From the NCBI RefSeq assembly GCF_030758955.1, contig NZ_CP132360.1:2777817-2841816 (forward strand): a stretch of 64,000 nucleotides of DNA, written 5' to 3'. The stretch is from Agrococcus beijingensis. Lineage in GTDB: Bacteria; Actinomycetota; Actinomycetes; Actinomycetales; Microbacteriaceae. The first letter of the stretch is position 1; each line of letters opens with the position of its first letter. The position numbers were made by a program, and so were the translations under genes. Below the pieces are notes generated by a model. That model was not told the origin of the DNA and did no database searches. It saw nothing but the letters and a program-made list of their open reading frames with translations. Below, one piece after another: positions 1 to 64,000 of this stretch.

Positions 1-2
1 AC

Positions 3-735
3 CTGCTCGACGACGGCGACGCATCCGCCCCGCTGCCGGGGCTCGTCGAGGCCCGGCGCCGCGTCGCGCTCGAGTGCGCGGGCGGGGTGGCCGCGGTGCC
101 CGACGCCGACGCGCCCGCAGGGAAGGACGAGGCGTGGATCGGCCGGTGGGCGATCGCGCTCGCGTCGCTCGCGCGGCAGGCCATCGCGCGCGGCGAGCAG
201 GCGATCATCGTCGTGCCCGACCACCGCGAGCAGCGGCAGCTGCGGCTCGCCCTCAGCGCGGCCGTCGGTGCCGAGCGCGTGGTCGAGCTCGACGCGCGGC
301 AGAAGGGGCCCGATCGCTATCGCGGGTTCCTGCGATGCATCGATGGCGATCCGGTCGCGATCATCGGGCCGCGATCCGCCGTCTACGCGCCCGCGGGCCG
401 CCTCGGGCTGCTGGCGATCTGGGACGACGGGGAGCCGCTGCTCGCCGAGCCCCTCTCGCCCTGGGTGCACGCGCGCGACGCGGCGCTGGTGCGGCAGGCG
501 CAGTCGGGCTGCGCGCTCGTGATCGCCGGCCACGCCCGCTCGACCGACGCCGAGCGGCTGGTCGAGGTCGGCTACCTCGAGCACGAGCGGCTCGGCGCGC
601 ACCGCGTGCGGGTGCTGCCCGCCGCCCTCGCCGACGACGGACGGCGCGTGCCTGCCGCGGCCTTCGCCGCCGCCCGCGAGGCGCTGCAGGCGAAGCCGGT
701 GCTCGTGCAGGTCGGCCGGCCCGGCCACGCCCCGG
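3..735 (+). CDS. priA: Primosomal protein N' (PriA), internal fragment
   Basis: About 240 codons, open at the left edge. The segment matches the actinobacterial PriA-like region, where the helicase-fold domain lacks a classical Walker A; recognisable stretches include AIIVVPDHREQRQLRLALS, AIIGPRSAVYAPAGRLGLL and AIWDDGEPLLAEPLSPWVHA. In this family the protein restarts collapsed replication forks at D-loops. Homology stops near VLVQVGRPGHAP (about 725-740), just where PriA should continue into its zinc-binding region. The reading frame then runs on without a stop for over 1 kb, but only as the antisense of a DUF222 gene, so the 3' part of priA is missing here. The exact breakpoint is uncertain by roughly 15 bases. 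Fragment identity is by recognition, without a search. Confidence 0.72.
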
Positions 736-1718
736 GCCTGCTCCTCGTCGTGCAGCAGCTCGGTCGCGGGGATCGTGATCGCGACGTGCGCCTTGATGGG
801 CGAGATGCCGTGCAGGTCCTCCGGCACGACGCCGGCGAGCATCAGCTCGAGCAGCGCGTCGGTGCGGAACTGGTCGAAGGTGCGCGGATCGTCCTTCGGC
901 TTCCGCCGGGCGGCTTGCGTGAGTCGGTCCATGCAGGCGGTGAGCTCCAGGATCGGGCCGTGCACCACCAGGTCGCCCATGCCGTCGCCGCCGGGGAACA
1001 GCGACACCTGCCGCCGCTCTCGCGCCGCGTCGTGCCGCACCTGCAATGGCACGGTGAGCACGTCGTTGACGATCCGCTTCGCGCGGGACCGCAGCCGGCT
1101 CGTGCTCGTCGACTCTGCGACCGCGACCAGCTCGTCGACCACCCGCGCCTGCTCGGCGGGGACGACCTCGGTGTCGAGGCGCAGCGGACGGGTCTCCGCC
1201 TCGATGATGCGCAGGTGCGCGGTGGTGATGCGGCCCGCCGTGGCGGCGTCGTGGGCGGCGGGCAGCTCGGTGACGATGGTCCACGCCTCTGTGATCCGCT
1301 GCACCATCCCGCCAGCGGTCAGCCCCAGCTCCACCGCGGCCATCATCGCCAGCTCCTTCACCTTCGGGCCGGCATCGCCCGCCATCGCGATGACGCGTTG
1401 CATGTGGGCGGCCAGCAGCGCCCGCCGCTCGCCCTCCATCCGCGCCGACTGCGTCTCGATCGCCCGCAGGCGCGCGACGAACTCGGTGTCCTGGCGCAGC
1501 CGCTCCTGCAGCGGCGACTCCGGCTCGGACGGCAGCAGCGGGACCTGCGCGCCGGCGGCGACCTCCTCGTCGGTCATCGCCAGGATGCGCCGGCGCAGCT
1601 CCACATCGAAGTCATCGAGCGACGCCTGCAGCTCATCGGCGGACTGCCCGTACGGGTCGACCGCGCCAGCACGGATCGCGGCGATGTACTCCTCGCCATC
1701 GAGCCCGAAACCGTCCAT
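736..1718 (-). pseudogene. DUF222 (13E12-type) protein gene, 3' truncated, HNH domain missing
   Basis: Starts at ATG 1718 (MDGFGLDGEEYIAAIRAG) and reads through a typical DUF222 N-terminal domain, including TAGRITTAHLRIIEAETRPL and GDGMGDLVVHGPILELT. Full-length family members usually carry a C-terminal HNH nuclease domain; here the frame leaves family-like sequence near KAHVAITIPATELLHDEEQ, where it meets the priA fragment, so no HNH motif is present. The upstream 55 bases are shared with a second copy near 60.9 kb. DUF222-HNH genes are multicopy in Actinobacteria and their cellular role is unsettled. Either a recombination scar or an assembly join could explain the truncation. Confidence 0.7.
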
Positions 1719-1773
1719 GCAGGCATTGCATCACGGGCCACTGACATGGCAAGAAGGCTGTGGAGAACCGGTG
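1719..1773 (-). promoter_or_regulatory. Conserved DUF222 upstream box (copy 1)
   Basis: This block aligns without gaps to 60925-60979 upstream of the other DUF222 gene. Two cores are identical: CACGGGCCACTGACA and GGCTGTGGAGAACC (plus strand). On the gene strand the second core reads GGTTCTCCACAGCC, one mismatch from a DnaA box TTATCCACA. A TGCAAT hexamer lies six bases before the ATG, fitting a leaderless promoter. Confidence 0.6.
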
Positions 1774-1814
1774 CGGCACGGGCCCTGCGATCGAGGGGCC
1801 GGGCGACGCGAGCG

Positions 1815-2618
1815 CTATGGCGACTGCCGCATCAGCCCCTCAACGTCCGGCAGCCCGGCGAACCCTGAGAAGGTGCCCTGCTCGGCGATCTCCCGCGCGA
1901 TGTCGAGCCAACCGCCCCAGGCGGCGCGGGCGAGGGTGCCGCCTACACTGATGCGGCGCACGCCGAGCTCGGCGGCCTCGGCGACGGTGATGAACGGCGC
2001 ATTGATGAGCAGGTTCACCGGCTTCGGTGCGACCGCGGCGACGATGGCGGCGACCTCCTCGACGCTTCCAAGCCGAGGCGCATAGAGGCAGTCGGCGCCC
2101 CCGTCGGCGTAGGCGCGCAGGCGCGCGATCGTCTCGTCGAGGTCTGGCCGGCCGACGACGTAGCCCTCCGACCGGGCGGTGAGCACCACCCCCGTGCCGC
2201 TCTCGTCGATCGCGCCGCGCGAGGCGAGGATGCGTTCGACCGCGAGCGAGCGGTCGTGCAGCGGATGCTCAGCGTCGCCCGTGGAGTCCTCGATCGACAG
2301 GCCCGCGATCCCGGTGGCCGTCGCGGCCAGCACTGTCTCGCGAAGCCGCTCGGGCTCGACGGCGAAGCCGCCCTCGAAGTCGGCATTGACCGGCACCGAG
2401 ACCGCCTCGGTCAGCGAGCGCAGGTGCGCGAGCATCGCGTCGAGCGGCACGCCGTTGTCGGCCCGACCCATGCTCCAGGCGGCGCCGGCGCTGGTCGACG
2501 CGAGCGCCGGGAACCCCAGTCGCTCGAGCGTCACGGCGCTGCCCACGTCCCAGGGATTCGGCATCACGAACGTGCCCTGCTCGTGCAGGCGCCGGAACGC
2601 CGCCACCCGCTCGTCCAT
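1815..2618 (-). CDS. Isocitrate lyase/PEP mutase family protein
   Basis: 267 residues in a PEP-mutase/isocitrate-lyase TIM barrel. Visible landmarks are MPNPWDVGSA near residue 20, the metal-site region NADFEGGFAVEPE, and IEDSTGD. These proteins cleave or rearrange C-C or C-P bonds of 2-oxo acids; specificity cannot be read from sequence. The start ATG at 2618 follows GGGGAG at a normal distance, whereas an upstream in-frame extension reads as non-homologous arginine-rich sequence. The gene lies between the DUF222 remnant and the divergent DUF3054 gene and has no obvious pathway partner. Confidence 0.8.
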   Translation of the reverse strand: MDERVAAFRRLHEQGTFVMPNPWDVGSAVTLERLGFPALASTSAGAAWSMGRADNGVPLDAMLAHLRSLTEAVSVPVNADFEGGFAVEPERLRETVLAATATGIAGLSIEDSTGDAEHPLHDRSLAVERILASRGAIDESGTGVVLTARSEGYVVGRPDLDETIARLRAYADGGADCLYAPRLGSVEEVAAIVAAVAPKPVNLLINAPFITVAEAAELGVRRISVGGTLARAAWGGWLDIAREIAEQGTFSGFAGLPDVEGLMRQSP

Positions 2619-2707
2619 GTCGCTCCCCGCTCGGTCGCCCGGCATCCCGGTCGCACCGTACGCTCGGCGTCGATCGAGCACAAGGCGCGCGCCCCAGCCG
2701 TGCTCGA

Positions 2708-2713
2708 TAGCGT
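2708..2713 (+). promoter_or_regulatory. Leaderless -10 element of the DUF3054 gene
   Basis: TAGCGT ends exactly six bases before ATG 2720 and no Shine-Dalgarno sequence is present, so transcription probably begins at the start codon. Confidence 0.45.
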
Positions 2714-2719
2714 CGAGGC

Positions 2720-3154
2720 ATGCGCACGACCCGGCCCGATGCATCCGCCCGCCTGTCCCGTGCCCGCGTGGGCGGGGCGATCGCCGTCGACGCGGTCGCG
2801 GTCATCGCCTTCGCCGCGATCGGGCGCGCCACGCACGACGGCGACGTGCTCGGCTCATGGGGCCTGGGGCTGGCGACGACGGCATGGCCGTTCCTCGTCG
2901 CGCTGGCGATCGGGTGGCTCGCGTGCCGAGGCTGGCGGGCGCCGCTCGCGCCATTGCGCACGGGTGTGTCGATCTGGCTGGTGACCGTCGTGGGTGGGAT
3001 GCTGCTGCGCGTGCTGAGCGGGCAGGGCACGGCCGCGCCGTTCGTCATCGTGGCGACGCTGACGCTGCTGCTGCTGCTCGTCGGCTGGCGCCTCGTCGCG
3101 AGGCTCGTCGTGCGCCGAGCGAGCACGCGGGTCAGCCGGCCGACCCGCTCCTGA
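2720..3154 (+). CDS. DUF3054 domain-containing membrane protein
   Basis: 144 residues with four predicted membrane helices: roughly residues 18-36, 50-68, 80-100 and 105-125. The Arg-rich C-terminal tail is probably cytoplasmic. The pattern matches actinobacterial DUF3054 proteins, whose function is unknown. The start ATG follows TAGCGT by six bases, so the mRNA is probably leaderless. It is convergent with the IclR gene, and both share one hairpin terminator. Confidence 0.75.
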   Translation: MRTTRPDASARLSRARVGGAIAVDAVAVIAFAAIGRATHDGDVLGSWGLGLATTAWPFLVALAIGWLACRGWRAPLAPLRTGVSIWLVTVVGGMLLRVLSGQGTAAPFVIVATLTLLLLLVGWRLVARLVVRRASTRVSRPTRS

Positions 3155-3173
3155 CGGGCGCGGTCGCGTCAGG
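3150..3173. terminator. Bidirectional hairpin between convergent genes
   Basis: A perfect 7-bp stem CCTGACG/CGTCAGG with a 10-base loop overlaps both stop codons of the convergent DUF3054 and IclR genes. There is no clear U tract, as is common in high-GC actinobacteria. Confidence 0.55.
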
Positions 3174-3957
3174 CGACGCCGGTCTGCGCGAGATCGCGCT
3201 CGATGCCGGCCGCGGCCTCCAGCAGCGGTTCGAGCGGCTCTGATCTGCCGGGCGCGGCATCCCGTCTGGCCGGCGCGGCCACGTTGACCGCCGCCACCAC
3301 CTGTCCCGACGCGTCGCGCACGGGGACGGCGATCGAGCGCAGCCCCTCCTCGAGCTCCTGATCGACGAGCGCCCAGCCCTGCTCGCGCACGCGCTCGAGC
3401 TCGGCGCGCAGCGCGTCGCGGTCGGTGATCGTGTACGGCGTCAGCGCCGGCAGGTCGACGCGCTCCAGGAAGCGCTCGCGCACCTCCTCGGGCGAGAACG
3501 CGATGAGCACACGGCCCATCGAGGTCGCGAAGGTGGGCAGGCGCGTGCCCACGCCGATCGCGGCCGACATGATGCGCGACACCGCGACGCGGGCGACGTA
3601 GACGATCTCGAGGTCGTCGAGCACCGCGAGCGACGACGACTGGCCCGTCGCCTCGGAGAGGATGCGCAGGTGCGGACGCGCGACCTCTGGCAGCCCGAGG
3701 GTCGACAGGTAGGCGTACCCGAGCTCGAGCAGCCGGGGGCGCAGGTGGAAGGTGCCGCCCTCGTTGCCGACGTAGCCGAGCTCGACGAGCGTGTGCAGGA
3801 AGCGCCGGGCCGACGCCCGGCTGAGCCCCGTCTCGCGGGCCACGTCGCTGAGCGTCAGCCGCGGCTTCTCGGGACCGAAGGCGCGGATGACGGCGAGCCC
3901 GCGATCGAGGGACTGGACGAACTCGCCGCTGTGCTCGGCGACGCCGGTGGTCGACAC
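3169..3957 (-). CDS. IclR-family regulator, PcaR-like
   Basis: 262 residues. An N-terminal winged helix-turn-helix spans about residues 13-75 (LTLSDVARETGLSRASARRF) and is followed by the IclR effector domain (GVGTRLPTFATSMGRVLIAF, then EEGLRSIAVPVRD). PcaR/PcaU/PobR members of this family bind beta-ketoadipate, protocatechuate or 4-hydroxybenzoate. The gene starts at GTG 3957, nine bases after the ABC ATPase stop, and is the last gene of the importer operon. Its target could be the importer, the pca operons, or both; the three-repeat operator upstream of pcaI is a plausible binding site. Assignment as PcaR is inferred from context. Confidence 0.82.
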   Translation of the reverse strand: MSTTGVAEHSGEFVQSLDRGLAVIRAFGPEKPRLTLSDVARETGLSRASARRFLHTLVELGYVGNEGGTFHLRPRLLELGYAYLSTLGLPEVARPHLRILSEATGQSSSLAVLDDLEIVYVARVAVSRIMSAAIGVGTRLPTFATSMGRVLIAFSPEEVRERFLERVDLPALTPYTITDRDALRAELERVREQGWALVDQELEEGLRSIAVPVRDASGQVVAAVNVAAPARRDAAPGRSEPLEPLLEAAAGIERDLAQTGVA

Positions 3958-3966
3958 GACGGCGAC

Positions 3967-4797
3967 CTAGTGCGAGAGCTGGGCGTCGCTCAGCGAGCGC
4001 GCGCCCTTCTTCGCCGCCTGCACGAGCTCGTAGACGTGCGTGCGCAGCCGGGCGAACTCGGGCGCCGCCCGGGTCTCGAGCTGATCGCGCACGTCGCCGA
4101 GGTCGATCGAGACGTCCTCCAGCAGGATCGTCGGGCGTCCCGAGAGCACGATCACGCGCTGCGCGAGGTAGATCGACTCGTCGATGTCGTGGGTGACGAA
4201 CACCACGGTGACGCCGAGCCGCTGCCACAGCGCGCGGACCAGGTCCTCGAGCTCGAACCGCGTCTGGGCGTCGACGGCCGCGAAGGGCTCGTCCATCAGC
4301 AGCACCTTGGGCTCGTAGGCGACCGCACGGGCGATCGCGACGCGCTGCTGCATGCCGCCCGAGAGCTGCCAGGGGTACTTGTCGCCGTCGCCGCCCAGGC
4401 TGACGGCGGTCAGCGCGTCGGCGACGAGCTGCTTGCGGCGCTCGGCCGGGACGCGCTTCTCCTTCAGCGGCTGCTCGACGTTCTGCGCCACCGTCATCCA
4501 GGGGAAGAGCGAGCGGCCGTACTCCTGCAGCACCACCGCCATGCCCTCCGGCGGCGACGACACGACGGCGCCGTCGAGGCGCACCTCGCCCTTGGTGGGC
4601 GAGAGCAGGCCGGCGAGGATCCGCAGCAGCGTCGTCTTTCCGGCGCCAGAGGGGCCGACGACGCAGACGAACTCGCCGGCGCCGATCGAGAACTGCAGGT
4701 CGGCGATGGCCTCGACCGGCTCGCCCCGGCCGGTGTAGGTCTTGCCGACGTGGTCGACCTCGAGCATCGCGTGCGCGACGGGAGTGGGATCGGACAT
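3967..4797 (-). CDS. ABC importer ATPase (SsuB/TauB/NrtD type)
   Basis: 276 residues. Walker A GPSGAGKTT lies at about residues 48-56, signature LSGGMQQRVAIAR and Walker B VLLMDEPFAAVD follow, with the switch histidine in VTHDIDE. It energises uptake of a small organic anion together with the two permeases and the lipoprotein encoded upstream. ATG 4797 was chosen because GGAGG sits eight bases upstream and the start is directly next to the permease stop; an in-frame GTG at 4812 lacks this. Position between pobA and the IclR gene suggests an aromatic acid as substrate, replacing the MFS transporter PcaK often seen with pca genes. The substrate is inference. Confidence 0.88.
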   Translation of the reverse strand: MSDPTPVAHAMLEVDHVGKTYTGRGEPVEAIADLQFSIGAGEFVCVVGPSGAGKTTLLRILAGLLSPTKGEVRLDGAVVSSPPEGMAVVLQEYGRSLFPWMTVAQNVEQPLKEKRVPAERRKQLVADALTAVSLGGDGDKYPWQLSGGMQQRVAIARAVAYEPKVLLMDEPFAAVDAQTRFELEDLVRALWQRLGVTVVFVTHDIDESIYLAQRVIVLSGRPTILLEDVSIDLGDVRDQLETRAAPEFARLRTHVYELVQAAKKGARSLSDAQLSH

Positions 4798-4798
4798 T

Positions 4799-5671
4799 TC
4801 AGGAACCTCCACGCTGGGTCTGCAGGTACCCGAAGTACCACTTGAGCATCGCGCCGGTGATGACGCGGAAGATGAGTGCGAGCAGCACGCCGAGCACGCC
4901 GAGCAGGATGATGCCGCCCCACATCTGCGGGATGGCGAAGCTGCGCTGGAACTGCACGATCGAGAAGCCGAGGCCCTCGCTCGCGGCGAACATCTCGCTG
5001 ATCACCATCAGGATGATGCCGATCGAGAGCGCCTGGCGTGCGCCCGTGACGATCTGGGGGCTGGCGCCGGGCAGCGTCAGCCGGAAGAGCCGGCCGAGGC
5101 GGGTGTAGCGGTAGGAGTGCGCCGTGTCCTTCAGCACCGGGTCGATGCCGCGCACGCCCTCGACGGTGTTCAGCAGGATCGGCCACAGGCAGCCGATGGC
5201 GATGACCACGACCTTCATCTGGTCGCCGATGCCGAGGAACAGCATGAAGATCGGCACCAGCACGGGCGGCGGCACCGCGCGGAAGAACTCGAGGGCCGGC
5301 TCGAGCGCGTCGCGCAGCGGGCGGAAGGAGCCGATCAGGATGCCGAGCACGACGCCGAAGACGACCGCGATGAGGAAGCCGATCAGGATGCGGCCGAGGC
5401 TCGGCAGCACATCCTGCACGAACCGCGAGTCGCCGAACGTCTCGCCGCCGAACCAGGTCGGCCAGAACTGGTCGATGATGGTCGCCAGCGGCGGGTTCAG
5501 GAAGTTCGTGCTGCCAGCGGAGGCGAACCACCACGCGGCGACGAGGATCACCGGCAGGCCCAGCAGCATGACGATGCGGCGGAGGACGGCGAGCGCACGG
5601 CCGGCGCCGGAGCTCCTGGGCTGCTGGTCGCGGTCGCGGCGCGAGACGACGCGCAGTGCCATGGTGCTCAT
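4799..5671 (-). CDS. ABC importer permease (second of pair)
   Basis: 290 residues with about six membrane helices of the BPD_transp_1 type; the EAA-like loop is near VLKDTAHSYRYTRLGRLFRL. The protein forms the membrane channel with the neighbouring permease. It starts at ATG 5671 (MSTMALRVVSRRD), overlapping the preceding permease stop by ATGA, so the two are probably translationally coupled. An N-terminal cytoplasmic tail of about 35 residues precedes the first helix. A much longer open frame upstream is antisense-like and rejected. Confidence 0.86.
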   Translation of the reverse strand: MSTMALRVVSRRDRDQQPRSSGAGRALAVLRRIVMLLGLPVILVAAWWFASAGSTNFLNPPLATIIDQFWPTWFGGETFGDSRFVQDVLPSLGRILIGFLIAVVFGVVLGILIGSFRPLRDALEPALEFFRAVPPPVLVPIFMLFLGIGDQMKVVVIAIGCLWPILLNTVEGVRGIDPVLKDTAHSYRYTRLGRLFRLTLPGASPQIVTGARQALSIGIILMVISEMFAASEGLGFSIVQFQRSFAIPQMWGGIILLGVLGVLLALIFRVITGAMLKWYFGYLQTQRGGS

Positions 5672-6474
5672 GAGAGCGCCTCTCCCCGGATGGACGGGTG
5701 CCAGAACAGCAGGCGCCGCTCGGCGAATCGGGCCAGCACGTTGACGAGCAGGCCGAGGATGCCGGTCACGATGACGTAGGCGTACATGACGGGCACGTTG
5801 CCCGACTGGCGCGCGGTCTCGAACAGGCCGCCGATGCCGTCGAAGCTGATCAGCAGCTCGCCGGTGACGGTCAGGATGAGGGCGACGGATGCCGCCAGCC
5901 GCAGGCCGGTCATCGCGTAGGGCAGCGTGGTGGGCCAGACGACGGTGCGCACCTCGGTCACGCGCCGGAAGCGGTAGGAGCGAGCGGTGTCGCTCGCGAC
6001 GGGGTCGACGTCCTGCACGCCGGCCAGCACCTGGATGAGCACCTGCCAGAAGCTCGCGTAGACGACGAGCAGCAGGGTCGAGGCCATGCCGGTGCCGAGC
6101 AGCAGCACGGCCACCGGGATGAGCGCCACCGAGGGCACGGGGCGCAGGAACTCGATGGTCGAGGCGGTGAACTCGCGCAGGAAGGCGGAGGAGCCGATGA
6201 CGACGCCGAGCACGACGCCGGCGACGAGGGCGATCGCGAGGCCGATGCTCCACGTGAGCACCGTCTCCCCGACAGCGATCCAGAAGGCCCCGGTGCCGAG
6301 CGCGCTGACGAGGGCGGCGAGCATCTCGGAGACCGGCGGCAGGTAGCGGGCGTCGACCAAGCCGACGCGCGGCACCACCTCGAGGAGGAGGAAGAGGATG
6401 GCGACCCCGCCCGCGCCGAGCACCCAGCTGGGGATGCTCGGCGCGGAACGGGTGCCGGCGGCGAGTGACGTCAC
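5668..6474 (-). CDS. ABC importer permease (first of pair)
   Basis: 268 residues with the same six-helix layout and an EAA-like loop at VASDTARSYRFRRVTEVRTV. It starts with GTG at 6474, overlapping the lipoprotein stop (GTGA), and its stop overlaps the next permease. Two non-identical permeases of this type, with an SsuA/NMT1-like binding protein, form heterodimeric channels in sulfonate, nitrate or aromatic-acid importers. The order here is binding protein, permease, permease, ATPase, IclR regulator. Confidence 0.86.
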   Translation of the reverse strand: MTSLAAGTRSAPSIPSWVLGAGGVAILFLLLEVVPRVGLVDARYLPPVSEMLAALVSALGTGAFWIAVGETVLTWSIGLAIALVAGVVLGVVIGSSAFLREFTASTIEFLRPVPSVALIPVAVLLLGTGMASTLLLVVYASFWQVLIQVLAGVQDVDPVASDTARSYRFRRVTEVRTVVWPTTLPYAMTGLRLAASVALILTVTGELLISFDGIGGLFETARQSGNVPVMYAYVIVTGILGLLVNVLARFAERRLLFWHPSIRGEALS

Positions 6475-7463
6475 GGCACCAGCGCGCTGAAGTCGATCTC
6501 CTGATCGACCATGCCGTACTCGAGGGCGAGGTCGGCCAGCAGCTGCACCGTGTCGGTCGAGAACTCGGAGCTGAAGCGCGGCATGGTCATGGCCTCTGCC
6601 ACCGCAGGGTCGATCTGGGTGTACTCGCCCAGGATCGCGCGCGTCGCGTCGGGGTTCTCCTCCGCGAAGTCGAGCGAGCGGTTCAGCGCCTGCGTGAAGG
6701 CCTCGACGACCTCGGGGCTCTGGGCCGCGAACGGCTGGCTCGTGAAGTAGGCGGAGATCATCAGATCGGGATCGGTCTCCGCGAAGTTCCACGAGACCAC
6801 GCGCGCACCGGCCTGCAGGGCGCGGGTCAGGTGCGGCTCGAGGATCCAGGCCGCCTCGACCTGCCCGCCCGAGATCGCGGCCGGCATGTCGGGGAAGCCC
6901 ATCTCGACGAACTGGATGCCCGAGGAGTCGCCGCCCGCCTCGTCGACGACGTTGCGCACGGTCGAGTCGCCGATGTTGTTGAGCGTGTTGACGGCGACGC
7001 TGCGGCCGCCCAGGTCGGCCGCGCTCTGGATGTCGGAGTCGGCGGGCACGACGACGGCGCCGATGTCCGGGTCCTGGCCCGTCGTGAAGTTGCCGGCACC
7101 GACGGCCTGCAGCGGCACGCCGTTGTTGGTCGCGAGCAGCAGCGAGGTCACGTTGCTGAAGCCGAACTGGTACTCGTTCGAGACCACGGCGGGCACGATG
7201 GCGGCGCCGCCCTGCGCGAGCTCGAGCGTGACGTCGAGCCCCTCCTCCTCGAAGAAGCCCTCCTCGACGCCCAGGTAGATCGCGGCGACGTCGACGATCG
7301 GGATCACGCCCACCGAGATGGGCGTGAGCTCGCCGGAGGCGTTGCCGCCGTCGGTCGCTCCCGGCGCGGGCTCGGTGGCCGAGGGCGTGCCGCCGCCCGA
7401 GCAGCCGGCGAGGGTGAGTGCGCCGGCGGCGACGAGGGCCGCGAGAGCGAGGGGTCTGCGCAT
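6471..7463 (-). CDS. ABC importer substrate-binding lipoprotein (SsuA/NMT1-like)
   Basis: 330 residues. A lipoprotein signal peptide ends in LAGC with Cys21 as the lipidation site, followed by a Gly/Ser/Thr-rich linker. The rest is an NMT1/THI5-like bilobal binding fold (ISVGVIPIVDVAAIYLGVEEG near residue 55). ATG 7463 was chosen because AAAGGAG lies about eight bases upstream; an ATG 21 bases earlier lacks one and would extend the signal peptide. It captures the ligand outside the membrane for the two downstream permeases. Adjacency to pobA suggests a hydroxybenzoate-type ligand, which is inference. Confidence 0.85.
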   Translation of the reverse strand: MRRPLALAALVAAGALTLAGCSGGGTPSATEPAPGATDGGNASGELTPISVGVIPIVDVAAIYLGVEEGFFEEEGLDVTLELAQGGAAIVPAVVSNEYQFGFSNVTSLLLATNNGVPLQAVGAGNFTTGQDPDIGAVVVPADSDIQSAADLGGRSVAVNTLNNIGDSTVRNVVDEAGGDSSGIQFVEMGFPDMPAAISGGQVEAAWILEPHLTRALQAGARVVSWNFAETDPDLMISAYFTSQPFAAQSPEVVEAFTQALNRSLDFAEENPDATRAILGEYTQIDPAVAEAMTMPRFSSEFSTDTVQLLADLALEYGMVDQEIDFSALVP

Positions 7464-7549
7464 GAGCTGTTCTCCTTTGAACACCGCCGAGGGACACGGC
7501 GATCGGACGCGACACTCGCGGAACTGACCGCTGTGCGAACGAGTGTGCT

Positions 7550-7563
7550 TAGTGAGAACACTA
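7550..7563. promoter_or_regulatory. Palindrome upstream of the importer operon
   Basis: TAGTG-AGAA-CACTA is a perfect 5-bp inverted repeat 87 bases upstream of the binding-protein start. It lies in the 161-base gap after pobA and is a candidate operator, possibly for one of the IclR proteins. Confidence 0.4.
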
Positions 7564-7624
7564 GGAGCGCGAATCGACGGGTGTCAACCTGGAGCGCGCG
7601 CCGTGACCCGATCGTGATGCGACG

Positions 7625-8812
7625 TCACGCATCCGTCGGCATCGGCCAGCCCGTGTACGCCTCGGCGAGGTACGTGCGGCCGGCCTCCGACTCCACCACC
7701 GAGCGCAGCTCGCCGAGCTGGCGCTGCCGATCGAACGCCGAGGCGTCGGGCGAGACGTGGAGCATGCTCGTCATCCACCACGAGAAGTGCTGCGCCTTCC
7801 AGATCCGCGCCAGCGCCGTCTGGGCGTAGGCGTCGAGCAGCCGCTCGTCGCGGCTCAGCAGCAGCGCCCGGAGCGCCCGCGAGAGCACCACCACATCGGC
7901 GACCGCGAGGTTCAGCCCCTTCGCCCCGGTCGGCGGCACGGTGTGCGCGGCGTCGCCGACCAGCGCCACGCGGCCGCGCCGCAGCTCGTGCGCGACGAAG
8001 CTGCGGAACCGCAGGATGTCGCGCTGGAAGATCGGGCCGCGCTGCAGCGGCGTGCCGAGCACCCTCGCCTGCAGGCGCTCCCACAGCTGCTCCTCGGTCG
8101 CCGCGGCCGGATCCTCGGCGGGGTCGCACTGCAGGTACATGCGCTGCACCGTCTCGCTGCGCTGACTGATGAGCGCGAAGCCGTCTGGCGAGTTGCTGTA
8201 GATCAGCTCCGACGCGCTCGGCGGCGCCTCGCACAGGATGCCGAACCACGCGAAGGGGTACTCGCGGAAGTAGTCGTCGGCACGCGATGCCGACACCGCC
8301 TGGCGGGCGACCGAGCGCGAGCCGTCGGCACCGACCACGAAGTCGGCCTCGATGTGCAGGGCCGCGCCGTCCGCATCCTCCGCGACGACGCGCGGCGATC
8401 CGGTGTCGGCGTGCTCGACCCGCATCGCGGTGACGCCGAACCGCAGGTCCTGGCCCTCGCCGAGACGAGCGGCGATGAGGTCGGCGAGCACCTCGTGCTG
8501 CGGGTAGAGCCAGACGCTCCGGCCCACGAGCGCCGGGAAGTCGATGCGGTGGCCCTCGCCGGCGAACCGCAGCTCGATCCCGTCGTGACGGTGGCCGTCG
8601 GTCCGCACCCGGGTCGAGCCGCCCGACTGCTCGAGCAGCTCGACCGTGCCCTGCTCGAGGATCCCGGCGCGGATGGTGCTCTCGATCTCCTCACGGCTGC
8701 GCCGGTCGAGCACGATCGACTCGATGCCGTCCTTGGCCAGCAGGTGCGACAGGAGCAGGCCCGCGGGCCCGGCTCCGATGATCGCGACTCGGGTGCGTAC
8801 GGTGGTCGCCAT
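7625..8812 (-). CDS. pobA: 4-hydroxybenzoate 3-monooxygenase
   Basis: 395 residues, the usual PobA length. It hydroxylates 4-hydroxybenzoate to protocatechuate using FAD, NAD(P)H and O2. Visible are the FAD dinucleotide motif IIGAGPAGLLLS near residue 10, the DG motif VVGADGS near 157, and the GD motif LVGDAAHTVPPTGAKGLN near 285. Start ATG 8812 (MATTVRTRVAII) is the only one giving the family N-terminus; the frame extends upstream without homology. It is divergent from the IclR gene at 8904 and feeds the pca genes immediately beyond. Confidence 0.93.
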   Translation of the reverse strand: MATTVRTRVAIIGAGPAGLLLSHLLAKDGIESIVLDRRSREEIESTIRAGILEQGTVELLEQSGGSTRVRTDGHRHDGIELRFAGEGHRIDFPALVGRSVWLYPQHEVLADLIAARLGEGQDLRFGVTAMRVEHADTGSPRVVAEDADGAALHIEADFVVGADGSRSVARQAVSASRADDYFREYPFAWFGILCEAPPSASELIYSNSPDGFALISQRSETVQRMYLQCDPAEDPAAATEEQLWERLQARVLGTPLQRGPIFQRDILRFRSFVAHELRRGRVALVGDAAHTVPPTGAKGLNLAVADVVVLSRALRALLLSRDERLLDAYAQTALARIWKAQHFSWWMTSMLHVSPDASAFDRQRQLGELRSVVESEAGRTYLAEAYTGWPMPTDA

Positions 8813-8891
8813 GGCGTCTCCCTCGCTCGTCTCGCGGGCAGCGCCCGCTTCGTCGCCGCCAGTCTGCCGCGCCGGCACCGGCCGCGCGGCA

Positions 8892-8897
8892 TAGGGT
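8892..8897 (+). promoter_or_regulatory. Leaderless -10 element of the pobR-like gene
   Basis: TAGGGT ends six bases before GTG 8904; no ribosome-binding site precedes the start. Confidence 0.4.
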
Positions 8898-8903
8898 GCG
8901 GAG

Positions 8904-9665
8904 GTGACCGACGGGCTCCTCGACCGAGCGCTGCGCGTGCTCGCCGCGTTCCACGAGGACGCGGCCGAGCTCTCGGCGGCGCAGCTCGCCCAGCGCACGG
9001 GCATCGCGCTCTCCAGCCTGCACCGGCTGCTGGCGACGCTGGTGGCGCAGGGCCTGCTCATGCGGGTGCCCGGGCACCGCTACGCGATCGGAGCCCGGCT
9101 GTGGGAGCTCGGCGAGCTGTCGCCCCTGTCGCTGCGGCTGCGCGAGACGGCGCTGCCGCACATGATGCGCCTCTACGACGCGACGGGCGAGAACGTGCAC
9201 CTCGCGGTGCTCGACGGTTCGACGCCCGCGACGAGCGACGCGCTCTTCGTCGGCCGGGTCACCGGTCGCGCCTCGATCGCGACCATCAGCCGCATGGGCA
9301 GCCGCGAGCCGCTGCACACCACCGGCGTCGGGAAGGCGCTGCTGGCGACCCGCGACGAGCCGTGGCTGCGGCAGTACTTCGAGCGCGCTCTGCTGCCCCA
9401 GACGACGCGATCGCTCGTGACGGAGCTGGCGTTGCGGGAGGATCTCGACCGCACCCGGGCGCGCGGCTACGCGGTCACGCGCGAGGAGATGACGCTCGGC
9501 AACATGTCGTTCGCCGCCGCGCTCGGCCGGGTCGACGGGCTGCCGCCCGTGGCGATCGGCGTCGTCGTGCACCTCGAGCGCGCCGAGGGCCGCCGGCTCG
9601 CCCCGCTCGTCGTGCAGGCCGCGCGCGAGCTGCGTGCGGCGCTCGAGGCATCGCAGTCTCACTGA
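8904..9665 (+). CDS. IclR-family regulator, PobR-like
   Basis: 253 residues. A winged helix-turn-helix spans residues 1-65 (LSAAQLAQRTGIALSSLHRLL) and the IclR ligand domain carries MGSREPLHTTGVGKALLA. The start is GTG 8904 with a -10 hexamer six bases upstream. It is divergent from pobA and precedes pcaH, so it probably controls pobA and perhaps pcaHGBDC. It is the second IclR gene of the cluster and only distantly similar to the one at 3169-3957, suggesting separate responses to 4-hydroxybenzoate and to a downstream intermediate. Confidence 0.82.
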   Translation: MTDGLLDRALRVLAAFHEDAAELSAAQLAQRTGIALSSLHRLLATLVAQGLLMRVPGHRYAIGARLWELGELSPLSLRLRETALPHMMRLYDATGENVHLAVLDGSTPATSDALFVGRVTGRASIATISRMGSREPLHTTGVGKALLATRDEPWLRQYFERALLPQTTRSLVTELALREDLDRTRARGYAVTREEMTLGNMSFAAALGRVDGLPPVAIGVVVHLERAEGRRLAPLVVQAARELRAALEASQSH

Positions 9666-9759
9666 GCGGGAATCGAGGCGAGTCGAGCGCCGCCGGGGTG
9701 TGACGCTGGACTCGTCCGCCGGATGCCCCGAGCCCGGCGCTCGCACGCAAGGAGGCCCC

Positions 9760-10614
9760 ATGCCCATCGAGCCCGACGACGAGGCGTTCTCGTCACCCGT
9801 GGCCCTCGAGCCCGTCGCCGCTGCGCCCGAGTCGCTGCTGGCGTCGGCCGACATGCCGTCGCAGCAGCAGATCACCCGCGAGATCGGCGAGCTGCACGCC
9901 GACGCCGAGCGACGGGTCGCCGAGGGCGAGGAGCTGCCCGCCACGCTGTACGACTTCGCGCCCTATCGCTCGAGCATCCTGCGACACCCCACGAAGGACC
10001 CGCGACTGGTCGACCCCGAGACCATCGAGCTGTGGTCCCCCGCCTACGGCCAGCGCGACGTCGCGAAGGTCGAGTCGGATCTCACGCTGCAGCACTCGGG
10101 CGAGCCGCTCGGCGAGCGGATCACCGTGCAGGGCCGGCTGCTCGACAGCTGGGGCCGGCCGCTGCGCAACCAGCTGCTCGAGATCTGGCAGGCCAACGCG
10201 GCGGGCCGCTACATCCACCAGCGCGACCAGCATCCCGCGCCGCTCGACCCGAACTTCACCGGCGCCGGCCGCATCGTCACGAACGACGACGGCGAGTATG
10301 CGTTCACGACGATCAAGCCCGGCCCCTACCCCTGGAAGAACCACGTCAACGCGTGGCGGCCGGCGCACATCCACTTCTCGGTCTTCGGCACCGGCTTCAC
10401 GCAGCGGATCATCACCCAGATGTACTTCCCCAGCGACCCGCTGTTCGCCCTCGACCCGATCTACAACTCGATCCGCTCGCAGCGCGATCGCGACCGGCTG
10501 ATCGCCGCGTACGACCACGACCTGACGGTGCCCGAGCTCTCGATGGGCTACCGCTGGGACATCGTCGTCGACGGCCCCGACGCCACCTGGTTCGAGCCGG
10601 AGGACGAGCACTGA
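9760..10614 (+). CDS. pcaH: Protocatechuate 3,4-dioxygenase beta subunit
   Basis: 284 residues. It opens protocatechuate between the two hydroxyl groups to 3-carboxy-cis,cis-muconate. The non-haem Fe(III) ligands are all visible: Tyr151 (AGRYIH), Tyr190 (PGPYPW), His203 and His205 (RPAHIHF). The N-terminal 35 residues are longer and more acidic than usual. ATG 9760 has a strong AAGGAGG five bases upstream. First gene of pcaHGBDC; its stop overlaps the pcaG start by one base. Confidence 0.93.
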   Translation: MPIEPDDEAFSSPVALEPVAAAPESLLASADMPSQQQITREIGELHADAERRVAEGEELPATLYDFAPYRSSILRHPTKDPRLVDPETIELWSPAYGQRDVAKVESDLTLQHSGEPLGERITVQGRLLDSWGRPLRNQLLEIWQANAAGRYIHQRDQHPAPLDPNFTGAGRIVTNDDGEYAFTTIKPGPYPWKNHVNAWRPAHIHFSVFGTGFTQRIITQMYFPSDPLFALDPIYNSIRSQRDRDRLIAAYDHDLTVPELSMGYRWDIVVDGPDATWFEPEDEH

Positions 10615-11207
10615 TGCCCGCAGAGACCAGCGCGAGCAGCGCGCGCGACCGACGCGGCACGGCGCCGCTCGAGCCCACCGCCGGCCAGACCATCGGGCCG
10701 TTCTTCGCGTTCGGGCTGCAGTACCCCAAGATGCACGAGCTCGCGTTCCCGCACAGCCCGGGCGCGATCGTGCTCGGCGGCACCGTGCTCGACGGCGCGG
10801 GTGCACCCATCCCCGACTCCTGCGTCGAGATCTGGCAGGCCGACGAGCACGGCGCGATCCCCCGGGCTCGCGGGAGCCTCCGGCGCGACGACCACACCTT
10901 CACCGGCTTCGGCCGCGCGTTCACGACCGACGAGGGGCACTTCGAGTTCTGGACCCGCGACCCGGGGCCGGTCGACGGCGCGGCGCCCTTCTTCGCCACG
11001 ATCGTCTACGCCCGCGGGCTGCCGCACAAGCTGCACACCCGCATCTACCTGCCGGAGGATCGCGAGCGCCTCGACGCCGACCCGCTGCTGGCCTCGCTCA
11101 CGCCGGTCGAGCGCGAGACGCTCATCGCCACGCGCCTGCCGGACGGCTCCCTGCGCCACGACATCCGGCTGCAGGGCGAGCGCGAGACCGTCTTCATCCG
11201 CTTCTGA
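10614..11207 (+). CDS. pcaG: Protocatechuate 3,4-dioxygenase alpha subunit
   Basis: 197 residues, paralogous to PcaH but lacking its Fe ligands (the Tyr position is in DEHGAIPRARG), as expected for the structural alpha subunit. TAGQTIGPFFAFGL near residue 22 is the characteristic N-terminal motif. ATG 10614 overlaps the pcaH stop (TGATG), implying coupled translation and 1:1 assembly. It is followed by a 74-base gap before pcaB containing a run of nine C. Confidence 0.92.
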   Translation: MPAETSASSARDRRGTAPLEPTAGQTIGPFFAFGLQYPKMHELAFPHSPGAIVLGGTVLDGAGAPIPDSCVEIWQADEHGAIPRARGSLRRDDHTFTGFGRAFTTDEGHFEFWTRDPGPVDGAAPFFATIVYARGLPHKLHTRIYLPEDRERLDADPLLASLTPVERETLIATRLPDGSLRHDIRLQGERETVFIRF

Positions 11208-11281
11208 CGAACGACCGCTCCGATACGCTCGGCGCCGAGGCGGCCCGGGCGCAGCACCCCCCCCCGGCCGCGAGGAGGAAC

Positions 11282-12691
11282 GTGACCGCCATCGATGACG
11301 GCCTGCTGTCGCCGCTCACGGTCGGCACCGACGCGTCCGTCGCCGACGCCTCGGTGCTCGACGCGCTCGTGGCCGCCGAGGTGGCGCTCGTGCGAGCGCT
11401 CGGCACCGCGGGGCTCGCGCCCGCGCACGCGGTCGATGCGGTGTCGGATGCGCTCGGCTGGCAGGGCGCGGGGCTCCCGTGCCTGCTCCACGGGATCGCC
11501 CTCCAGCCCCTGGCGGCCGCAGCCGTCGCGGGCGGCAACCCGGTCATCCCGCTCGTCCCGGCGCTGCGCGCCGCGGTGCCCGACGCCGCGCGCGCCTGGG
11601 TGCACCGCGGAGCAACCAGCCAGGACATCCTCGACACCGCACTCATGCTCACCGCGCGAGCGGCGGCCGACCAGGCGCTGCACTCCCTGGCCGCGACCGA
11701 GCGGGCGCTCTCAGCACTCGCGGTCGAGCACCGCGACGCGGTCGCGGCCGCTCGCACGTTGACGCAGCACGCCGTGCCGACCACGGTGGGGCTGCGGGCC
11801 GCCACCTGGCTGCGGGGCGTGCGCCGCGCCGCCGAGCGCCTCGCGGCTGCCCGCGCGGCGCTGCCGGCCCAGCTCGGCGGCGCGGGCGGCACGCTCGCCT
11901 CGTTCGTCGAGCTCGCCCGCGATGCGGTGGAGCCGAGCGGCACCGTCCGCACGATCGTCGAGGCGTTCGCGGCCGAGACCGGCCTGGCGGTGCCGGACGC
12001 CCCCTGGCACGTCACCCGCTGGCCGGTCACCGAGCTCGGCGACGCGCTCGTGCAGGCGATCGACGCCGTCGGCCGGATCGCCACCGATGTCGCCACGCTC
12101 AGCCGCACCGAGATCGGCGAGCTCGCCGAGGGCTCCGGCGGCGGCTCGTCGGCGATGCCGCAGAAGCAGAACCCCGCGGCGGCCGTGCTGATCCGCTCGG
12201 CGGCACTGCGCGCGCCGCAGCTCGGCGCCACGCTCCACCTCGCGTCGGCGCTCGCCGGCGATGAGCGGCCCGATGGCGCCTGGCACGCGGAGTGGCCGAC
12301 GCTGCGCGAGCTGCTGCGCCTGGCCCTCGGCGCGACCGCGCACGCGGCAAGCATGACCGCGGGCCTCCGCGTCGACCTCGACGCGGTGGCGCGCAACCTC
12401 GGCGCCACGCGCGGGCTCCTCGTCGCCGAGCGGCTCTCGCTCGCGCTCGGTCCCATCATCGGGGCGGATGCGGTGCGTGCGATCGTCGGGTCGGTGGCCG
12501 CGGGCGGCGACCTCGCCCACGCTGTCCGCGCGGCGCTCGCCGAGGCCGGCGCGGCGGACGTCGACGTCGAGCGCCTCATCGACCCGCAGGAGTACACCGG
12601 GCTCGCCGGAGGGCTCGTCGACGAGGCCGTGAGCGGCACCCGCCCCGCCACGCCCAGCACTCGCCACGATCGGCAGCAGGAGGCCGAATGA
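11282..12691 (+). CDS. pcaB: 3-carboxy-cis,cis-muconate cycloisomerase
   Basis: 469 residues, fumarase/aspartase superfamily. It lactonises 3-carboxymuconate to gamma-carboxymuconolactone. The family signature GSSAMPQKQNP is at about residues 288-298, and HRGATSQDILDTA lies near residue 105. The start is GTG 11282 after GAGGAGGAAC. The stop overlaps pcaD (ATGA). Length and motifs look intact. Confidence 0.92.
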   Translation: MTAIDDGLLSPLTVGTDASVADASVLDALVAAEVALVRALGTAGLAPAHAVDAVSDALGWQGAGLPCLLHGIALQPLAAAAVAGGNPVIPLVPALRAAVPDAARAWVHRGATSQDILDTALMLTARAAADQALHSLAATERALSALAVEHRDAVAAARTLTQHAVPTTVGLRAATWLRGVRRAAERLAAARAALPAQLGGAGGTLASFVELARDAVEPSGTVRTIVEAFAAETGLAVPDAPWHVTRWPVTELGDALVQAIDAVGRIATDVATLSRTEIGELAEGSGGGSSAMPQKQNPAAAVLIRSAALRAPQLGATLHLASALAGDERPDGAWHAEWPTLRELLRLALGATAHAASMTAGLRVDLDAVARNLGATRGLLVAERLSLALGPIIGADAVRAIVGSVAAGGDLAHAVRAALAEAGAADVDVERLIDPQEYTGLAGGLVDEAVSGTRPATPSTRHDRQQEAE

Positions 12692-13470
12692 CCGTCCCGA
12701 CGCTCACCCTCACCCCGCTGGGCGGCATCGACGACGGTGCGCCGCTCGTGCTCGGCCCGTCGCTCGGCACCTCCAGCATCCTCTGGGAGCGCACGGTCGC
12801 CGCGCTCGGGCAGGAGCACCGGCTGCTCGCCTGGGATCTGCCCGGCCACGGCGCCTCGCCGCGCACCGAAGACCCGTTCACCGTCGCCGACCTCGCCGAC
12901 GCGGTGGCGCGAGCCGTCCGCGATGCCGGGTGCACACGCATCCGCTATGCCGGTGTGTCGCTCGGCGGCGCCACCGGGCTCGAGCTGCTGCTGCGCCATC
13001 CCGACCTGGTCGACTCGGCCGCGATCGTCGCCTCCGGGGCGCAGCTGGGCGATCCGCAGGCTTGGCACGAGCGCGCCGCGCAGGTGCGCGCCCAGTCGAC
13101 CTCGTCGCTCATCAGCGGCTCGGCGCAGCGCTGGTTCGCGCCCGGCTCGATCGAGCGCGAGCCCGACCTGAGCGGGCGCCTGCTGCACGCGCTGCAGGAG
13201 GCCGACGACGAGTCGTACGCACGGTGCTGCGAGGCGCTCGCCGGCTTCGACGTGCGCGACCGGCTCAGCGACATCGAACGGCCCGTCGTGGCGGTGTGGG
13301 GCGAGCACGATGCCGTCGCACCTGCGGCGAAGGCCGAGGAGATCGCGACGGGCGTGCACCACGGCTCAGCGGCGATGATCGCCGACGCCGCCCACCTGCC
13401 GCCCGCCGAGCAGCCCGAGGCGACCGCCCGCGTGCTGCTCGACCACTTCGCGCGAGGAGGCGCAGCATGA
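12688..13470 (+). CDS. pcaD: 3-oxoadipate enol-lactonase
   Basis: 260-residue alpha/beta hydrolase. Nucleophile Ser91 sits in GVSLGG, the acid in WGEHDAVAP and the His in DAAHLPPAEQP. It hydrolyses beta-ketoadipate enol-lactone to beta-ketoadipate. In many actinobacteria pcaD and pcaC are fused as pcaL; here they are separate genes that overlap by four bases (ATGA), with pcaB also overlapping upstream. The long open frame extending upstream is pcaB read out of frame. Confidence 0.9.
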   Translation: MTVPTLTLTPLGGIDDGAPLVLGPSLGTSSILWERTVAALGQEHRLLAWDLPGHGASPRTEDPFTVADLADAVARAVRDAGCTRIRYAGVSLGGATGLELLLRHPDLVDSAAIVASGAQLGDPQAWHERAAQVRAQSTSSLISGSAQRWFAPGSIEREPDLSGRLLHALQEADDESYARCCEALAGFDVRDRLSDIERPVVAVWGEHDAVAPAAKAEEIATGVHHGSAAMIADAAHLPPAEQPEATARVLLDHFARGGAA

Positions 13471-13868
13471 GCCGACCGTTCGGCGAAGGCCTGACCGACG
13501 CGGAGCGCTACCTGCAGGGCATGGACGTGCGGCGCGAGGTGCTCTCCGACGCGCACGTCGACCGCTCCGTCTCGGCCACGACACCCTTCACGGCCGACTT
13601 CCAGGACTTCATCACCCGGGTCGCGTGGGGCGACGTGTGGTCGCGGCCGGGCCTCGACCGGCGCTCGCGCTCGGTCGCGGTGCTCACGGCGATGATCGCG
13701 CTCGGGCACCACGAGGAGTTCGTCATGCACGTGCGTGCCGCGCTGCGCAACGGGCTGACCCCCGACGAGATCAAGGAGGTCATCCTGCAGTCCGCGGTCT
13801 ACTGCGGGGTGCCCGCAGCCAACACGGCGTTCAAGCTCGCGAACGAGGTGCTCGCCGCCGAGGCCTGA
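13467..13868 (+). CDS. pcaC: 4-carboxymuconolactone decarboxylase
   Basis: 133 residues, the normal length for the AhpD-like CMD fold. It decarboxylates gamma-carboxymuconolactone to the enol-lactone. Typical motifs are RSRSVAVLTAMIALGHHEEF and the LQSAVYCGVPAAN segment. The start overlaps the pcaD stop and has GAGGAGG upstream. Last gene of the first pca operon. Confidence 0.93.
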   Translation: MSRPFGEGLTDAERYLQGMDVRREVLSDAHVDRSVSATTPFTADFQDFITRVAWGDVWSRPGLDRRSRSVAVLTAMIALGHHEEFVMHVRAALRNGLTPDEIKEVILQSAVYCGVPAANTAFKLANEVLAAEA

Positions 13869-13941
13869 GGGCGCGTCTCCCCCGGGCAGCAGGAGGCGCT
13901 CGCCCTGGCAATCGCCGCACCGGACCGATATAGTCGTTATA

Positions 13942-13965
13942 CGAACATCGGTTCGCAGAGCGAAC
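13942..13965. promoter_or_regulatory. Three-repeat IclR-type operator upstream of pcaI
   Basis: CGAAC-ATCG-GTTCG and GTTCG-CAGAG-CGAAC are two perfect inverted repeats that share the middle GTTCG, giving three 5-bp repeats 14-37 bases before the pcaI GTG. PcaU and PobR operators likewise have three short repeats, one inverted pair plus a third copy. It overlaps the probable transcription start region. Confidence 0.6.
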
Positions 13966-13978
13966 ACAGGAGGCAAGC

Positions 13979-14737
13979 GTGATCGACAAGTCCGTGCCCG
14001 ATCTCGAGGCGGCGGTCGCCGGCATCGACGACGGCGCGACGGTGATGATCGGCGGCTTCGGCCGCGCCGGTCAGCCCGTCGAGCTGATCGACGCACTCAT
14101 CCGGAGCCGCGCGAGCGACCTCACGATCGTCAACAACAACGCCGGCAACGGCGACACGGGCCTGGCTGCCCTGCTGGCGACCGGCCGGGTGCGCAAGATC
14201 ATCTGCTCGTTCCCGCGGCAGCACGACTCCTGGGTCTTCGACGGCCTCTACCGCGACGGCCGCATCGAGCTCGAGCTCGTGCCGCAGGGCAACCTCGCCG
14301 AGCGCATCCGCGCGGCCGGCGCCGGCATCGGCGCCTTCTTCTCCCCCACCGGGGTCGGCACCGAGCTCGCCGCGGGCAAGGAGACGCGCGAGATCGACGG
14401 GCGCACCTACGTGCTCGAGCACCCGATCCACGCCGACGTCGCACTCATCTCAGCGCTGCGCGGCGATCGCTGGGGCAACCTGGTGTTCCGCGAGACGGCC
14501 CGCAACTTCGGCCCCGTCATGGCGACGGCGGCCCGCGTGACCATCGCCCAGGTCGACGAGATCGTGCCGCTCGGCACCCTCGACCCCGAGCAGGTCGTCA
14601 CCCCCGGCATCTTCGTCGACCGCGTCGTCGCGGTCGGCTCCCGGCCCTGGCTGCGCGACGGCGCGTTCGTCGGCGGCGTCGACGTCGAGGGGCGCCGCCT
14701 CGGCGACGCTCCCGCTCCCGTGGAGGTGGACCAGTGA
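13979..14737 (+). CDS. pcaI: 3-oxoadipate CoA-transferase alpha subunit
   Basis: 252 residues, family I CoA-transferase alpha chain with the CoA-binding motif MIGGFGRAGQP near residue 22 and FFSPTGVGTELAAGKE near 120. Together with PcaJ it moves CoA from succinyl-CoA to beta-ketoadipate. The start is GTG 13979 with AGGAGG seven bases upstream. The stop overlaps the pcaJ start (GTGA). An IclR-type operator sits directly upstream, so pcaIJF probably forms its own regulated operon. Confidence 0.92.
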   Translation: MIDKSVPDLEAAVAGIDDGATVMIGGFGRAGQPVELIDALIRSRASDLTIVNNNAGNGDTGLAALLATGRVRKIICSFPRQHDSWVFDGLYRDGRIELELVPQGNLAERIRAAGAGIGAFFSPTGVGTELAAGKETREIDGRTYVLEHPIHADVALISALRGDRWGNLVFRETARNFGPVMATAARVTIAQVDEIVPLGTLDPEQVVTPGIFVDRVVAVGSRPWLRDGAFVGGVDVEGRRLGDAPAPVEVDQ

Positions 14738-15399
14738 CCACGCGCATCAGCCGCGACGACCTCGCCCGGCGCATCGCCGCAGACATCCCCGAGGGCTCCT
14801 ACGTCAACCTCGGCATCGGCGCCCCGACGCTGGTGGCGAACTACCTGCCGGTCGATCAGGAGATCATCCTGCACACCGAGAACGGCCTGCTCGGCATGGG
14901 CGAGGCGCCCGAGCAGGGCAGCGTCGACCCCGACCTCATCAACGCGGGCAAGCAGCCGGTCACGGCGCTGCCGGGCGCGGCGTACTTCCACCACGCCGAC
15001 TCGTTCGCGATGATGCGCGGCGGCCACCTCGACGTGTGCGTGCTTGGCGCCTTCCAGGTCTCCGAGACCGGCGACCTCGCCAACTGGTCGACCGGCGCGC
15101 CCGGCGCCATCCCCGCCGTCGGCGGCGCGATGGATCTCGCGATCGGCGCGAAGAGCGTCTACGTCTTCACCGACCTGCTCACGAAGCAGGGCGAGCCCAA
15201 GCTCGTCGCGGCCTGCACCTATCCCCTCACGGGTGTCGGATGCGTGACGCGCGTGTACACGGACCACGCGATCTTCGATGTCACCGAAGCGGGCTTCGCC
15301 GTGCGGGAGGCGTTCGGCGACAACACCGTCGCCTCGCTGTCGGAGCTCACCGGCCTCGCGCTGGCCGACAGCCGGACCGCCGGACAGGACGCATCGTGA
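14734..15399 (+). CDS. pcaJ: 3-oxoadipate CoA-transferase beta subunit
   Basis: 221 residues, beta chain of the CoA-transferase. The catalytic glutamate is Glu49 in TENGLLGMGEAPE, preceded by YVNLGIGAPTLVANYLP. GTG start overlaps pcaI, and the stop overlaps the pcaF GTG, so three genes are translationally linked. Length is normal. Confidence 0.92.
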   Translation: MTTRISRDDLARRIAADIPEGSYVNLGIGAPTLVANYLPVDQEIILHTENGLLGMGEAPEQGSVDPDLINAGKQPVTALPGAAYFHHADSFAMMRGGHLDVCVLGAFQVSETGDLANWSTGAPGAIPAVGGAMDLAIGAKSVYVFTDLLTKQGEPKLVAACTYPLTGVGCVTRVYTDHAIFDVTEAGFAVREAFGDNTVASLSELTGLALADSRTAGQDAS

Positions 15400-16565
15400 C
15401 CGCATCCTTCGTCTACGACGCCGTCCGCACCCCGTTCGGGCGCGCCGGCGGAGCGCTCTCGGGCGTGCGCCCCGACGACCTCGCGGCGCTCGTCATGCGT
15501 GAGACGGTCGAGCGCACGGGCATCGATCCGGAGCGCATCGCCGACGTCATCTTCGGCGACGCCAACCAGGCGGGCGAGGACAACCGCAACGTCGCGCGCT
15601 TCGGCGCGCTGCTCGCCGGGCTGCCCACGTCGGTGACGGGCGTGACGGTCAATCGTCTGTGCGCGTCTTCGGTCGAGGCGGTCATCCAGGCGGCCCGCGC
15701 GGTCGAGTCCGGCGACGCCGAGCTCGTGCTCGCCGGCGGCGTCGAGTCGATGAGCCGCGCGCCGTTCGTCGTCGAGAAGTCGCCGAAGCCGTGGCCGGCG
15801 ACCGGCAACCCACAGATGTGGAACACGTCGATCGGCTGGCGCATGGTCAACCGCGCACTGCCCTCGCACTGGACGATCAGCAACGGCGAGTCGGCCGAGA
15901 AGGTCGCGCGCGAGCACGGCATCTCGCGCGAGGCGCAGGACGCCTTCGCGGTGCGGTCGCACCGGCTGGCGGCCGAGGCCTGGGCTGCCGGCGTCTTCGA
16001 CGGCGAGATCGTGCAGGTGCCCGGCGCCGAGCTCGCGCGCGACGAGGGCATCCGTGCCGACACCTCGCTCGAGCGGCTCGCGGGCCTGCGTGCGCTCTTC
16101 GCAGACGACGGCACGGTCACTGCAGGCAACGCGTCGTCGATCAACGACGGCGCCTCGGCCGTGCTCGTCGGCGCCGAGGGTGCGCTGGATCGCGAGCCGC
16201 TCGCGCGGATCGCCGGGCGAGCCAGCCACGGCGTCGACCCCGACGACTTCCCACTCGCACCGATCGAGGCCGCCAACAAGGCGCTCGCCCGGGCGGGCCG
16301 AACGTGGGCCGACGTCGACTTCGTCGAGCTGAACGAGGCATTCGCGTCGCAGGCGCTCGCCGACCTGAAGGGCTGGCCGGAGCTCGACCCGGAGCGCCTC
16401 AACATCCACGGCGGTGCGCTGGCGATCGGGCACCCGCTCGGCGCCTCGGGCGGACGCATCATCGGCCGTGCAGCGCACGAGCTCGCCCGTCGCGGCAGCG
16501 GCGTCGCGGTCGCGGCGATCTGCATCGGCGTGGGACAGGGCCTCGCCGTCGTGCTCGAGCGCTAG
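15396..16565 (+). CDS. pcaF: Beta-ketoadipyl-CoA thiolase
   Basis: 389 residues. Thiolase active sites are complete: Cys89 (NRLCASSVEA), His in GHPLGASGGR and the second Cys in AAICIGVGQG. It splits beta-ketoadipyl-CoA into succinyl-CoA and acetyl-CoA, ending the pathway. The start is GTG 15396, overlapping pcaJ. The stop is followed at once by a REP-like repeat and the truncated imuB on the other strand. Confidence 0.92.
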   Translation: MTASFVYDAVRTPFGRAGGALSGVRPDDLAALVMRETVERTGIDPERIADVIFGDANQAGEDNRNVARFGALLAGLPTSVTGVTVNRLCASSVEAVIQAARAVESGDAELVLAGGVESMSRAPFVVEKSPKPWPATGNPQMWNTSIGWRMVNRALPSHWTISNGESAEKVAREHGISREAQDAFAVRSHRLAAEAWAAGVFDGEIVQVPGAELARDEGIRADTSLERLAGLRALFADDGTVTAGNASSINDGASAVLVGAEGALDREPLARIAGRASHGVDPDDFPLAPIEAANKALARAGRTWADVDFVELNEAFASQALADLKGWPELDPERLNIHGGALAIGHPLGASGGRIIGRAAHELARRGSGVAVAAICIGVGQGLAVVLER

Positions 16566-16632
16566 CGCCGGCGGCGCGCGCCTCGAGACCCTCCCCTCCG
16601 TTGGTCGAGTAGCTCGCGCCGGCAGCGCGCCC
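16565..16632. repeat. REP-like paired repeat at the pcaF/imuB junction
   Basis: Two near-identical 15-mers, GCGCCGGCGGCGCGC at 16565-16579 and GCGCCGGCAGCGCGC at 16616-16630, flank CTCGAGACC and GGTCGAG, which are inverted. GGTCGAGTAGC-type palindromes are dispersed repeats in Microbacteriaceae. The imuB homology ends at this element. Confidence 0.55.
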
Positions 16633-17873
16633 GGCCAGGGGCCAGCGACCTGCGCCGGCGCCGCGTCGCCCCAGGGCGTCAGCACCCCGCGCTCGGCGAG
16701 CAGCCGCCCGCCGCCGGGCGTCGCGGTCAGCACCGCCTCGCGGCCGAGCATGCCCTGCAGCCGCTCGAGCGCGTGCTTCGTGCGGTCGTCGATGTCGCCG
16801 CCGCCCCACAGCCCCGGCATGTGCTCGGCGTCGGCGTCGAGCCGCTCCGGCAGCGCCTGCACCTCGACGAGCGCCGAGCCGAGGTCGCTCTCGGTGAGCT
16901 GCCAGCGCATCCGGTCGACGATGTCGCCCGCGCGCAGGAACCCGGGCTGGCGCCAGAGGCGCTCGCTCACCCGGCCCTCCTCGCCGCGCAGCACGATGCG
17001 GATCTCGCTGCACACCAGCCGCTGCTCGGCCAGCTGCCGCACGAAGCGGTCGACCGGCTCGCGCACCGCGAGCGCGAGCTCCTGCACGCCCTCGATGCCC
17101 GGCTCGAACACGAGCCGCAGCACCCGCTCCTCGCCGAGCCCGGCCTCGTCGACGCGCCGGTCGTCGTCGCCGCGGGCGCGGGCGAGCGCCACCAGCCCCG
17201 CCTCGCCGAAGCGGTCGCGGATGCTCGCGTCGGGCAGCTGCGCGAAGCCGCCGAGGGTGTGCACGCCGAGCCGGTGCAGCATGCTCGGCAGCTCGTCGTC
17301 GCCGAGCACCCCGACCGGCAGCGCGCTCAGGAACTCACGGCTGCGCCCGGGCGGCACGATCGCCTCGCGGTCGGCGCCGGCGGCGAGCTCCGCCGTGAAT
17401 CGGTCGTCGGCCACGCCGAAGCTCGCCCTCAGCCCGAGCTGCTCGAGCGCGCCGCGCACCGCGTCGAGGGCACGCGACTCCGACCCGTAGAACCTGCTCG
17501 CCCCGCGCATCCGGAACGCCAGCGCCCCGTCGCCGATCGGCTGCGCCGCCGGCACGACCGCCAGCACCGCGCGCACCACCCGCTCGAAGGCGAGCGCCTC
17601 GCCCACCGGGTCGGCGGGCGCGAGCGCGAGCATGGGCGACGCAGCCTGCGCGTCGCGCACCCGCATGCCCACCCGCACGCCGTCGGCTCGGGCGCCCTCG
17701 TCGCACGCCACGATGCGCAGCGCGTGCACGATCGCGCCGGGCTTGCCCTGCTCGCCGCCGCCGGGCAGCGCGCCCGTCTGCCGCGCCACCACCACCGGCC
17801 AGTCGGGCACGCGCAGCACGCCCACCCGGCTGGTGCGCACCCGCACCGCGGTGCTGCTCGTCGTCTCGTCCAC
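16625..17873 (-). CDS. imuB: Y-family DNA polymerase-like ImuB, C-terminus lost
   Basis: About 415 recognisable residues. ImuB is an inactive Y-family polymerase that tethers the SOS mutasome (ImuA', ImuB, DnaE2) to the clamp. Recognisable parts include LGVHTLGGFAQLPDASIRDR (helix-hairpin-helix region) and the late motif LLAERGVLTPWGDAAPAQ. Family members continue for roughly 100 more residues; here homology ends at GPWPGALPA inside a REP-like repeat. The frame then stays open through antisense pcaF to 15219, so any product would have a foreign tail. The start is GTG 17873, ten bases from a perfect LexA box. No dnaE2 is in the window. Confidence 0.75.
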
Positions 17874-17882
17874 ACTCCATGA

Positions 17883-17898
17883 TCGAACATACGTTCGA
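17883..17898. promoter_or_regulatory. LexA (SOS) box of imuB
   Basis: TCGAAC-ATAC-GTTCGA is a perfect match to the actinobacterial LexA operator, 9 bases upstream of the imuB start codon. Its position implies DNA-damage induction. Confidence 0.85.
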
Positions 17899-18034
17899 TC
17901 GTCGTCAAGCGGATGCGGCGCGTCGCGCCGGGCGGTCCGGTGCCGTCGTGTGCGGTGCCCGTCGCGCCCGGACCGTCACGCCCGGGCATGCGGGAGTGCG
18001 GGACGCAACCCAGCGCGTCCCGCACCCGCTCTGT

Positions 18035-20035
18035 TCACCGCGTGACGTGCACGCGGCGTCGCGCCAGCAGCAGCATCCCGAGCGCCAGCAGCGTCAGCGC
18101 CGGGAGCAGCAGCTCGCCCGAGCCGGCACCGGTCTGGGGCAGCATGCCTCCGGAGCCGGAGCCGGAGCCGGAGCCAGACGCGCGCGCCGTGCCGGCATCC
18201 GCCGTCACGGGCATGCGCTGCACGGTCTTGTTGACCGCCGGCTGGTCGGATCCGCCTCCGCTGCCGACCTCGGCACCGGAGTCGCCGGCACCGCTGCCAT
18301 CAGCCGGGTCGGCGGGGTCGGCCGGGTCGGCAGGCACCGTCGGGTCCGTGGGATCGGTCGGGTCGACCGGCACGGTGGGGTCAGTCGGCACCGTCGGGTC
18401 GGTCGGCACAGTCGGGTCGGTCGGCACGGTCGGATCGGTCGGGACCGTTGGGTCGGTCGGCACGGTCGGATCTGCAGGATCGACCGGCGAAGCCGGCGAG
18501 TCGCAGTCGCCCGCCAGCCCGCCGAGCGAGACCGCCAGGCAGACGTCGGCATCCACGCCGAGCAGGTCGCCCAGGTCGAGGCCGGCATCCGCATCCACGA
18601 TCGCGTCGACATGGGGCAGCAGGCCATCGCCCGCCAGGCCATCGCCCGCCACGCCATCGCCCGCCACGCCATCGCCGAGGTCGACGATCACATCAGCGAT
18701 CACGTCGGCATCGACCTCACCGAGCAGACCATCACCGAGCAGACCGTCACCGAGCACGCCATCCCCGAGCAGGCCATCGCCCAGCTCGACGACGAGGTCG
18801 GCATCGATCGCTGCACCGACATCCGAGAGCAGACCATCGCCCGCTCCCCCATCGGCCAGGTCGACGATCACGTCAGCAGCCACGTCGGCCACGACGCCGG
18901 AGAGCGCATCGCCCTCGTCAGCCGCGCCACCGAGCAGCCCGTCGCCGAGATCCACCAGCGCGTCGACGTCGACGACCGCTTCAGCTCCAGAGAGCAGGCC
19001 GTCGTCAGCGACGCCGTCGCCGACGTCGACGATCACGTCAGCCTCCACGTCGGCCACCGTGTCGGAGAGCAGGCCATCGCCCGCCATCCCGTCGCCGAGG
19101 TCGACGACCGCATCCGCGTCCACGACCGCCTCAGCGCCCGAGAGCAGGCCGTCGCCGGCGACCCCGTCGCCCAGATCCACGACCGCATCCGCGTCCACGA
19201 CCACCTCGGCGCCGGAGAGCACGCCGTCGCCGGCGACCCCGTCGCCCAGGTCCACGACCGCGTTCGCATCCACGACCGCCTCAACGCCGGAGAGCACGTC
19301 GTCGCCCCGAGCCTCGTCACCGAGGTCGACGACCGCATCCGCGTCCACCGCCACGACCGCCTCATCGAGGACGTCATCGTGCACGACGCCATCGCCGAGG
19401 TCGACGATCACGTCAGCCTCCACGTCGGCCACCGCTTCGGAGAGCAGCCCATCACCCGCGACCCCGTCACCGAGGTCGACCACAGCATCCGCGTCGACCG
19501 CCGCCGAGTCGTCCGAGAGCACGCCGTCGCCGGCGACCCCGTCACCGAGGTCGACCACAGCATCCGCGTCTACGACCGCCTCGGCACCCGAGAGCACCCC
19601 GTCACCCGCGACCCCGTCACCCAGATCGACCACAGCATCCGCGTCCACGACCGCCTCGGCACCCGAGAGCACCCCGTCACCGGCGACCCCGTCACCGAGG
19701 TCGACCACAGCATCCGCGTCGACGACCGCCTCGGCACCCGAGAGCACCCCGTCACCGGCGACCCCGTCACCGAGGTCGACCACAGCATCCGCGTCGACCG
19801 CCGCCGAGACGTCCGAGAGCACGCCGTCGCCGGCGACCCCGTCACCGAGGTCGACCAGCGCGTCCACGTCGACGATCGCCTCGACGCCCGAGAGCAGGCC
19901 GCTGCCCACCCCGAGCACCGACGATCCGGATCCGACATCGTCGGTCTCCGCCGCACTGGCCACGCCAGTGCCTGCGGCCCAGAGGCCGCCTGCGAGCGCT
20001 GCTGTCCACAGCGCGCGCTTCATGAGCTTGTTCAT
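18035..20035 (-). CDS. LPXTG-anchored surface protein with 25-residue repeats
   Basis: 666 residues. An N-terminal signal peptide (MNKLMKRALWTAALAGGLWA, cleavage near ASA) is followed by about 17 copies of a 25-residue unit. Consensus parts are GAEAVVDADAVVDLG and DGVAGDGVLS; the first twelve copies are regular and later ones degenerate. A (VPTDPT)n spacer of about 70 residues follows, then a sortase signal LPQTG at residues 632-636, a hydrophobic helix and an RRRVHVTR tail. The architecture is that of a wall-anchored stalked adhesin or structural protein. The repeat is strongly acidic with regularly spaced Asp and hydrophobic residues. I do not recognise the repeat family; no function is assigned. 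It sits between imuB and imuA'. Confidence 0.8.
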   Translation of the reverse strand: MNKLMKRALWTAALAGGLWAAGTGVASAAETDDVGSGSSVLGVGSGLLSGVEAIVDVDALVDLGDGVAGDGVLSDVSAAVDADAVVDLGDGVAGDGVLSGAEAVVDADAVVDLGDGVAGDGVLSGAEAVVDADAVVDLGDGVAGDGVLSGAEAVVDADAVVDLGDGVAGDGVLSDDSAAVDADAVVDLGDGVAGDGLLSEAVADVEADVIVDLGDGVVHDDVLDEAVVAVDADAVVDLGDEARGDDVLSGVEAVVDANAVVDLGDGVAGDGVLSGAEVVVDADAVVDLGDGVAGDGLLSGAEAVVDADAVVDLGDGMAGDGLLSDTVADVEADVIVDVGDGVADDGLLSGAEAVVDVDALVDLGDGLLGGAADEGDALSGVVADVAADVIVDLADGGAGDGLLSDVGAAIDADLVVELGDGLLGDGVLGDGLLGDGLLGEVDADVIADVIVDLGDGVAGDGVAGDGLAGDGLLPHVDAIVDADAGLDLGDLLGVDADVCLAVSLGGLAGDCDSPASPVDPADPTVPTDPTVPTDPTVPTDPTVPTDPTVPTDPTVPVDPTDPTDPTVPADPADPADPADGSGAGDSGAEVGSGGGSDQPAVNKTVQRMPVTADAGTARASGSGSGSGSGGMLPQTGAGSGELLLPALTLLALGMLLLARRRVHVTR
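18990..19890 (-). repeat. 75-bp coding minisatellite
   Basis: Twelve tandem 75-bp units, nearly identical at the DNA level in several consecutive copies, encode the regular 25-residue repeats. Such near-identity suggests recent expansion and copy-number variation between strains. Confidence 0.75.
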
Positions 20036-20115
20036 CGCTCTTCCCTTTCATGGAGTGATCTGCCGCTCCGCTCCGGAACGGCTGCGTGCCGCGCGCATGG
20101 CACGGCCCGGATCGC

Positions 20116-21204
20116 TCAATCAGGGCTGGCGGTGAGCTCCTCCACAGGGGCGCTGGGGATGCGGTCGGACTCGACCGCACCGGCCTCACCGCTCGCGGGC
20201 GCGAGCAGGAGGTGGTCATGGGTGATCGCCGACGGCGGCGACGAGCCGGCCGTGGCACCGCTCGAGCCCGAGGGCAGAGCGGCGGGCTGTGCCGGCGCGC
20301 GGACGTCGGCGGCATCGCGATCCGGCGGCGAAGCCCCTCGGATCACGGGCGTGCCCGCGTTGGACGTCGGGGATCCAGCCGTCGCTGCGGCGCCGGCGAC
20401 GCTGCGCCGCTCGAGCGCGACGGGGGCGGATGCGTCGACGACGTCGGGCGCCACGCCCGGCTCGGAGGCGTGCGCGGCCGCGTCGCTGGGCAGCGGCTCC
20501 TCGGCGCCGGCCTCCGGCACGAGCGCCGGCCCGGCCTCGACGACCGGCGGAGCAGTCGGGACCACGGGCTCGATCACCTGCGCGCCAGGGGTGACGACCT
20601 CGACGCCCGCCTCGAGGACTGGGTCGACGATCGCGCTGACCGGCCGCTCGCCGAGCAGGTCGTCGACCACAGGCAGCGCCTCGACCGCACCGTCGACGGT
20701 GTCGACGACCGGGTCGAGCGCCGTGAGCACCGGGGACAGCACCGAGCCGGTGACGGCATCGAGCACCGGGTCGGTCACCTGGTCGAGCACCGGCACGACC
20801 ATCGGCGCGACGGCATGATCGATGACCGCCTCGACCGGCTGCGTCACGGGCGCGAGCGGCTGCAGCGCGGGCGCGAGCGCCTCGGTCGCGTCGCCGGCAG
20901 CGCCGGGCGCTGCGACGACCGCCTGCACGACGGGAGCGACCGGGGCGACGACCGGAGCCGTGATCGGCTCGACGATCGCCTCGACCGGATCGAGCGTCGC
21001 GCCGAGCTCGTCGACCAGCGCGTCGACCGGTGCTGCAGCAGCGCCGACCAGGCTGCCGAGCAGGTCGCGGCCGTCGTCGTCGGCAGCACTGGCCGCGGAG
21101 GCGCCGCCGATGAGGGAGAGGCCGACGGCACCGAAGGACGCCGCGGCGATCGCCAGGGCAAGGCGCAGCGGGCGGAGGCTTGTGCCTGCGCTCGCTGCCG
21201 ACAT
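20116..21204 (-). CDS. Exported Pro/Val-rich protein of unknown function
   Basis: 362 residues. A signal peptide (to about ASAASAADDD, residue 45) is followed by about 180 residues of imperfect 10-14-residue repeats in which Val-Asp and Pro-Val alternate (PVLDQVTDPVLDAV, LDPVVDTVDGAVEALPVV), then a Pro/Ala/Ser-rich tail without LPXTG or membrane helix. ATG 21204 (MSAASAGTSLRPLRLA) gives a normal signal peptide; an earlier in-frame start does not. The repeat chemistry resembles that of the downstream LPXTG protein, so the two may be co-expressed surface components. No known domain is recognised. Confidence 0.6.
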   Translation of the reverse strand: MSAASAGTSLRPLRLALAIAAASFGAVGLSLIGGASAASAADDDGRDLLGSLVGAAAAPVDALVDELGATLDPVEAIVEPITAPVVAPVAPVVQAVVAAPGAAGDATEALAPALQPLAPVTQPVEAVIDHAVAPMVVPVLDQVTDPVLDAVTGSVLSPVLTALDPVVDTVDGAVEALPVVDDLLGERPVSAIVDPVLEAGVEVVTPGAQVIEPVVPTAPPVVEAGPALVPEAGAEEPLPSDAAAHASEPGVAPDVVDASAPVALERRSVAGAAATAGSPTSNAGTPVIRGASPPDRDAADVRAPAQPAALPSGSSGATAGSSPPSAITHDHLLLAPASGEAGAVESDRIPSAPVEELTASPD

Positions 21205-21318
21205 GATCGCCCCCGAAGATTGCAGCCTTCTCGACTCTGTCCGGGTCAGGCTACGCCGCGCCTCCCGGCAGAGCAACGCATTTCTGACGTTCCCAGAACC
21301 TTCCCAGGACGGAAGGTT

Positions 21319-22008
21319 TCAGGCCGCCGGCTGCATCAGCAGCGCAGCGTCGCCGAGCACCGGCTCGGGCGCACCGGCACCGGCGATCGGGATGCGCGCG
21401 AGCCTCGGCGCCCCTCCGGCGGCCGCCTCGACCAGGAGGCTGCCGGTCGCGATGCGGCCATCCCCGTCGGCGAGGCCGCCCCACTCGGCCCGCACGCTGC
21501 GCACGACGGTCGCTGCATTCGGCCACGGGCCGACGACGAGCAGGGTCGACGACGACTGCCGCAGCCGGGCGGCGAGGCGCGCCGCGTCGGTGGGCGCGAC
21601 CCGCGGCGGCGCGGCGGCCAGCACGACCGGCATCGCATCGGCGAGGCTCGCCACCACGTCGAGCCATGCGCGGCCCGGCTGCGGCACGAGCGCGATGCGG
21701 TCGATCGCCACGCCCAGGTCGCGAGCCGCCTCGATGCCGAGATCGGCCATGCCGACGATCGCGCCCCAGCCCCCGGCGGGCATGACAGCGCCGAGACAGG
21801 CGAGCGCGAGGCTGCGCGACTCGATGCTGTGCGCAGCCCCGGGGCGCAGGCTCCGCACGACATCGTCGAGCCCCGCGGGCGCCGACTCGTCGAGCGTCGG
21901 CGCCTGCTGCGGCACCGTCTCCTGCATGCTGCGCAGCCGCTCGCGCAGCGCCTCGACCGTCGCTGTGCGGTCCTCCCCCGTGCGGCGCTCGAGCCTCGTC
22001 GATGCCAT
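21319..22008 (-). CDS. ImuA'-like mutasome protein
   Basis: 229 residues of a RecA-like fold without a recognisable Walker A, as in mycobacterial ImuA'. Typical features are LRPGAAHSIESRSLALACLG, MPAGGWGAIVG and the later LVVGPWPNAATVV. ImuA' bridges RecA and ImuB in SOS mutagenesis. ATG 22008 has GGAGG seven bases upstream; the ATG six bases earlier is the alternative. A perfect LexA box lies 17 bases upstream. It is usually the gene next to imuB; here about 3.4 kb and two exported-protein genes intervene. Confidence 0.72.
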   Translation of the reverse strand: MASTRLERRTGEDRTATVEALRERLRSMQETVPQQAPTLDESAPAGLDDVVRSLRPGAAHSIESRSLALACLGAVMPAGGWGAIVGMADLGIEAARDLGVAIDRIALVPQPGRAWLDVVASLADAMPVVLAAAPPRVAPTDAARLAARLRQSSSTLLVVGPWPNAATVVRSVRAEWGGLADGDGRIATGSLLVEAAAGGAPRLARIPIAGAGAPEPVLGDAALLMQPAA

Positions 22009-22024
22009 CCCCATCCCTCCATCT

Positions 22025-22040
22025 TCGAACGTGTGTTCGA
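22025..22040. promoter_or_regulatory. LexA (SOS) box of the imuA' gene
   Basis: TCGAAC-GTGT-GTTCGA is a perfect LexA operator extended by one pair (T...A) on each side. It lies in the gap between the imuA'-like gene and the divergent sugar kinase. Confidence 0.85.
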
Positions 22041-22132
22041 ATCGGTCAAGCCCCGGCGGCGTGTCGAGCCATCAGTCGCCATGCGATGATCGAAGCGACC
22101 CGCGACGCGGGCAGCTGCGACGAGGAGGCTCG

Positions 22133-23095
22133 ATGGCGACCACCGCCGACGACCCGAGCGTCGCACCCACCGCTGACGCGAAGGCCCCCGTGCTCTGCGT
22201 CACCACGAACCCCGCGATCGACATCACGTACACGATCGACGAGCTGCGGGTCGGCGTCAGCCACCGGGTGCCCACCGGCCTCGCCTGCGCCGGCGGCAAG
22301 GGCGTCAACGTCGCCCGCGTGCTGCGGCAGCACCACGAGCCCGCGATGGTCATCGCCCCGATCGGCGGGCCGGTGCGCGTGCTGTTCGTGCACGACCTCG
22401 ACCGCTCCGGCATCCCCCACCGCCTCATCGACGTCGACGCGCCCACCCGGCGCACCACCGCGATCGTCACGCCGGCCGGCACCACCAACCTCAACGAGAC
22501 CGGCGAGGCCATCGACGCCGCCAGCTGGCAGCGCGTGCTCGAGGCTGTGCGCGCCGAGGCAGCCGGATCCCGGGTCATCGTCTCGGCAGGCTCGCTACCG
22601 CCGGAGACGCCGGCGCACCTGTGCGCGAGCGTCGTCGAGATCGCGCTCGCCGCGGGCAAGCCGGTGATCGTCGACGTCGGGGGCGCGCAGCTGCCGCACG
22701 CGGTCGCCGCAGGCGCCACCGCCGTGAAGCCCAACCGCCACGAGCTCTTCGACGCGATGGGCGGCAGCGACCCGCTCGACGCCGCCCGCCGCCTCGCCGC
22801 GCTCGGCCACGGCACCGTCTTCGCCTCGCTCGACGTCGAGGGGATGCTCGCGGTGCTGCCCGACGGCCGCGCCTGGCACGCGATGCTCGACCACGTGCTC
22901 GACGGCAACCCGACCGGCGCCGGCGACGCCGCGGTCGCCGCGATCGCGCAGGCGCTCGCCGAGGGCGCGACGCTCGAGGAGCAGCTCGCCCGCGCGACGG
23001 CGTGGTCGGCGGCAGCGGTGCTCTCGCCCCAGGCAGGCGCGATCGCCGATCCCACCGAGCTCGCCCGACGCATCCGCATCACCCCCATCGGCTGA
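22133..23095 (+). CDS. PfkB-family kinase, 1-phosphofructokinase-like
   Basis: 320 residues. The PfkB substrate motif GLACAGGKGVNVARVL is near residue 43 and the ATP/anion-hole motif GNPTGAGDAAVAA near 260. The N-terminus (VTTNPAIDITYTI) resembles FruK and LacC, which phosphorylate fructose 1-phosphate or tagatose 6-phosphate. No PTS or other sugar genes are adjacent, so the substrate is not fixed by context. The start is ATG 22133 after CGAGGAGG. Confidence 0.82.
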   Translation: MATTADDPSVAPTADAKAPVLCVTTNPAIDITYTIDELRVGVSHRVPTGLACAGGKGVNVARVLRQHHEPAMVIAPIGGPVRVLFVHDLDRSGIPHRLIDVDAPTRRTTAIVTPAGTTNLNETGEAIDAASWQRVLEAVRAEAAGSRVIVSAGSLPPETPAHLCASVVEIALAAGKPVIVDVGGAQLPHAVAAGATAVKPNRHELFDAMGGSDPLDAARRLAALGHGTVFASLDVEGMLAVLPDGRAWHAMLDHVLDGNPTGAGDAAVAAIAQALAEGATLEEQLARATAWSAAAVLSPQAGAIADPTELARRIRITPIG

Positions 23096-23164
23096 CGCGG
23101 CGCAGCCGGTCAGCCGACTCCCAGCGTTCATCCGGCGCCCACTTGGCGTGCGGCATCTCGCTGG

Positions 23165-23170
23165 TACGGT
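23165..23170 (+). promoter_or_regulatory. Promoter of the GNAT gene
   Basis: TTGGCG, 16 bases, TACGGT, then six bases to ATG 23177. This fits a sigma-A type promoter with a leaderless transcript. Confidence 0.5.
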
Positions 23171-23176
23171 GTGGCC

Positions 23177-23623
23177 ATGGAGAACCTGCGCCTCGAAGAG
23201 CTGAACGCGGCCAACATCGTCGCTGCCAACGGCATGACGCTCAAGCGCGGGCAGGAGGCGTTCCTCGCCGGCAACGCCCGCCTCGAGGAGTTCGTCAACA
23301 CGCAGAGCTCCTGGCAGCGGGTGATCTTCGACGGCGAGCAGCCCGTCGCGTTCGTGATGGCGAACTTCGACCCCGAGGTCGACCGCGAGGAGTACCGCTC
23401 GAGCATCCTGCGCATGTACGTCGCGGGCGACGCGCAGCGCAAGGGCGTCGGCAGCTTCACGGTCGATCAGGTGGCCGAGGAGGCCAAGCGCCAGGGCTTC
23501 GACAGCGTCTTCGCGGTCTGGGAAGAGGGCGAGACCGGCCCCGGCAGGTTCTTCCAGGCCGTCGGCTTCGAGATCATCGGCGAGAACGAGTACGGCGAGT
23601 CGATCGGCCGCAAGAGCCTCTGA
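23177..23623 (+). CDS. GNAT N-acetyltransferase, polyamine-type
   Basis: 148 residues of GNAT fold. The acetyl-CoA motif is LRMYVAGDAQRKGVGSFTVD near residues 77-95 and the C-terminal strand reads GRFFQAVGFEIIGENEYGE. The layout resembles PaiA/BltD/SpeG polyamine acetyltransferases, but acceptor specificity is not readable. ATG 23177 is six bases after TACGGT; GTG two codons earlier is less likely. Confidence 0.75.
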   Translation: MENLRLEELNAANIVAANGMTLKRGQEAFLAGNARLEEFVNTQSSWQRVIFDGEQPVAFVMANFDPEVDREEYRSSILRMYVAGDAQRKGVGSFTVDQVAEEAKRQGFDSVFAVWEEGETGPGRFFQAVGFEIIGENEYGESIGRKSL

Positions 23624-23650
23624 CGCCGCTCGCGCGAGCGTGAGCCGCTG

Positions 23651-25099
23651 ATGCGTCGACTGGTCGCGGCCGTCGTCGCGGCAGCCGTGCTGGCCGTCAC
23701 CGGCTGCGCGGCCGCGGCACCCGAGCGCCGCGACACGGGCGTCGCGCTCTTCCAGTGGAGCTGGAACGCCATCGCCGACGAGTGCGGCGTGCTCAGCGAC
23801 GCCGGCGTCGCCTGGGTGCTCACCTCGCCGCCGCAGGAGCACGTCGACGGCCGCACCGCCGGCGTGCCCGGCACAGACGGCACCGAGTGGTGGTGGTCGT
23901 ACCAGCCGACCTCCTACCAGGTCGAGTCGCGCCTGGGCACCCGCGCCGAGTTCGCCGCGATGACCGCCGCGTGCGGCGAGGCGGGCGTCGACGTCTACGC
24001 GGATGCGGTCATCAACCACATGGCGGGCGTCGAGTCGGGCTCGGGCTGGGCAGGCACCGCGTTCACCCACTACGCGTACCCGGGCACCTACTCGCGCGCC
24101 GACTTCCACGACTGCGACCGGAACCCCGACGACGACATCGACGGCTACACCGAGCCGTTCGTGATCCAGCACTGCGAGCTCGAGAACCTGGCCGACCTCG
24201 CGACCGAGTCGCCCCGCGTGCGAGAGACCATCGGCGCCTACCTCGACGACCTGCTCTCGCTCGGCGTCACCGGATTCCGCCTCGACGCCGCCAAGCACAT
24301 CGACCCGGACGACGTCGCCGCGATCGTCGCCGCGCTGCCCGAGGGCACACCGGTGATCAGCGAGGTGATCCGCGGCGCGGGCGAGCCGGTGCAGCCCGAG
24401 CAGTACACCGGCTTCTCGACGGTGTGGGAGTTCGGCTGGGCCGAGCGCGTCGGCTCGTTCGTGCAGGACGGCTCGGCCAGGGCGCTCGCCGACCTCGACC
24501 CCGACTCCTACGGGCTGCTCGAGCGGAGCGCGCGCACCTTCCTCGTCAACCACGACACCGAGCGCAACGGCACCACGCTCTCCTACCGCGACGGCCGCGA
24601 GCTGTCGGCAGCGACCGCCGTCATGCTCGCGACCGACTACGGACCGCCGACGCTCCACTCGGGCTACGCCTTCTCGGAGCGTGATCAGGGTCCGGCGCTC
24701 GAGGCCGACGGGTCGGTGGCGGATGCGTCGTGCACCGGCGACGAGGTGCCCGACCGCATCGTCGATGGCTGGGAGGACCGCGCGTGGGTCTGCCAGCACC
24801 GCTGGCCGGGCACCCTCGAGCTGGTCTCGTGGCGCACCCGCGTCGTCGACGCGCCGGTGACCGAGCAGTCGTCGATGGAGTCGGCCTACGTCTCGCTCCG
24901 CGGCGAGACGGCGGCCATGATCGTGCAGCTCGACGACGAGCCGGTCGCCGTGCAGGTGCCTGTGACGCTCCCCGACGGCAGCTACTGCGACGTCGTGGTG
25001 CCCGACTGCGCATCCGTCATCGAGGTCGCGGGCGGCGTCGCCGCGATCGAGCTGGAGCCTTGGCAGGCGGTGGCGCTCGACCGGTTCACGCGGCCGTAG
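23651..25099 (+). CDS. GH13 alpha-amylase family lipoprotein
   Basis: 482 residues. A lipoprotein signal ends at AVTGC (Cys about residue 19). The GH13 regions are complete: DAVINH (I), GFRLDAAKH with the nucleophile Asp (II), EVIR with the acid/base Glu (III) and FLVNHDTE (IV). A C-terminal beta-sandwich follows. It probably hydrolyses alpha-glucans at the outer membrane face of the cell. The layout is that of short bacterial or animal-like secreted amylases. It starts 27 bases after the GNAT gene and is convergent with the ABC exporter. Confidence 0.85.
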   Translation: MRRLVAAVVAAAVLAVTGCAAAAPERRDTGVALFQWSWNAIADECGVLSDAGVAWVLTSPPQEHVDGRTAGVPGTDGTEWWWSYQPTSYQVESRLGTRAEFAAMTAACGEAGVDVYADAVINHMAGVESGSGWAGTAFTHYAYPGTYSRADFHDCDRNPDDDIDGYTEPFVIQHCELENLADLATESPRVRETIGAYLDDLLSLGVTGFRLDAAKHIDPDDVAAIVAALPEGTPVISEVIRGAGEPVQPEQYTGFSTVWEFGWAERVGSFVQDGSARALADLDPDSYGLLERSARTFLVNHDTERNGTTLSYRDGRELSAATAVMLATDYGPPTLHSGYAFSERDQGPALEADGSVADASCTGDEVPDRIVDGWEDRAWVCQHRWPGTLELVSWRTRVVDAPVTEQSSMESAYVSLRGETAAMIVQLDDEPVAVQVPVTLPDGSYCDVVVPDCASVIEVAGGVAAIELEPWQAVALDRFTRP

Positions 25100-25113
25100 C
25101 CGGCTGACGCCTC

Positions 25114-25156
25114 CGCTGGTCAAGGATCGGCGCGAGCGCGCGCTCCTCGACCAGCG
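25114..25156. repeat. REP-like palindrome between convergent genes
   Basis: CGCTGGTC at 25114 and GACCAGCG at 25149 are perfect inverted arms enclosing a GC-rich alternating core. The sequence style matches dispersed Microbacteriaceae palindromes and could double as a bidirectional terminator. Confidence 0.55.
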
Positions 25157-25162
25157 CGGCGG

Positions 25163-26971
25163 CTACACCAGCGACTCGCGCCAGGCGCGGTGCAGCGAGG
25201 CGAACTTGCCGCCAGCGGCGATCAGCTCGTCGGGCGAGCCGTCCTCGATGATGCGGCCGTGCTCCATCACCAGCACCCGGTCGGCGATCGCGACCGTCGA
25301 GAGGCGGTGCGCGATGATGATCGCCGTGCGGTCGGCGAGCAGCGTCGTGAGGCCCTGCTGCACGAGCCGCTCGGAGGGGATGTCGAGCGAGGCGGTCGCC
25401 TCGTCGAGGATCAGCACGCGCGGGTCGGCGAGGAACGCGCGCGCGAACGACAGCAGCTGCCGCTGGCCGGCGCTCACGCGGCCGCCGCGCTTGTTGACGT
25501 CGGTGTCGTAGCCGTCGGGCAGCGCCTCGATGAACTCGTGCGCGCCCACCGAGCGGGCGGCCGTCTCGATCTCGTCGTCGGTCGCCCCCGGCTTGCCGAG
25601 CGCGATGTTGTCGGCGACGGTGCCCGAGAAGAGGTAGGCCTCCTGGGTCACCATCACCACCGCGCGACGCAGGTCGTCGTTCGTCAGCTCGCGCAGGTCG
25701 ACGCCGTCGAGCTGCACGGAGCCCTGCGTCGGGTCGTAGAAGCGCGACACCAGCTTGGCGAGCGTCGACTTGCCGGCGCCGGTGGTGCCGACGAGCGCGA
25801 TCGTCTGCCCCGAGGGGATGTGCAGGTCGAAGTCGGGCAGCACGACCTTGCCGCTGCCGTAGGCGAACTCGACGCCGTCGAAGTCGATCTGGCCGCGCGA
25901 GGCGGGCAGCGCCCGCGGCGCGACCGGCTCCTTGACGGTCGGCTCCTCCTCGAGCACGCCGGAGATCTTCTCGAGCGCGGCCGAGGCCGACTGGTAGCCG
26001 TTGAAGAACATGCCGATGCCCTGGATGGGCTGGAAGAAGTTGCGCGCGTAGAGCGCGACACCCAGCAGCGCGCCGATCTGCATGGTGCCGTCGGCGACGC
26101 GCAGGCCGCCGACCAGCACGAGCGTGGCGATCGTGATCGCGCCGATCGCCATGATGCCGGGCTCGTAGATGCCGAAGATGTTGATGGTGCGGAAGTTCGC
26201 GTCGCGGTAGTCGTCGACGCGCTCGTCGAACTCCTGCTGGTTGGCGCCCTCCTTGCGGAACGCCTTCACCGCCCGGATGCCCGTCATCGTCTCGACGAAG
26301 TGCACGATCATGCGCGCGCTGGTCGTGCGCGTCTCGCGGAACAGCACGGTCGAGCGCACCTGGAACCAGCGCGTCAGCAGCACGGCCGGGATGAGCGCGA
26401 TGCCGATGATCAGCCCCGAGAGCGGGTCGAGGATCGCCATCGCGATCCCCGTGAACGACATGAACAGCACGCCGCGCACGAGCTCGTTGAGGCCCTGGTC
26501 GAGCAGCTCGCGGATCGACTCGAGGTCGCTCGTCTGGCGGGCGATGATGCGGCCCGAGGTGTACGACTCGTGGAACTCGAGGCTCAGCCGCTGCGCGTGG
26601 TCGAACAGCCGCCGGCGCAGCTCGAACAGCACCGTCTGGCTGATGCGCGCGACGCCCACGGTGTAGAAGTACATGAGCACGCCGCCCACGACCGCCGCGA
26701 CGATGTAGGCCACCGTGGCGCCCCACAGCGGCATCCAGTCGGCGCGCTCGACGATCGACGGCAGGCCCCGGTCGATGCCGTAGGCGATCAGCATCGGCCC
26801 GGCGATGTTCGCGGCCACCGCGATGACGACCAGGATCATGGTCACGACGACCTTGGCCACGTGCGGCCGCAGCAGGCTGCCGAGCAGCTTGCGCGACCGC
26901 GCGCGGATCGCCTTCGACTCGGCCTTGGTGTAGTCGGTGCGGTCCTCGCCCTGCACGCCCTGGACGGTCAT
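25163..26971 (-). CDS. ABC exporter half-transporter (second of pair)
   Basis: 602 residues: six transmembrane helices in residues 35-330, then an ATPase domain with Walker [11 protein letters not shown], signature region RVSAGQRQ and Walker [13 protein letters not shown]. The first Gly of LSGGQ is replaced (GRVSAGQRQ), typical of one partner in heterodimeric exporters of the multidrug/lipid type. Starts at ATG 26971, overlapping the preceding gene's stop (ATGA). Confidence 0.88.
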
Positions 26972-28842
26972 CGGGAGACCCCCTCGGTCTGCGCATCGAG
27001 GTCCTCGACGTCGATGGTCTGCATCGAGCCGGTGATCGTCTCGATGCTCTTCCTGTCGCGCTCGGCCTCCTCGAGGCTCGAGATCACGTAGCGGTAGTGC
27101 TCGCTGCGGGCGAGCAGCTCGGAGTGGGTGCCGACGTCGACGATCCTGCCGTCGCGCATCAGCGCGACGCGGTCGGCGAGCTGCACCGTGCTCGGGCGGT
27201 GGGCGACGATGAGCGCCGTGGTGCGCTCGAGCACGTGGCGCAGCGCCTCCTCGACCTGTGCCTCGGTCTCGACGTCGAGCGCCGAGAGCGGGTCGTCGAG
27301 CACGAGCACCGCCGGGTCGGCGGCGACCGCCCGGGCGAGCGCGAGCCGCTGCCGCTGGCCGCCGGAGAGCGAGAGTCCCTCCTCACCGATCTGCGTGTCG
27401 AGCCCCTTCGGCAGGTCGCGCGCGAAGTCGGCCTGCGCGATCGCGAGGGCGCGGTCGAGGGCCTCCTCCGACGCATCCGGGGCACCCATCAGCACGTTCT
27501 CGCGGACGGTGGCCGAGAACAGCGTGGCGTCCTCGAAGGCCATCGCGACGTGGGTGCGCAGCTCCTCGAGCGTGAGGTCGCGCACGTCGACGCCGTCGAG
27601 CAGCACGCGGCCGCCGGTGACGTCGTAGAGCCGGGCGGGCAGCGCCGTGAGCGTGGTCTTGCCGGAGCCGGTGATGCCGATCAGCGCCATCGTCTCGCCA
27701 GGCCGGATCACGAGGTCGGCGCCGTCGACGAGGTCGCGCTCGTGCTCCTGCGCGTCCTGGTAGCGGAAGCGCACGCCCTCGAAGACGAGCTCGCCCCTCG
27801 GCTCGGCGATCGAGACCGGCGAGGCGGGGTCGACGATCGTGTTCTCGGAGTCGACGATCTCGTGGAAGCGGCGCGACGCGTTCGACGCGTCGATGAGGAA
27901 GGCGAACAGGAAGCCGATCGACTCGATCGGCCAGTTGAGCACCATCGCGACCGCGAAGAACGCGAAGAGCGTGCCGACCGTGATCTGCCCGCTCGCCGCG
28001 AGCCAGACGCCCAGGAACAGGCAGACGGCGTAGGAGATGTAGGGCACGATCGTCAGCCACATCCAGAGGCTGCCGTCCATGCGCGCCTTGTCGATCTCGG
28101 TCTCGCGCAGCGTCTTCGCCTGGTCGGTGAAGCCCTCGAGGGCGTGCCGGCCGCGGCCGAAGGCCTTCAGCACGCGGATGCCGTGGATCGACTGCTCGAC
28201 GGTGGTCGCGAGGTCGCCCGCCTGATCCTGCGCCGCACGAGAGATCGTGAAGTAGCGGCGCTCGAAGCGCAGCGCGAAGAAGACGATCGGCGCCGAGAGC
28301 ACCACGAAGACGCCGGCGAGCAGCGGGCTCCAGAAGAAGAGCACACCGATGCCGACCACCAGCGTGATCGCGTTGACGACCAGCAGGGGTGCGCCGAAGG
28401 CGGTGAAGCGGCGGATCATGCCGAGGTCCTGCACCGCACGGCTGAGCAGCTGGCCCGACTGCCAGCGGTCGTGGAACGCGACCGGCAGCGCCTGCAGCTT
28501 CGCATAGAGGGAGCGGCGCATCGACGCCTCGACCTTGGTCGAGGGCAGCGTGACGAGGAACCGCCGCATGTAGACGAAGAAGGCCTCGCCGAGCGCGAGC
28601 GCGAGGATCGCGAGCGCCACCGGCCAGACGGCGGCCGAATCGGCGTCGGCGAGCGGGCCGTCGACGAGCGCGCGCATCGCGATCGGCGTCGCCAGGCTCA
28701 GCAGCGCCGAGACGAGCGCCGCCGCGGTGCCCCACAGCAGGCGCGGCAGCACCGGCCGCAGGAAGGGCAGCAGGCGCGAGAGCGCTGCCAGGTGCCCGAT
28801 GGGCTTCTGCTCTGTCGAATGGTCCGGGGGCGTGGCAGACAT
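26968..28842 (-). CDS. ABC exporter half-transporter (first of pair)
   Basis: 624 residues: six membrane helices in residues 25-340, Walker [10 protein letters not shown], intact [14 protein letters not shown] and Walker [13 protein letters not shown]. The Asp in place of the catalytic Glu after Walker B marks the degenerate ATP site of a heterodimer. Together with the next gene it forms a TmrAB/BmrCD-like exporter. ATG 28842 follows GAAGGATCC. A small ORF with a strong ribosome-binding site lies 144 bases upstream. Confidence 0.88.
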
Positions 28843-28985
28843 GGGGGATCCTTCGGAATCGCGGGCGGGATGGGCCGGCGATGATGTGTGCGACCGGTGG
28901 GTCGCGATGGCGGTGCGGTGCCGGGCTCAGCGTGGCGCTGGCACGGCGGGGCGAGCGGGGCTCGCGACGGGGAGATCCCTGGCTG

Positions 28986-29063
28986 CTACCGGCGCCCGGC
29001 GAAGCCGACGCGGGTGCGGAGGGCGCGGGCGGCAGCGATCGGGGCGTTCGTCGTCGTGCTCAT
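28986..29063 (-). CDS. 25-residue ORF upstream of the ABC exporter
   Basis: Encodes MSTTTNAPIAAARALRTRVG followed by FAGRR and a TAG stop. AGGAGG lies five bases before the ATG, the best ribosome-binding site nearby, and a TAGAAT hexamer (29112-29117, minus strand) lies about 50 bases upstream. It could be a regulatory leader peptide, with six Arg/Lys-type residues clustered in its C-terminal half, or a small membrane-associated peptide. No homologue is recognised; codon use is too short to judge. Confidence 0.4.
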   Translation of the reverse strand: MSTTTNAPIAAARALRTRVGFAGRR

Positions 29064-29198
29064 GGCATCCTCCTGGCATCGGCCGCTCCTGGGTGGCGCG
29101 GACAGCCTTCGATTCTAAGCAGGCGCACAGGCTCGCGTCTACCCCCCGACAAGACTCACCTAAGGTGCTCGCGAAATGGGGCGCATGGCCACCGAGCG

Positions 29199-29226
29199 GC
29201 TACACCACTTTATGGGGCACTACTCC
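29199..29226 (+). mobile_element. Insertion-sequence end remnant (right-type end)
   Basis: Read on the minus strand this is GGAGTAGTGCCCCATAAAGT followed by GGTGTAGC. It is an imperfect inverted counterpart of the ends at 40008-40034 and 50183-50209. All three share the core GCTACACCACT (or its complement). It directly precedes the C-terminal half of a WYL gene. Confidence 0.5.
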
Positions 29227-29566
29227 GATCGGCGACGAGCACTTCCATCCACGCACGCTGCCTGCCAATGATCTCCCCGCATACCTCCGCACACACTTCC
29301 AAGGCGTCCCCGAACGCACGGTAGTTCTCACCCTCCACGAAAGCGCAGAACACGCAGCCGACCGCCTCTACCGCATCGACGGCACCATCGAACCAATCAG
29401 CGAACAGGAATGCCGCTACACGGCCCACGTCGACTCATACGAATGGCTTGCGCTCTCCCTTACACTCACCGACATCGAGTTCACAATCGAATCACCGGAC
29501 GACTTCCGCGCCTACCTCGCTCACCACGCAAACAGAATGCTCCGCGGAGCCCTCCCGCCAAGATAA
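29227..29566 (+). pseudogene. WYL regulator, C-terminal half
   Basis: From IGDEHFHPRTLPANDLPAYL through HVDSYEWLALSLTLTDIEFT to MLRGALPPR this is the C-terminal part of a YafY/WYL-type regulator (substrate-sensing extension). It has no start and no helix-turn-helix. It begins exactly where the N-terminal half at 40035-40662 stops: that half ends ...SNLQIG on GATCG, this one begins on GATCGG. Joined, they make about 319 residues, the same as the intact paralogue at 33222-34187 (321). The longer open frame upstream of it is out of family and rejected. Confidence 0.65.
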
Positions 29567-29593
29567 GCCTCTTCGTCACGCAGCCCCACTGAC

Positions 29594-29690
29594 ACCAGTC
29601 CATGTGTCACCAGCCCATGTGTCACCAGTCCATGCACGTATGCCACGGCTGGGCCGTGGTGCGCACCTTCCTCATGAGGCGACTCATGAG
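29594..29690 (+). promoter_or_regulatory. Candidate oriT/iteron region upstream of the MobF relaxase
   Basis: Three direct 15-bp repeats ACCAG[T/C]CCATGTGTC start at 29594, 29609 and 29624, the last diverging at its end. They are followed by a perfect 7-bp hairpin CCACGGC-TGG-GCCGTGG (29643-29659), the palindrome GGTGCGCACC (29658-29667), and CTCATGAG twice (29671 and 29683). The relaxase start codon follows at 29701. MobF origins of transfer commonly pair iterons with a hairpin near nic. Confidence 0.5.
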
Positions 29691-29700
29691 GGAGGCCGAG

Positions 29701-32700
29701 ATGAAGGGCGGGGTGATCCTGTTCCGCGGCACAGGTGCTGCCGCGCGCCGCTATGTCGAGGCCGACCGCTCCCGCGCGGACGAGTACTACCTCGGCGCGG
29801 ACGACGCCGTGGCTGAGTACGCGGTGCTCGACTCTCACGGTGAGATCGCTTCCACTCGTTCGCTGACCGCTGAGGAGTATGAGGGGTGGGTGGACTGGAC
29901 GGAACCTGTCACGGGCAAGTCGATGGGCACCCCACGCAATCCCGGCGAGAGGTCGAAGGGGTCGCCGTTGTTCGCAGAGATGACGATCAACGCCCCCAAG
30001 AGCCTTTCGGTCGCTGCCGCGCTCCACCCCGAAGTGTCGGCGGCGCTGGACGCGGCGCAGCAGGACGCGCTGGGAGAGATTCGACGCTGGCTTGGCCAGC
30101 ACTCGGTGACAAGGGTCGGGCCGCGCGACCAACGGGAAGTGCTGTCTATCGAGCGGATGCAGGTCGTCGGCATCACTCACAAGACATCGCGGGCTGGTGA
30201 TCCGCACCGGCATATCCATATGCAGATCGGTACTCGGGTGTTTGCGGCTGGGAAGTGGCGGGCGCTCGATACTGCGGCGTTGTTCAAGCAGCAGGGCGCG
30301 ATCCGCGCTCTCGGCACCGCGGTCATCGCCGCGCACCCGCACCTCGCACAGACCCTCGCAAAGCACGGCCTGACGCTCGACCCAGTGTCCGGTGAGGTGG
30401 TGGAGTTGCAGCCATTCAACGGGGTGATGTCGAAGCGTTCGGCCCAGATCAGACGCAACCTTGACCGCCTCGAAACCGAATGGGAGCAGCAGCATCCCGG
30501 AGAGGGGCTCGGCCCGGTGATGACAGCGCGGCTGCAAGGCATCGCCTGGACACACGAACGGCCTGGAAAGAAGCCCGCTGACTTGAAGAATGAGCAGTGG
30601 TGGGTGCAGGAACTCGCCGACGCCGGATACGACCCCGCTGCGCGTCAACGCCGCACCGTGCAGCGTTCGGTGTTGTTGGATGATCTTGCGGTGCAGGAGG
30701 TTGCATCCCGTGCGCTGGATCGCTGCGCCGCTGCATCATCGGCATGGACGAGGCACACAGTGCAGGAGCACGTCACCCGCATCACCACCGAACACGGCGT
30801 ACGAGCGACCCCCGCTGAGTTGCGCGAGTTCATCACGATGGCGACCGTGCTGGCGGTCTCGGATTGCTTCTCCGTGCTCCCACCGGATGCGGCGATGCCG
30901 GAGCATGTCGCGCACCTGACCAGCCTCACCGTGGTCGCCGCCGAAACCGCGCTCCGCGACCAACTCACTGCCAGCACACCGAAGCAAGAGCCCGCCCACC
31001 CGGAGGTGACCGAGGCCGCACGCGCGGCGGGGCTGGATGACGGGCAGGCGGTCGCTGCTGCTGCGGTTGCGTCGTCTGATCCGTTGGTGATCGTAGAGGG
31101 CGCTGCGGGGAGCGGGAAGACGACGATGCTGCGCACCGCCATCGACGTCTCCGCCGAGCACGGGCGGGGATCGCGGGTGGTTGCGCCGACGCTGCGCGCG
31201 GCGCAGGTCGCGCACGACGAACTCGGCATACCCGCCACGAGCGTTGCAGCACTCGTGCACGCGCACGGATGGAGATGGAACCGCGACGGCGTATGGACAC
31301 GCCTCACTCGCGGCGACACCGACCCCGACACCGGGCGAACCTACACCGGCCCGCCGAAAGAGGCGCGGCTGTTGCGAGGTGAGCGGGTGATTGTGGACGA
31401 GGCCGGGATGCTCGACCAAGACACCGCCCACGCCCTCCTCACTGTGACCGCCGAGGCAGGCGCAACTATCGCGCTCGTCGGCGACCGCGCCCAGTTGCCC
31501 GCCGTCGGCCGGGGTGGTGTGCTCGACATGGCCGCCCAGATCAGAGGCCGCACCTACGATATGACTGAACTGCACCGGTTCGCTAACGCTGCATACGCGG
31601 CCCTCACGTTGACGATGCGCGACCGTGAGAACCCCGGCGACGTGTTCGACCGGCTCACCGCGATGGGGCTGGTGACGCTGCACCTGGACGAGGAGCAGGC
31701 CCGCGACCAAATCACGGAGCACGCTACCCAAGGTGATGCGATTACGGTCGCCTCGAACGACGAAGCCGCTGCCCTGAACGAGCGCATCCGCACAGGACGG
31801 GTCGAGCGTGGTGAGGTCGATGACACGATCACAGTGACTGGCAGCGATGAACTGCCTATCGGTCGGGGGGATCTGATCCAGACGCGGAAGAACGACACCG
31901 CGCTTGACGTGGCGAACCGGCAACAGTGGATCGTCCAGCACGTCACCGACGACGGTACCATGTACGCTCGCGAAACCGGCAGCGGGCGCAGAAACCCGCG
32001 CACCGTCGTCCTCCCGCCTGAGTACGTGAGCGAATACGCGCACCTGTCCTATGCCGCGACTGCGTATGGCGTCCAAGGCGCAACCGTCAACGTCTCACAC
32101 ACGATGCTCACAGCGGCGTCGAGCGCAGCAGGCGTCTACGTCGGTATGACACGAGGCCGCGAGCACAACCGGTTGCATGTCATTGCCGAGGATATGGCGG
32201 ATGCGCGGGCGCAGTTCGTTGATGCGGTGAAGCGTGACCCCGCCGACCGCGGCCTCGACCATGCCACCGCACAGTCCGTCGAAGCAGTACGCGGCATCGT
32301 CAAAAACGGCCCGATCCGGCGCGTCACCGAAGAACTCGTCCGACTCGACAGGGAGGCCCAGCGTGCCGAACGAGCGGCTGAGCGGTGGGAGCAGACCGCG
32401 AACAGGCTCGACGCCCAACTAGCCGCACACACGGTCGAGAAGGAGAAGGACGCCGCTGTGCTTCGTCAGGCCGAGGAAGAAGCGGCGCGGGTGCGTGCCG
32501 AGGTCACCGCGCCTCTCGCGGAGCAAGCCGAACGCGACGGCGAGGCATACCTTGCCAGCGTCGAGGAAGAGAGGACGGCGAGCGCGCGCCTCGCCACTGT
32601 TGGGCGGTTCGGGCGACGCAAGGCTCGCGACGAGCACCGTGCTGTGAGCGACCAAGCAGCAACCATCCGAACACATCTTCGCGATGCGTGGGAGGCTGAA

Positions 32701-33156
32701 CCGCCACGAACCCCCAGCGCACTACCCGATTGGGCTGCACAGGTCGCAGAACGGCGAGCAGAAGCCGATCCCCGCGTAAGCGAAGCCGCCCAAGCTGTAA
32801 AGGCTGCGCGCACCGAACGAACCGCGACCGGTGAACGTCACCGCAACGAGCGCCTGGCGCTCTTGGCCCACGAGTACGGGCCTGAGAACGCTCGCGCACA
32901 CCAGTACGGGATGCACGCCCTCAACCCACACCGTAACGCCCGCGACGCCCGCGCACGCGCAGCCATGCTTCGTACCGAGAGTGAGAAACTCCGCAGCCTC
33001 CCGGTGAACGATGCCGCCAAACTCATCGAGAGCAAACGCGTCGAGCGAGCGCGCGCGCAGCAACAAGCCGAACAGCGTCAACGGCGGATCTCTTCGCCCG
33101 AACCATCCTCGCGTCAAGGCCCAGATTCGCCGCGTGAGCGCGGAATCGGGTTCTGA
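29701..33156 (+). CDS. MobF-family relaxase/helicase (TraA/TrwC-like)
   Basis: About 1151 residues. The N-terminal TrwC relaxase domain shows the catalytic-Tyr region RADEYYLG and the metal-binding HUH motif PHRHIHMQI near residue 165. A RecD2-like helicase follows with Walker A EGAAGSGKTTML near 462, Walker B VIVDEAGML and the late motif VQGATVNVSHTML. The C-terminal 270 residues are an Arg/Glu-rich coiled coil. It would nick and unwind DNA for conjugative transfer. ATG 29701 (MKGGVILFRGTG) fits the family N-terminus and has GGAGG upstream; an in-frame start at 29602 falls in the repeat region. No type IV secretion genes are in the window, so the element looks mobilisable or decayed. Confidence 0.85.
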   Translation: MKGGVILFRGTGAAARRYVEADRSRADEYYLGADDAVAEYAVLDSHGEIASTRSLTAEEYEGWVDWTEPVTGKSMGTPRNPGERSKGSPLFAEMTINAPKSLSVAAALHPEVSAALDAAQQDALGEIRRWLGQHSVTRVGPRDQREVLSIERMQVVGITHKTSRAGDPHRHIHMQIGTRVFAAGKWRALDTAALFKQQGAIRALGTAVIAAHPHLAQTLAKHGLTLDPVSGEVVELQPFNGVMSKRSAQIRRNLDRLETEWEQQHPGEGLGPVMTARLQGIAWTHERPGKKPADLKNEQWWVQELADAGYDPAARQRRTVQRSVLLDDLAVQEVASRALDRCAAASSAWTRHTVQEHVTRITTEHGVRATPAELREFITMATVLAVSDCFSVLPPDAAMPEHVAHLTSLTVVAAETALRDQLTASTPKQEPAHPEVTEAARAAGLDDGQAVAAAAVASSDPLVIVEGAAGSGKTTMLRTAIDVSAEHGRGSRVVAPTLRAAQVAHDELGIPATSVAALVHAHGWRWNRDGVWTRLTRGDTDPDTGRTYTGPPKEARLLRGERVIVDEAGMLDQDTAHALLTVTAEAGATIALVGDRAQLPAVGRGGVLDMAAQIRGRTYDMTELHRFANAAYAALTLTMRDRENPGDVFDRLTAMGLVTLHLDEEQARDQITEHATQGDAITVASNDEAAALNERIRTGRVERGEVDDTITVTGSDELPIGRGDLIQTRKNDTALDVANRQQWIVQHVTDDGTMYARETGSGRRNPRTVVLPPEYVSEYAHLSYAATAYGVQGATVNVSHTMLTAASSAAGVYVGMTRGREHNRLHVIAEDMADARAQFVDAVKRDPADRGLDHATAQSVEAVRGIVKNGPIRRVTEELVRLDREAQRAERAAERWEQTANRLDAQLAAHTVEKEKDAAVLRQAEEEAARVRAEVTAPLAEQAERDGEAYLASVEEERTASARLATVGRFGRRKARDEHRAVSDQAATIRTHLRDAWEAEPPRTPSALPDWAAQVAERRAEADPRVSEAAQAVKAARTERTATGERHRNERLALLAHEYGPENARAHQYGMHALNPHRNARDARARAAMLRTESEKLRSLPVNDAAKLIESKRVERARAQQQAEQRQRRISSPEPSSRQGPDSPRERGIGF

Positions 33157-33176
33157 CCCTTCACCTCCTAAGACTT

Positions 33177-33193
33177 GGACGTAGCCTGCGTCC
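33177..33193. terminator. Hairpin after the relaxase gene
   Basis: GGACG-TAGCCTG-CGTCC is a perfect 5-bp stem between the relaxase stop and the convergent WYL gene. Confidence 0.35.
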
Positions 33194-33221
33194 ATTCAGA
33201 AGAACAGGGGTGGATGGCTAA

Positions 33222-34187
33222 CTAGTCGTGAGCTTGGACGGCTGCGGTGAGTCGGCGGGCGAACTGGGTGATGTCGGTTGCCATGTCGGGTGGGGCTTCG
33301 ATTCGGAAGTTCGAGTCGAGGTAGCTCAGTGCTGGCAGGACTCGTTGCCACGAGTCGAGTGCGAGTAAGGCCTCGGTGCGGGTGTGGTTCACCGAGCTCA
33401 GTCGGGCATCTTCGTGCCGGAGGGCGTCAGCGACGGCGGCTATTGGGGCGTCGATGGTGATGCGCACCCTGTGGAAGGTCTCGCCGAGCCCGGATCGCAG
33501 GTATGCCACAGCACTGTCGGCAGGGAGCGGCCTTGGCTCGTACCGCGTTCCCGTGCTGTGGAACTCGCTGATACGGTCGGTGCGGAAGATACGCCAGTCC
33601 TCGCGATCAAGATCCCACCCCAGCAGGTACCAGCGCAGTTCGATATAGACCTGGCGGTGCGGTTCCACTCGGCGCCTGCTGACGTTCTCGCGCGCATCAA
33701 CATAGCCGAACGTGACGATCTCTTGAGCGGCGACGGCATCCCCGATACTTCCGAGTGCCACCGCGTGAACGCTCGGCGCGATGCGCCGTTCCGCTTCGAC
33801 ACTCATGCGCAGGGTCAAGGCTCTGCGTCGTAGTCGTGCCGGTAAGAGTGCATCGATCTTTCCATACGCACGACTGGCGGCGTCGCCGAGAGTTCCTGGC
33901 TGCGCAGGAGCGTTCGTGGCGAGGGTGGCCAAGCTGATTACTGCAGCAATAGTCTCCTCGTCATCGAGCACGAGCGGAGGCACCCGCTGCCCTGCGGCGA
34001 GTTGGTAGTGACCTCCTGGACCTGGCCGCGTAGTCACTGGGTACCCATATCCTCGTAGCCGCTCGACGTCTCGCCGTAGCGTCCTAGGGCTCACCTCCAG
34101 GCGTGCCGATAGTTCCTCCCCGGTGAACGCCTGCCCGCTCTGCAATGTGGCGAGCAGGCGCAGCATTCTCTCAGTGACATCGGCCAT
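33222..34187 (-). CDS. WYL-domain transcriptional regulator (YafY type)
   Basis: 321 residues. The N-terminal HTH_11 winged helix (LSARLEVSPRTLRRDVERLR, residues 27-46) is followed by a WYL domain (RRRVEPHRQVYIELRWYLLG near 170) and a C-terminal extension. Such proteins are single-gene sensors, often repressing a divergent gene. It is transcribed away from the NmrA-like gene across an 80-base gap containing the motif TGCGGTC-N7-GACCACA. The same motif lies upstream of the UvrA-like gene next to the broken paralogue. Effector unknown. Confidence 0.85.
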   Translation of the reverse strand: MADVTERMLRLLATLQSGQAFTGEELSARLEVSPRTLRRDVERLRGYGYPVTTRPGPGGHYQLAAGQRVPPLVLDDEETIAAVISLATLATNAPAQPGTLGDAASRAYGKIDALLPARLRRRALTLRMSVEAERRIAPSVHAVALGSIGDAVAAQEIVTFGYVDARENVSRRRVEPHRQVYIELRWYLLGWDLDREDWRIFRTDRISEFHSTGTRYEPRPLPADSAVAYLRSGLGETFHRVRITIDAPIAAVADALRHEDARLSSVNHTRTEALLALDSWQRVLPALSYLDSNFRIEAPPDMATDITQFARRLTAAVQAHD

Positions 34188-34203
34188 GACATCATCCTAA
34201 AGA

Positions 34204-34224
34204 TGCGGTCAGAATCAGACCACA
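34204..34224. promoter_or_regulatory. WYL operator, copy 1
   Basis: TGCGGTC-N7-GACCACA, extended to GATGCGGTC/GACCACATC, is a near-perfect inverted repeat just upstream of a TTAGCGT -10 element for the NmrA-like gene. It matches 40686-40706. Confidence 0.6.
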
Positions 34225-34267
34225 TCTCCTGTTAGCGTCGAAGTGAACCGACGTAAGGAGTGGAGAC

Positions 34268-35128
34268 ATGACGATAGGGGTAATGACGCCGAACGGACAC
34301 GTTGGGGCGCATGTCCTCCGTCTGCTCGTGCAGGCGGGAGAACGCCCGCGGGCGTTGGTTCGCAACCCGAACAAGCTGGATCAGAGCATCGCGGACTACG
34401 TCGATATTGCTATGTTGGACGCCTGGAACGAACCTACTGTTGTCGAGGCGACCCGAGGGCTCGAAGCGGTGTACTGGGTCAGCCCGACCGCGACGGACAG
34501 CGACCCGCTCGCAGCGCACTCCCTCGCCGCACGCAACATCCGCACCGCAATCGAGACCAATCGAATCGAGCGAGTGGTGTTCCAGTCCAGCGTAGGAGCC
34601 GAGAAGCGGCACGGTGTCGGAGAAATTGACGGCCTCGCCGCAACCGAGTTGGAGTTGGAAGCCAGCGGCGCTTCGGTCGCGCATTTGCGATGCGGGTATT
34701 TCTTCACGAACCTACTCATGGACATCGACTCGATCCGCGGAGGTGTCCTGAGCACAGCGATGGACATCGAGCGCCCGATCGCTTGGGTCGCTCCCGCCGA
34801 CATCGCTACGGTCGCAGTAGGGCGCCTGCTCTCCCGAACGTGGAGTGGTCGCGAGGTTCAGGCAGTCCACGGCCCCGAAGACCTGTCGTTCACACAAGCC
34901 GCGGCGATCCTTTCGACCACGCTAGACGCGCCCGTGTCAGCGCTTCAGCTCAGCGACGATAACGTCCGATCCGCGCTCGGCGAATTCGGCCTGCCCGAGG
35001 CCCAGATCGAGGCAATCGTGATGATGGCCGCCGGGATCAGGGATGACTTCACTCCCGAGAATCCACGTACCTACGCGACGACGACGCCCACCACTCTTTC
35101 CAGTTGGGCAGCGGAATACCTCTCTTGA
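34268..35128 (+). CDS. NmrA-like NAD(P)-binding protein
   Basis: 286 residues, atypical short-chain dehydrogenase of the NmrA/TMR type. The dinucleotide motif is TPNGHVGAHVL (residues 7-17), with RALVRNPNKL as the cofactor-selecting strand and RVVFQSSVGAEKRH replacing the usual catalytic YxxxK. Such proteins act as NAD(P)H-dependent quinone reductases or redox sensors. AAGGAG precedes ATG 34268. Divergent from, and probably repressed by, the adjacent WYL regulator. Confidence 0.82.
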   Translation: MTIGVMTPNGHVGAHVLRLLVQAGERPRALVRNPNKLDQSIADYVDIAMLDAWNEPTVVEATRGLEAVYWVSPTATDSDPLAAHSLAARNIRTAIETNRIERVVFQSSVGAEKRHGVGEIDGLAATELELEASGASVAHLRCGYFFTNLLMDIDSIRGGVLSTAMDIERPIAWVAPADIATVAVGRLLSRTWSGREVQAVHGPEDLSFTQAAAILSTTLDAPVSALQLSDDNVRSALGEFGLPEAQIEAIVMMAAGIRDDFTPENPRTYATTTPTTLSSWAAEYLS

Positions 35129-35171
35129 ACCGATTCACGGATCGTCGTGCGGACTGGCCGTAGCGCAGATG

Positions 35172-35420
35172 GCGGCGCCTCACGCTGCTCCGCGGCGACA
35201 TCACCCGTCGATCGCTCAGGCGAGCCGCGTCTTCAGGGACGCCTGCAAGATGACGCCGTTGGCTTACCTGACGAAGTTCCGTATCATCGAAATGGCGCGT
35301 CTACTACGCGAGACCGACCTCACTATCGCGGTCATCACCAGACGCCTCGGATGGAACAGCCCAGAGTCATCCGTAACTGCGTTTGCCTGCCATTACGGAG
35401 TCACCGTGCGTCTGTCGTCG
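35172..35420 (+). pseudogene. AraC-family regulator, C-terminal fragment
   Basis: ASRVFRDACKMTPLAYLTKF and MARLLRETDLTIAVITRRLG are the two helix-turn-helix segments of an AraC DNA-binding domain; no effector domain or plausible start precedes them. The C-terminus then degenerates. A relic adjoining the NmrA-like gene. Confidence 0.6.
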
Positions 35421-35838
35421 CAGCGGTCCATCATTCGCTTCAGATCTCGGGCCGGGCGAAGGCGTCGCCCGCGACGCGAAAAGTGCTAACGGAAGTGCTA
35501 AGCAACCTGTAGGTCGGGGTATCGCGGTGGATTTATCCACAGGCCAGATGCTGTAGATCGTTGATTTCATGCGGCAGAACGCTAGGTTGAGATTCGTAGC
35601 GCGAGGGGGTCGAGCTCAGTTCAACTCCCACGCCGTTGACTGCGCTCAAGCTAGGCTGGTGCACGGCAAACCAAAAGGTTAAGACGTAGCTATGTTTGCT
35701 CCCCTACGGGTATCTTCCTCGACGTAGTGGGAGGCCAGTCTGAGTGAGCGGTCACCATGTCGGCTGGACACCGCTGCTGCCGGCTGCGCTATGCTGTCCC
35801 CCGATCCGCCTGGAGTCAGCTCGCGCACTGACGACTGA
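35421..35838. other. Intergenic stretch without recognised genes
   Basis: About 420 bases with no supportable ORF. A single perfect DnaA box (TTATCCACA, 35533-35541) is present but isolated, with no companion boxes or AT-rich unwinding region. Confidence 0.5.
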
Positions 35839-35844
35839 TACCGT
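35839..35844 (+). promoter_or_regulatory. Leaderless -10 element of the P-loop kinase gene
   Basis: TACCGT ends six bases before GTG 35851, without a ribosome-binding site. Confidence 0.4.
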
Positions 35845-35850
35845 TGGAAA

Positions 35851-36384
35851 GTGCTTAACGTAACGTTCGACACTGTCTTGATCAATGGCAGCGTTGGCAC
35901 GGGGAAGACAACCACTGCCGAGAGGCTCGGCGGCGAGTTGGAGCGGTGCGGTATTCCTGGCGCAGTCATCGATGTGGACTGGTTGCGCCGATCGTGGCCT
36001 GCGCCGCCTGGTGACCCTTTCGGGACCGCACTGGCGCTGGAGAACATGCAGGCAATCGCCTCGAACTTCCGGCGCGCGGGTGCCCGCGTGATTGTGGTCG
36101 CAACAGTTGTCGAGTCACTGGAAGAGTTGCGCCGCGCTTCTGGGGCGTTGGCCTCGAGAAGGCTGTTGCATGTGCGGCTGACAACGACACCCGATGCGGC
36201 GATCTCGCGTCTGACCAGGCGGCACGCGGACGATAAAGTGATCCTGCACTGGCATCTACAGCGTCACGCGGGGCTGGCAGGTATTCTCGACCGAGCTGGC
36301 TTCACTGATGAGTTGCGTATCGACACAACTGAAAAGCAAGCCATAGAGGTTGGGCGCGAGATCCTCACTACTATTGTCGAATGA
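35851..36384 (+). CDS. P-loop kinase-like NTPase
   Basis: 177 residues. Walker A GSVGTGKTTTAERL is at about residues 13-26 and VIDVDWLRRSWP near 42 resembles the phospho-acceptor loop of shikimate/adenylylsulfate-kinase-like enzymes. A lid region with RLTRRHADD follows. Length is typical of small-molecule kinases, including antibiotic-modifying ones, but the substrate is not evident. The GTG start is six bases after TACCGT, suggesting a leaderless transcript. Confidence 0.65.
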   Translation: MLNVTFDTVLINGSVGTGKTTTAERLGGELERCGIPGAVIDVDWLRRSWPAPPGDPFGTALALENMQAIASNFRRAGARVIVVATVVESLEELRRASGALASRRLLHVRLTTTPDAAISRLTRRHADDKVILHWHLQRHAGLAGILDRAGFTDELRIDTTEKQAIEVGREILTTIVE

Positions 36385-36574
36385 GCGAAGCCGACGACCG
36401 GTTAGACGAATGGGAGGCACTCCAGCCGCCCATCGTCTGGTGCGCACCGGAGGGCTTGCTCACGGACGCTGCCGGATCCGGCACCTGTGGCATAACTCTC
36501 ACGGTGCGCACGCGCCATGTGGGTCGTTTGTCCGGCGAGTGTTCACGTCGGCGTAATGCAACCGGGCTGAGAAT

Positions 36575-37108
36575 TTAGTCGTCGGCGTCGGGGATGAGGA
36601 TGGTGGCGAGGCTGATGCGACGTTGTGCGTCATCGCGTCGTTGGAGGTAGGGCGTGAGTACTTCCATGAACTCTGTTTGAAGTTTCTCAAGGTCTTGCGT
36701 GTCGAGGTAGAGCGGTGCACTTGCGAACCCGAGGAATCCGCGCAAGTCTGTGCGTCCGTCTTCGAGAACCTCTTCGAAATCATTTGAAAGGTCGCTGACG
36801 AACATTGCGAATGCCGACCGCAACTGCAGAGTGTCCATCGCCTGCATCTCCTCATGGCCGACGTGGGCCATGCGCTCCCCGAGTGCGAGCGTACGCTCGA
36901 TGGCACCACGCACCTGTCGTTCGTCGACGACCGCCAAGATTTCGGCATCAAGCAGGGCCGCGACGTGCCGGTACAGCGTGGCCTGCTTCACTTCCGGCAG
37001 TGCTTTGCGGAGCTGAGCGGTGGTCATATTGCGGCGGCCGATTTGTTGAATGATCTTCATGCGAACAGGGTGGAGCACGAGGTCGGCGACCGGACGCTCT
37101 GCAACCAT
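36575..37108 (-). CDS. Helix-turn-helix regulator (ArsR-like fold)
   Basis: 177 residues. A winged helix at residues 8-60 (LVLHPVRMKIIQQIGRRNMT, then TTAQLRKALPEVKQATLYRH) is followed by an all-helical C-terminal domain. ATG 37108 was chosen because homology starts at MVAERPVADLV; the frame extends upstream through the operator. It is divergent from the small-protein/ABC operon, separated by the perfect palindrome TTATCACTGTGATAA, so it probably represses that operon. Confidence 0.75.
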   Translation of the reverse strand: MVAERPVADLVLHPVRMKIIQQIGRRNMTTAQLRKALPEVKQATLYRHVAALLDAEILAVVDERQVRGAIERTLALGERMAHVGHEEMQAMDTLQLRSAFAMFVSDLSNDFEEVLEDGRTDLRGFLGFASAPLYLDTQDLEKLQTEFMEVLTPYLQRRDDAQRRISLATILIPDADD

Positions 37109-37125
37109 GGCTCTACCCCTAACCG

Positions 37126-37140
37126 TTATCACTGTGATAA
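37126..37140. promoter_or_regulatory. Palindromic operator between the HTH gene and ABC operon
   Basis: TTATCAC-T-GTGATAA is a perfect 15-bp palindrome 17 bases from the regulator ATG and 43 from the first ABC-operon gene. It is also much more AT-rich than its surroundings. Confidence 0.65.
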
Positions 37141-37183
37141 TGTTCTCATTGATGTACCACCCATTGAAGCAGAGGAGAGCGCG

Positions 37184-37543
37184 ATGACGCAGGCGACCTA
37201 TGGAATGGCTGGCGTTGACGTGCGCTTCCCTGGCTGGGAGTCCCTGATGGTCGGGCGAAGCTTCCTGCACGTTCCGTTAGCTGCGGTTCGGTCGGCTCGC
37301 GTTGAGCCTGGCTGGTCTTCAGAAGTACTCGGCATTCGTTCTGGTTTCGTCGTGTCCGGCTATCGCAAGCTCGGCACCTTCACTCACCCCTCGGGTGTCC
37401 GGCGACTGGTGTCGATGAAACGGGGCATGCCCCTCCTTCGCCTTCACACGGTTCGTGACGAGACCGGGTTCGACGAGATCCTCCTCAGCACCGATGACGC
37501 GGAGAGCATCGCGCACAACATTCAGGCAGGCGTCGCACGATGA
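37184..37543 (+). CDS. Small protein of unknown function heading the ABC operon
   Basis: 119 residues, no signal peptide or membrane helix. Beta-rich pattern (VDVRFPGWESLMVGRSFLHV, then VPLAAVRSARVEP and GYRKLGTFTHPSGVRRLVSM) suggests a PH-like barrel, but this is a fold guess. ATG 37184 follows AGAGGAG. Its stop overlaps the ABC ATPase start, so it is co-translated with the transporter. Confidence 0.6.
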   Translation: MTQATYGMAGVDVRFPGWESLMVGRSFLHVPLAAVRSARVEPGWSSEVLGIRSGFVVSGYRKLGTFTHPSGVRRLVSMKRGMPLLRLHTVRDETGFDEILLSTDDAESIAHNIQAGVAR

Positions 37544-38256
37544 GCCGTGCGCCGATTGAGATCCAGGGTCTTCGTAAGAGCTTCGGTGCTGTTGACGCAG
37601 TATCGGAGGCCACGTTCATAGCGGCGTCAGGCCGGGTCACGGGCTTCCTGGGCCCGAACGGTGCAGGGAAAACGACGACGCTACGCATACTGCTAGGGCT
37701 GACCCGACCGTCCAGAGGAACGGCACTTGTGCAGGGAAAGCGCTATCGAGATCACCCCCACCCGGCACGCATTGTCGGGGCGGTGGTGGATATTGCGGGC
37801 GCGCATCCGAGGATGACCGCCAGGCAGCACTTGCTCACTTACAGTGCGCTGTCCGGGCTTTCTCGGACACGAATCGAAGCGGTGCTCGAACAGGTGGGCG
37901 CGACCGCTTTCGCTGACCGTCGCATCGGCACGTTCTCGACCGGAATGCGCCAGCGGCTCTCGCTTGCGACGGCGCTTCTGGGCGACCCAGAGATCCTCGT
38001 GCTCGATGAACCCTCCAATGGCTTAGACCCGGGGGGTATCGTTTGGCTGAGAACGTTCCTCCAAGAGTTCGCGAGATCAGGGCGCACCGTCTTGTTGTCC
38101 AGCCACGTGCTCGGTGAGGTCGAGCACACCGTGGACGATGTCGTACTCATCGATAAGGGGCGGGTGAGGCGAGCCGCCTCTCTCACCGATATTCGCTCGT
38201 CAGGCGCATCCCTTGAGGACGTGTTCCTTCGCGCGACACAGGGAGGAGACCAATGA
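37540..38256 (+). CDS. ABC-2 type exporter ATPase
   Basis: 238 residues. Walker A GPNGAGKTTTLR, signature FSTGMRQRLSLA and Walker B ILVLDEPSNGLDP. The C-terminal SLEDVFLRAT is typical of antibiotic or bacteriocin exporters. Overlaps both neighbours by ATGA. With the permease it probably exports or provides immunity to a toxic compound under control of the divergent HTH regulator. Confidence 0.86.
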   Translation: MSRAPIEIQGLRKSFGAVDAVSEATFIAASGRVTGFLGPNGAGKTTTLRILLGLTRPSRGTALVQGKRYRDHPHPARIVGAVVDIAGAHPRMTARQHLLTYSALSGLSRTRIEAVLEQVGATAFADRRIGTFSTGMRQRLSLATALLGDPEILVLDEPSNGLDPGGIVWLRTFLQEFARSGRTVLLSSHVLGEVEHTVDDVVLIDKGRVRRAASLTDIRSSGASLEDVFLRATQGGDQ

Positions 38257-39050
38257 TGAGTGTGATCCGCGGCGAGCTCATCAAACTGCTCACTCTTCGT
38301 CTCGCGCTCTGGACGATCCTCCTCGCAGCAGCCTGCGGCGCACTCCTGACAGGCACACTCGCATTCATTGGGCCGGAGAACGCGACCCCGCCAATGCCCG
38401 GGCTCGATACCCCAGATGGCGTCGCGATCGTTCTCGGGCTTCCCACGGTGCTGTTGTTCATCCCCGCGCTCATCGGCACCATCGCCATCACCTCCGAGTA
38501 CCGGCACCGAACTATTGGCACCACGTTCCTCGCAGTGCCAAGGCGGGGGCAGGTGCTTGGTGCGAAACTCGTCGTCTACACCCTGCTCGGCCTAACATAC
38601 GGGCTCGCCTCCTCGATCGCATCCGGTGCAGCACTCTTCGCAGGAGCAGCAGCACGAGGAGTGACGATTCCGGTGCCTGTTGGCGAGATCATCCTGCCGC
38701 TACTCCAACTCGCCCTCGCAGCGGCCGTGTACATGGTGTTAGGGGTAAGTATCGGAGCGCTCGCCCGCAACCAACTCATCGCCATCGGCATCGTGCTCGG
38801 ATACTTCTACTTCATCGAGTTCGTACTCATGATGCTCCCCGGCGTGAACAAGCTATACCCCTTCATGCCAGGCGGAGCCACAGCCTCGCTGACGAGCTTC
38901 TCCTTCCTCACCGACACTCTCGCCGAGCAGACCTCACTCAGCCCGGCCTCGCTGGCGTCTCCTCTCATGGGAGCCGTGATACTGCTTGCTTACGCGGGAA
39001 TCGCCGGGCTCCTCGCAATATTTGTGACGTTGAAACGCGACCTGAAATGA
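38253..39050 (+). CDS. ABC-2 type exporter permease
   Basis: 265 residues with six hydrophobic helices, at roughly residues 18-38, 65-85, 108-130, 150-172, 180-198 and 232-255. Ser/Gly-rich loops lie between them, as in ABC-2 permeases. Starts at ATG 38253 overlapping the ATPase stop. Last gene of the operon. Confidence 0.82.
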   Translation: MMSVIRGELIKLLTLRLALWTILLAAACGALLTGTLAFIGPENATPPMPGLDTPDGVAIVLGLPTVLLFIPALIGTIAITSEYRHRTIGTTFLAVPRRGQVLGAKLVVYTLLGLTYGLASSIASGAALFAGAAARGVTIPVPVGEIILPLLQLALAAAVYMVLGVSIGALARNQLIAIGIVLGYFYFIEFVLMMLPGVNKLYPFMPGGATASLTSFSFLTDTLAEQTSLSPASLASPLMGAVILLAYAGIAGLLAIFVTLKRDLK

Positions 39051-39205
39051 CGAAAACACCGATCGAACTCTCAACGCTCTTAACGTCACGAACCTCTGAA
39101 ATGTCGGTATCCTCCGAAGCCAAACGAGGTGCAAGTCGGCGAGCTCAATTCGCCACTCCGTCAGTGGAGCACTTCTAAACGCCCATAACCCATCAAAGGA
39201 GAATC

Positions 39206-39616
39206 ATGCGAGCAACAGGAACCTTCACAGTGGAAGCATTCACTCCCATCGAGCCACCCTTGAACGCCGGACCCGAAACTGGCACACCGGTAGCCGTCGC
39301 GACAATGGAGAAGCGCTTCGCCGGAGACATCACTGGACGTTCGACGACGCTGTTCACCTACGCACTCGACCCAGCGAGCAATATCGGCGGATACGCTGCA
39401 ATGGAATCTTTCGAGGGATCGCTTCACCACCGTTGGGGAACTTTCAACTTCACGCACTCAGCGACGACAGCAGGTGAAGATCGGAGCGCAGAATCCTTCG
39501 CCATCATCCCCTCCAGCGGCACCGGCGAACTGAGTGGAATCTCAGGCGACGGGGGGATCGCCGTCGACCCCGACGGAACCCACCGGCTCTGGTTCGATTA
39601 CCACCTTCCCAAATGA
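39206..39616 (+). CDS. DUF3224 domain-containing protein
   Basis: 136 residues matching the small beta-barrel DUF3224 family (FTVEAFTPIEPP, MEKRFAGDITGRS, FEGSLHHRWGTF, IPSSGTGELSGISGDGGI). Function unknown. AAAGGAG precedes ATG 39206. The stop overlaps the following truncated kinase. Confidence 0.8.
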   Translation: MRATGTFTVEAFTPIEPPLNAGPETGTPVAVATMEKRFAGDITGRSTTLFTYALDPASNIGGYAAMESFEGSLHHRWGTFNFTHSATTAGEDRSAESFAIIPSSGTGELSGISGDGGIAVDPDGTHRLWFDYHLPK

Positions 39617-39994
39617 ACGCCAACCCTGCTCGCCGCACTGAGCGGCGAGACCGCTCGGCCGAGGGAGGTAGCGGGCCTCGACGGGTGAACGCACGGGAAC
39701 CGGAGGCGCAAGTGATCGTGCTCAACGGCGGATCAAGTTCGGGAAAGACGTCTATCGCACGAGCACTGCAGGAATCCCTTCCCGGAACCTGGCTGACCTT
39801 TGGGGTGGATACGTTCATCGAAGCGTTACCCGGCCGGGGCGACAGCCTGAAGTCCGGAATCAGCTACGGCCCTGATGGCACTGTCGTGGTGACGGAGCAG
39901 TACAAACGGCTGGAACGCGCTTGGTACTCAGCACTGCATACGCTGGCGCACTCGGGTGCCAACATCATTCTTGACGAGGTGCTGCTTTCCGGAA
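39613..39994 (+). pseudogene. Chloramphenicol phosphotransferase-like kinase, truncated
   Basis: P-loop NGGSSSGKTSIARALQESL, then FGVDTFIEALP and NIILDEVLLSG are recognisable CPT-like segments. Family members run about 180 residues; here homology ends at LSGNEG where a 40-bp repeat begins, and the frame stops 17 codons later. The C-terminal half with the substrate and adenine contacts is missing, so activity is unlikely. Confidence 0.6.
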
Positions 39995-40034
39995 ACGAAG
40001 GACCACCGCTACACCACTACTTGGGACTTGACCC
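39995..40034 (+). repeat. 40-bp repeat copy A (insertion-sequence end remnant)
   Basis: Forty bases identical to the reverse complement of 50183-50222. The outer 27 bases look like a terminal inverted repeat ending in ...GGGACTTGACCC. It separates a truncated kinase from a truncated WYL gene. Confidence 0.75.
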
Positions 40035-40662
40035 CGATCTGTAGATTGCTCATCCGGTCGAGTCGGAAGGTACGCCAGTCGCTACGGGCGCGATCCCAGG
40101 AGAAGAGATACCAGCGTTGTTGGAGCCGCACTAGGCGTGCCGGTTCTACCTCACGTTGTGTCGTGTGGGATGTGTTGGCATGGTCGAAGCGCAGGATTCG
40201 GTGGGCTGTGATTGCCTCAGCGACAGTTTTCGCCGTGCCTGACTCAGGAAGTGTTCCGGCTGTGCTGGAGATGTCGGTCGTCGAGATGAGGGCGTCGACG
40301 GTGCGCCTGAGTTTGGGCGGCAAGATGCGGTGGATTTTTGCTTCGGCTCGTGCCGCAGAAGTCATAGTCTCCTCGCCGACCGTTGCTCCGTTGGCTGCCA
40401 GTTTCAGGCTCAGGACTGCCGCAATTGCTTCGTCGTCTTCGAGCATGAGTGGCGGGAGTGCTCGGCCTGCTACGAGTTGGTAGTGACCTCCGGGACCACG
40501 GCTGCTCTGGACGGGATACCCGAGGTTTCGGAGGAACTCGATGTCGCGTCGCAGTGTTCTGGGTGTGCTCTCGGTCGCCGTGGCCAGATCGGGCGCTGTC
40601 CATTGGCGGCCGCTCTGTAGCAACGAGAGTAAGCGCAGCATCCGCTCCCGTGGCGTCCTCAT
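40035..40662 (-). pseudogene. WYL regulator, N-terminal half
   Basis: About 208 residues from ATG 40662: HTH (LATATESTPRTLRRDIEFLR), then a WYL core (REVEPARLVRLQQRWYLFSW), clearly paralogous to the gene at 33222-34187. It breaks at RTFRLDRMSNLQIG against an insertion-sequence end; the frame stops a few codons into the repeat. The missing C-terminal half lies at 29227-29566 on the other strand. The start is divergent from the UvrA-like gene with an operator motif between them. Confidence 0.75.
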
Positions 40663-40685
40663 GTTTGCCCTCCTGCCAAACAGGT

Positions 40686-40706
40686 TGCGGTCAATACCTG
40701 TCCACA
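40686..40706. promoter_or_regulatory. WYL operator, copy 2
   Basis: TGCGGTC-N7-GTCCACA, same spacing and nearly the same arms as 34204-34224. An overlapping ACAGGT/ACCTGT inverted repeat (40680-40701) is also present. It lies nine bases upstream of the UvrA-like gene's -10 element. Confidence 0.6.
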
Positions 40707-40714
40707 ACTGATCG

Positions 40715-40720
40715 TAGCGT
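40715..40720 (+). promoter_or_regulatory. Leaderless -10 element of the UvrA-like gene
   Basis: TAGCGT ends six bases before ATG 40727, without a ribosome-binding site. Confidence 0.45.
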
Positions 40721-40726
40721 TGAGAC

Positions 40727-43042
<2,316 letters not shown>

Positions 43043-43306
43043 CGACGCTCAGTGAAGGGTCGCAAAGCCACGTTTGATCGGCGATACCGTTCTGACCTGA
43101 TTCCTCCTCCCGCACGGTATTCGATGCTTGCCGAAGAGGTCGATCCATGAGCAGGAAAGCTCGGGATCGCATCAAAGCCTGAACCAGCGTCTGGCTTGAC
43201 AAGAAGGCTGATATTTCGCGTCCAACGGCGGACAGCGGAGACCCCGACCGCGCCCGGCACAGTGCGGCATGCAGGGCACCTACCGGCTTTGGGTGCTGAT
43301 GGCGCA

Positions 43307-43322
43307 CCTCCCTTGTGGGAGG
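43307..43322 (+). promoter_or_regulatory. Hairpin sequestering a ribosome-binding site
   Basis: CCTCCC-TTGT-GGGAGG is a perfect 6-bp stem whose 3' arm is the ribosome-binding site (GGGAGG) of GTG 43330. Folding would block initiation. Confidence 0.45.
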
Positions 43323-43329
43323 CGTCACC

Positions 43330-44190
43330 GTGGACGAACACACCTCACCCGCTACCCACGATGCTGCGGGAACGACTGGCTCGACCAGCGGCGGTTACGA
43401 GAGCCCAGAAGGTCTACGTTCCCTACTAACTCGACTACACGATTCCGGGCCGGGCGCTTGGCGGGGTGACCGTGAAGCAGCCGAACTCATGCGCTACACC
43501 GCCACGAAGTACCGGCCACTCGCACGTAAGCACGGGCTGGATGCCTGGGCGGTCGCGTCCGCCGCGTTCGAGGTGATGCTCGCCCCTTCAACGCGTAACG
43601 CGGGCAACCCTTGGGCGGTGGTGACGCGTGCTGTGCAGATCACCTGTCACGCGGAGACTCGCGCTGCTGGGATGCTGACCTCTGCCAGCAAAGTACGCCA
43701 CGCCTCTCGGATGGCCGGGTTCCATGATGCGGTGCGGTTCGCCGAGCGGGAGCGGCTGGCCGACTACCATCCCGCTTTCACGCACCGCGACGACGACCCG
43801 GACGAGAGCGAGCGTGAGGCGCGAGTGGCCGCTTTGCTGTCTGCCACGGTCGCGCTGTTCGAGTCTGCGGGTTGGGATGCTGCGCTCGTTGCCGAGTGCG
43901 TCGAGCATGTGGCCTACCGGCTTGCCGATCTCTCCTCGCGTCAGCGAGGGGTCGAGGTGCTGCGCCGTGACCGCACGATCCCAATGCTGCTCGGTCTGCC
44001 GCCCCGGTCGTGGTCTGCGCTGTTGCGGATCACACTCGGGCATCCCGACCTGAAGCACGCGGGCACGCCGATGGGTGATGGTGTGCTGCTGCGATTACTG
44101 AACGGCGAAACGCTGGACGCTCTGTGCAACGATCAGGCGCTGATGAAGATGATCCGCACCGCCAACCCCGACAAGCACGCCGCGCCTTGA
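43330..44190 (+). CDS. Conserved hypothetical protein of the serine-recombinase element
   Basis: 286 residues, mostly helical and basic, no signal peptide. WYL, HTH or nuclease motifs are not evident; HGLDAWAVASAAFEVMLAPS, NPWAVVTRAVQITCHAETRA and QRGVEVLRRDRTIPMLLGLP are the distinctive stretches. The layout (helical core, charged middle DDDPDESERE) resembles replication-initiator-like or sigma-like accessory proteins of actinobacterial elements, but I cannot name a family. GTG 43330 was chosen for GGGAGG seven bases upstream. Upstream of a small ORF and convergent with the serine recombinase. Confidence 0.65.
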   Translation: MDEHTSPATHDAAGTTGSTSGGYESPEGLRSLLTRLHDSGPGAWRGDREAAELMRYTATKYRPLARKHGLDAWAVASAAFEVMLAPSTRNAGNPWAVVTRAVQITCHAETRAAGMLTSASKVRHASRMAGFHDAVRFAERERLADYHPAFTHRDDDPDESEREARVAALLSATVALFESAGWDAALVAECVEHVAYRLADLSSRQRGVEVLRRDRTIPMLLGLPPRSWSALLRITLGHPDLKHAGTPMGDGVLLRLLNGETLDALCNDQALMKMIRTANPDKHAAP

Positions 44191-44219
44191 TTTGGGGGTG
44201 GGGCTCCGCACCTAACGGT

Positions 44220-44441
44220 ATGAGCACCCGCACCGTTACCCCCACTGACACCTCCACCGCCCCTGAGCCGTCGCCTAACTCCACGCTCGGCGCTCAGCTT
44301 GCCGCCGCCTCGCGGCGCGCGCAGGGCTTCACCACCGTCGTAGATGATCCAGCCGTGCTGACTCGGCTGCGCGGACTCTGCAACGCTCCGCGCCCCATGC
44401 GTGTACCCGTCGCCGAGCAACGCGAAGGCCCCGCACCCTGA
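44220..44441 (+). CDS. Small hypothetical protein
   Basis: 73 residues, Thr/Pro-rich at the N-terminus, then LGAQLAAASRRAQGFTTVVD and LTRLRGLCNAP. ATG 44220 follows a GGGGGTGGGG tract. No recognised domain. It lies 29 bases after the preceding gene and is convergent with the recombinase. Confidence 0.45.
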   Translation: MSTRTVTPTDTSTAPEPSPNSTLGAQLAAASRRAQGFTTVVDDPAVLTRLRGLCNAPRPMRVPVAEQREGPAP

Positions 44442-44488
44442 CATGCTTTCGTAGCCAGGAACGCGGGGCCGGTCACGCATCGTCGGGG

Positions 44489-46057
44489 CTATGCGCGCCA
44501 GATGAACTCGACCCGGCGTGCGAGCACTGCCGCGCGGTGCGCGTCTCGGCGCACGTGGAAGTCCTCGGTGCTCTCGTTGCGGCGCTTGGGGACAGCGGTC
44601 ATCATGTCTGCGGGGTGAGCGTGCACGAGTACCGCTTGCAGGATCAGGCTCGCGGCCTGGTACTGCCACATCGGGGTACGCCCCTTCCACTCAGCCGCAA
44701 CCGTGGTCATGTCGATGTTGAGCCCTGCGTGCTGCTCGGGCATCGTCGCCGCATGCTCGCGGCGGGTCGACTCGATCCGCTCCGCAATCCTCGCACGTTG
44801 CCGCACCCACATGGTCTTGTCGATCAGGCCGTCGTAGTAATCATCATCCAGCCTCGCCAAGCGTTCCCTATCCGCGTCGAGCGTCGCCGCGAGCCCGACC
44901 CTGGCCGCAAGGTCTCTGCCGGAGGTTCGGTGTTTCGTGGGGTGGAGGGTGATCTGCTCGAACGTCGCACGCACTGCTTCCTCCACGAGCTTCTCGATTT
45001 CGGCAGAGCGGATCGAACGGGTGCACCCGCCTGGGGTCGGCTGGATGCACTGGTACACGCCGCCCCGGTGAATCATCGCCGTCCCGCACAGTGAGCAGCG
45101 AATCAACCCCGAGAACGGGTACATCCGCACCGCCGAACCACTTCCGGGTTGGTGGAAGTTCCGGGCCTTCTTCCTGGCATCGAGTACGTCGGAGACTTGC
45201 TGCCAGGTGTCCTCGTCAACAATCGCGGGCCACGCCGCTTTCACCTGCATTTTCGAGGTTCGCGCGCGGCTCCCGTCCGGCATGACGGGCCGGTACTCGC
45301 GCACGCCCTTGTTGGAGGGGTTGTAGAGCACCATCTTGAGCGTCCGATCCGACCACCTGCATCCGTGGGTGGTGAGGATGCCGCGCTCGTTCCACTCCTT
45401 CCGTATTCGGTACAGGGAGTCACCGGCGAGCACCCGCTGGTACATCTCGACCACCAGCGGCCCCGTCACCGGATCAATCGTGAGCGCGCCTGCCTCGGCC
45501 CGGTATCCGAACGGCACCCGGCCGCCGTGCCAGGCACCCTCGATGGCCTGCTGTTTCGCTGCCCGTGCGACACGACGGGCAGTATCCGCCGATGACTTGT
45601 TCGCCATCGCGACCAGCACCCTGGCCATCGCCACATCAGAATCCGTATCCAACCGGAGCGAGCCGGTCACGGAGCGGACGGTGAACCCGCCGAGCACCTT
45701 CGCGTCGATGAGGTCTTCCAAATCTCTCGGGTCGCGCACCGCCCGATCCAAGTCATACGCGACCATCACCTGCGCCTGGCCGTCCGCGAGATTCTTGAGC
45801 ATGGCGCGGAACTGCGGGCGAACAACCCGCCGCACCCGCTCACCCGAAGAGAGTGTGATCGTGCGCTGCTTGAACGCCGACGTGTCGTTTTCTCGGAATA
45901 CGGCTGCGACTTCCCAGCCGTGGGCTTCGGCGTAGGCGCGGCAGTCGACCTCTTGCCGATCCACGCCGCGTTCGGTGCCCTCGGGGTCGTCACTGATCCT
46001 GACGTACACCACCGCCCGCAACGCTTCCGTGGTCTGTTCCTGCTGTTCGTGGCCCAT
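44489..46057 (-). CDS. Large serine recombinase (integrase)
   Basis: 522 residues. N-terminal resolvase domain with the nucleophile Ser in VVYVRISDDPEG (about residue 21) and the AYDLDRAVRDPRDL helix; a recombinase domain (GRVPFGYRAEAG); a zinc ribbon with CSLCGTAMIHRGGVYQC and a further Cys; then a coiled coil (DDDYYDGLIDKTMWVRQRAR). All parts of a functional integrase seem present. It starts at 46057, about 35 bases from a relaxase gene that has lost its 5' part, so it probably lies at one end of an integrated element. Confidence 0.9.
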   Translation of the reverse strand: MGHEQQEQTTEALRAVVYVRISDDPEGTERGVDRQEVDCRAYAEAHGWEVAAVFRENDTSAFKQRTITLSSGERVRRVVRPQFRAMLKNLADGQAQVMVAYDLDRAVRDPRDLEDLIDAKVLGGFTVRSVTGSLRLDTDSDVAMARVLVAMANKSSADTARRVARAAKQQAIEGAWHGGRVPFGYRAEAGALTIDPVTGPLVVEMYQRVLAGDSLYRIRKEWNERGILTTHGCRWSDRTLKMVLYNPSNKGVREYRPVMPDGSRARTSKMQVKAAWPAIVDEDTWQQVSDVLDARKKARNFHQPGSGSAVRMYPFSGLIRCSLCGTAMIHRGGVYQCIQPTPGGCTRSIRSAEIEKLVEEAVRATFEQITLHPTKHRTSGRDLAARVGLAATLDADRERLARLDDDYYDGLIDKTMWVRQRARIAERIESTRREHAATMPEQHAGLNIDMTTVAAEWKGRTPMWQYQAASLILQAVLVHAHPADMMTAVPKRRNESTEDFHVRRDAHRAAVLARRVEFIWRA

Positions 46058-46073
46058 CTCTCGGCCCCACCTT

Positions 46074-46094
46074 CCTACTCGTGTGAGAGGTAGG
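46074..46094. promoter_or_regulatory. Inverted repeat at the recombinase/relaxase junction
   Basis: CCTACTC-GTGT-GAGAGGTAGG is an imperfect inverted repeat between the recombinase start and the headless relaxase. It is a candidate attachment half-site or recombinase operator. Confidence 0.35.
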
Positions 46095-47119
46095 TGCGTT
46101 TACAGAACCTCGGCTACGCAGTGACGGCTCATAGGGCGCAAGGCATCACGACCGACACCTCGCATGTCCTCGTTGATCCGTCTACGACCAGGGAGAACCT
46201 GTATGTCGCGATGACTCGCGGCAGGCACACGAACCTCGCATATGTCGCCACCGACTTCCCCGACGACAACCACACCACCCCGCACCCGGCGGATGACCCG
46301 GATGCGACCGCGCGGAGCGTGCTCTATGGAGTGCTGCAGCACGTCGGCGCGGAACTCTCCGCGCACGAGACGATCATCGCCGAACAGGAGGCCTGGGGGT
46401 CGGTGGCGCAGCTCGCGGCGGAGTACGAAACGATCGCGCAAGCCGCCCAACACGACCGCTTCGCCACCCTCATCCGTCAATCCGGCCTCACCCCGGACGA
46501 AGCAGAAGACACGATCCACTCCGACGCGTTCGGGGCACTCACCGCCGAACTCCGCAGAGCCGAAGCGAACCACCACAACATCGACGCCCTCATCCCGCGG
46601 CTCGTCGCAGCACGCGGCTTCGGCGACGCCGACGACATCGCCTCCGTCATCCACCACCGTCTTACCCGAGCCACCGCCAGACCCGCAGGTTCCGGGCGCA
46701 CCCGCAAGGCGCCCCGACTGATCTCCGGCCTCATCCCCGAAGCCGCCGGGCCCATGAGCGCCGAGATGCGGAATGCCCTCACGGAGCGACGCGAGCTGAT
46801 CGAACAACGCGCCGTGGCCGTCGTCGACCACGCCCTCACCGAGCGTCACGAATGGGCGCTCGCACTCGGAAACATGCCGCCTGAGACGAGAGCCGTGGCC
46901 ACGTGGAAACAGCAGGCGAGAACCGTGGCCGCGTACCGGGACCGCTACGGCATCACCACACGCACGCCGCTCGGCCCGGCACCCGACAGTGACGCACAGA
47001 AGATCGACGCCGCACGAGCGAAAGCCGCTCTCGCAAGACTCCGCGACCTCGCTAGTGCCGAACGACACGACGAGCCATCTCGGACTGCGCGGCGCGAGGG
47101 CGCGGGCCTGGGCCTGTGA
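46094..47119 (+). pseudogene. MobF relaxase, C-terminal part only
   Basis: Begins mid-helicase at LGYAVTAHRAQGITTDTSHV and YVAMTRGRHTNLAYVATD (late SF1 motifs) and continues into the coiled-coil tail (about 340 residues). Relaxase and Walker motifs are absent. It is a different relaxase from the one at 29701-33156. Its 5' part is lost next to the serine recombinase, consistent with integration into a relaxase gene; the missing part is not in the window. Confidence 0.75.
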
Positions 47120-47272
47120 CCCATTTCCCTTCCGAATGTCGCCGGTGCGTCGTATCTTGGTAGTTGAGGCGGATTTCTCCTTGATATGACGCTCCTCGGG
47201 GCAGGCCGCAAGGCCACTCACACACGCACCGCTTCCGACGATCCGTTGTGCATGTGAGAGGAAACCCCCGTC

Positions 47273-47629
47273 ATGATCCGCGAACTCTGGACCGTCAGCG
47301 TCCACACCCGCGCATTCCTGCGCCGCTACATGCCCACCAACATCTTGCTCGACGCCATCCGCACCCGCCGAGGCTTGAAATGGGGTGTACCAGCGATACT
47401 CCTCGCCGCGCCCTACCTCCTGGCCGCGAGCACATTCACCACCCTGATCGCAGACGGTGGTCCAGGCTGGCTCAACCTCCTGGTTTTCCTGTGCCTGTGG
47501 AACACAATGAAGTTCATCATCATGGGGCCGGTCAGCCTGATCCTGCTGGGTCGCGCACGCCTGCGGGAAGGAGCCGCCGTACGCGCCGAACGAAGAACAA
47601 TGGCCGAGTCGGCCGAGCAAGCGACCTGA
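47273..47629 (+). CDS. Small membrane protein linked to actinobacterial plasmid relaxases
   Basis: 118 residues with two hydrophobic segments (about 37-60 and 66-90) and basic ends. RYMPTNILLDAIRTRRGLKW is a highly characteristic stretch; close relatives are often annotated sulfate permease although far too short for one. They typically follow MobF relaxase genes, as here. GAGGAAA precedes ATG 47273. Function unknown. Confidence 0.65.
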   Translation: MIRELWTVSVHTRAFLRRYMPTNILLDAIRTRRGLKWGVPAILLAAPYLLAASTFTTLIADGGPGWLNLLVFLCLWNTMKFIIMGPVSLILLGRARLREGAAVRAERRTMAESAEQAT

Positions 47630-47714
47630 CCGGCTCGACTCGCTTCGTGTCCCAGAGACATCGCTGTGATCCTAAAGACCTCCATCTCCACTGCACTGTT
47701 GTCGACATCCACGG

Positions 47715-47720
47715 TAAGAT
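47715..47720 (+). promoter_or_regulatory. Candidate -10 element of the peptide operon
   Basis: TAAGAT lies 37 bases before ATG 47758, the best -10 hexamer in the gap after the small membrane protein; the -35 is unclear. Confidence 0.3.
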
Positions 47721-47757
47721 TCAAGAGTTCCCTGTCGTAAACCGCCATTGGAGTCCA

Positions 47758-47922
47758 ATGAACGCATCCACGTCGTTGTTCGGACTGCTGGCAGTGGACA
47801 TGCAGCGTAATGAGCCCGAACCTAGGCCCCGTCCGCAGCCTTCAACGCTGACGCACACAATCGAGACATCTGATCACGGGTTCGGGTTTTCCCCGCTGGT
47901 GATGTCTCGGATGGAGAGCTAA
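47758..47922 (+). CDS. Putative graspetide precursor peptide A
   Basis: 54 residues. N-terminal leader NASTSLFGLLAVDMQ, a Pro/Arg/Glu linker (EPEPRPRPQP), then the core block STLTHTIETSD at residues 29-39 and an aromatic, Gly-rich end (HGFGFSPLV). Thr30, Thr32, Thr34, Ile35, Glu36, Ser38 and Asp39 are identical, at the same residue numbers, in peptide B. Hydroxyl donors alternating with acidic acceptors are what ATP-grasp enzymes of graspetide pathways link into macrolactones or macrolactams. TTGGAG precedes ATG 47758; the stop TAA overlaps the ATG of peptide B. No homologue was searched; the call rests on pairing and context. Confidence 0.68.
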   Translation: MNASTSLFGLLAVDMQRNEPEPRPRPQPSTLTHTIETSDHGFGFSPLVMSRMES

Positions 47923-48089
47923 TGCAGGCAAGAGAAGCCTCCACCTCCTTGTTTGCCGAGTTAGCAAGCTACCCGCAAGGCGGTGTCGATGGTATTCGCG
48001 GGACAGCAACGATCACAGAGACGATTGAATCGTCCGATACCGATGAGGCAGTCACGCAGCTCCTCCTAAGTTACGTCGGGCCTCGTTGA
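47922..48089 (+). CDS. Putative graspetide precursor peptide B
   Basis: 55 residues. The leader REASTSLFAELASYPQG shares ASTSLF and a following LA with peptide A. The core block ATITETIESSD occupies residues 29-39, aligned to peptide A without gaps, and is extended by TDEAV. Acidic acceptors are richer here (Glu33, Glu36, Asp39, Asp41, Glu42). Start overlaps peptide A (TAATG) and the stop overlaps the TTG of the ATP-grasp gene, so peptides and enzyme are translationally coupled. Two paralogous substrates for one enzyme is a known graspetide arrangement. Confidence 0.7.
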   Translation: MQAREASTSLFAELASYPQGGVDGIRGTATITETIESSDTDEAVTQLLLSYVGPR

Positions 48090-49030
48090 GTTCCAGAGCA
48101 CCCATCCTCATCGGTGAACGTGATGATCCTCATATCGCAGCTGTCGAGGATGCCCTCATAAGATGCGGAAATCGCCCACTGATCTTCGACCTTGAGTCAG
48201 TCATGAGCGATGGTCTTTCGTTAAGCGATGAAGGTTACGCCGTGAAAATTGACGGCGCTTGGCGCGACCTCACCGATGCGCGATTTGGGTGGTTACGACG
48301 TCTTCACCGGGCAGACTGGGGTCTTGGCATCGAAGCAGGCTCACTGAGAGCTTTGGAGCTTGGCACTTGGTATTCGGCGTACTCATGGCTTCTGGACGAC
48401 TCCAAAGTAAGTTGGATAACAAGCCCAGTGGCACTGCGCAGAGCTGAATCGAAACTCTGGCAATGGAAGGCGGCCGTCAGGCTTGGTATTCCATACCCGA
48501 GAACCCTAGTGACGACGAGTAGTGAGGCAGTCGCGACATCCTTCTCGAACGAGGTCATTGTTAAGCCTCTCGGTACGGGCCAGTTCATCCAGGACGGTGA
48601 AACAATGACGGTCTACGCCGAGTCGATGATGCCTACAGACATTCGACTTAACGCTCTGAACGCAGCGCCATTCATTGTCCAGGAACGGATACCGGCTGCT
48701 AAGCATCTTCGCGTTGTCACCGTCGGCGATCGTAGCTGGGTGGCAACGCTAGATGTTGACCTAACTGCTCCCGCTGACTGGCGGCGGCGTTCACGCAATC
48801 ATTCTGCGTTCAAAGAAGCCCCTGACGCGAGCTCGATAGCGCCCACAGGCGCGCTGACAATTGCGAGTCATCTCGGACTCGGATACTCGAGCCAAGATTG
48901 GGTCCAAACGCCTGATGGCGAGGTGTACCTTCTCGACGTGAACCCATCGGGGCAGTGGCTCTTCCTTCCGGAGCGAGTGGGTACTGCGGTCACTGATGCC
49001 CTCGCAGATCTACTCGTGGTGGCCACATGA
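48086..49030 (+). CDS. ATP-grasp ligase, graspetide maturase type (MvdC/MvdD-like)
   Basis: 314 residues, the normal size for RiPP ATP-grasp ligases. N-terminal pre-ATP-grasp domain (PILIGERDDPHIAAVEDALI, then RFGWLRRLHRADWG), central KLWQWKAAVRLGIPYPRTLV, ATP-binding VIVKPLGTGQFI, and the C-terminal metal site VYLLDVNPSGQWLFL, where the family usually has EVNPNGQW. These enzymes activate Asp/Glu side chains as acyl-phosphates and join them to Ser/Thr (ester) or Lys (amide) of a leader-bound peptide. TTG 48086 overlaps the peptide B stop (TTGA). A RimK-like ligase acting on another protein is the main alternative, less likely given the two upstream peptides. Confidence 0.82.
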   Translation: MSSRAPILIGERDDPHIAAVEDALIRCGNRPLIFDLESVMSDGLSLSDEGYAVKIDGAWRDLTDARFGWLRRLHRADWGLGIEAGSLRALELGTWYSAYSWLLDDSKVSWITSPVALRRAESKLWQWKAAVRLGIPYPRTLVTTSSEAVATSFSNEVIVKPLGTGQFIQDGETMTVYAESMMPTDIRLNALNAAPFIVQERIPAAKHLRVVTVGDRSWVATLDVDLTAPADWRRRSRNHSAFKEAPDASSIAPTGALTIASHLGLGYSSQDWVQTPDGEVYLLDVNPSGQWLFLPERVGTAVTDALADLLVVAT

Positions 49031-49695
49031 GAAAGCAGACTTTTCGCGACAAGACAAGACGTACATTCGCCGAAGTTCGCATGGTTGTGAGTACGGCGCT
49101 GGGTCTCTTCGCTGGCCGGAGAGTTTGGATGCCAAAGGAAGCGGCACCTAAAACGAAGTGGATAGACGAGTGCCCCAAACGGAACCTTCCCTTGGCGCGC
49201 TCGTCCTATGACGAGCGGCTGAAAAGCGAATCAGCGGGCATCGAGGCGGTTCGGCGCCGTGCAGAGTTCGCACTCACAGCAATCATTGCGGCCATCGGAC
49301 TGAGCACTGCCGCCTTCGAGCGACTCTGGGCCGTTGCCTCGAACTCCACCAGCTTGCTCGTCATCTGGTTGGTCGGCGTTCTCATTGTCGTCATGGCAGT
49401 TCTGGTTTTTGCCGGTGTTGCCGTGTCGAACAAAGTCCTTGGAGTTGTCCAGGTAGAAGACTTCATTCACCTTCGTGATCCCCGCCGAGAGGAGCTTCGA
49501 CAGTACGTTCTGGCAGTGCATACGACGTCGAAGACTCGCCGAGCGATGGTCACGGTCTTCCGTGACGGCTTCTTAATCGCGCTAGTCGGACTAACGCTGC
49601 TCGCGATCGCTCACACCGTATCTTGGGCGGTTCCCCTGGACGATGCTCCAACGCCTGTGGATGTCAACATCATAAGTCCTTCGCCCGCACCATAG
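49027..49695 (+). CDS. Membrane protein of the graspetide operon
   Basis: 222 residues. A basic N-terminal segment (RKQTFRDKTRRTFAEVRM) is followed by membrane helices at about 85-103, 108-133 and 180-202, and a short Pro-rich C-terminal tail. No protease, ABC or MFS motif is visible. ATG 49027 overlaps the ATP-grasp stop (ATGA). As the only other gene in the operon it may release, export or give immunity to the mature peptide; this is inference from position. SLATT-like membrane effectors are another possibility. Confidence 0.65.
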   Translation: MRKQTFRDKTRRTFAEVRMVVSTALGLFAGRRVWMPKEAAPKTKWIDECPKRNLPLARSSYDERLKSESAGIEAVRRRAEFALTAIIAAIGLSTAAFERLWAVASNSTSLLVIWLVGVLIVVMAVLVFAGVAVSNKVLGVVQVEDFIHLRDPRREELRQYVLAVHTTSKTRRAMVTVFRDGFLIALVGLTLLAIAHTVSWAVPLDDAPTPVDVNIISPSPAP

Positions 49696-49779
49696 CTTTG
49701 AGCGGCGACACGAAACACCCCACTGCCAGACGTTAGAGAATGACGATTCCCTAGTGATCTCGTCCGGTCAACGTGACGT

Positions 49780-50196
49780 CTACGAAGACGGCCAGTGGGC
49801 TCGAACTTGCTTGGCAATGAGTTCTGTCTTGGCGAGAGGGAGCTCTTCAACGGGACCCCATTCGGTGCCGCCAGAGTCCAGGGTTCCTGCGACGTGGAAG
49901 TGAACGTGCCTGATCGACTGGCTTGCGGCCTCACCGTTGTTCTGCCAGACGGAGATACCTGGACGCTGGTAAGCGGCATCGATAGCCGTCGCTGCGTTCC
50001 TTACCTCGACCATCAGCGCCGCACACTCATCATCTGTCAAGTCGAGAATGGTCTCTCTGTGCCTGGTAGGGATGACGAGAAGGTGCGGTTTCCCACGCTG
50101 TTCCTGCGTAACCATAACCGCTGTCAACGTGTTCCTTGTTACGAAGGTGAACGGTCGACTTCCTTTGAGGTAGGCGCAGAACGGGTCAAGTCCCAA
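49780..50196 (-). CDS. HIT-family hydrolase, N-terminus altered
   Basis: About 138 residues of a histidine-triad protein: FCAYLKGSRPFTFV, LLVIPTRHRETILDL and the catalytic triad RHVHFHVAG. The family hydrolyses nucleotide-linked phosphoramidates or Ap4A-like substrates. Family members usually begin with about four residues before FCAYL; here those codons come from the 40-bp repeat (TTG start, LGLDP), so the native start was replaced at that junction. It may still be translated. Confidence 0.7.
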   Translation of the reverse strand: MGLDPFCAYLKGSRPFTFVTRNTLTAVMVTQEQRGKPHLLVIPTRHRETILDLTDDECAALMVEVRNAATAIDAAYQRPGISVWQNNGEAASQSIRHVHFHVAGTLDSGGTEWGPVEELPLAKTELIAKQVRAHWPSS

Positions 50197-50222
50197 GTAG
50201 TGGTGTAGCGGTGGTCCTTCGT
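50183..50222 (-). repeat. 40-bp repeat copy B (insertion-sequence end remnant)
   Basis: Exact inverted copy of 39995-40034, about 10.2 kb away. It lies between the HIT gene and short direct repeats next to the tRNA. Confidence 0.75.
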
Positions 50223-50256
50223 GTCGCGACTCAGGTGAGACCTATGTCGCGACTCA
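50222..50256. repeat. Two direct 12-mers next to tRNA-Ser
   Basis: TGTCGCGACTCA occurs at 50222-50233 and 50245-50256, a 23-base period. The pattern resembles subterminal repeats of an insertion-sequence end. It forms the last accessory sequence before the tRNA. Confidence 0.4.
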
Positions 50257-50265
50257 TCACAAGAG

Positions 50266-50350
50266 CGGAGGATGGGGGATTCGAACCCCCGAGGGCTTGC
50301 ACCCAACACGCTTTCCAAGCGTGCGCCATAGGCCACTAGGCGAATCCTCC
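50266..50350 (-). tRNA. tRNA-Ser (anticodon GGA)
   Basis: 85 bases on the minus strand. Acceptor stem GGAGGAT/ATCCTCC with discriminator G, anticodon stem-loop CACGC-TTGGAAA-GCGTG (anticodon GGA), a long variable arm and a TTCGAAT T-loop. No CCA is encoded. Its 3' end faces the accessory island, the usual side for integration into tRNA genes. Confidence 0.93.
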
Positions 50351-50440
50351 GTGCTGACCGCGAACGGTCAACCCTGCGATTCTAGCGGAGCCGACGAGGG
50401 GGCGAGGACCGCAGTCCCCGCCCCCTCGCTCATGCTGCCG

Positions 50441-53400
50441 CTACGGGCAGATCGCGTACTGCGCGACCTGCGCCGACAGCGTTGCCTCGCTGCCGAGCAG
50501 GAACACCCGCGGCTGGTCGAGCCGCAGGCTCTCCGTCACCACAGCCGAGTCCACGCACGACGAGCGCGCCAGGTACAGCGGCGAGCCCTCGGCTGCCGCG
50601 AGCGCCGAAGCGGCCAGGGCGTCCGGGAACTTCTCACCGCTGGCGATGTACATCGCCGGCACCGGAGCATCGAACATCGCCCGGTTGACGAGCACCGCGG
50701 TGTCGAACCGGTCAGAGCCGGCGAACCGGTTGACCGTCAGCCCCGCGTTGTCGAACGAGAGCTCGATGCCGTTCGACATCGAGGCCTGGTCGCCCATCAG
50801 GTACGTCGTGCCGACACCAAGGCTGTCGAGCTGCGCCATCGTCGCGTCGTCCGCGCCGCCGGACAGGCCGTCGACGAGGATGATCGGCGCATCGATGGAG
50901 CCGGCCGCAGCGCCCGCCGACAGTGCGTCGGGGTAGTTGCGTCCGGTGGCGATGAACGCCGATGCGGCGGAGTCGAAGGCGTAGTCGGCGATGAGACGGC
51001 TCGTCTCATACCGGTCTGCGCCCGCGACGCGGTCGACGGTGGTCGCCATGGGCTCGAGCGCGTCCGCGACCGCGGCCGACAGCGTGGGCTCTCCACCCAC
51101 GATGACGACGCGCTCGGGCGCGAGTCGCTCGATCTCCGCTGCGACCGCTCCGTTCAGGCCCCAGCTCGGCGTGAGCAGCAGCGGGCCGCCCTCGTGCGCA
51201 GCGGCGGGACCGGCAGCCAGGCCGTCGGGGAAGTTCTCGCCGCTGGCCACGTAGACGACGGGAGCGCCATCCGGGTAGCCCTGCTGCGAGATCTCGACCG
51301 CGGTCTCGTACCGGTCGTCGCCGGCGAGCCGGTCGGGCGCCGGCATCGTGACGTCGCCGGTCGTCACGCGCACGATGGTGCGAACGTCCGTGCCGGTGTA
51401 CTCGATGATGCCGAGGTACTCGGAGTCGACGTCCAGGCCGTTCCACTTGGCCGAGTACGTGAACTCCTCGCCGATGGCGGCGTCGACCGAAGACGGCTCC
51501 GCGCGGAACGAGCCCTGCTGCTGACCGTCGCCGACACCGACGTGGTCGAGCGTGAAGGTCGCCGGCGCGCCGGCCTCACCCGTGGCGAAGACGTCGACGA
51601 AGGCGATGTAGTCGCCCGCGACCGGTGCCTCGATGAGGAGCTCCTCATCGGCGGAGCCGGTGGCCGCCAGGAACCGCTGGACGGGCTGTCCCTGCGCGTT
51701 CAGCCGGTAGACGTCCAGGTCGAGGTCGGCGGTGTCATCGGCTGCGTCGAGCGACATGTAGTGCACCAGCTCGCCTGCGGCGACCGTGAACGCGTACTCG
51801 AAGAAGTCGCCGGTGTCGCCACCGTCAGCGCCCAGCTGGGCGAACGGAGCCAGGCCGTTGGCGTCGAGGCCGATCTGGCCGTCGATGCCGGAGACAGCCG
51901 TGATCGGCGTCTCGCCGACGGTGCCCATGCCCTCGACCCAGGTGGGAGCCGCGACCGCGACCGGCTGCACCGCGAGGGGCGACCGGACGGTGTGCTCTGC
52001 GCTGGTCCAGGTGAGGAAGCCCGACGACCAGGCGCCGAGCGGGGCACCGGCGGTCGTGAACGTCACGGAGTAGTCGAGCGACTGCCCGGCCTCCGTGAAC
52101 ACCAGCGAAGCGGGCGACACGTCGACCGTGACACCCGGGACGCCCTCGACGGACGGCGCGTACGTGCCGGCCTCGAGTGCCGTGACCGTGCGCGTCACCG
52201 TCTGGGTGCCCGCGAGCGAGCCGATCCCGATCGAGGCGATGTTCAGGTCGCTGGCGTCGATCGGGCTGCCCACCCACTCGTCGGGCAGGATGTAGCCGAG
52301 CCCGCGGAGGTAGCCGTACCAGTCGGCCGTGCCGTTCTCGTAGATGAGTCCGGCGTCCAGCATCGACTGCGTGTTCACGAAGCCCGCGCCCTGCGCCCAG
52401 ACGTCCGTCGAGCGGGTGCCGTCGAGGTTGCGGGTGTCGGTGGCGGTCGTCATGAGCGCTGACTTGACCTCTGCCGGCGACGCGTTCGGGTGCGCACCGA
52501 GGTAGATCGCGCCGAGGCCGGCCACGTGCGGTGCCGCCATCGACGTGCCCGAGAGCAGCTCGAAGCTCGGCGCGCCGTCAGCGGGGTTGGGGCCGGCGGC
52601 GATGATGCCGACTCCGGGTGCTGCGACGTCGGGCTTCAGGATGTCGCTGCCCTCTGCCTGCACCGGACCGCGGGAGGAGAAGCCGGCGACCACGGGGGCG
52701 ACGGTCTCGATGCCCGAGATGTTGGTGGGAGCGAACGACACGACCGTGGTGCCGTCGGCGGCTGCGAGCAGCTCGTCGCGGTACTCGGCGTCGACGTGGA
52801 TCGTCGGGACCGCGTGGTCGTCGAGGTCGATCGAGCCGGGCGTCACGTTGACGACCACCGCGCCGACGCCGCCGGCGTCGGCGACGACCTGCGACTTCTC
52901 CGCACGCGCGTTCACGCCTCGGTCGCAGAGCACGATCTTGTCCAGGGCCTGCGCCGCGTCGAGGGTGCCGATCTGGCAGAGCGCCGCGTCGGCCGCGGTC
53001 GCGCCGGCTGCGGGGATGTCGCCCGCGTAGACGAAGGGCCCGCTGATGGTCTCGGCGCCCTCGCCCATGGGCACGGTCACCGACCCGCCGGGGATGAGCA
53101 CGTCGTTCGGCAGGATGACCGTCGCCTCGTAGTTCGGCACGCTCGCCGCGGCGACCGTCGTGTACCAAGGGGCGGCGTGGTCGAGCGTCGAGGCGCCCGG
53201 GCCGGAGTTGCCGGCCGAGACCGACACGAAGACGCCGGCAGCCGCCGCGCCCAGGAACGCGATGTCGTCGGCCGAGACGACCGAGGTCGCCGCGCCGCCG
53301 CCGATCGAGAAGTTGATCACGTCGACGCCGTCGATGACAGCCTGCTCGATCGCCTGCACCGAGTCGCTGTTCGCGCAGCCGTCGTCGGTGGTCACTGCCG

Positions 53401-54382
53401 GGTCGGGCCCGGACCAGCAGACCTTGTACGCGGCGATGCGCGCCTCGGGCGCGACGCCGGACATGGTGCCGAGGTCGGCGCCGCCCGGGGAGGCCACGGG
53501 CACGTCGGCGTTGCCGGCGGCCGTGGAGGCGGTGTGGGAGCCGTGGCCGTCGCCGTCGCGCGGCGAGAGGTACTCGCCGGGGATCTGGGTCTCGGTGCCG
53601 ATGCGAGCCTGGCCGAAGCCGTCGACGTAGTAGCGCGCGGAGACGATCTTCGTCGAGCAGTCGTCAGCCGTGAACTGGGCGCCCGTCTCGCAGAAGCCGG
53701 TGAAGGTGTTGCCGTCGCCCTTCTCGAAGATGATGTCGGTGCCGCTGCGGTAGGGCTCCGTGCCGGCCGTCGTGCCCAGCGGGTCGCCCGCGAACAGCGG
53801 GTTCTCCGGGGCGATGCCCGTGTCGAGCACACCGACGACGACGCCCTCGCCGGCGGCGTCGACGCCGCCGACCTGCGCCCAGAGGCCCTCGAGGTCGAGG
53901 TACTCGTTGGCGGGGCTCGCCTGGATCTGCTGGATCTCGTCCGGGAAGACGTGCGAGACGCGGGAGTCGCGGACGAGCTCGAACGCCTGCTCCGCCGAGA
54001 GGTCGGCGATGAAGCCGTTCATCGTGACGGTCAGGCGCGACTCGATCTGCGCACCGATCGACGAGGCGACCTCGGTCTGGCCGGCCTCGAGGTATGCCGA
54101 GTAGGCATCGGCAGCGGCGGAGTCGACGTCGATGTCGTCAGAGCCGAGCGGAGCGGTGCGAGCCAGGTTGGGCAGCCCGCCGCGGTAGGTCGCCATCGGG
54201 TCGTCATCCAGGACGACGATGTAGCGGCCGTCGTCGAAGCCGCTGGTGTCGATCGGTGGTTGAACCGGCGCCGCGCTCGCAGATGCCGCACCAAGCACCG
54301 ACGCCCCCGCGCTGAGCGCGAGGGCGGTGGTGAGTGCGAGGCCGCTGCGAAGGCGTGCACGCTTCGTGAAGAGTGTGCTCAC
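50441..54382 (-). CDS. Secreted S8 peptidase with PA domain and three cell-wall-binding repeats
   Basis: 1313 residues. Signal peptide to about residue 38, inhibitor I9 propeptide (YIVVLDDDP onward), then a subtilase domain. Catalytic residues: Asp in VLDTGIAP (about 187), His in GDGHGSHTAS (about 283), Ser in SGTSMAAPHVAG (about 613). A PA insert lies in between. Beta-sandwich and PPC-like domains follow. Three type-2 cell-wall-binding repeats start at RLAGDDRYETA (about 1018), RVAGADRYETS (about 1117) and RFAGSDRFDTA (about 1220). It is probably attached to the envelope and degrades external protein. GTG 54382 follows AAGGA; an upstream in-frame start would disrupt the signal peptide. Confidence 0.9.
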   Translation of the reverse strand: MSTLFTKRARLRSGLALTTALALSAGASVLGAASASAAPVQPPIDTSGFDDGRYIVVLDDDPMATYRGGLPNLARTAPLGSDDIDVDSAAADAYSAYLEAGQTEVASSIGAQIESRLTVTMNGFIADLSAEQAFELVRDSRVSHVFPDEIQQIQASPANEYLDLEGLWAQVGGVDAAGEGVVVGVLDTGIAPENPLFAGDPLGTTAGTEPYRSGTDIIFEKGDGNTFTGFCETGAQFTADDCSTKIVSARYYVDGFGQARIGTETQIPGEYLSPRDGDGHGSHTASTAAGNADVPVASPGGADLGTMSGVAPEARIAAYKVCWSGPDPAVTTDDGCANSDSVQAIEQAVIDGVDVINFSIGGGAATSVVSADDIAFLGAAAAGVFVSVSAGNSGPGASTLDHAAPWYTTVAAASVPNYEATVILPNDVLIPGGSVTVPMGEGAETISGPFVYAGDIPAAGATAADAALCQIGTLDAAQALDKIVLCDRGVNARAEKSQVVADAGGVGAVVVNVTPGSIDLDDHAVPTIHVDAEYRDELLAAADGTTVVSFAPTNISGIETVAPVVAGFSSRGPVQAEGSDILKPDVAAPGVGIIAAGPNPADGAPSFELLSGTSMAAPHVAGLGAIYLGAHPNASPAEVKSALMTTATDTRNLDGTRSTDVWAQGAGFVNTQSMLDAGLIYENGTADWYGYLRGLGYILPDEWVGSPIDASDLNIASIGIGSLAGTQTVTRTVTALEAGTYAPSVEGVPGVTVDVSPASLVFTEAGQSLDYSVTFTTAGAPLGAWSSGFLTWTSAEHTVRSPLAVQPVAVAAPTWVEGMGTVGETPITAVSGIDGQIGLDANGLAPFAQLGADGGDTGDFFEYAFTVAAGELVHYMSLDAADDTADLDLDVYRLNAQGQPVQRFLAATGSADEELLIEAPVAGDYIAFVDVFATGEAGAPATFTLDHVGVGDGQQQGSFRAEPSSVDAAIGEEFTYSAKWNGLDVDSEYLGIIEYTGTDVRTIVRVTTGDVTMPAPDRLAGDDRYETAVEISQQGYPDGAPVVYVASGENFPDGLAAGPAAAHEGGPLLLTPSWGLNGAVAAEIERLAPERVVIVGGEPTLSAAVADALEPMATTVDRVAGADRYETSRLIADYAFDSAASAFIATGRNYPDALSAGAAAGSIDAPIILVDGLSGGADDATMAQLDSLGVGTTYLMGDQASMSNGIELSFDNAGLTVNRFAGSDRFDTAVLVNRAMFDAPVPAMYIASGEKFPDALAASALAAAEGSPLYLARSSCVDSAVVTESLRLDQPRVFLLGSEATLSAQVAQYAICP

Positions 54383-54511
54383 TGTGATCCTTCGTTCAGG
54401 ACGAAGCCCCCGACCTCGGGGGCAGATGTGGTCAAAACTAAGGGTGCGCAAAGGCAGAGGAAAGGGTGCAGGTCAAGCGTTATCGTTTCGTGACCTCAGG
54501 ATGAGGCGTAC

Positions 54512-54517
54512 TAGCCT
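54512..54517 (+). promoter_or_regulatory. Leaderless -10 element of pta
   Basis: TAGCCT ends six bases before GTG 54524. The same hexamer and spacing precede dnaX. Confidence 0.45.
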
Positions 54518-54523
54518 GAAGCG

Positions 54524-56632
54524 GTGCCGACCCGAATCGTCATCGCTTCCCCCGAAGGCCACGCCGGCAAGTCGATCGTCGCTCTCGGGCTCGTCGACGC
54601 GCTGAGCCGCCGCGTCGAGAAGGTCGGCGTCTTCCGGCCGATCGCGCGGTCGGCAGCCGAGCCCGATCGCGTGCTCGAGATGCTGCTCGCGCACGACGCG
54701 GTCGACCTCGCGTACGACGACGCGATCGGCACCACCTACGCCGCCGTCCACGAGGACGCCGAGGCGGCGCTCGCCACGATCGTCGACCGCTACCACCGCA
54801 TCGACGAGCGCTTCGACGCGATCGTGATCGTCGGCTCCGACTACACCGATGTCGGCAGCCCCACCGAGCTCGGCTTCAACGCGCGGGTCGCCGCAAACCT
54901 GGGCGCCGAGGTGCTGCTCGTGCTCGGCGGCCGCGACCCCGAGACCGACGCTCCCCGCACCGCCGACGAACTGCGGCAGCTGGCGGAGGTCACGACGGCA
55001 GAGCTCGTGGGTGCCCACGCATCCATCGCCGGCGTCATCGTCAACCGTGCCGACCCATCCGCCATCGACGGCATCCCCGCGGCGATCGCCGATGCCGTGC
55101 CGGCGGAGGTGCCGGTCTGGTCGATCCCGGAGGATGCGCTGCTCAGCGCCCCGAGCGTCGGCACGCTCTTCGCCGCCACCGACGCGCAGCTCGTGCGGGG
55201 CGACGCCGAACTGCTGTCGCGCGAGTCGCTCGGCACGGTCGTCGCCGGCATGTCGATGGAGCACGTGCTCGAGCGCCTCATCGAGGGCGGCATCCTCGTC
55301 ACCCCGGGCGACCGCTCCGACGTGGTGGTCGGCACGATCCTCGCGCAGCGCTCCGAGACCTTCCCGACGCTGGCGGGCATCATCCTGAACGGCGGCTTCG
55401 ACCTGCACCCCGCGGTGCAGCGGCTGCTCGACGGCCTCGATCTCGCCCTGCCCATCGGCGTCAGCCCGCACGGCACCTACGAGACCGCGCGCCGCGTCGC
55501 CACCACCCGCGGCTCGCTGGTCGACGGCACGCAGCGCAAGCGCGACACGGCGCTCGCCCTGTTCGAGCAGCACGTCGACGCCGACGCGCTGCTCGAGCGG
55601 CTCGCGGTCGCGACCACCGACGTCGTCACGCCGCTCATCTTCGAGCACAGCCTGATCGAGCGCGCCCGCACCGACGTGCGCCACATCGTGCTGCCCGAGG
55701 GCGACGACGACCGCATCCTGCAGGCGGCCTCGACCGTGCTCGCGCGCGGCATCGCGCGGCTGACGATCCTCGGCGACGAGCAGGCGATCCGTCGCCGCGC
55801 GGCCGGCCTCGGCCTCGACCTGGCCGACGCGCGCATCGTCGCGACCGACGACGCCGAGCTGCGCCCGAAGTACGCGGCCGAGTACCAGCGGCTGCGGGCC
55901 CACAAGGGCGTCACGCACGAGCAGGCCATGGAGCGGCTGCTCGACGTCAGCTACTTCGGCACGCTCATGGTGCACACCGGCGACGCCGACGGCATGGTCT
56001 CGGGGGCCGCGCACACGACCGCGCACACCATCAAGCCCTCCTTCGAGACCATCAAGACGAAGCCGGGCGTCTCGGTCGTCTCGAGCGTGTTCCTGATGGC
56101 GCTCGCCGATCGGGTGCTCGTCTACGGCGACTGCGCGGTGATCCCGGAGCCGACCGTCGAGGAGCTCGCCGACATCGCCGTCTCGTCGGCGCAGACCGCT
56201 CGTGACTTCGGCATCGAGCCGCGGGTGGCGATGCTGTCGTACTCGACCGGCGAGTCGGGCACGGGCGCCGAGGTCGACCGGGTGCGCGCGGCGACGGAGC
56301 TCGTGCGCGAGCGGGCTCCCGAGCTGCCGGTGGAGGGGCCGATCCAGTACGACGCGGCAGCGGATGCGGCGGTCGCCTCCAAGAAGATGCCCGGTTCGGC
56401 GGTGGCCGGCAGGGCGACGGTGTTCGTGTTCCCCGACCTGAACACCGGCAACAACACCTACAAGGCCGTGCAGCGCTCGGCCGGCGCGCTCGCGATCGGG
56501 CCGGTGCTGCAGGGGCTCAACAAGCCCGTGAACGACCTGTCGCGGGGAGCGCTGGTCGGCGACATCGTCAACACCATCGCCATCACCGCCATCCAGGCGC
56601 AGGGCGCTGCCGGCACTGGAGGCACCGCATGA
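54524..56632 (+). CDS. pta: Phosphate acetyltransferase
   Basis: 702 residues, the long two-domain form. An N-terminal P-loop-like/DRTGG regulatory region (IVIASPEGHAGKSIVALGLV, residues 5-24, to about 370) is followed by the PTA_PTB catalytic domain (HIVLPEGDDDRILQAASTVL near 385, GMVSGAAHTTAHTIKPSFET, and FPDLNTGNNTYKAVQRS). It interconverts acetyl-CoA and acetyl phosphate. The start is GTG 54524 with a -10 six bases upstream. The stop overlaps ackA (ATGA). Confidence 0.94.
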   Translation: MPTRIVIASPEGHAGKSIVALGLVDALSRRVEKVGVFRPIARSAAEPDRVLEMLLAHDAVDLAYDDAIGTTYAAVHEDAEAALATIVDRYHRIDERFDAIVIVGSDYTDVGSPTELGFNARVAANLGAEVLLVLGGRDPETDAPRTADELRQLAEVTTAELVGAHASIAGVIVNRADPSAIDGIPAAIADAVPAEVPVWSIPEDALLSAPSVGTLFAATDAQLVRGDAELLSRESLGTVVAGMSMEHVLERLIEGGILVTPGDRSDVVVGTILAQRSETFPTLAGIILNGGFDLHPAVQRLLDGLDLALPIGVSPHGTYETARRVATTRGSLVDGTQRKRDTALALFEQHVDADALLERLAVATTDVVTPLIFEHSLIERARTDVRHIVLPEGDDDRILQAASTVLARGIARLTILGDEQAIRRRAAGLGLDLADARIVATDDAELRPKYAAEYQRLRAHKGVTHEQAMERLLDVSYFGTLMVHTGDADGMVSGAAHTTAHTIKPSFETIKTKPGVSVVSSVFLMALADRVLVYGDCAVIPEPTVEELADIAVSSAQTARDFGIEPRVAMLSYSTGESGTGAEVDRVRAATELVRERAPELPVEGPIQYDAAADAAVASKKMPGSAVAGRATVFVFPDLNTGNNTYKAVQRSAGALAIGPVLQGLNKPVNDLSRGALVGDIVNTIAITAIQAQGAAGTGGTA

Positions 56633-57822
56633 CCCGCTCGGTCTTCGTCATCAACGCGGGCTCCTCGAGCCTCAAGTACCAGCTGGTCGACCTCGACTCG
56701 GGCGCGGCGCTCGCGAGCGGTCTGATCGAGCGCATCGGCGAGACGACCGGCGAGGCCAAGCACGAGCTGCCCGGCCGCCCGAAGGTCGTCGAGCAGCGGG
56801 TCATCCCCGACCACGAGAAGGCGTTCGGCTGGGTGCTGCGGCAGCTCGACCAGCACGGGCCCGCGCTCGACGAGGCCGGCATCATCGGCATCGGCCACCG
56901 CGTCGTCCAGGGCGGCGCGCGCTTCGACCGCGCGGTGCTCATCGACGACGACGTCGCGCAGCAGATCGACGACCTCGCCCCGCTCGCGCCGCTCCACAAC
57001 CCCGCGAACCTTCAAGGCATTCGCTCTGCCCGTGCCACCTTCATGGGCTACCCACACGTGGCGGTCTTCGACACCGCGTTCCACCTGACGATCCCGCCCG
57101 CCGCGCATCGCTACGCGATCGAGGCGCGCATCGCGGCCGAGCACCGGGTGCGGAAGTACGGCTTCCATGGCACGAGCCACCAGTACGTCTCGCGGCGGAT
57201 GGCCGAGCTGCTGGGCCGGCCGCTCGACGAGGTCAACACGATCGTGCTGCACCTGGGCAACGGCGCCTCGGCCACTGCGGTGCGGGGCGGCCGCAGCATC
57301 GAGACGTCGATGGGCATGACGCCGCTCGCGGGCCTCGTCATGGGCACCCGCTCGGGCGATGTCGACCCCGGCGTGATCTTCCACCTCCACCGGGTCGCGG
57401 GGCTCTCGGTCGACGAGATCGACCTGCTGCTCAACAAGCGCTCCGGGCTGCTCGGCATGACCGGCACCGGCGACATGCGCGACGTGCTGCAGTCGGCCGA
57501 GGCGGGCATCCCGCGCGCCGTCGAGGCGCTCGAGGTCGTCGGCCACCGGCTGCGCGGCACCGTCGGCGCCTACCTCGCGCACCTCGGCCGCACCGACGCG
57601 ATCGCCTTCACCGCCGGCATCGGCGAGAACGCCGCGAAGGTGCGCGAGGTCGCGCTGGCCGGGCTCGAAGGGCTCGGCATCGTGCTCGACCCGGAGCGCA
57701 ACGCCGGTCGCGGCGAGCGCCGCATCTCGGCAGACGGGTCGGCGATCGAGGTGTGGGTCGTGCCGACCAACGAGGAGCTCGAGATCGCCCGGCAGGTGGC
57801 GGCGCTGGTCGACGCCGGCTGA
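56629..57822 (+). CDS. ackA: Acetate kinase
   Basis: 397 residues, normal length. Motifs VFVINAGSSSLKYQLVDL (start), FDTAFHLTIPPAAHRYAIE, KYGFHGTSHQYVSRRM, HLGNGASATAV and FTAGIGENAAKVRE are all present. Converts acetyl phosphate and ADP to acetate and ATP. Coupled to pta by an ATGA overlap. Confidence 0.95.
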   Translation: MTRSVFVINAGSSSLKYQLVDLDSGAALASGLIERIGETTGEAKHELPGRPKVVEQRVIPDHEKAFGWVLRQLDQHGPALDEAGIIGIGHRVVQGGARFDRAVLIDDDVAQQIDDLAPLAPLHNPANLQGIRSARATFMGYPHVAVFDTAFHLTIPPAAHRYAIEARIAAEHRVRKYGFHGTSHQYVSRRMAELLGRPLDEVNTIVLHLGNGASATAVRGGRSIETSMGMTPLAGLVMGTRSGDVDPGVIFHLHRVAGLSVDEIDLLLNKRSGLLGMTGTGDMRDVLQSAEAGIPRAVEALEVVGHRLRGTVGAYLAHLGRTDAIAFTAGIGENAAKVREVALAGLEGLGIVLDPERNAGRGERRISADGSAIEVWVVPTNEELEIARQVAALVDAG

Positions 57823-57833
57823 GCCCGGTCAGC
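57818..57833. terminator. Hairpin between ackA and the cytochrome b5-domain gene
   Basis: GCTGA-GCCCGG-TCAGC, a perfect 5-bp stem overlapping the ends of the two convergent genes. Confidence 0.4.
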
Positions 57834-58614
57834 GCTCGGCGAGCTCGCCGATCGCGAACTGGCTGAGCTGCTCGGTGGGGAGCGCGTCACCCGAATGCTG
57901 CGCGCCGAAGTCGTCGGACGCATCCGTGCCGCAGATCCCGAGGATGCGGTCCGGGCCGCCGGGGTGCTGCGGGATCCACTCCGTGACGTCGTAGACGGTG
58001 CCCTCGATGGCCACCCAGCAGGAGGCGGAGTCATCGTGCTGCGCGACCGTGGCGATCGAGATGTCCTCACCGCCGGTGGGCGCGGCAGAGGGGGCGCCGG
58101 TGGCCTCGGGCGCCGACGCGTCCGGGGTCTGCACCCCGACCCGGTCGCCCCAGGCGGCCGTCGCGCCGGAGTGGCCGGTGAGCACCGCGATGATCACCGC
58201 ACCGACCGCGAGCGTCGCGAGCACCGTGCCGACGATCAGCCCGACCACGCCCGTGGGCCGGCGCACCCGCGCCTGACGGCGCTGCCACAGCCACCACGCG
58301 AGCGTCGCGGTGAAGAGGATGCCCGCCGTCGCCAGCAGCCAGTTGCCGAGCTCGGCGTGCTGCCCGGGGTCGCCGACGCGCAGCGCGAGCGCCTCGCCCG
58401 ACAGCTTCGCGACCAGCGCGCCGCCGGTCGCCATGCCGAGCATGACGATGACCGGCCAGGCCAGCACCGTGCGCCAGCGCACGACCACGAGCATCAGCAG
58501 CAGGCCCATCGCGCCGAGCGGCAGCAGCACCACGGGCACGTGCACCGCGAGCGGGTGCAGCGGGAGTCCGGCGAAGAGGTCGAAGGGATTGCCCGTCGCG
58601 GCGATCGGCAGCAT
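57829..58614 (-). CDS. Membrane protein with C-terminal cytochrome b5-like domain
   Basis: 261 residues. Four membrane helices (about 22-42, 47-68, 90-108, 122-146) form a DUF2231-like core (LFAGLPLHPLAVHVPVVLLP). After a Pro/Ala/Thr linker a cytochrome b5 fold follows (residues about 185-258), with the haem His in IPQHPGGPDRILGICG and a second His in DFGAQHSGDA. Probably a haem electron carrier at the outer membrane face. ATG 58614 is six bases after TAGCGT, so GTG two codons earlier is not needed. Confidence 0.75.
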   Translation of the reverse strand: MLPIAATGNPFDLFAGLPLHPLAVHVPVVLLPLGAMGLLLMLVVVRWRTVLAWPVIVMLGMATGGALVAKLSGEALALRVGDPGQHAELGNWLLATAGILFTATLAWWLWQRRQARVRRPTGVVGLIVGTVLATLAVGAVIIAVLTGHSGATAAWGDRVGVQTPDASAPEATGAPSAAPTGGEDISIATVAQHDDSASCWVAIEGTVYDVTEWIPQHPGGPDRILGICGTDASDDFGAQHSGDALPTEQLSQFAIGELAER

Positions 58615-58671
58615 GCGCACACGCTACCGGGCGTGGGTGCGGGGCGGTCCGCGCATTCGGTACGATGGATG

Positions 58672-58765
58672 CGGCTCCCCGCGTGGCGCCATCCAGGCCA
58701 AATCCCCCAGGTCGGAGACGAAGCAAGGGCAACCGGGCTCTGGCGGGTGCGCGGGGGGTCCTTCC
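58672..58765 (+). ncRNA. ffs: Signal recognition particle 4.5S RNA
   Basis: A rod-like fold: CCCCGCG at 58677 pairs with CGCGGGG at 58750; CCAGGCC pairs with GGGCUCUGG; inside is the conserved SRP apical region CCCAGGUC-GGAG-ACGAAGCAAGGG, with the AAGCA asymmetric loop. The tetraloop appears as GGAG rather than the common GGAA. TACGAT (58661-58666) is the -10. Location directly upstream of dnaX is the usual actinobacterial position. Ends are approximate. Confidence 0.72.
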
Positions 58766-58878
58766 CGTCTCTGGGTGCTGCAGGCGCCGTCGATGGATGT
58801 GTCCCTCGCGCCCGCTGCCGAAGACCTGCAGTCCCGGTAAGCGTGTGGAGCGCGGCATCGCGCGTCACCGGCGGCAAG

Positions 58879-58884
58879 TAGCCT
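58879..58884 (+). promoter_or_regulatory. Leaderless -10 element of dnaX
   Basis: TAGCCT ends six bases before ATG 58891, without a ribosome-binding site. Confidence 0.45.
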
Positions 58885-58890
58885 GGGCGC

Positions 58891-60150
58891 ATGGTCGCCG
58901 CTCTCTATCGTCGCTATCGGCCGGAGGCCTTCTCCGAGCTCATCGGGCAGGCGCACGTCACCGATCCGCTCAGCACGGCGCTCCGCGCCGACCGCGTGAA
59001 CCACGCCTACCTCTTCTCGGGCCCGCGCGGCTGCGGCAAGACGACCAGCGCCCGCATCCTCGCCCGCTGCCTGAACTGCGCGCAGGGGCCGACGCCCGAG
59101 CCGTGCGGCGTCTGCGACTCCTGCATCGAGCTCGGCCGCGACGGCGGCGGCTCGCTCGACGTGGTCGAGATCGACGCCGCCAGCCACGGCGGCGTCGACG
59201 ACGCCCGCGACCTGCGCGAGCGCGCCACCTTCGCGCCCAGCCGCGACCGCTACAAGGTCTTCATCATCGACGAGGCGCACATGGTGACCTCCGGCGGCTT
59301 CAACGCGCTGCTGAAGATCGTCGAGGAGCCGCCGGAGCACATCAAGTTCATCTTCGCGACGACCGAGCCCGAGAAGGTCATCGGCACGATCCGCTCGCGC
59401 ACGCACCACTACCCGTTCCGGCTCATCGCCCCGGCGCCGATGCTCGAGTACGTGCAGCAGCTCTGCGCGCAGGAGGGGGTCGAGGTCGCTCCCGGGGTGC
59501 TGCCGCTGGTGGTGCGCGCGGGCGGCGGCTCGGCGCGAGACACGCTCAGCCTGCTCGACCAGCTCATCGCGGGCTCTGAGGGCGGGGTCTCCTACGAGCA
59601 CGCGGTCGCCCTGCTCGGCTTCACGCACGGCGAGCTGCTCGACGAGATCGTCGCTGCGCTCTCGGGGGCGGATGCGCCAGGGCTGTTCACGGCGATCGAT
59701 CGCGTCGTGCAGTCGGGGCAGGATCCGCGCCGCTTCGTCGAAGACCTGCTGGAGCGGCTGCGCGACCTGATCGTCGCGCACGCCGCGAAGGATCCGGCGG
59801 CGATCCTGCATGGCGTGCCGCCGGAGGAGCTCGCGACGCTCGTCGAGCAGGCACGGGGCTTCGGCAGCGCCGAGCTGTCGCGCGCCGCCGACATCGTCGC
59901 GAGGGCGCTCACCGACATGGCCGGCGCCACCAGCCCTCGGCTGCACCTCGAGCTGATGGCCGCGCGCCTGCTGGTGCCCGAGTCGGGCGACCCCGAGGTC
60001 GGCACGATCGCGCGCGTCGAGCGCATCGAGCAGCGCCTCGACGGCGGTGCCGCGCTCACGGCAGCCCCCGCGGCCGCGGCAGCCCCCGCCGCGTCGGCAC
60101 CGGCGCCGGCTGCGAAGGCGGGCGCGGCGCCCTCACCGGCGGTGAAGCCG
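58891..60150 (+). CDS. dnaX: DNA polymerase III gamma/tau subunit, truncated after the gamma part
   Basis: About 420 residues of DnaX: Walker A GPRGCGKTT (about 44-52), the zinc module CLNCAQGPTPEPCGVCDSC (62-80), IIDEAHMV (about 127), the sensor-2 region and domain III up to IARVERIEQRLDGG (about 380). An Ala/Pro linker then ends at AAPSPAVKPD, where antisense DUF222 sequence begins. Domains I-III needed for the clamp loader are intact; the tau-specific tail that binds DnaB and the polymerase core is missing. The frame stays open through the antisense DUF222 gene into the alcohol dehydrogenase (to 62196), so no proper stop follows. TAGCCT lies six bases before ATG 58891. Truncation of an essential gene makes an assembly join worth excluding. 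Confidence 0.85.
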
Positions 60151-60924
60151 GACCAGCGCGCCGAGGTGGACCATGCCGTCGCCGACGTCGGTCAGCGACA
60201 CCTCGCGCCGGTCGCGGGCCGCCTGGTGGCGCTGCTGCAGCGGCCGCGTGAGCGCCTGGTCGACGATCCGCCGCGCCCGCACCCGCAGCCGGCCGGGCGT
60301 CGTCGCCTCGGCGACCGCCACCAGCTCCGCCTCCACGCGGGCCCGCTCGGCGGGGTCGGCGTCGACGTCGAGCCGCAGCGGCAGCGTCGCGGCCGTGATG
60401 ACCCGCAGGTGCCCGCTCGCGATGCGGCCGGCCTTGTGCGCTTCGTGGGCGGCGGGCAGCTCGGTGACCGTCGTCCACGCGTCGGTGAGCTGCTGCTCCA
60501 TGGTGCGGTCGGCGGCGCGCAGCTCCACCGCGAGGATCGAGGCAGTCTCGCGCAGCGCCATGCCGGAGTCGCCGCGGTCGTCGAGCATCGCCTGGAAGCG
60601 CGCCGCCATGAGCTCCCGCTCCTCGGCCTCCAGCCGCGCCCGCTGCGCGTGGAGCGCCTTCACCCGGCCGGCGAACGCCACCTCCGCCCGCAGCGCCGCG
60701 AGCACCGGCGACTCGACCGGCGGCGCCAGCGGCGGCACCGCCATGCGGCCCGCGACCACCTCGTCGAGCTCCGCCTCCGTCAGCGGCGCCAGACGCGCCG
60801 ACCAATCGGCATCGAACGCATCCAACTCATCCTGCAGCTCCGACGCCGACCGGCCGTGCGGGTCGACCAGGCCAGCGCGCACCGCGGCGACGTACTCCTC
60901 GCCATCGATGCCCCAACCGTCCAT
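60133..60924 (-). pseudogene. DUF222 (13E12-type) protein gene, 3' truncated, second copy
   Basis: Starts at ATG 60924 (MDGWGIDGEEYVAAVRAGLV) and is clearly paralogous to the copy at 736-1718 (MDGFGLDGEEYIAAIRAG). It runs about 257 residues through TVTELPAAHEAHKAGRIASG and REVSLTDVGDGMVHLGALV, then ends where dnaX sequence begins. The HNH domain is missing. The breakpoint is about 70 residues earlier in the protein than in the first copy, so the two joins are independent. Confidence 0.75.
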
Positions 60925-60979
60925 GCAGAGATCACACCACGGGCCACTGACACGGAATCGGGGCTGTGGAGAACCAGTG
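60925..60979 (-). promoter_or_regulatory. Conserved DUF222 upstream box (copy 2)
   Basis: Ungapped match to 1719-1773, with the same two identical cores and the near-DnaA-box TTCTCCACA on the gene strand. TGTGAT lies six bases before the ATG. Confidence 0.6.
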
Positions 60980-61131
60980 GCTGCAACCATCTCAGCCGTG
61001 CAGCTGCTCGCCATCGACATCCGAGCCGAGGTGCGCGAGGCGCTCTGACCGGTCGAGCGCGCGCGAGGGATGCTGCGCGTAGGCTGAGCCGCCGGCATCG
61101 GCCGATGCCCGTGATCCGCCAGGAGGCTCTG

Positions 61132-62196
61132 ATGCCCATCTCCACGAAGGCGCTGCAGAAGACCGGCCCCGATCAGCCGTTCCGCATCGCCACGATCGAG
61201 CGCCGCGACCCGCGGCCGAACGACGTGGTGATCGCGATCCGCGCGGCCGGCATCTGCCACAGCGACATCCACACGATCCGCGACGAGTGGGGAGCTGCGC
61301 CCTTCCCGCTCACCGTCGGCCACGAGATCGCGGGCGTCGTCGAGGCCGTCGGCGACGCCGTCACCCGGCACGCGATCGGCGACCGCGTCGGCGTCGGCTG
61401 CCTCGTCGACTCGTGCGGCGCGTGCGAGCAGTGCCTCGCCGACGAGGAGCAGGACTGCCTGAACGGCTCCGTCGGCACCTACGCCGCCGTCGATCGCGAC
61501 GGCTCGATCACGCAGGGCGGCTACAGCGAGCGCGTGGTGGTTGACGAGCGCTTCGTGCTGCGCATCCCCGACGGGATCGCGCTCGACGTGGCCGCGCCGC
61601 TGCTGTGCGCCGGCATCACGCTCTACTCGCCGATCGACCGCTGGGGCGTCGGCCCGGGCAAGCGAGTCGCGGTCGTCGGCCTCGGCGGCCTCGGCCACAT
61701 GGGCGTGCAGCTCTCCGCGGCCAAGGGCGCGGAGGTGACGGTGCTCTCGCGCAGCCTCGCGAAGGCCGACCTCGCGGCCGAGCTGGGCGCGGCCCGCACG
61801 GTGGCGACCGGTGAGGCCGGCTGGGCCGACGCGCATCGCGGCGAGTTCGACGTGATCCTGAACACCGTGAGCGCCGACCTCGACCTCGGCGCCTACCTGT
61901 CGCTCCTGAAGCCCCACGGGGCGATGGTGAACGTCGGCCTCCCGCCCGAGCCGCAGCAGATCTCGCTCGGATCCCTGATCATGGGCGGCAAGGTGCTGGC
62001 AGGCTCGAACATCGGCGGCATCCGCCAGACACAGGAGATGCTCGACTTCTGCGCCGAGCACGGCATCGGCGCGGTCATCGAGCGCATCGGGATCGACGAG
62101 GTGGATGCGGCGTACGACAGGGTGGTCGATGGTGACGTGCGCTTCCGCTTCGTCATCGACACCACGGCGCTCGCCGACGCGACGGCGGTCGCATAG
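61132..62196 (+). CDS. Zinc-dependent alcohol dehydrogenase (cinnamyl-alcohol type)
   Basis: 354 residues of a medium-chain dehydrogenase. Catalytic zinc ligands: Cys in AAGICHSDIHTIRD, HE in VGHEIAGVVEAVGD. Structural zinc cysteines lie in CLVDSCGACEQCLADEEQDC. Rossmann motif VVGLGGLGHMGVQ near residue 180. Resembles NADP-dependent YahK/CAD-like aldehyde reductases; the physiological aldehyde is unknown. ATG 61132 follows AGGAGG. The frame upstream is open to dnaX, but only as antisense DUF222. Confidence 0.88.
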   Translation: MPISTKALQKTGPDQPFRIATIERRDPRPNDVVIAIRAAGICHSDIHTIRDEWGAAPFPLTVGHEIAGVVEAVGDAVTRHAIGDRVGVGCLVDSCGACEQCLADEEQDCLNGSVGTYAAVDRDGSITQGGYSERVVVDERFVLRIPDGIALDVAAPLLCAGITLYSPIDRWGVGPGKRVAVVGLGGLGHMGVQLSAAKGAEVTVLSRSLAKADLAAELGAARTVATGEAGWADAHRGEFDVILNTVSADLDLGAYLSLLKPHGAMVNVGLPPEPQQISLGSLIMGGKVLAGSNIGGIRQTQEMLDFCAEHGIGAVIERIGIDEVDAAYDRVVDGDVRFRFVIDTTALADATAVA

Positions 62197-62209
62197 AAAC
62201 TGCGAGCGG

Positions 62210-62554
62210 CTACGCCCAGCCGAGCTCGTGCAGCTGCTCGTCGTCGATGCCGAAGAAGTGCGCGATCTCGTGCACGAGCGTCGTGCGCACGTCGGCGCGC
62301 AGCTCCTCGAGGGTCTCGCTGGCATCGAGGTGCGGCAGGCGGTAGACCATGATCCGATCGGGCAGCTCGCCGAACCCGTACTGCCCCCGGTCGGTGATCG
62401 CGACGCCCTCGTAGAGCCCGAGCAGGTCTTCGTCGGGGTGCTCGTCCTCGACGAGGAACACCACGTTGTCGAGCCCGTCGACCATCTCGTCGGGCAGCTC
62501 GTCGAGCACCTCGGTGACGAGCGACTCGAACGACTCCTCGCTCATCTCCAGCAC
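62210..62554 (-). CDS. Zincin-like metallopeptidase family protein
   Basis: 114 residues of the small actinobacterial/proteobacterial zincin family (DUF1025 type). The metal-binding HExxH is LVHEIAHFFGID near residue 95, and MDNVVxxVEDE-like MVDGLDNVVFLVEDEHPDED precedes it. GTG 62554 (VLEMSEESFESLV) matches the family N-terminus and has AGGAAAGG upstream. Substrates are unknown. Convergent with the alcohol dehydrogenase across 13 bases. Confidence 0.85.
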   Translation of the reverse strand: MLEMSEESFESLVTEVLDELPDEMVDGLDNVVFLVEDEHPDEDLLGLYEGVAITDRGQYGFGELPDRIMVYRLPHLDASETLEELRADVRTTLVHEIAHFFGIDDEQLHELGWA

Positions 62555-62637
62555 TGGCTGCCTTTCCTCTGCTGCACGCTGATCGTGAGCCTACCGAGGG
62601 CTGTCGGGAGCGCCCCCGCTGATACCGTCGAGACCAC

Positions 62638-63474
62638 ATGAGCACTCCAGATCGCCCCTCGCGCCCCGCCCGCCCGCAGCACGTCATGCAGGTGCTGAGC
62701 ACCGAGCGGATCGCGCCCAGCCTCGTGCGGCTGTGGCTGGGCGGCCCGGGCTTCGCCACCTTCACGGCGAACGACAGCACCGACGCCTACGTCAAGCTGT
62801 GGTTCGCGAAGCCCGAGCTGGGCCTCGAGCCGCCCTACGACGTCTCGGCGCTGCGCCAGACGCTCGCGCCGGAGGATCTCCCGGTCTCGCGCACCTACAC
62901 GGTGCGCGACGTGCGCGACGACGCACTGGCCATCGACGTGGTCGTGCACGGCGACGAGGGCGTCGCCGGCCCCTGGGCCGCGCGGGCACAGCCGGGGGAG
63001 CGCGTCGTGTTCGGCGGCCCCGGCGGCGGCTACCGCCCCGACGAGACCGCCGACTGGCACCTGCTGCTCGGCGACGAGTCGGCGCTGCCGGCCATCGCCC
63101 GCGCGATCGAGTCGATGCCGGCCCAGGCGATCGGCCTCGCGCTCATCGAGGTGCGGGATGCGTCCGAGCAGATCACGATCGCCGCTCCCGACGGCGTCGA
63201 GGTCCGGTGGCTGCACCGCGGCGAGCCGAGCCAGCAGACGGTCGGCCTGCTCGCCGACGCTGTGGCCGCGCTGGAGTTCCGCGACGGCCGGCCGCACGTC
63301 TTCGCGCACGGCGAGCGCGAGTCGATGAAGGCGCTGCGCGACGAGCTCTTCGGCCGCCGCGGCCTGGCGCGCGGGCAGGTGTCGCTGTCGGGCTACTGGG
63401 CCCAGGGTCGCACCGAGGATCGCTTCCAGGCGGAGAAGCGCGAGCCCATCGGCGTCATCCTGCCCCAGGACTGA
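62638..63474 (+). CDS. Siderophore-interacting protein (FAD-dependent ferric reductase)
   Basis: 278 residues. FAD-binding motif VSRTYTVRDV near residue 84, VVHGDEGVAGPWAARAQPGE, then the C-terminal NAD(P)H-binding domain (LLLGDESALPAIARAIESMP) and GYWAQGRTEDRFQAEK near the end. ViuB/YqjH-type enzymes reduce ferric siderophores in the cytoplasm to release iron. No siderophore uptake genes or clear Fur/DtxR box are visible next to it. ATG 62638 is nine bases after TACCGT. Confidence 0.88.
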   Translation: MSTPDRPSRPARPQHVMQVLSTERIAPSLVRLWLGGPGFATFTANDSTDAYVKLWFAKPELGLEPPYDVSALRQTLAPEDLPVSRTYTVRDVRDDALAIDVVVHGDEGVAGPWAARAQPGERVVFGGPGGGYRPDETADWHLLLGDESALPAIARAIESMPAQAIGLALIEVRDASEQITIAAPDGVEVRWLHRGEPSQQTVGLLADAVAALEFRDGRPHVFAHGERESMKALRDELFGRRGLARGQVSLSGYWAQGRTEDRFQAEKREPIGVILPQD

Positions 63475-63507
63475 CTCGCGTCGCACGGCGCGACGGTCCT
63501 GCCGTCG

Positions 63508-64000
63508 CTATTGGTACGTGATCAGGTCGGGCACGGGCGAGACTCCGCCGACAGTCTGCTCAGGAGTCAGCATCGGAAGATCCTCGTCATAGAAGTTCTT
63601 CCATCCCCAGTGCAGGCCTTCCGGGGCGTCGCGCTGCAGGGCCGCCCAGGTCGCCTGCTTCTCGGGCTGCGAGCCCAGGCCGTCGACATGGAGGAGCATG
63701 GCCAGCTCGGGACGGCTGAGGTCGAGCGACTGCCGATCGGTGATCATGTCCGACCGGAACTGGTGCAGCACGAGCATCTTCTGCGGCAGGCCCTGCGCGT
63801 TGGTGAGGTCGGCCAGCCACGTGACGACGCTGTTCACCTCCGCGGCGCTGACCGAGCCGATCTGACGCAGGTGCACCTCGTCGGGGGCGAGGCGCCATTC
63901 GGGATCGAGCGCGAGCCCGACGTGCGGCAGCTCGAGCAGCGATCGGTACTGCTGCGCCTGGGTCAGGAAGTCGGTGCGACCCGGCTGCAGGTCGATCACG
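63508..64000 (-). CDS. Conserved hypothetical protein, 5' end outside the window
   Basis: At least 163 C-terminal residues. Motifs VGLALDPEWRLAPDEVHLRQ, IGSVSAAEVNSVVTWLADLT, VLHQFRSDMITDR and GLHWGWKNFYDEDLPMLTPE recur in secreted or lipoprotein actinobacterial proteins of unknown function with a probable TIM-barrel-like fold. The signal peptide, if any, lies beyond the right edge. Convergent with the siderophore-interacting gene. Confidence 0.55.
   Translation of the reverse strand, partial: VIDLQPGRTDFLTQAQQYRSLLELPHVGLALDPEWRLAPDEVHLRQIGSVSAAEVNSVVTWLADLTNAQGLPQKMLVLHQFRSDMITDRQSLDLSRPELAMLLHVDGLGSQPEKQATWAALQRDAPEGLHWGWKNFYDEDLPMLTPEQTVGGVSPVPDLITYQ

Follow-up and report, generated by a model that had tools for sequence, protein, structure and literature searches.

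The 64,000-nucleotide stretch of Agrococcus beijingensis DNA analyzed here (the window) contains four genes chained by the overlaps TAATG, TTGA, and ATGA, which encode two short precursor peptides (A and B), an ATP-grasp ligase, and a membrane protein (Table 1). On re-reading, all sequence elements named in the original prediction were found exactly as described: the four overlapping genes, the ORFs of 54 and 55 residues, the block at residues 29–39 that aligns without gaps between A and B (STLTHTIETSD and ATITETIESSD; 7/11 identical), the string ASTSLF common to the two leaders, and DVNPSGQW within the ATP-grasp enzyme. No protease or recognized transporter is present among the operon genes, and a Pfam search of the enzyme, both precursors, and the fourth protein gave no matches. 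Taken as a whole, the locus is very probably a graspetide (ATP-grasp RiPP) cluster, and most likely its four genes make two small ring-stapled peptides with a single ATP-grasp enzyme. Three points are absent from the original prediction, namely, a wider core of which the pair is a derived form, the fourth gene as a constant companion of the enzyme gene, and the localization of the operon on a mobile island.

Table 1. Window coordinates of the operon, its peptide elements, and the surrounding island piece
Feature	Position	Strand	Basis
Mobile island piece (bases 4024–8098 of L018)	46109..50183		Comparison with L018
Island membrane protein, 118 aa, two hydrophobic segments, upstream of the operon	47273..47629	+	Present in island relatives
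Precursor A, 54 aa	47758..47922	+	Kept in relatives; sequence reading
SLF leader element of A, residues 6–8	47773..47781	+	30 aligned precursors
Predicted core of A, residues 29–39, STLTHTIETSD	47842..47874	+	Precursor alignment, core-unit comparison
Precursor B, 55 aa	47922..48089	+	Kept in relatives; sequence reading
SLF leader element of B, residues 9–11	47946..47954	+	30 aligned precursors
Predicted core of B, residues 28–41, TATITETIESSDTD	48003..48044	+	Precursor alignment, core-unit comparison
ATP-grasp ligase, graspetide-synthetase type, 314 aa, TTG start	48086..49030	+	Profiles, fold, tree
Companion membrane protein (fourth gene), 222 aa, three hydrophobic segments	49027..49695	+	Co-occurrence, alignment

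The ATP-grasp enzyme and its adjacent precursors

The highest NCBIfam scores of the enzyme are those for TIGR04187 (129.8 bits), MvdC (102.1), and MvdD (87.8), although the curated cut-offs of the graspetide models are not reached (350 bits for TIGR04187). Six PDB entries match by sequence, these being MdnB, AMdnB, PruB, MdnC, PsnB, and CdnC, and chains of the same six proteins occupy ranks 1–32 in a Foldseek search with the AlphaFold model of the enzyme (40-row alignment, pLDDT 92.8). In a tree of 50 chosen loci and the window (51 rows, midpoint root, with the outside row L059 forming a long branch), 23 enzymes of the clade defined below, the window included, form one actinobacterial branch with 100/100 support; the motif label of this tree takes in L033, where a precursor was not seen, and L039, which has a Ser variant. 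Profiles, PDB matches, modeled fold, and tree thus agree in placing the enzyme in the fold and subfamily of graspetide macrocyclases, and the first NCBIfam ranks together with the 32 leading fold matches bear out the proposed kinship with graspetide maturases.

The genome scan confirmed 111 stretches, from which 80 loci were kept. The 25 nearest ones (L017–L040 and L058; enzyme identity 33–100%) are referred to below as the clade, and the other 55 serve for comparison. An ORF with the motif T-x3-E-[TS]-x-D adjoins the enzyme gene at 23/25 clade loci vs. 0/55 others, which upholds the notion of a graspetide-type operon with two paralogous precursors and, as far as sequence can tell, supports the conserved block as a likely ring-forming unit. 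Homologs lacking an adjacent motif-bearing peptide had been named as potential counter-evidence; the prediction largely withstands this check, with two exceptions in the clade: L039 has a precursor variant with Ser replacing the motif Thr, whereas no recognizable precursor was seen in the approximately 1,070 bases present upstream at L033. Two or even three precursor genes occur together at several loci. Over all 80 loci, which are partly redundant, the motif was found in 39 of 646 ORFs near an ATP-grasp gene and in 2 of 8249 elsewhere, counting ORFs of 25–150 aa, a length limit that missed paralog A of L017–L019. The best ungapped identity between A and B themselves is 8 residues in an 11-residue window and 6 in a 6-residue window, and neither level was reached in 2000 composition shuffles. 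A chance likeness of A and B was rejected on the strength of the shuffles and of the concentration of the motif near ATP-grasp genes.

With core positions numbered so that the invariant Glu is 7, an alignment of 30 precursors displays a leader element S/D-L/F-Y/F, its Leu retained in at least 90% of rows, and a core with invariant Glu and Asp and with T3 in at least 90%; most rows were chosen by a pattern containing T, E, and D, and the conservation of T3, T/S8, E7, and D10, both here and in the core-unit set below, is partly by construction. The precursors therefore combine adjacency to the enzyme gene and a conserved leader with Ser, Thr, or Lys ahead of Asp or Glu in the core, next to an ATP-grasp ligase of the macrocyclase subfamily. 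A GG cleavage site and a P-h-h leader motif, each present in about half of graspetide precursors (PMC8939145) and neither of them obligatory, were not seen as conserved features in the leaders of A and B, the latter motif being judged by eye; residues 20–21 of B, GG in the window, read SG in L018 and SV in L019. Among new loci from the class-level sample, 17 of 29 were followed up, and a precursor was found at three of the 17, which are the three high-scoring clade members; one of them, L101, has the same precursor as L039.

Donor and acceptor positions and the predicted rings

Searched by profile, a protein database gave 52 proteins at E ≤ 10 (49 at E ≤ 0.01), some carrying two or three core units. 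In total, 84 pooled sequences (two without a unit) yielded 77 units that collapse to 51; two units were found in 14/84 sequences and three in 2/84. The strict pattern T-x2-T-x3-E-x2-D-x-D is present in 34/51 collapsed units, and P0121 contains it three times within 110 residues. P0121, P0122, and P0123, precursors of the same family, each hold two or three such units. The string TxxTxxxExxDxD was not found in the main texts of the open-access papers searched.

The window pair departs from the strict pattern, with S0 and G12 in A and A0 in B. Both have a single core, in which the first Thr sits at position 1 rather than 0; A lacks the last Asp, whereas B has T-1 and D12. By this comparison, the pair reads as a derived form of the wider core. 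Thr occupies position 0 in 38/51 family units, and all nine units without Ser or Thr at this position have one at position 1, vs. 9/42 of the others (Fisher's test, approximately 2e-5, kinship ignored); this swap fits an outer-ring donor that may slip by one residue. One of the L035 precursors has Lys at position 3, another possible donor.

Most likely, the enzyme would bind the SLF-type leader of each 54–55-residue precursor and phosphorylate core Glu and Asp side chains, which would then be attacked by the hydroxyls of upstream Thr or Ser. The product would contain nested side-chain esters, with 18 Da lost per ring. The inner ring would presumably link T3 to E7, and the outer ring T1 (or S0 in A) to D10, while in B a third ring between T-1 and D12 is possible. 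Given the conservation of P-1 and G12 in A-type units and of T-1, T1, and D12 in the B pattern, two rings are predicted for A (−36 Da) and three for B (−54 Da). Somewhat short of an even chance is a simpler outcome in which both peptides receive two rings (T3–E7 and an outer Thr/Ser–D10) and T-1 and D12 of B are not cross-linked, as might be expected from the absence of Ser or Thr at −1 in most family units. Against it, T-1 is retained together with T1 and D12 in 12/13 B-pattern units, whereas both T-1 and D12 are absent in 4/4 distinct A-type sequences, all of which have P-1, S0, T1, and G12; these units come from close relatives and the counts are not independent.

Companion membrane protein, mobile island, and spread

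A membrane protein is encoded directly after the enzyme at 23/25 clade loci vs. 0/55 others, three of which (L043, L086, L096) end within 288–635 bases of the enzyme. The start of the gene falls in a range from 73 bases upstream to 53 bases downstream of the point where the enzyme match ends. Counted from the earliest start available, its product has 167–279 aa, and it contains two or three hydrophobic segments. It is missing from two clade loci, L039 and L032, the latter on a contig that stops 419 bases further on; among the loci added later from the class sample, L099 has it, and L100 and L101 lack it. R78, T84, T170, and R179 are invariant across 17 aligned companions. The structure model of the window protein (mean pLDDT 76.6) had no fold match at E ≤ 0.001, and Pfam and PADLOC gave weak matches to single family members only. 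Kinship with PycTM was considered and dropped, as the label PF18967 on one relative was not reproduced. A role in export of the product or in immunity of the producer is a guess.

The operon lies on an island found in one piece in Leucobacter chironomi (L018), with the order C5 methylase, TrwC-type relaxase, 118-aa membrane protein, operon, HIT protein, ThsA-macro, ThsB-TIR, and an RmrA-like gene. The 118-aa protein is probably outside the pathway, as it has no match near L026 or L027. In the A. beijingensis genome, the island is scattered over three distant loci, corresponding to L018 bases 1–4031, 4024–8098 (the window piece), and 8091–12093; the non-window parts are at C1:2179656–2183687 and C1:2495812–2499814 of G000. 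The sequence fetched for L018 begins at base 1, so that the first piece may extend further, and 12 kb is a minimum for the island. Nearly the whole fetched stretch is shared in L017, L018, L019, and L021, while in L020, L022, and L023 the shared part extends from the operon rightwards, L023 having in addition a separate relaxase part. One break of the island coincides with an 8-base repeat. At the other, next to a serine recombinase gene, inverted repeats surround a TA. The scattering would be explained if insertions had been followed by rearrangement, misassembly being the alternative.

Several features are seen around the breaks. The serine recombinase (Resolvase, Recombinase, and Zn ribbon domains; 44489–46057, minus strand) lies beside the relaxase break (approximately 46085–46109). 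The two broken ends have a TA in common, and each carries the inverted repeats GTGCGTTTAC[AC]GAACCTCGGC. An inverted repeat of 43 bases (39992–40034 and 50183–50225, 98% complementary) has one arm beginning at the right break. A tRNA-Ser(GGA) gene (50265–50350, minus strand) is located 82 bases to the right of the island piece; a tRNA scan for an insertion site at the right end of the island itself gave none. An ORF of 1184 aa resembling a relaxase/helicase (29602–33156, plus strand) is 31% identical to part of the island relaxase. The island break truncates the HIT gene (49780–50196, minus strand) close to its start; it is the product of this window copy that matches PADLOC ThsC2. ThsA with its neighbors is encoded approximately 330 kb away in the same genome.

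This HIT protein defines Thoeris type II, as stated by the authors of PADLOC (PMC8565338). In Agromyces allii (L026), the operon is followed, in a different orientation, by a TIR-like ORF (by eye), a relative of ThsA (46%), and a gene for a HIT protein (51%). HIT, ThsA, and TIR-type genes accordingly adjoin the operon in two orientations (L018:7698–9583 and L026:7798–9676), which may reflect either hitch-hiking or a functional link.

The enzyme has one match in its own genome (a single contig of 2.89 Mb). Close copies were absent from the 23 other genomes of the genus sampled, which gave one weak match (1.6e-4). In the family sample, 13/398 genomes have an enzyme match at E ≤ 1e-5, in 15 places, five at 58–100% identity (own genome included) and ten at 24–33%; in the class sample, 36/394 genomes pass 1e-30 and four, again including the own genome, pass 1e-90. 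The cluster is found with 88–100% enzyme identity in Leucobacter, Microbacterium, Actinotalea, Gulosibacter, and Rarobacter, pointing to recent horizontal transfer. In plasmid and phage collections, every match was below 60% identity, and Bacillus did not occur among the plasmid matches listed (60 of 75). A phage origin was rejected: the sole IMG/VR match (L097) is the Rarobacter locus L022, identical over 7990 bases.

The break-up of the island raises the question of whether the cluster is a stranded remnant, left behind by this recent event and no longer made. The three distant loci and the truncated HIT gene speak for such a state, but we consider it unlikely, as all four genes are open and identical to the L017 copy, and the genes are under purifying selection in diverged relatives. 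In comparison with L020–L023, dN/dS is 0.17–0.30 for A, 0.24–0.40 for B, and 0.16–0.22 for the enzyme and the fourth gene; these are three comparisons rather than four, since L021 and L023 are near copies. Relative to L019, dN/dS is 1.3 for A and for B, with five changes each, and relative to L018 there are only replacement changes, two in A and one in B. The precursor changes in these two are too few to weigh, but they are not in favor.

An elaborate version of the ring-stapling model, in which a bicyclic A (T3–E7, T1/S0–D10) and a tricyclic ladder B (T-x-T-x-T-x3-E-x2-D-x-D) form a two-peptide system that also involves the companion membrane protein and travels between actinobacterial genera on a Thoeris- and relaxase-bearing island, is rather doubtful in all its parts together. 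More improbable still, the peptides and the membrane protein might serve the island in defense or conflict, as a small module of peptide and membrane effector, instead of making a secreted product. The genes for ThsA, ThsB, and the RmrA-like protein on the L018 island, the ThsC-type HIT gene on the window piece, and stray matches of fourth-gene relatives (a PADLOC '2TM effector' at E 0.009 in 1/17, a weak Pfam 8xMP, and the precomputed PF18967 label of P0224) are consistent with this; on the other hand, that label could not be reproduced, and the window protein itself has neither a Pfam or PADLOC match nor a fold match.

Relation to known graspetides

The core of thuringinin (group 3), which we take to be T-x2-T-x3-E-x2-D-x-D, matches the wider family core, and three units, as in P0121, occur in some relatives. 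The window pair differs in having one core in each of two genes, the first Thr at 1 instead of 0, and no last Asp in A. The original prediction of an undescribed graspetide group thus survives in part: the arrangement of staple residues in this pair is unusual, but a separate group is not supported as put, because the block derives from a core of the thuringinin type, which P0121 repeats thrice. Sequence, fold, and context all mark the locus as a graspetide-type cluster, a known kind of system. It is probably a distant relative of thuringinin-type clusters, one whose core has slipped and whose enzyme is regularly accompanied by a membrane protein. Thuringinin loci have a membrane protein as well, the membrane-protein cluster 18 being specific for them (PMC8939145).

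MdnB–MdnC of microviridins and CdnC of chryseoviridin provide the best fold matches of the enzyme (5ig9, 7mgv), but the window lacks the PFFARFL leader and the TxKxPSD core of microviridins and has one enzyme instead of two. Plesiocin (group 2), with the core TTxxxxEE, is likewise made by a single ATP-grasp enzyme, PsnB (fold match 7dro_A, TM 0.75/0.79), whereas the window core is spaced differently and is not repeated, and the enzyme is 21% identical to 7dro_A. The linkages of plesiocin are nested and hairpin-type (PMC13097080), as is predicted here. The SAV_5884-family maturases (TIGR04187) are the best-scoring named family, but the score is far below the cut-off, and no methyltransferase is encoded among the four operon genes. 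Graspetides characterized so far are protease inhibitors (PMC8939145).

A RimK-type ligase, adding amino acids to a protein or peptide with no ring closure, shares the superfamily of the enzyme, gives homologs P0013, P0046, and P0070 their source name ('RimK family alpha-L-glutamate ligase'), and comes next in the fold list, from rank 33, but is very improbable and was set aside, given the NCBIfam scores (31.4 bits for RimK, below its cut-off of 143.4, vs. 129.8 for the best graspetide maturase model), the 32 RiPP ATP-grasp ligase chains ranking ahead of the first RimK, and the donor-before-acceptor cores of the co-conserved precursors.

The family forms a natural series of shifted donors and acceptors among enzymes that stay homologous, including the strict core, the donor slipped by one, loss of the last acid, a Lys donor, and one to three cores per precursor. 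This series makes the choice of ring partners by ATP-grasp macrocyclases testable by co-expression, and the membrane partner at 23/25 clade loci offers a handle on export or immunity.
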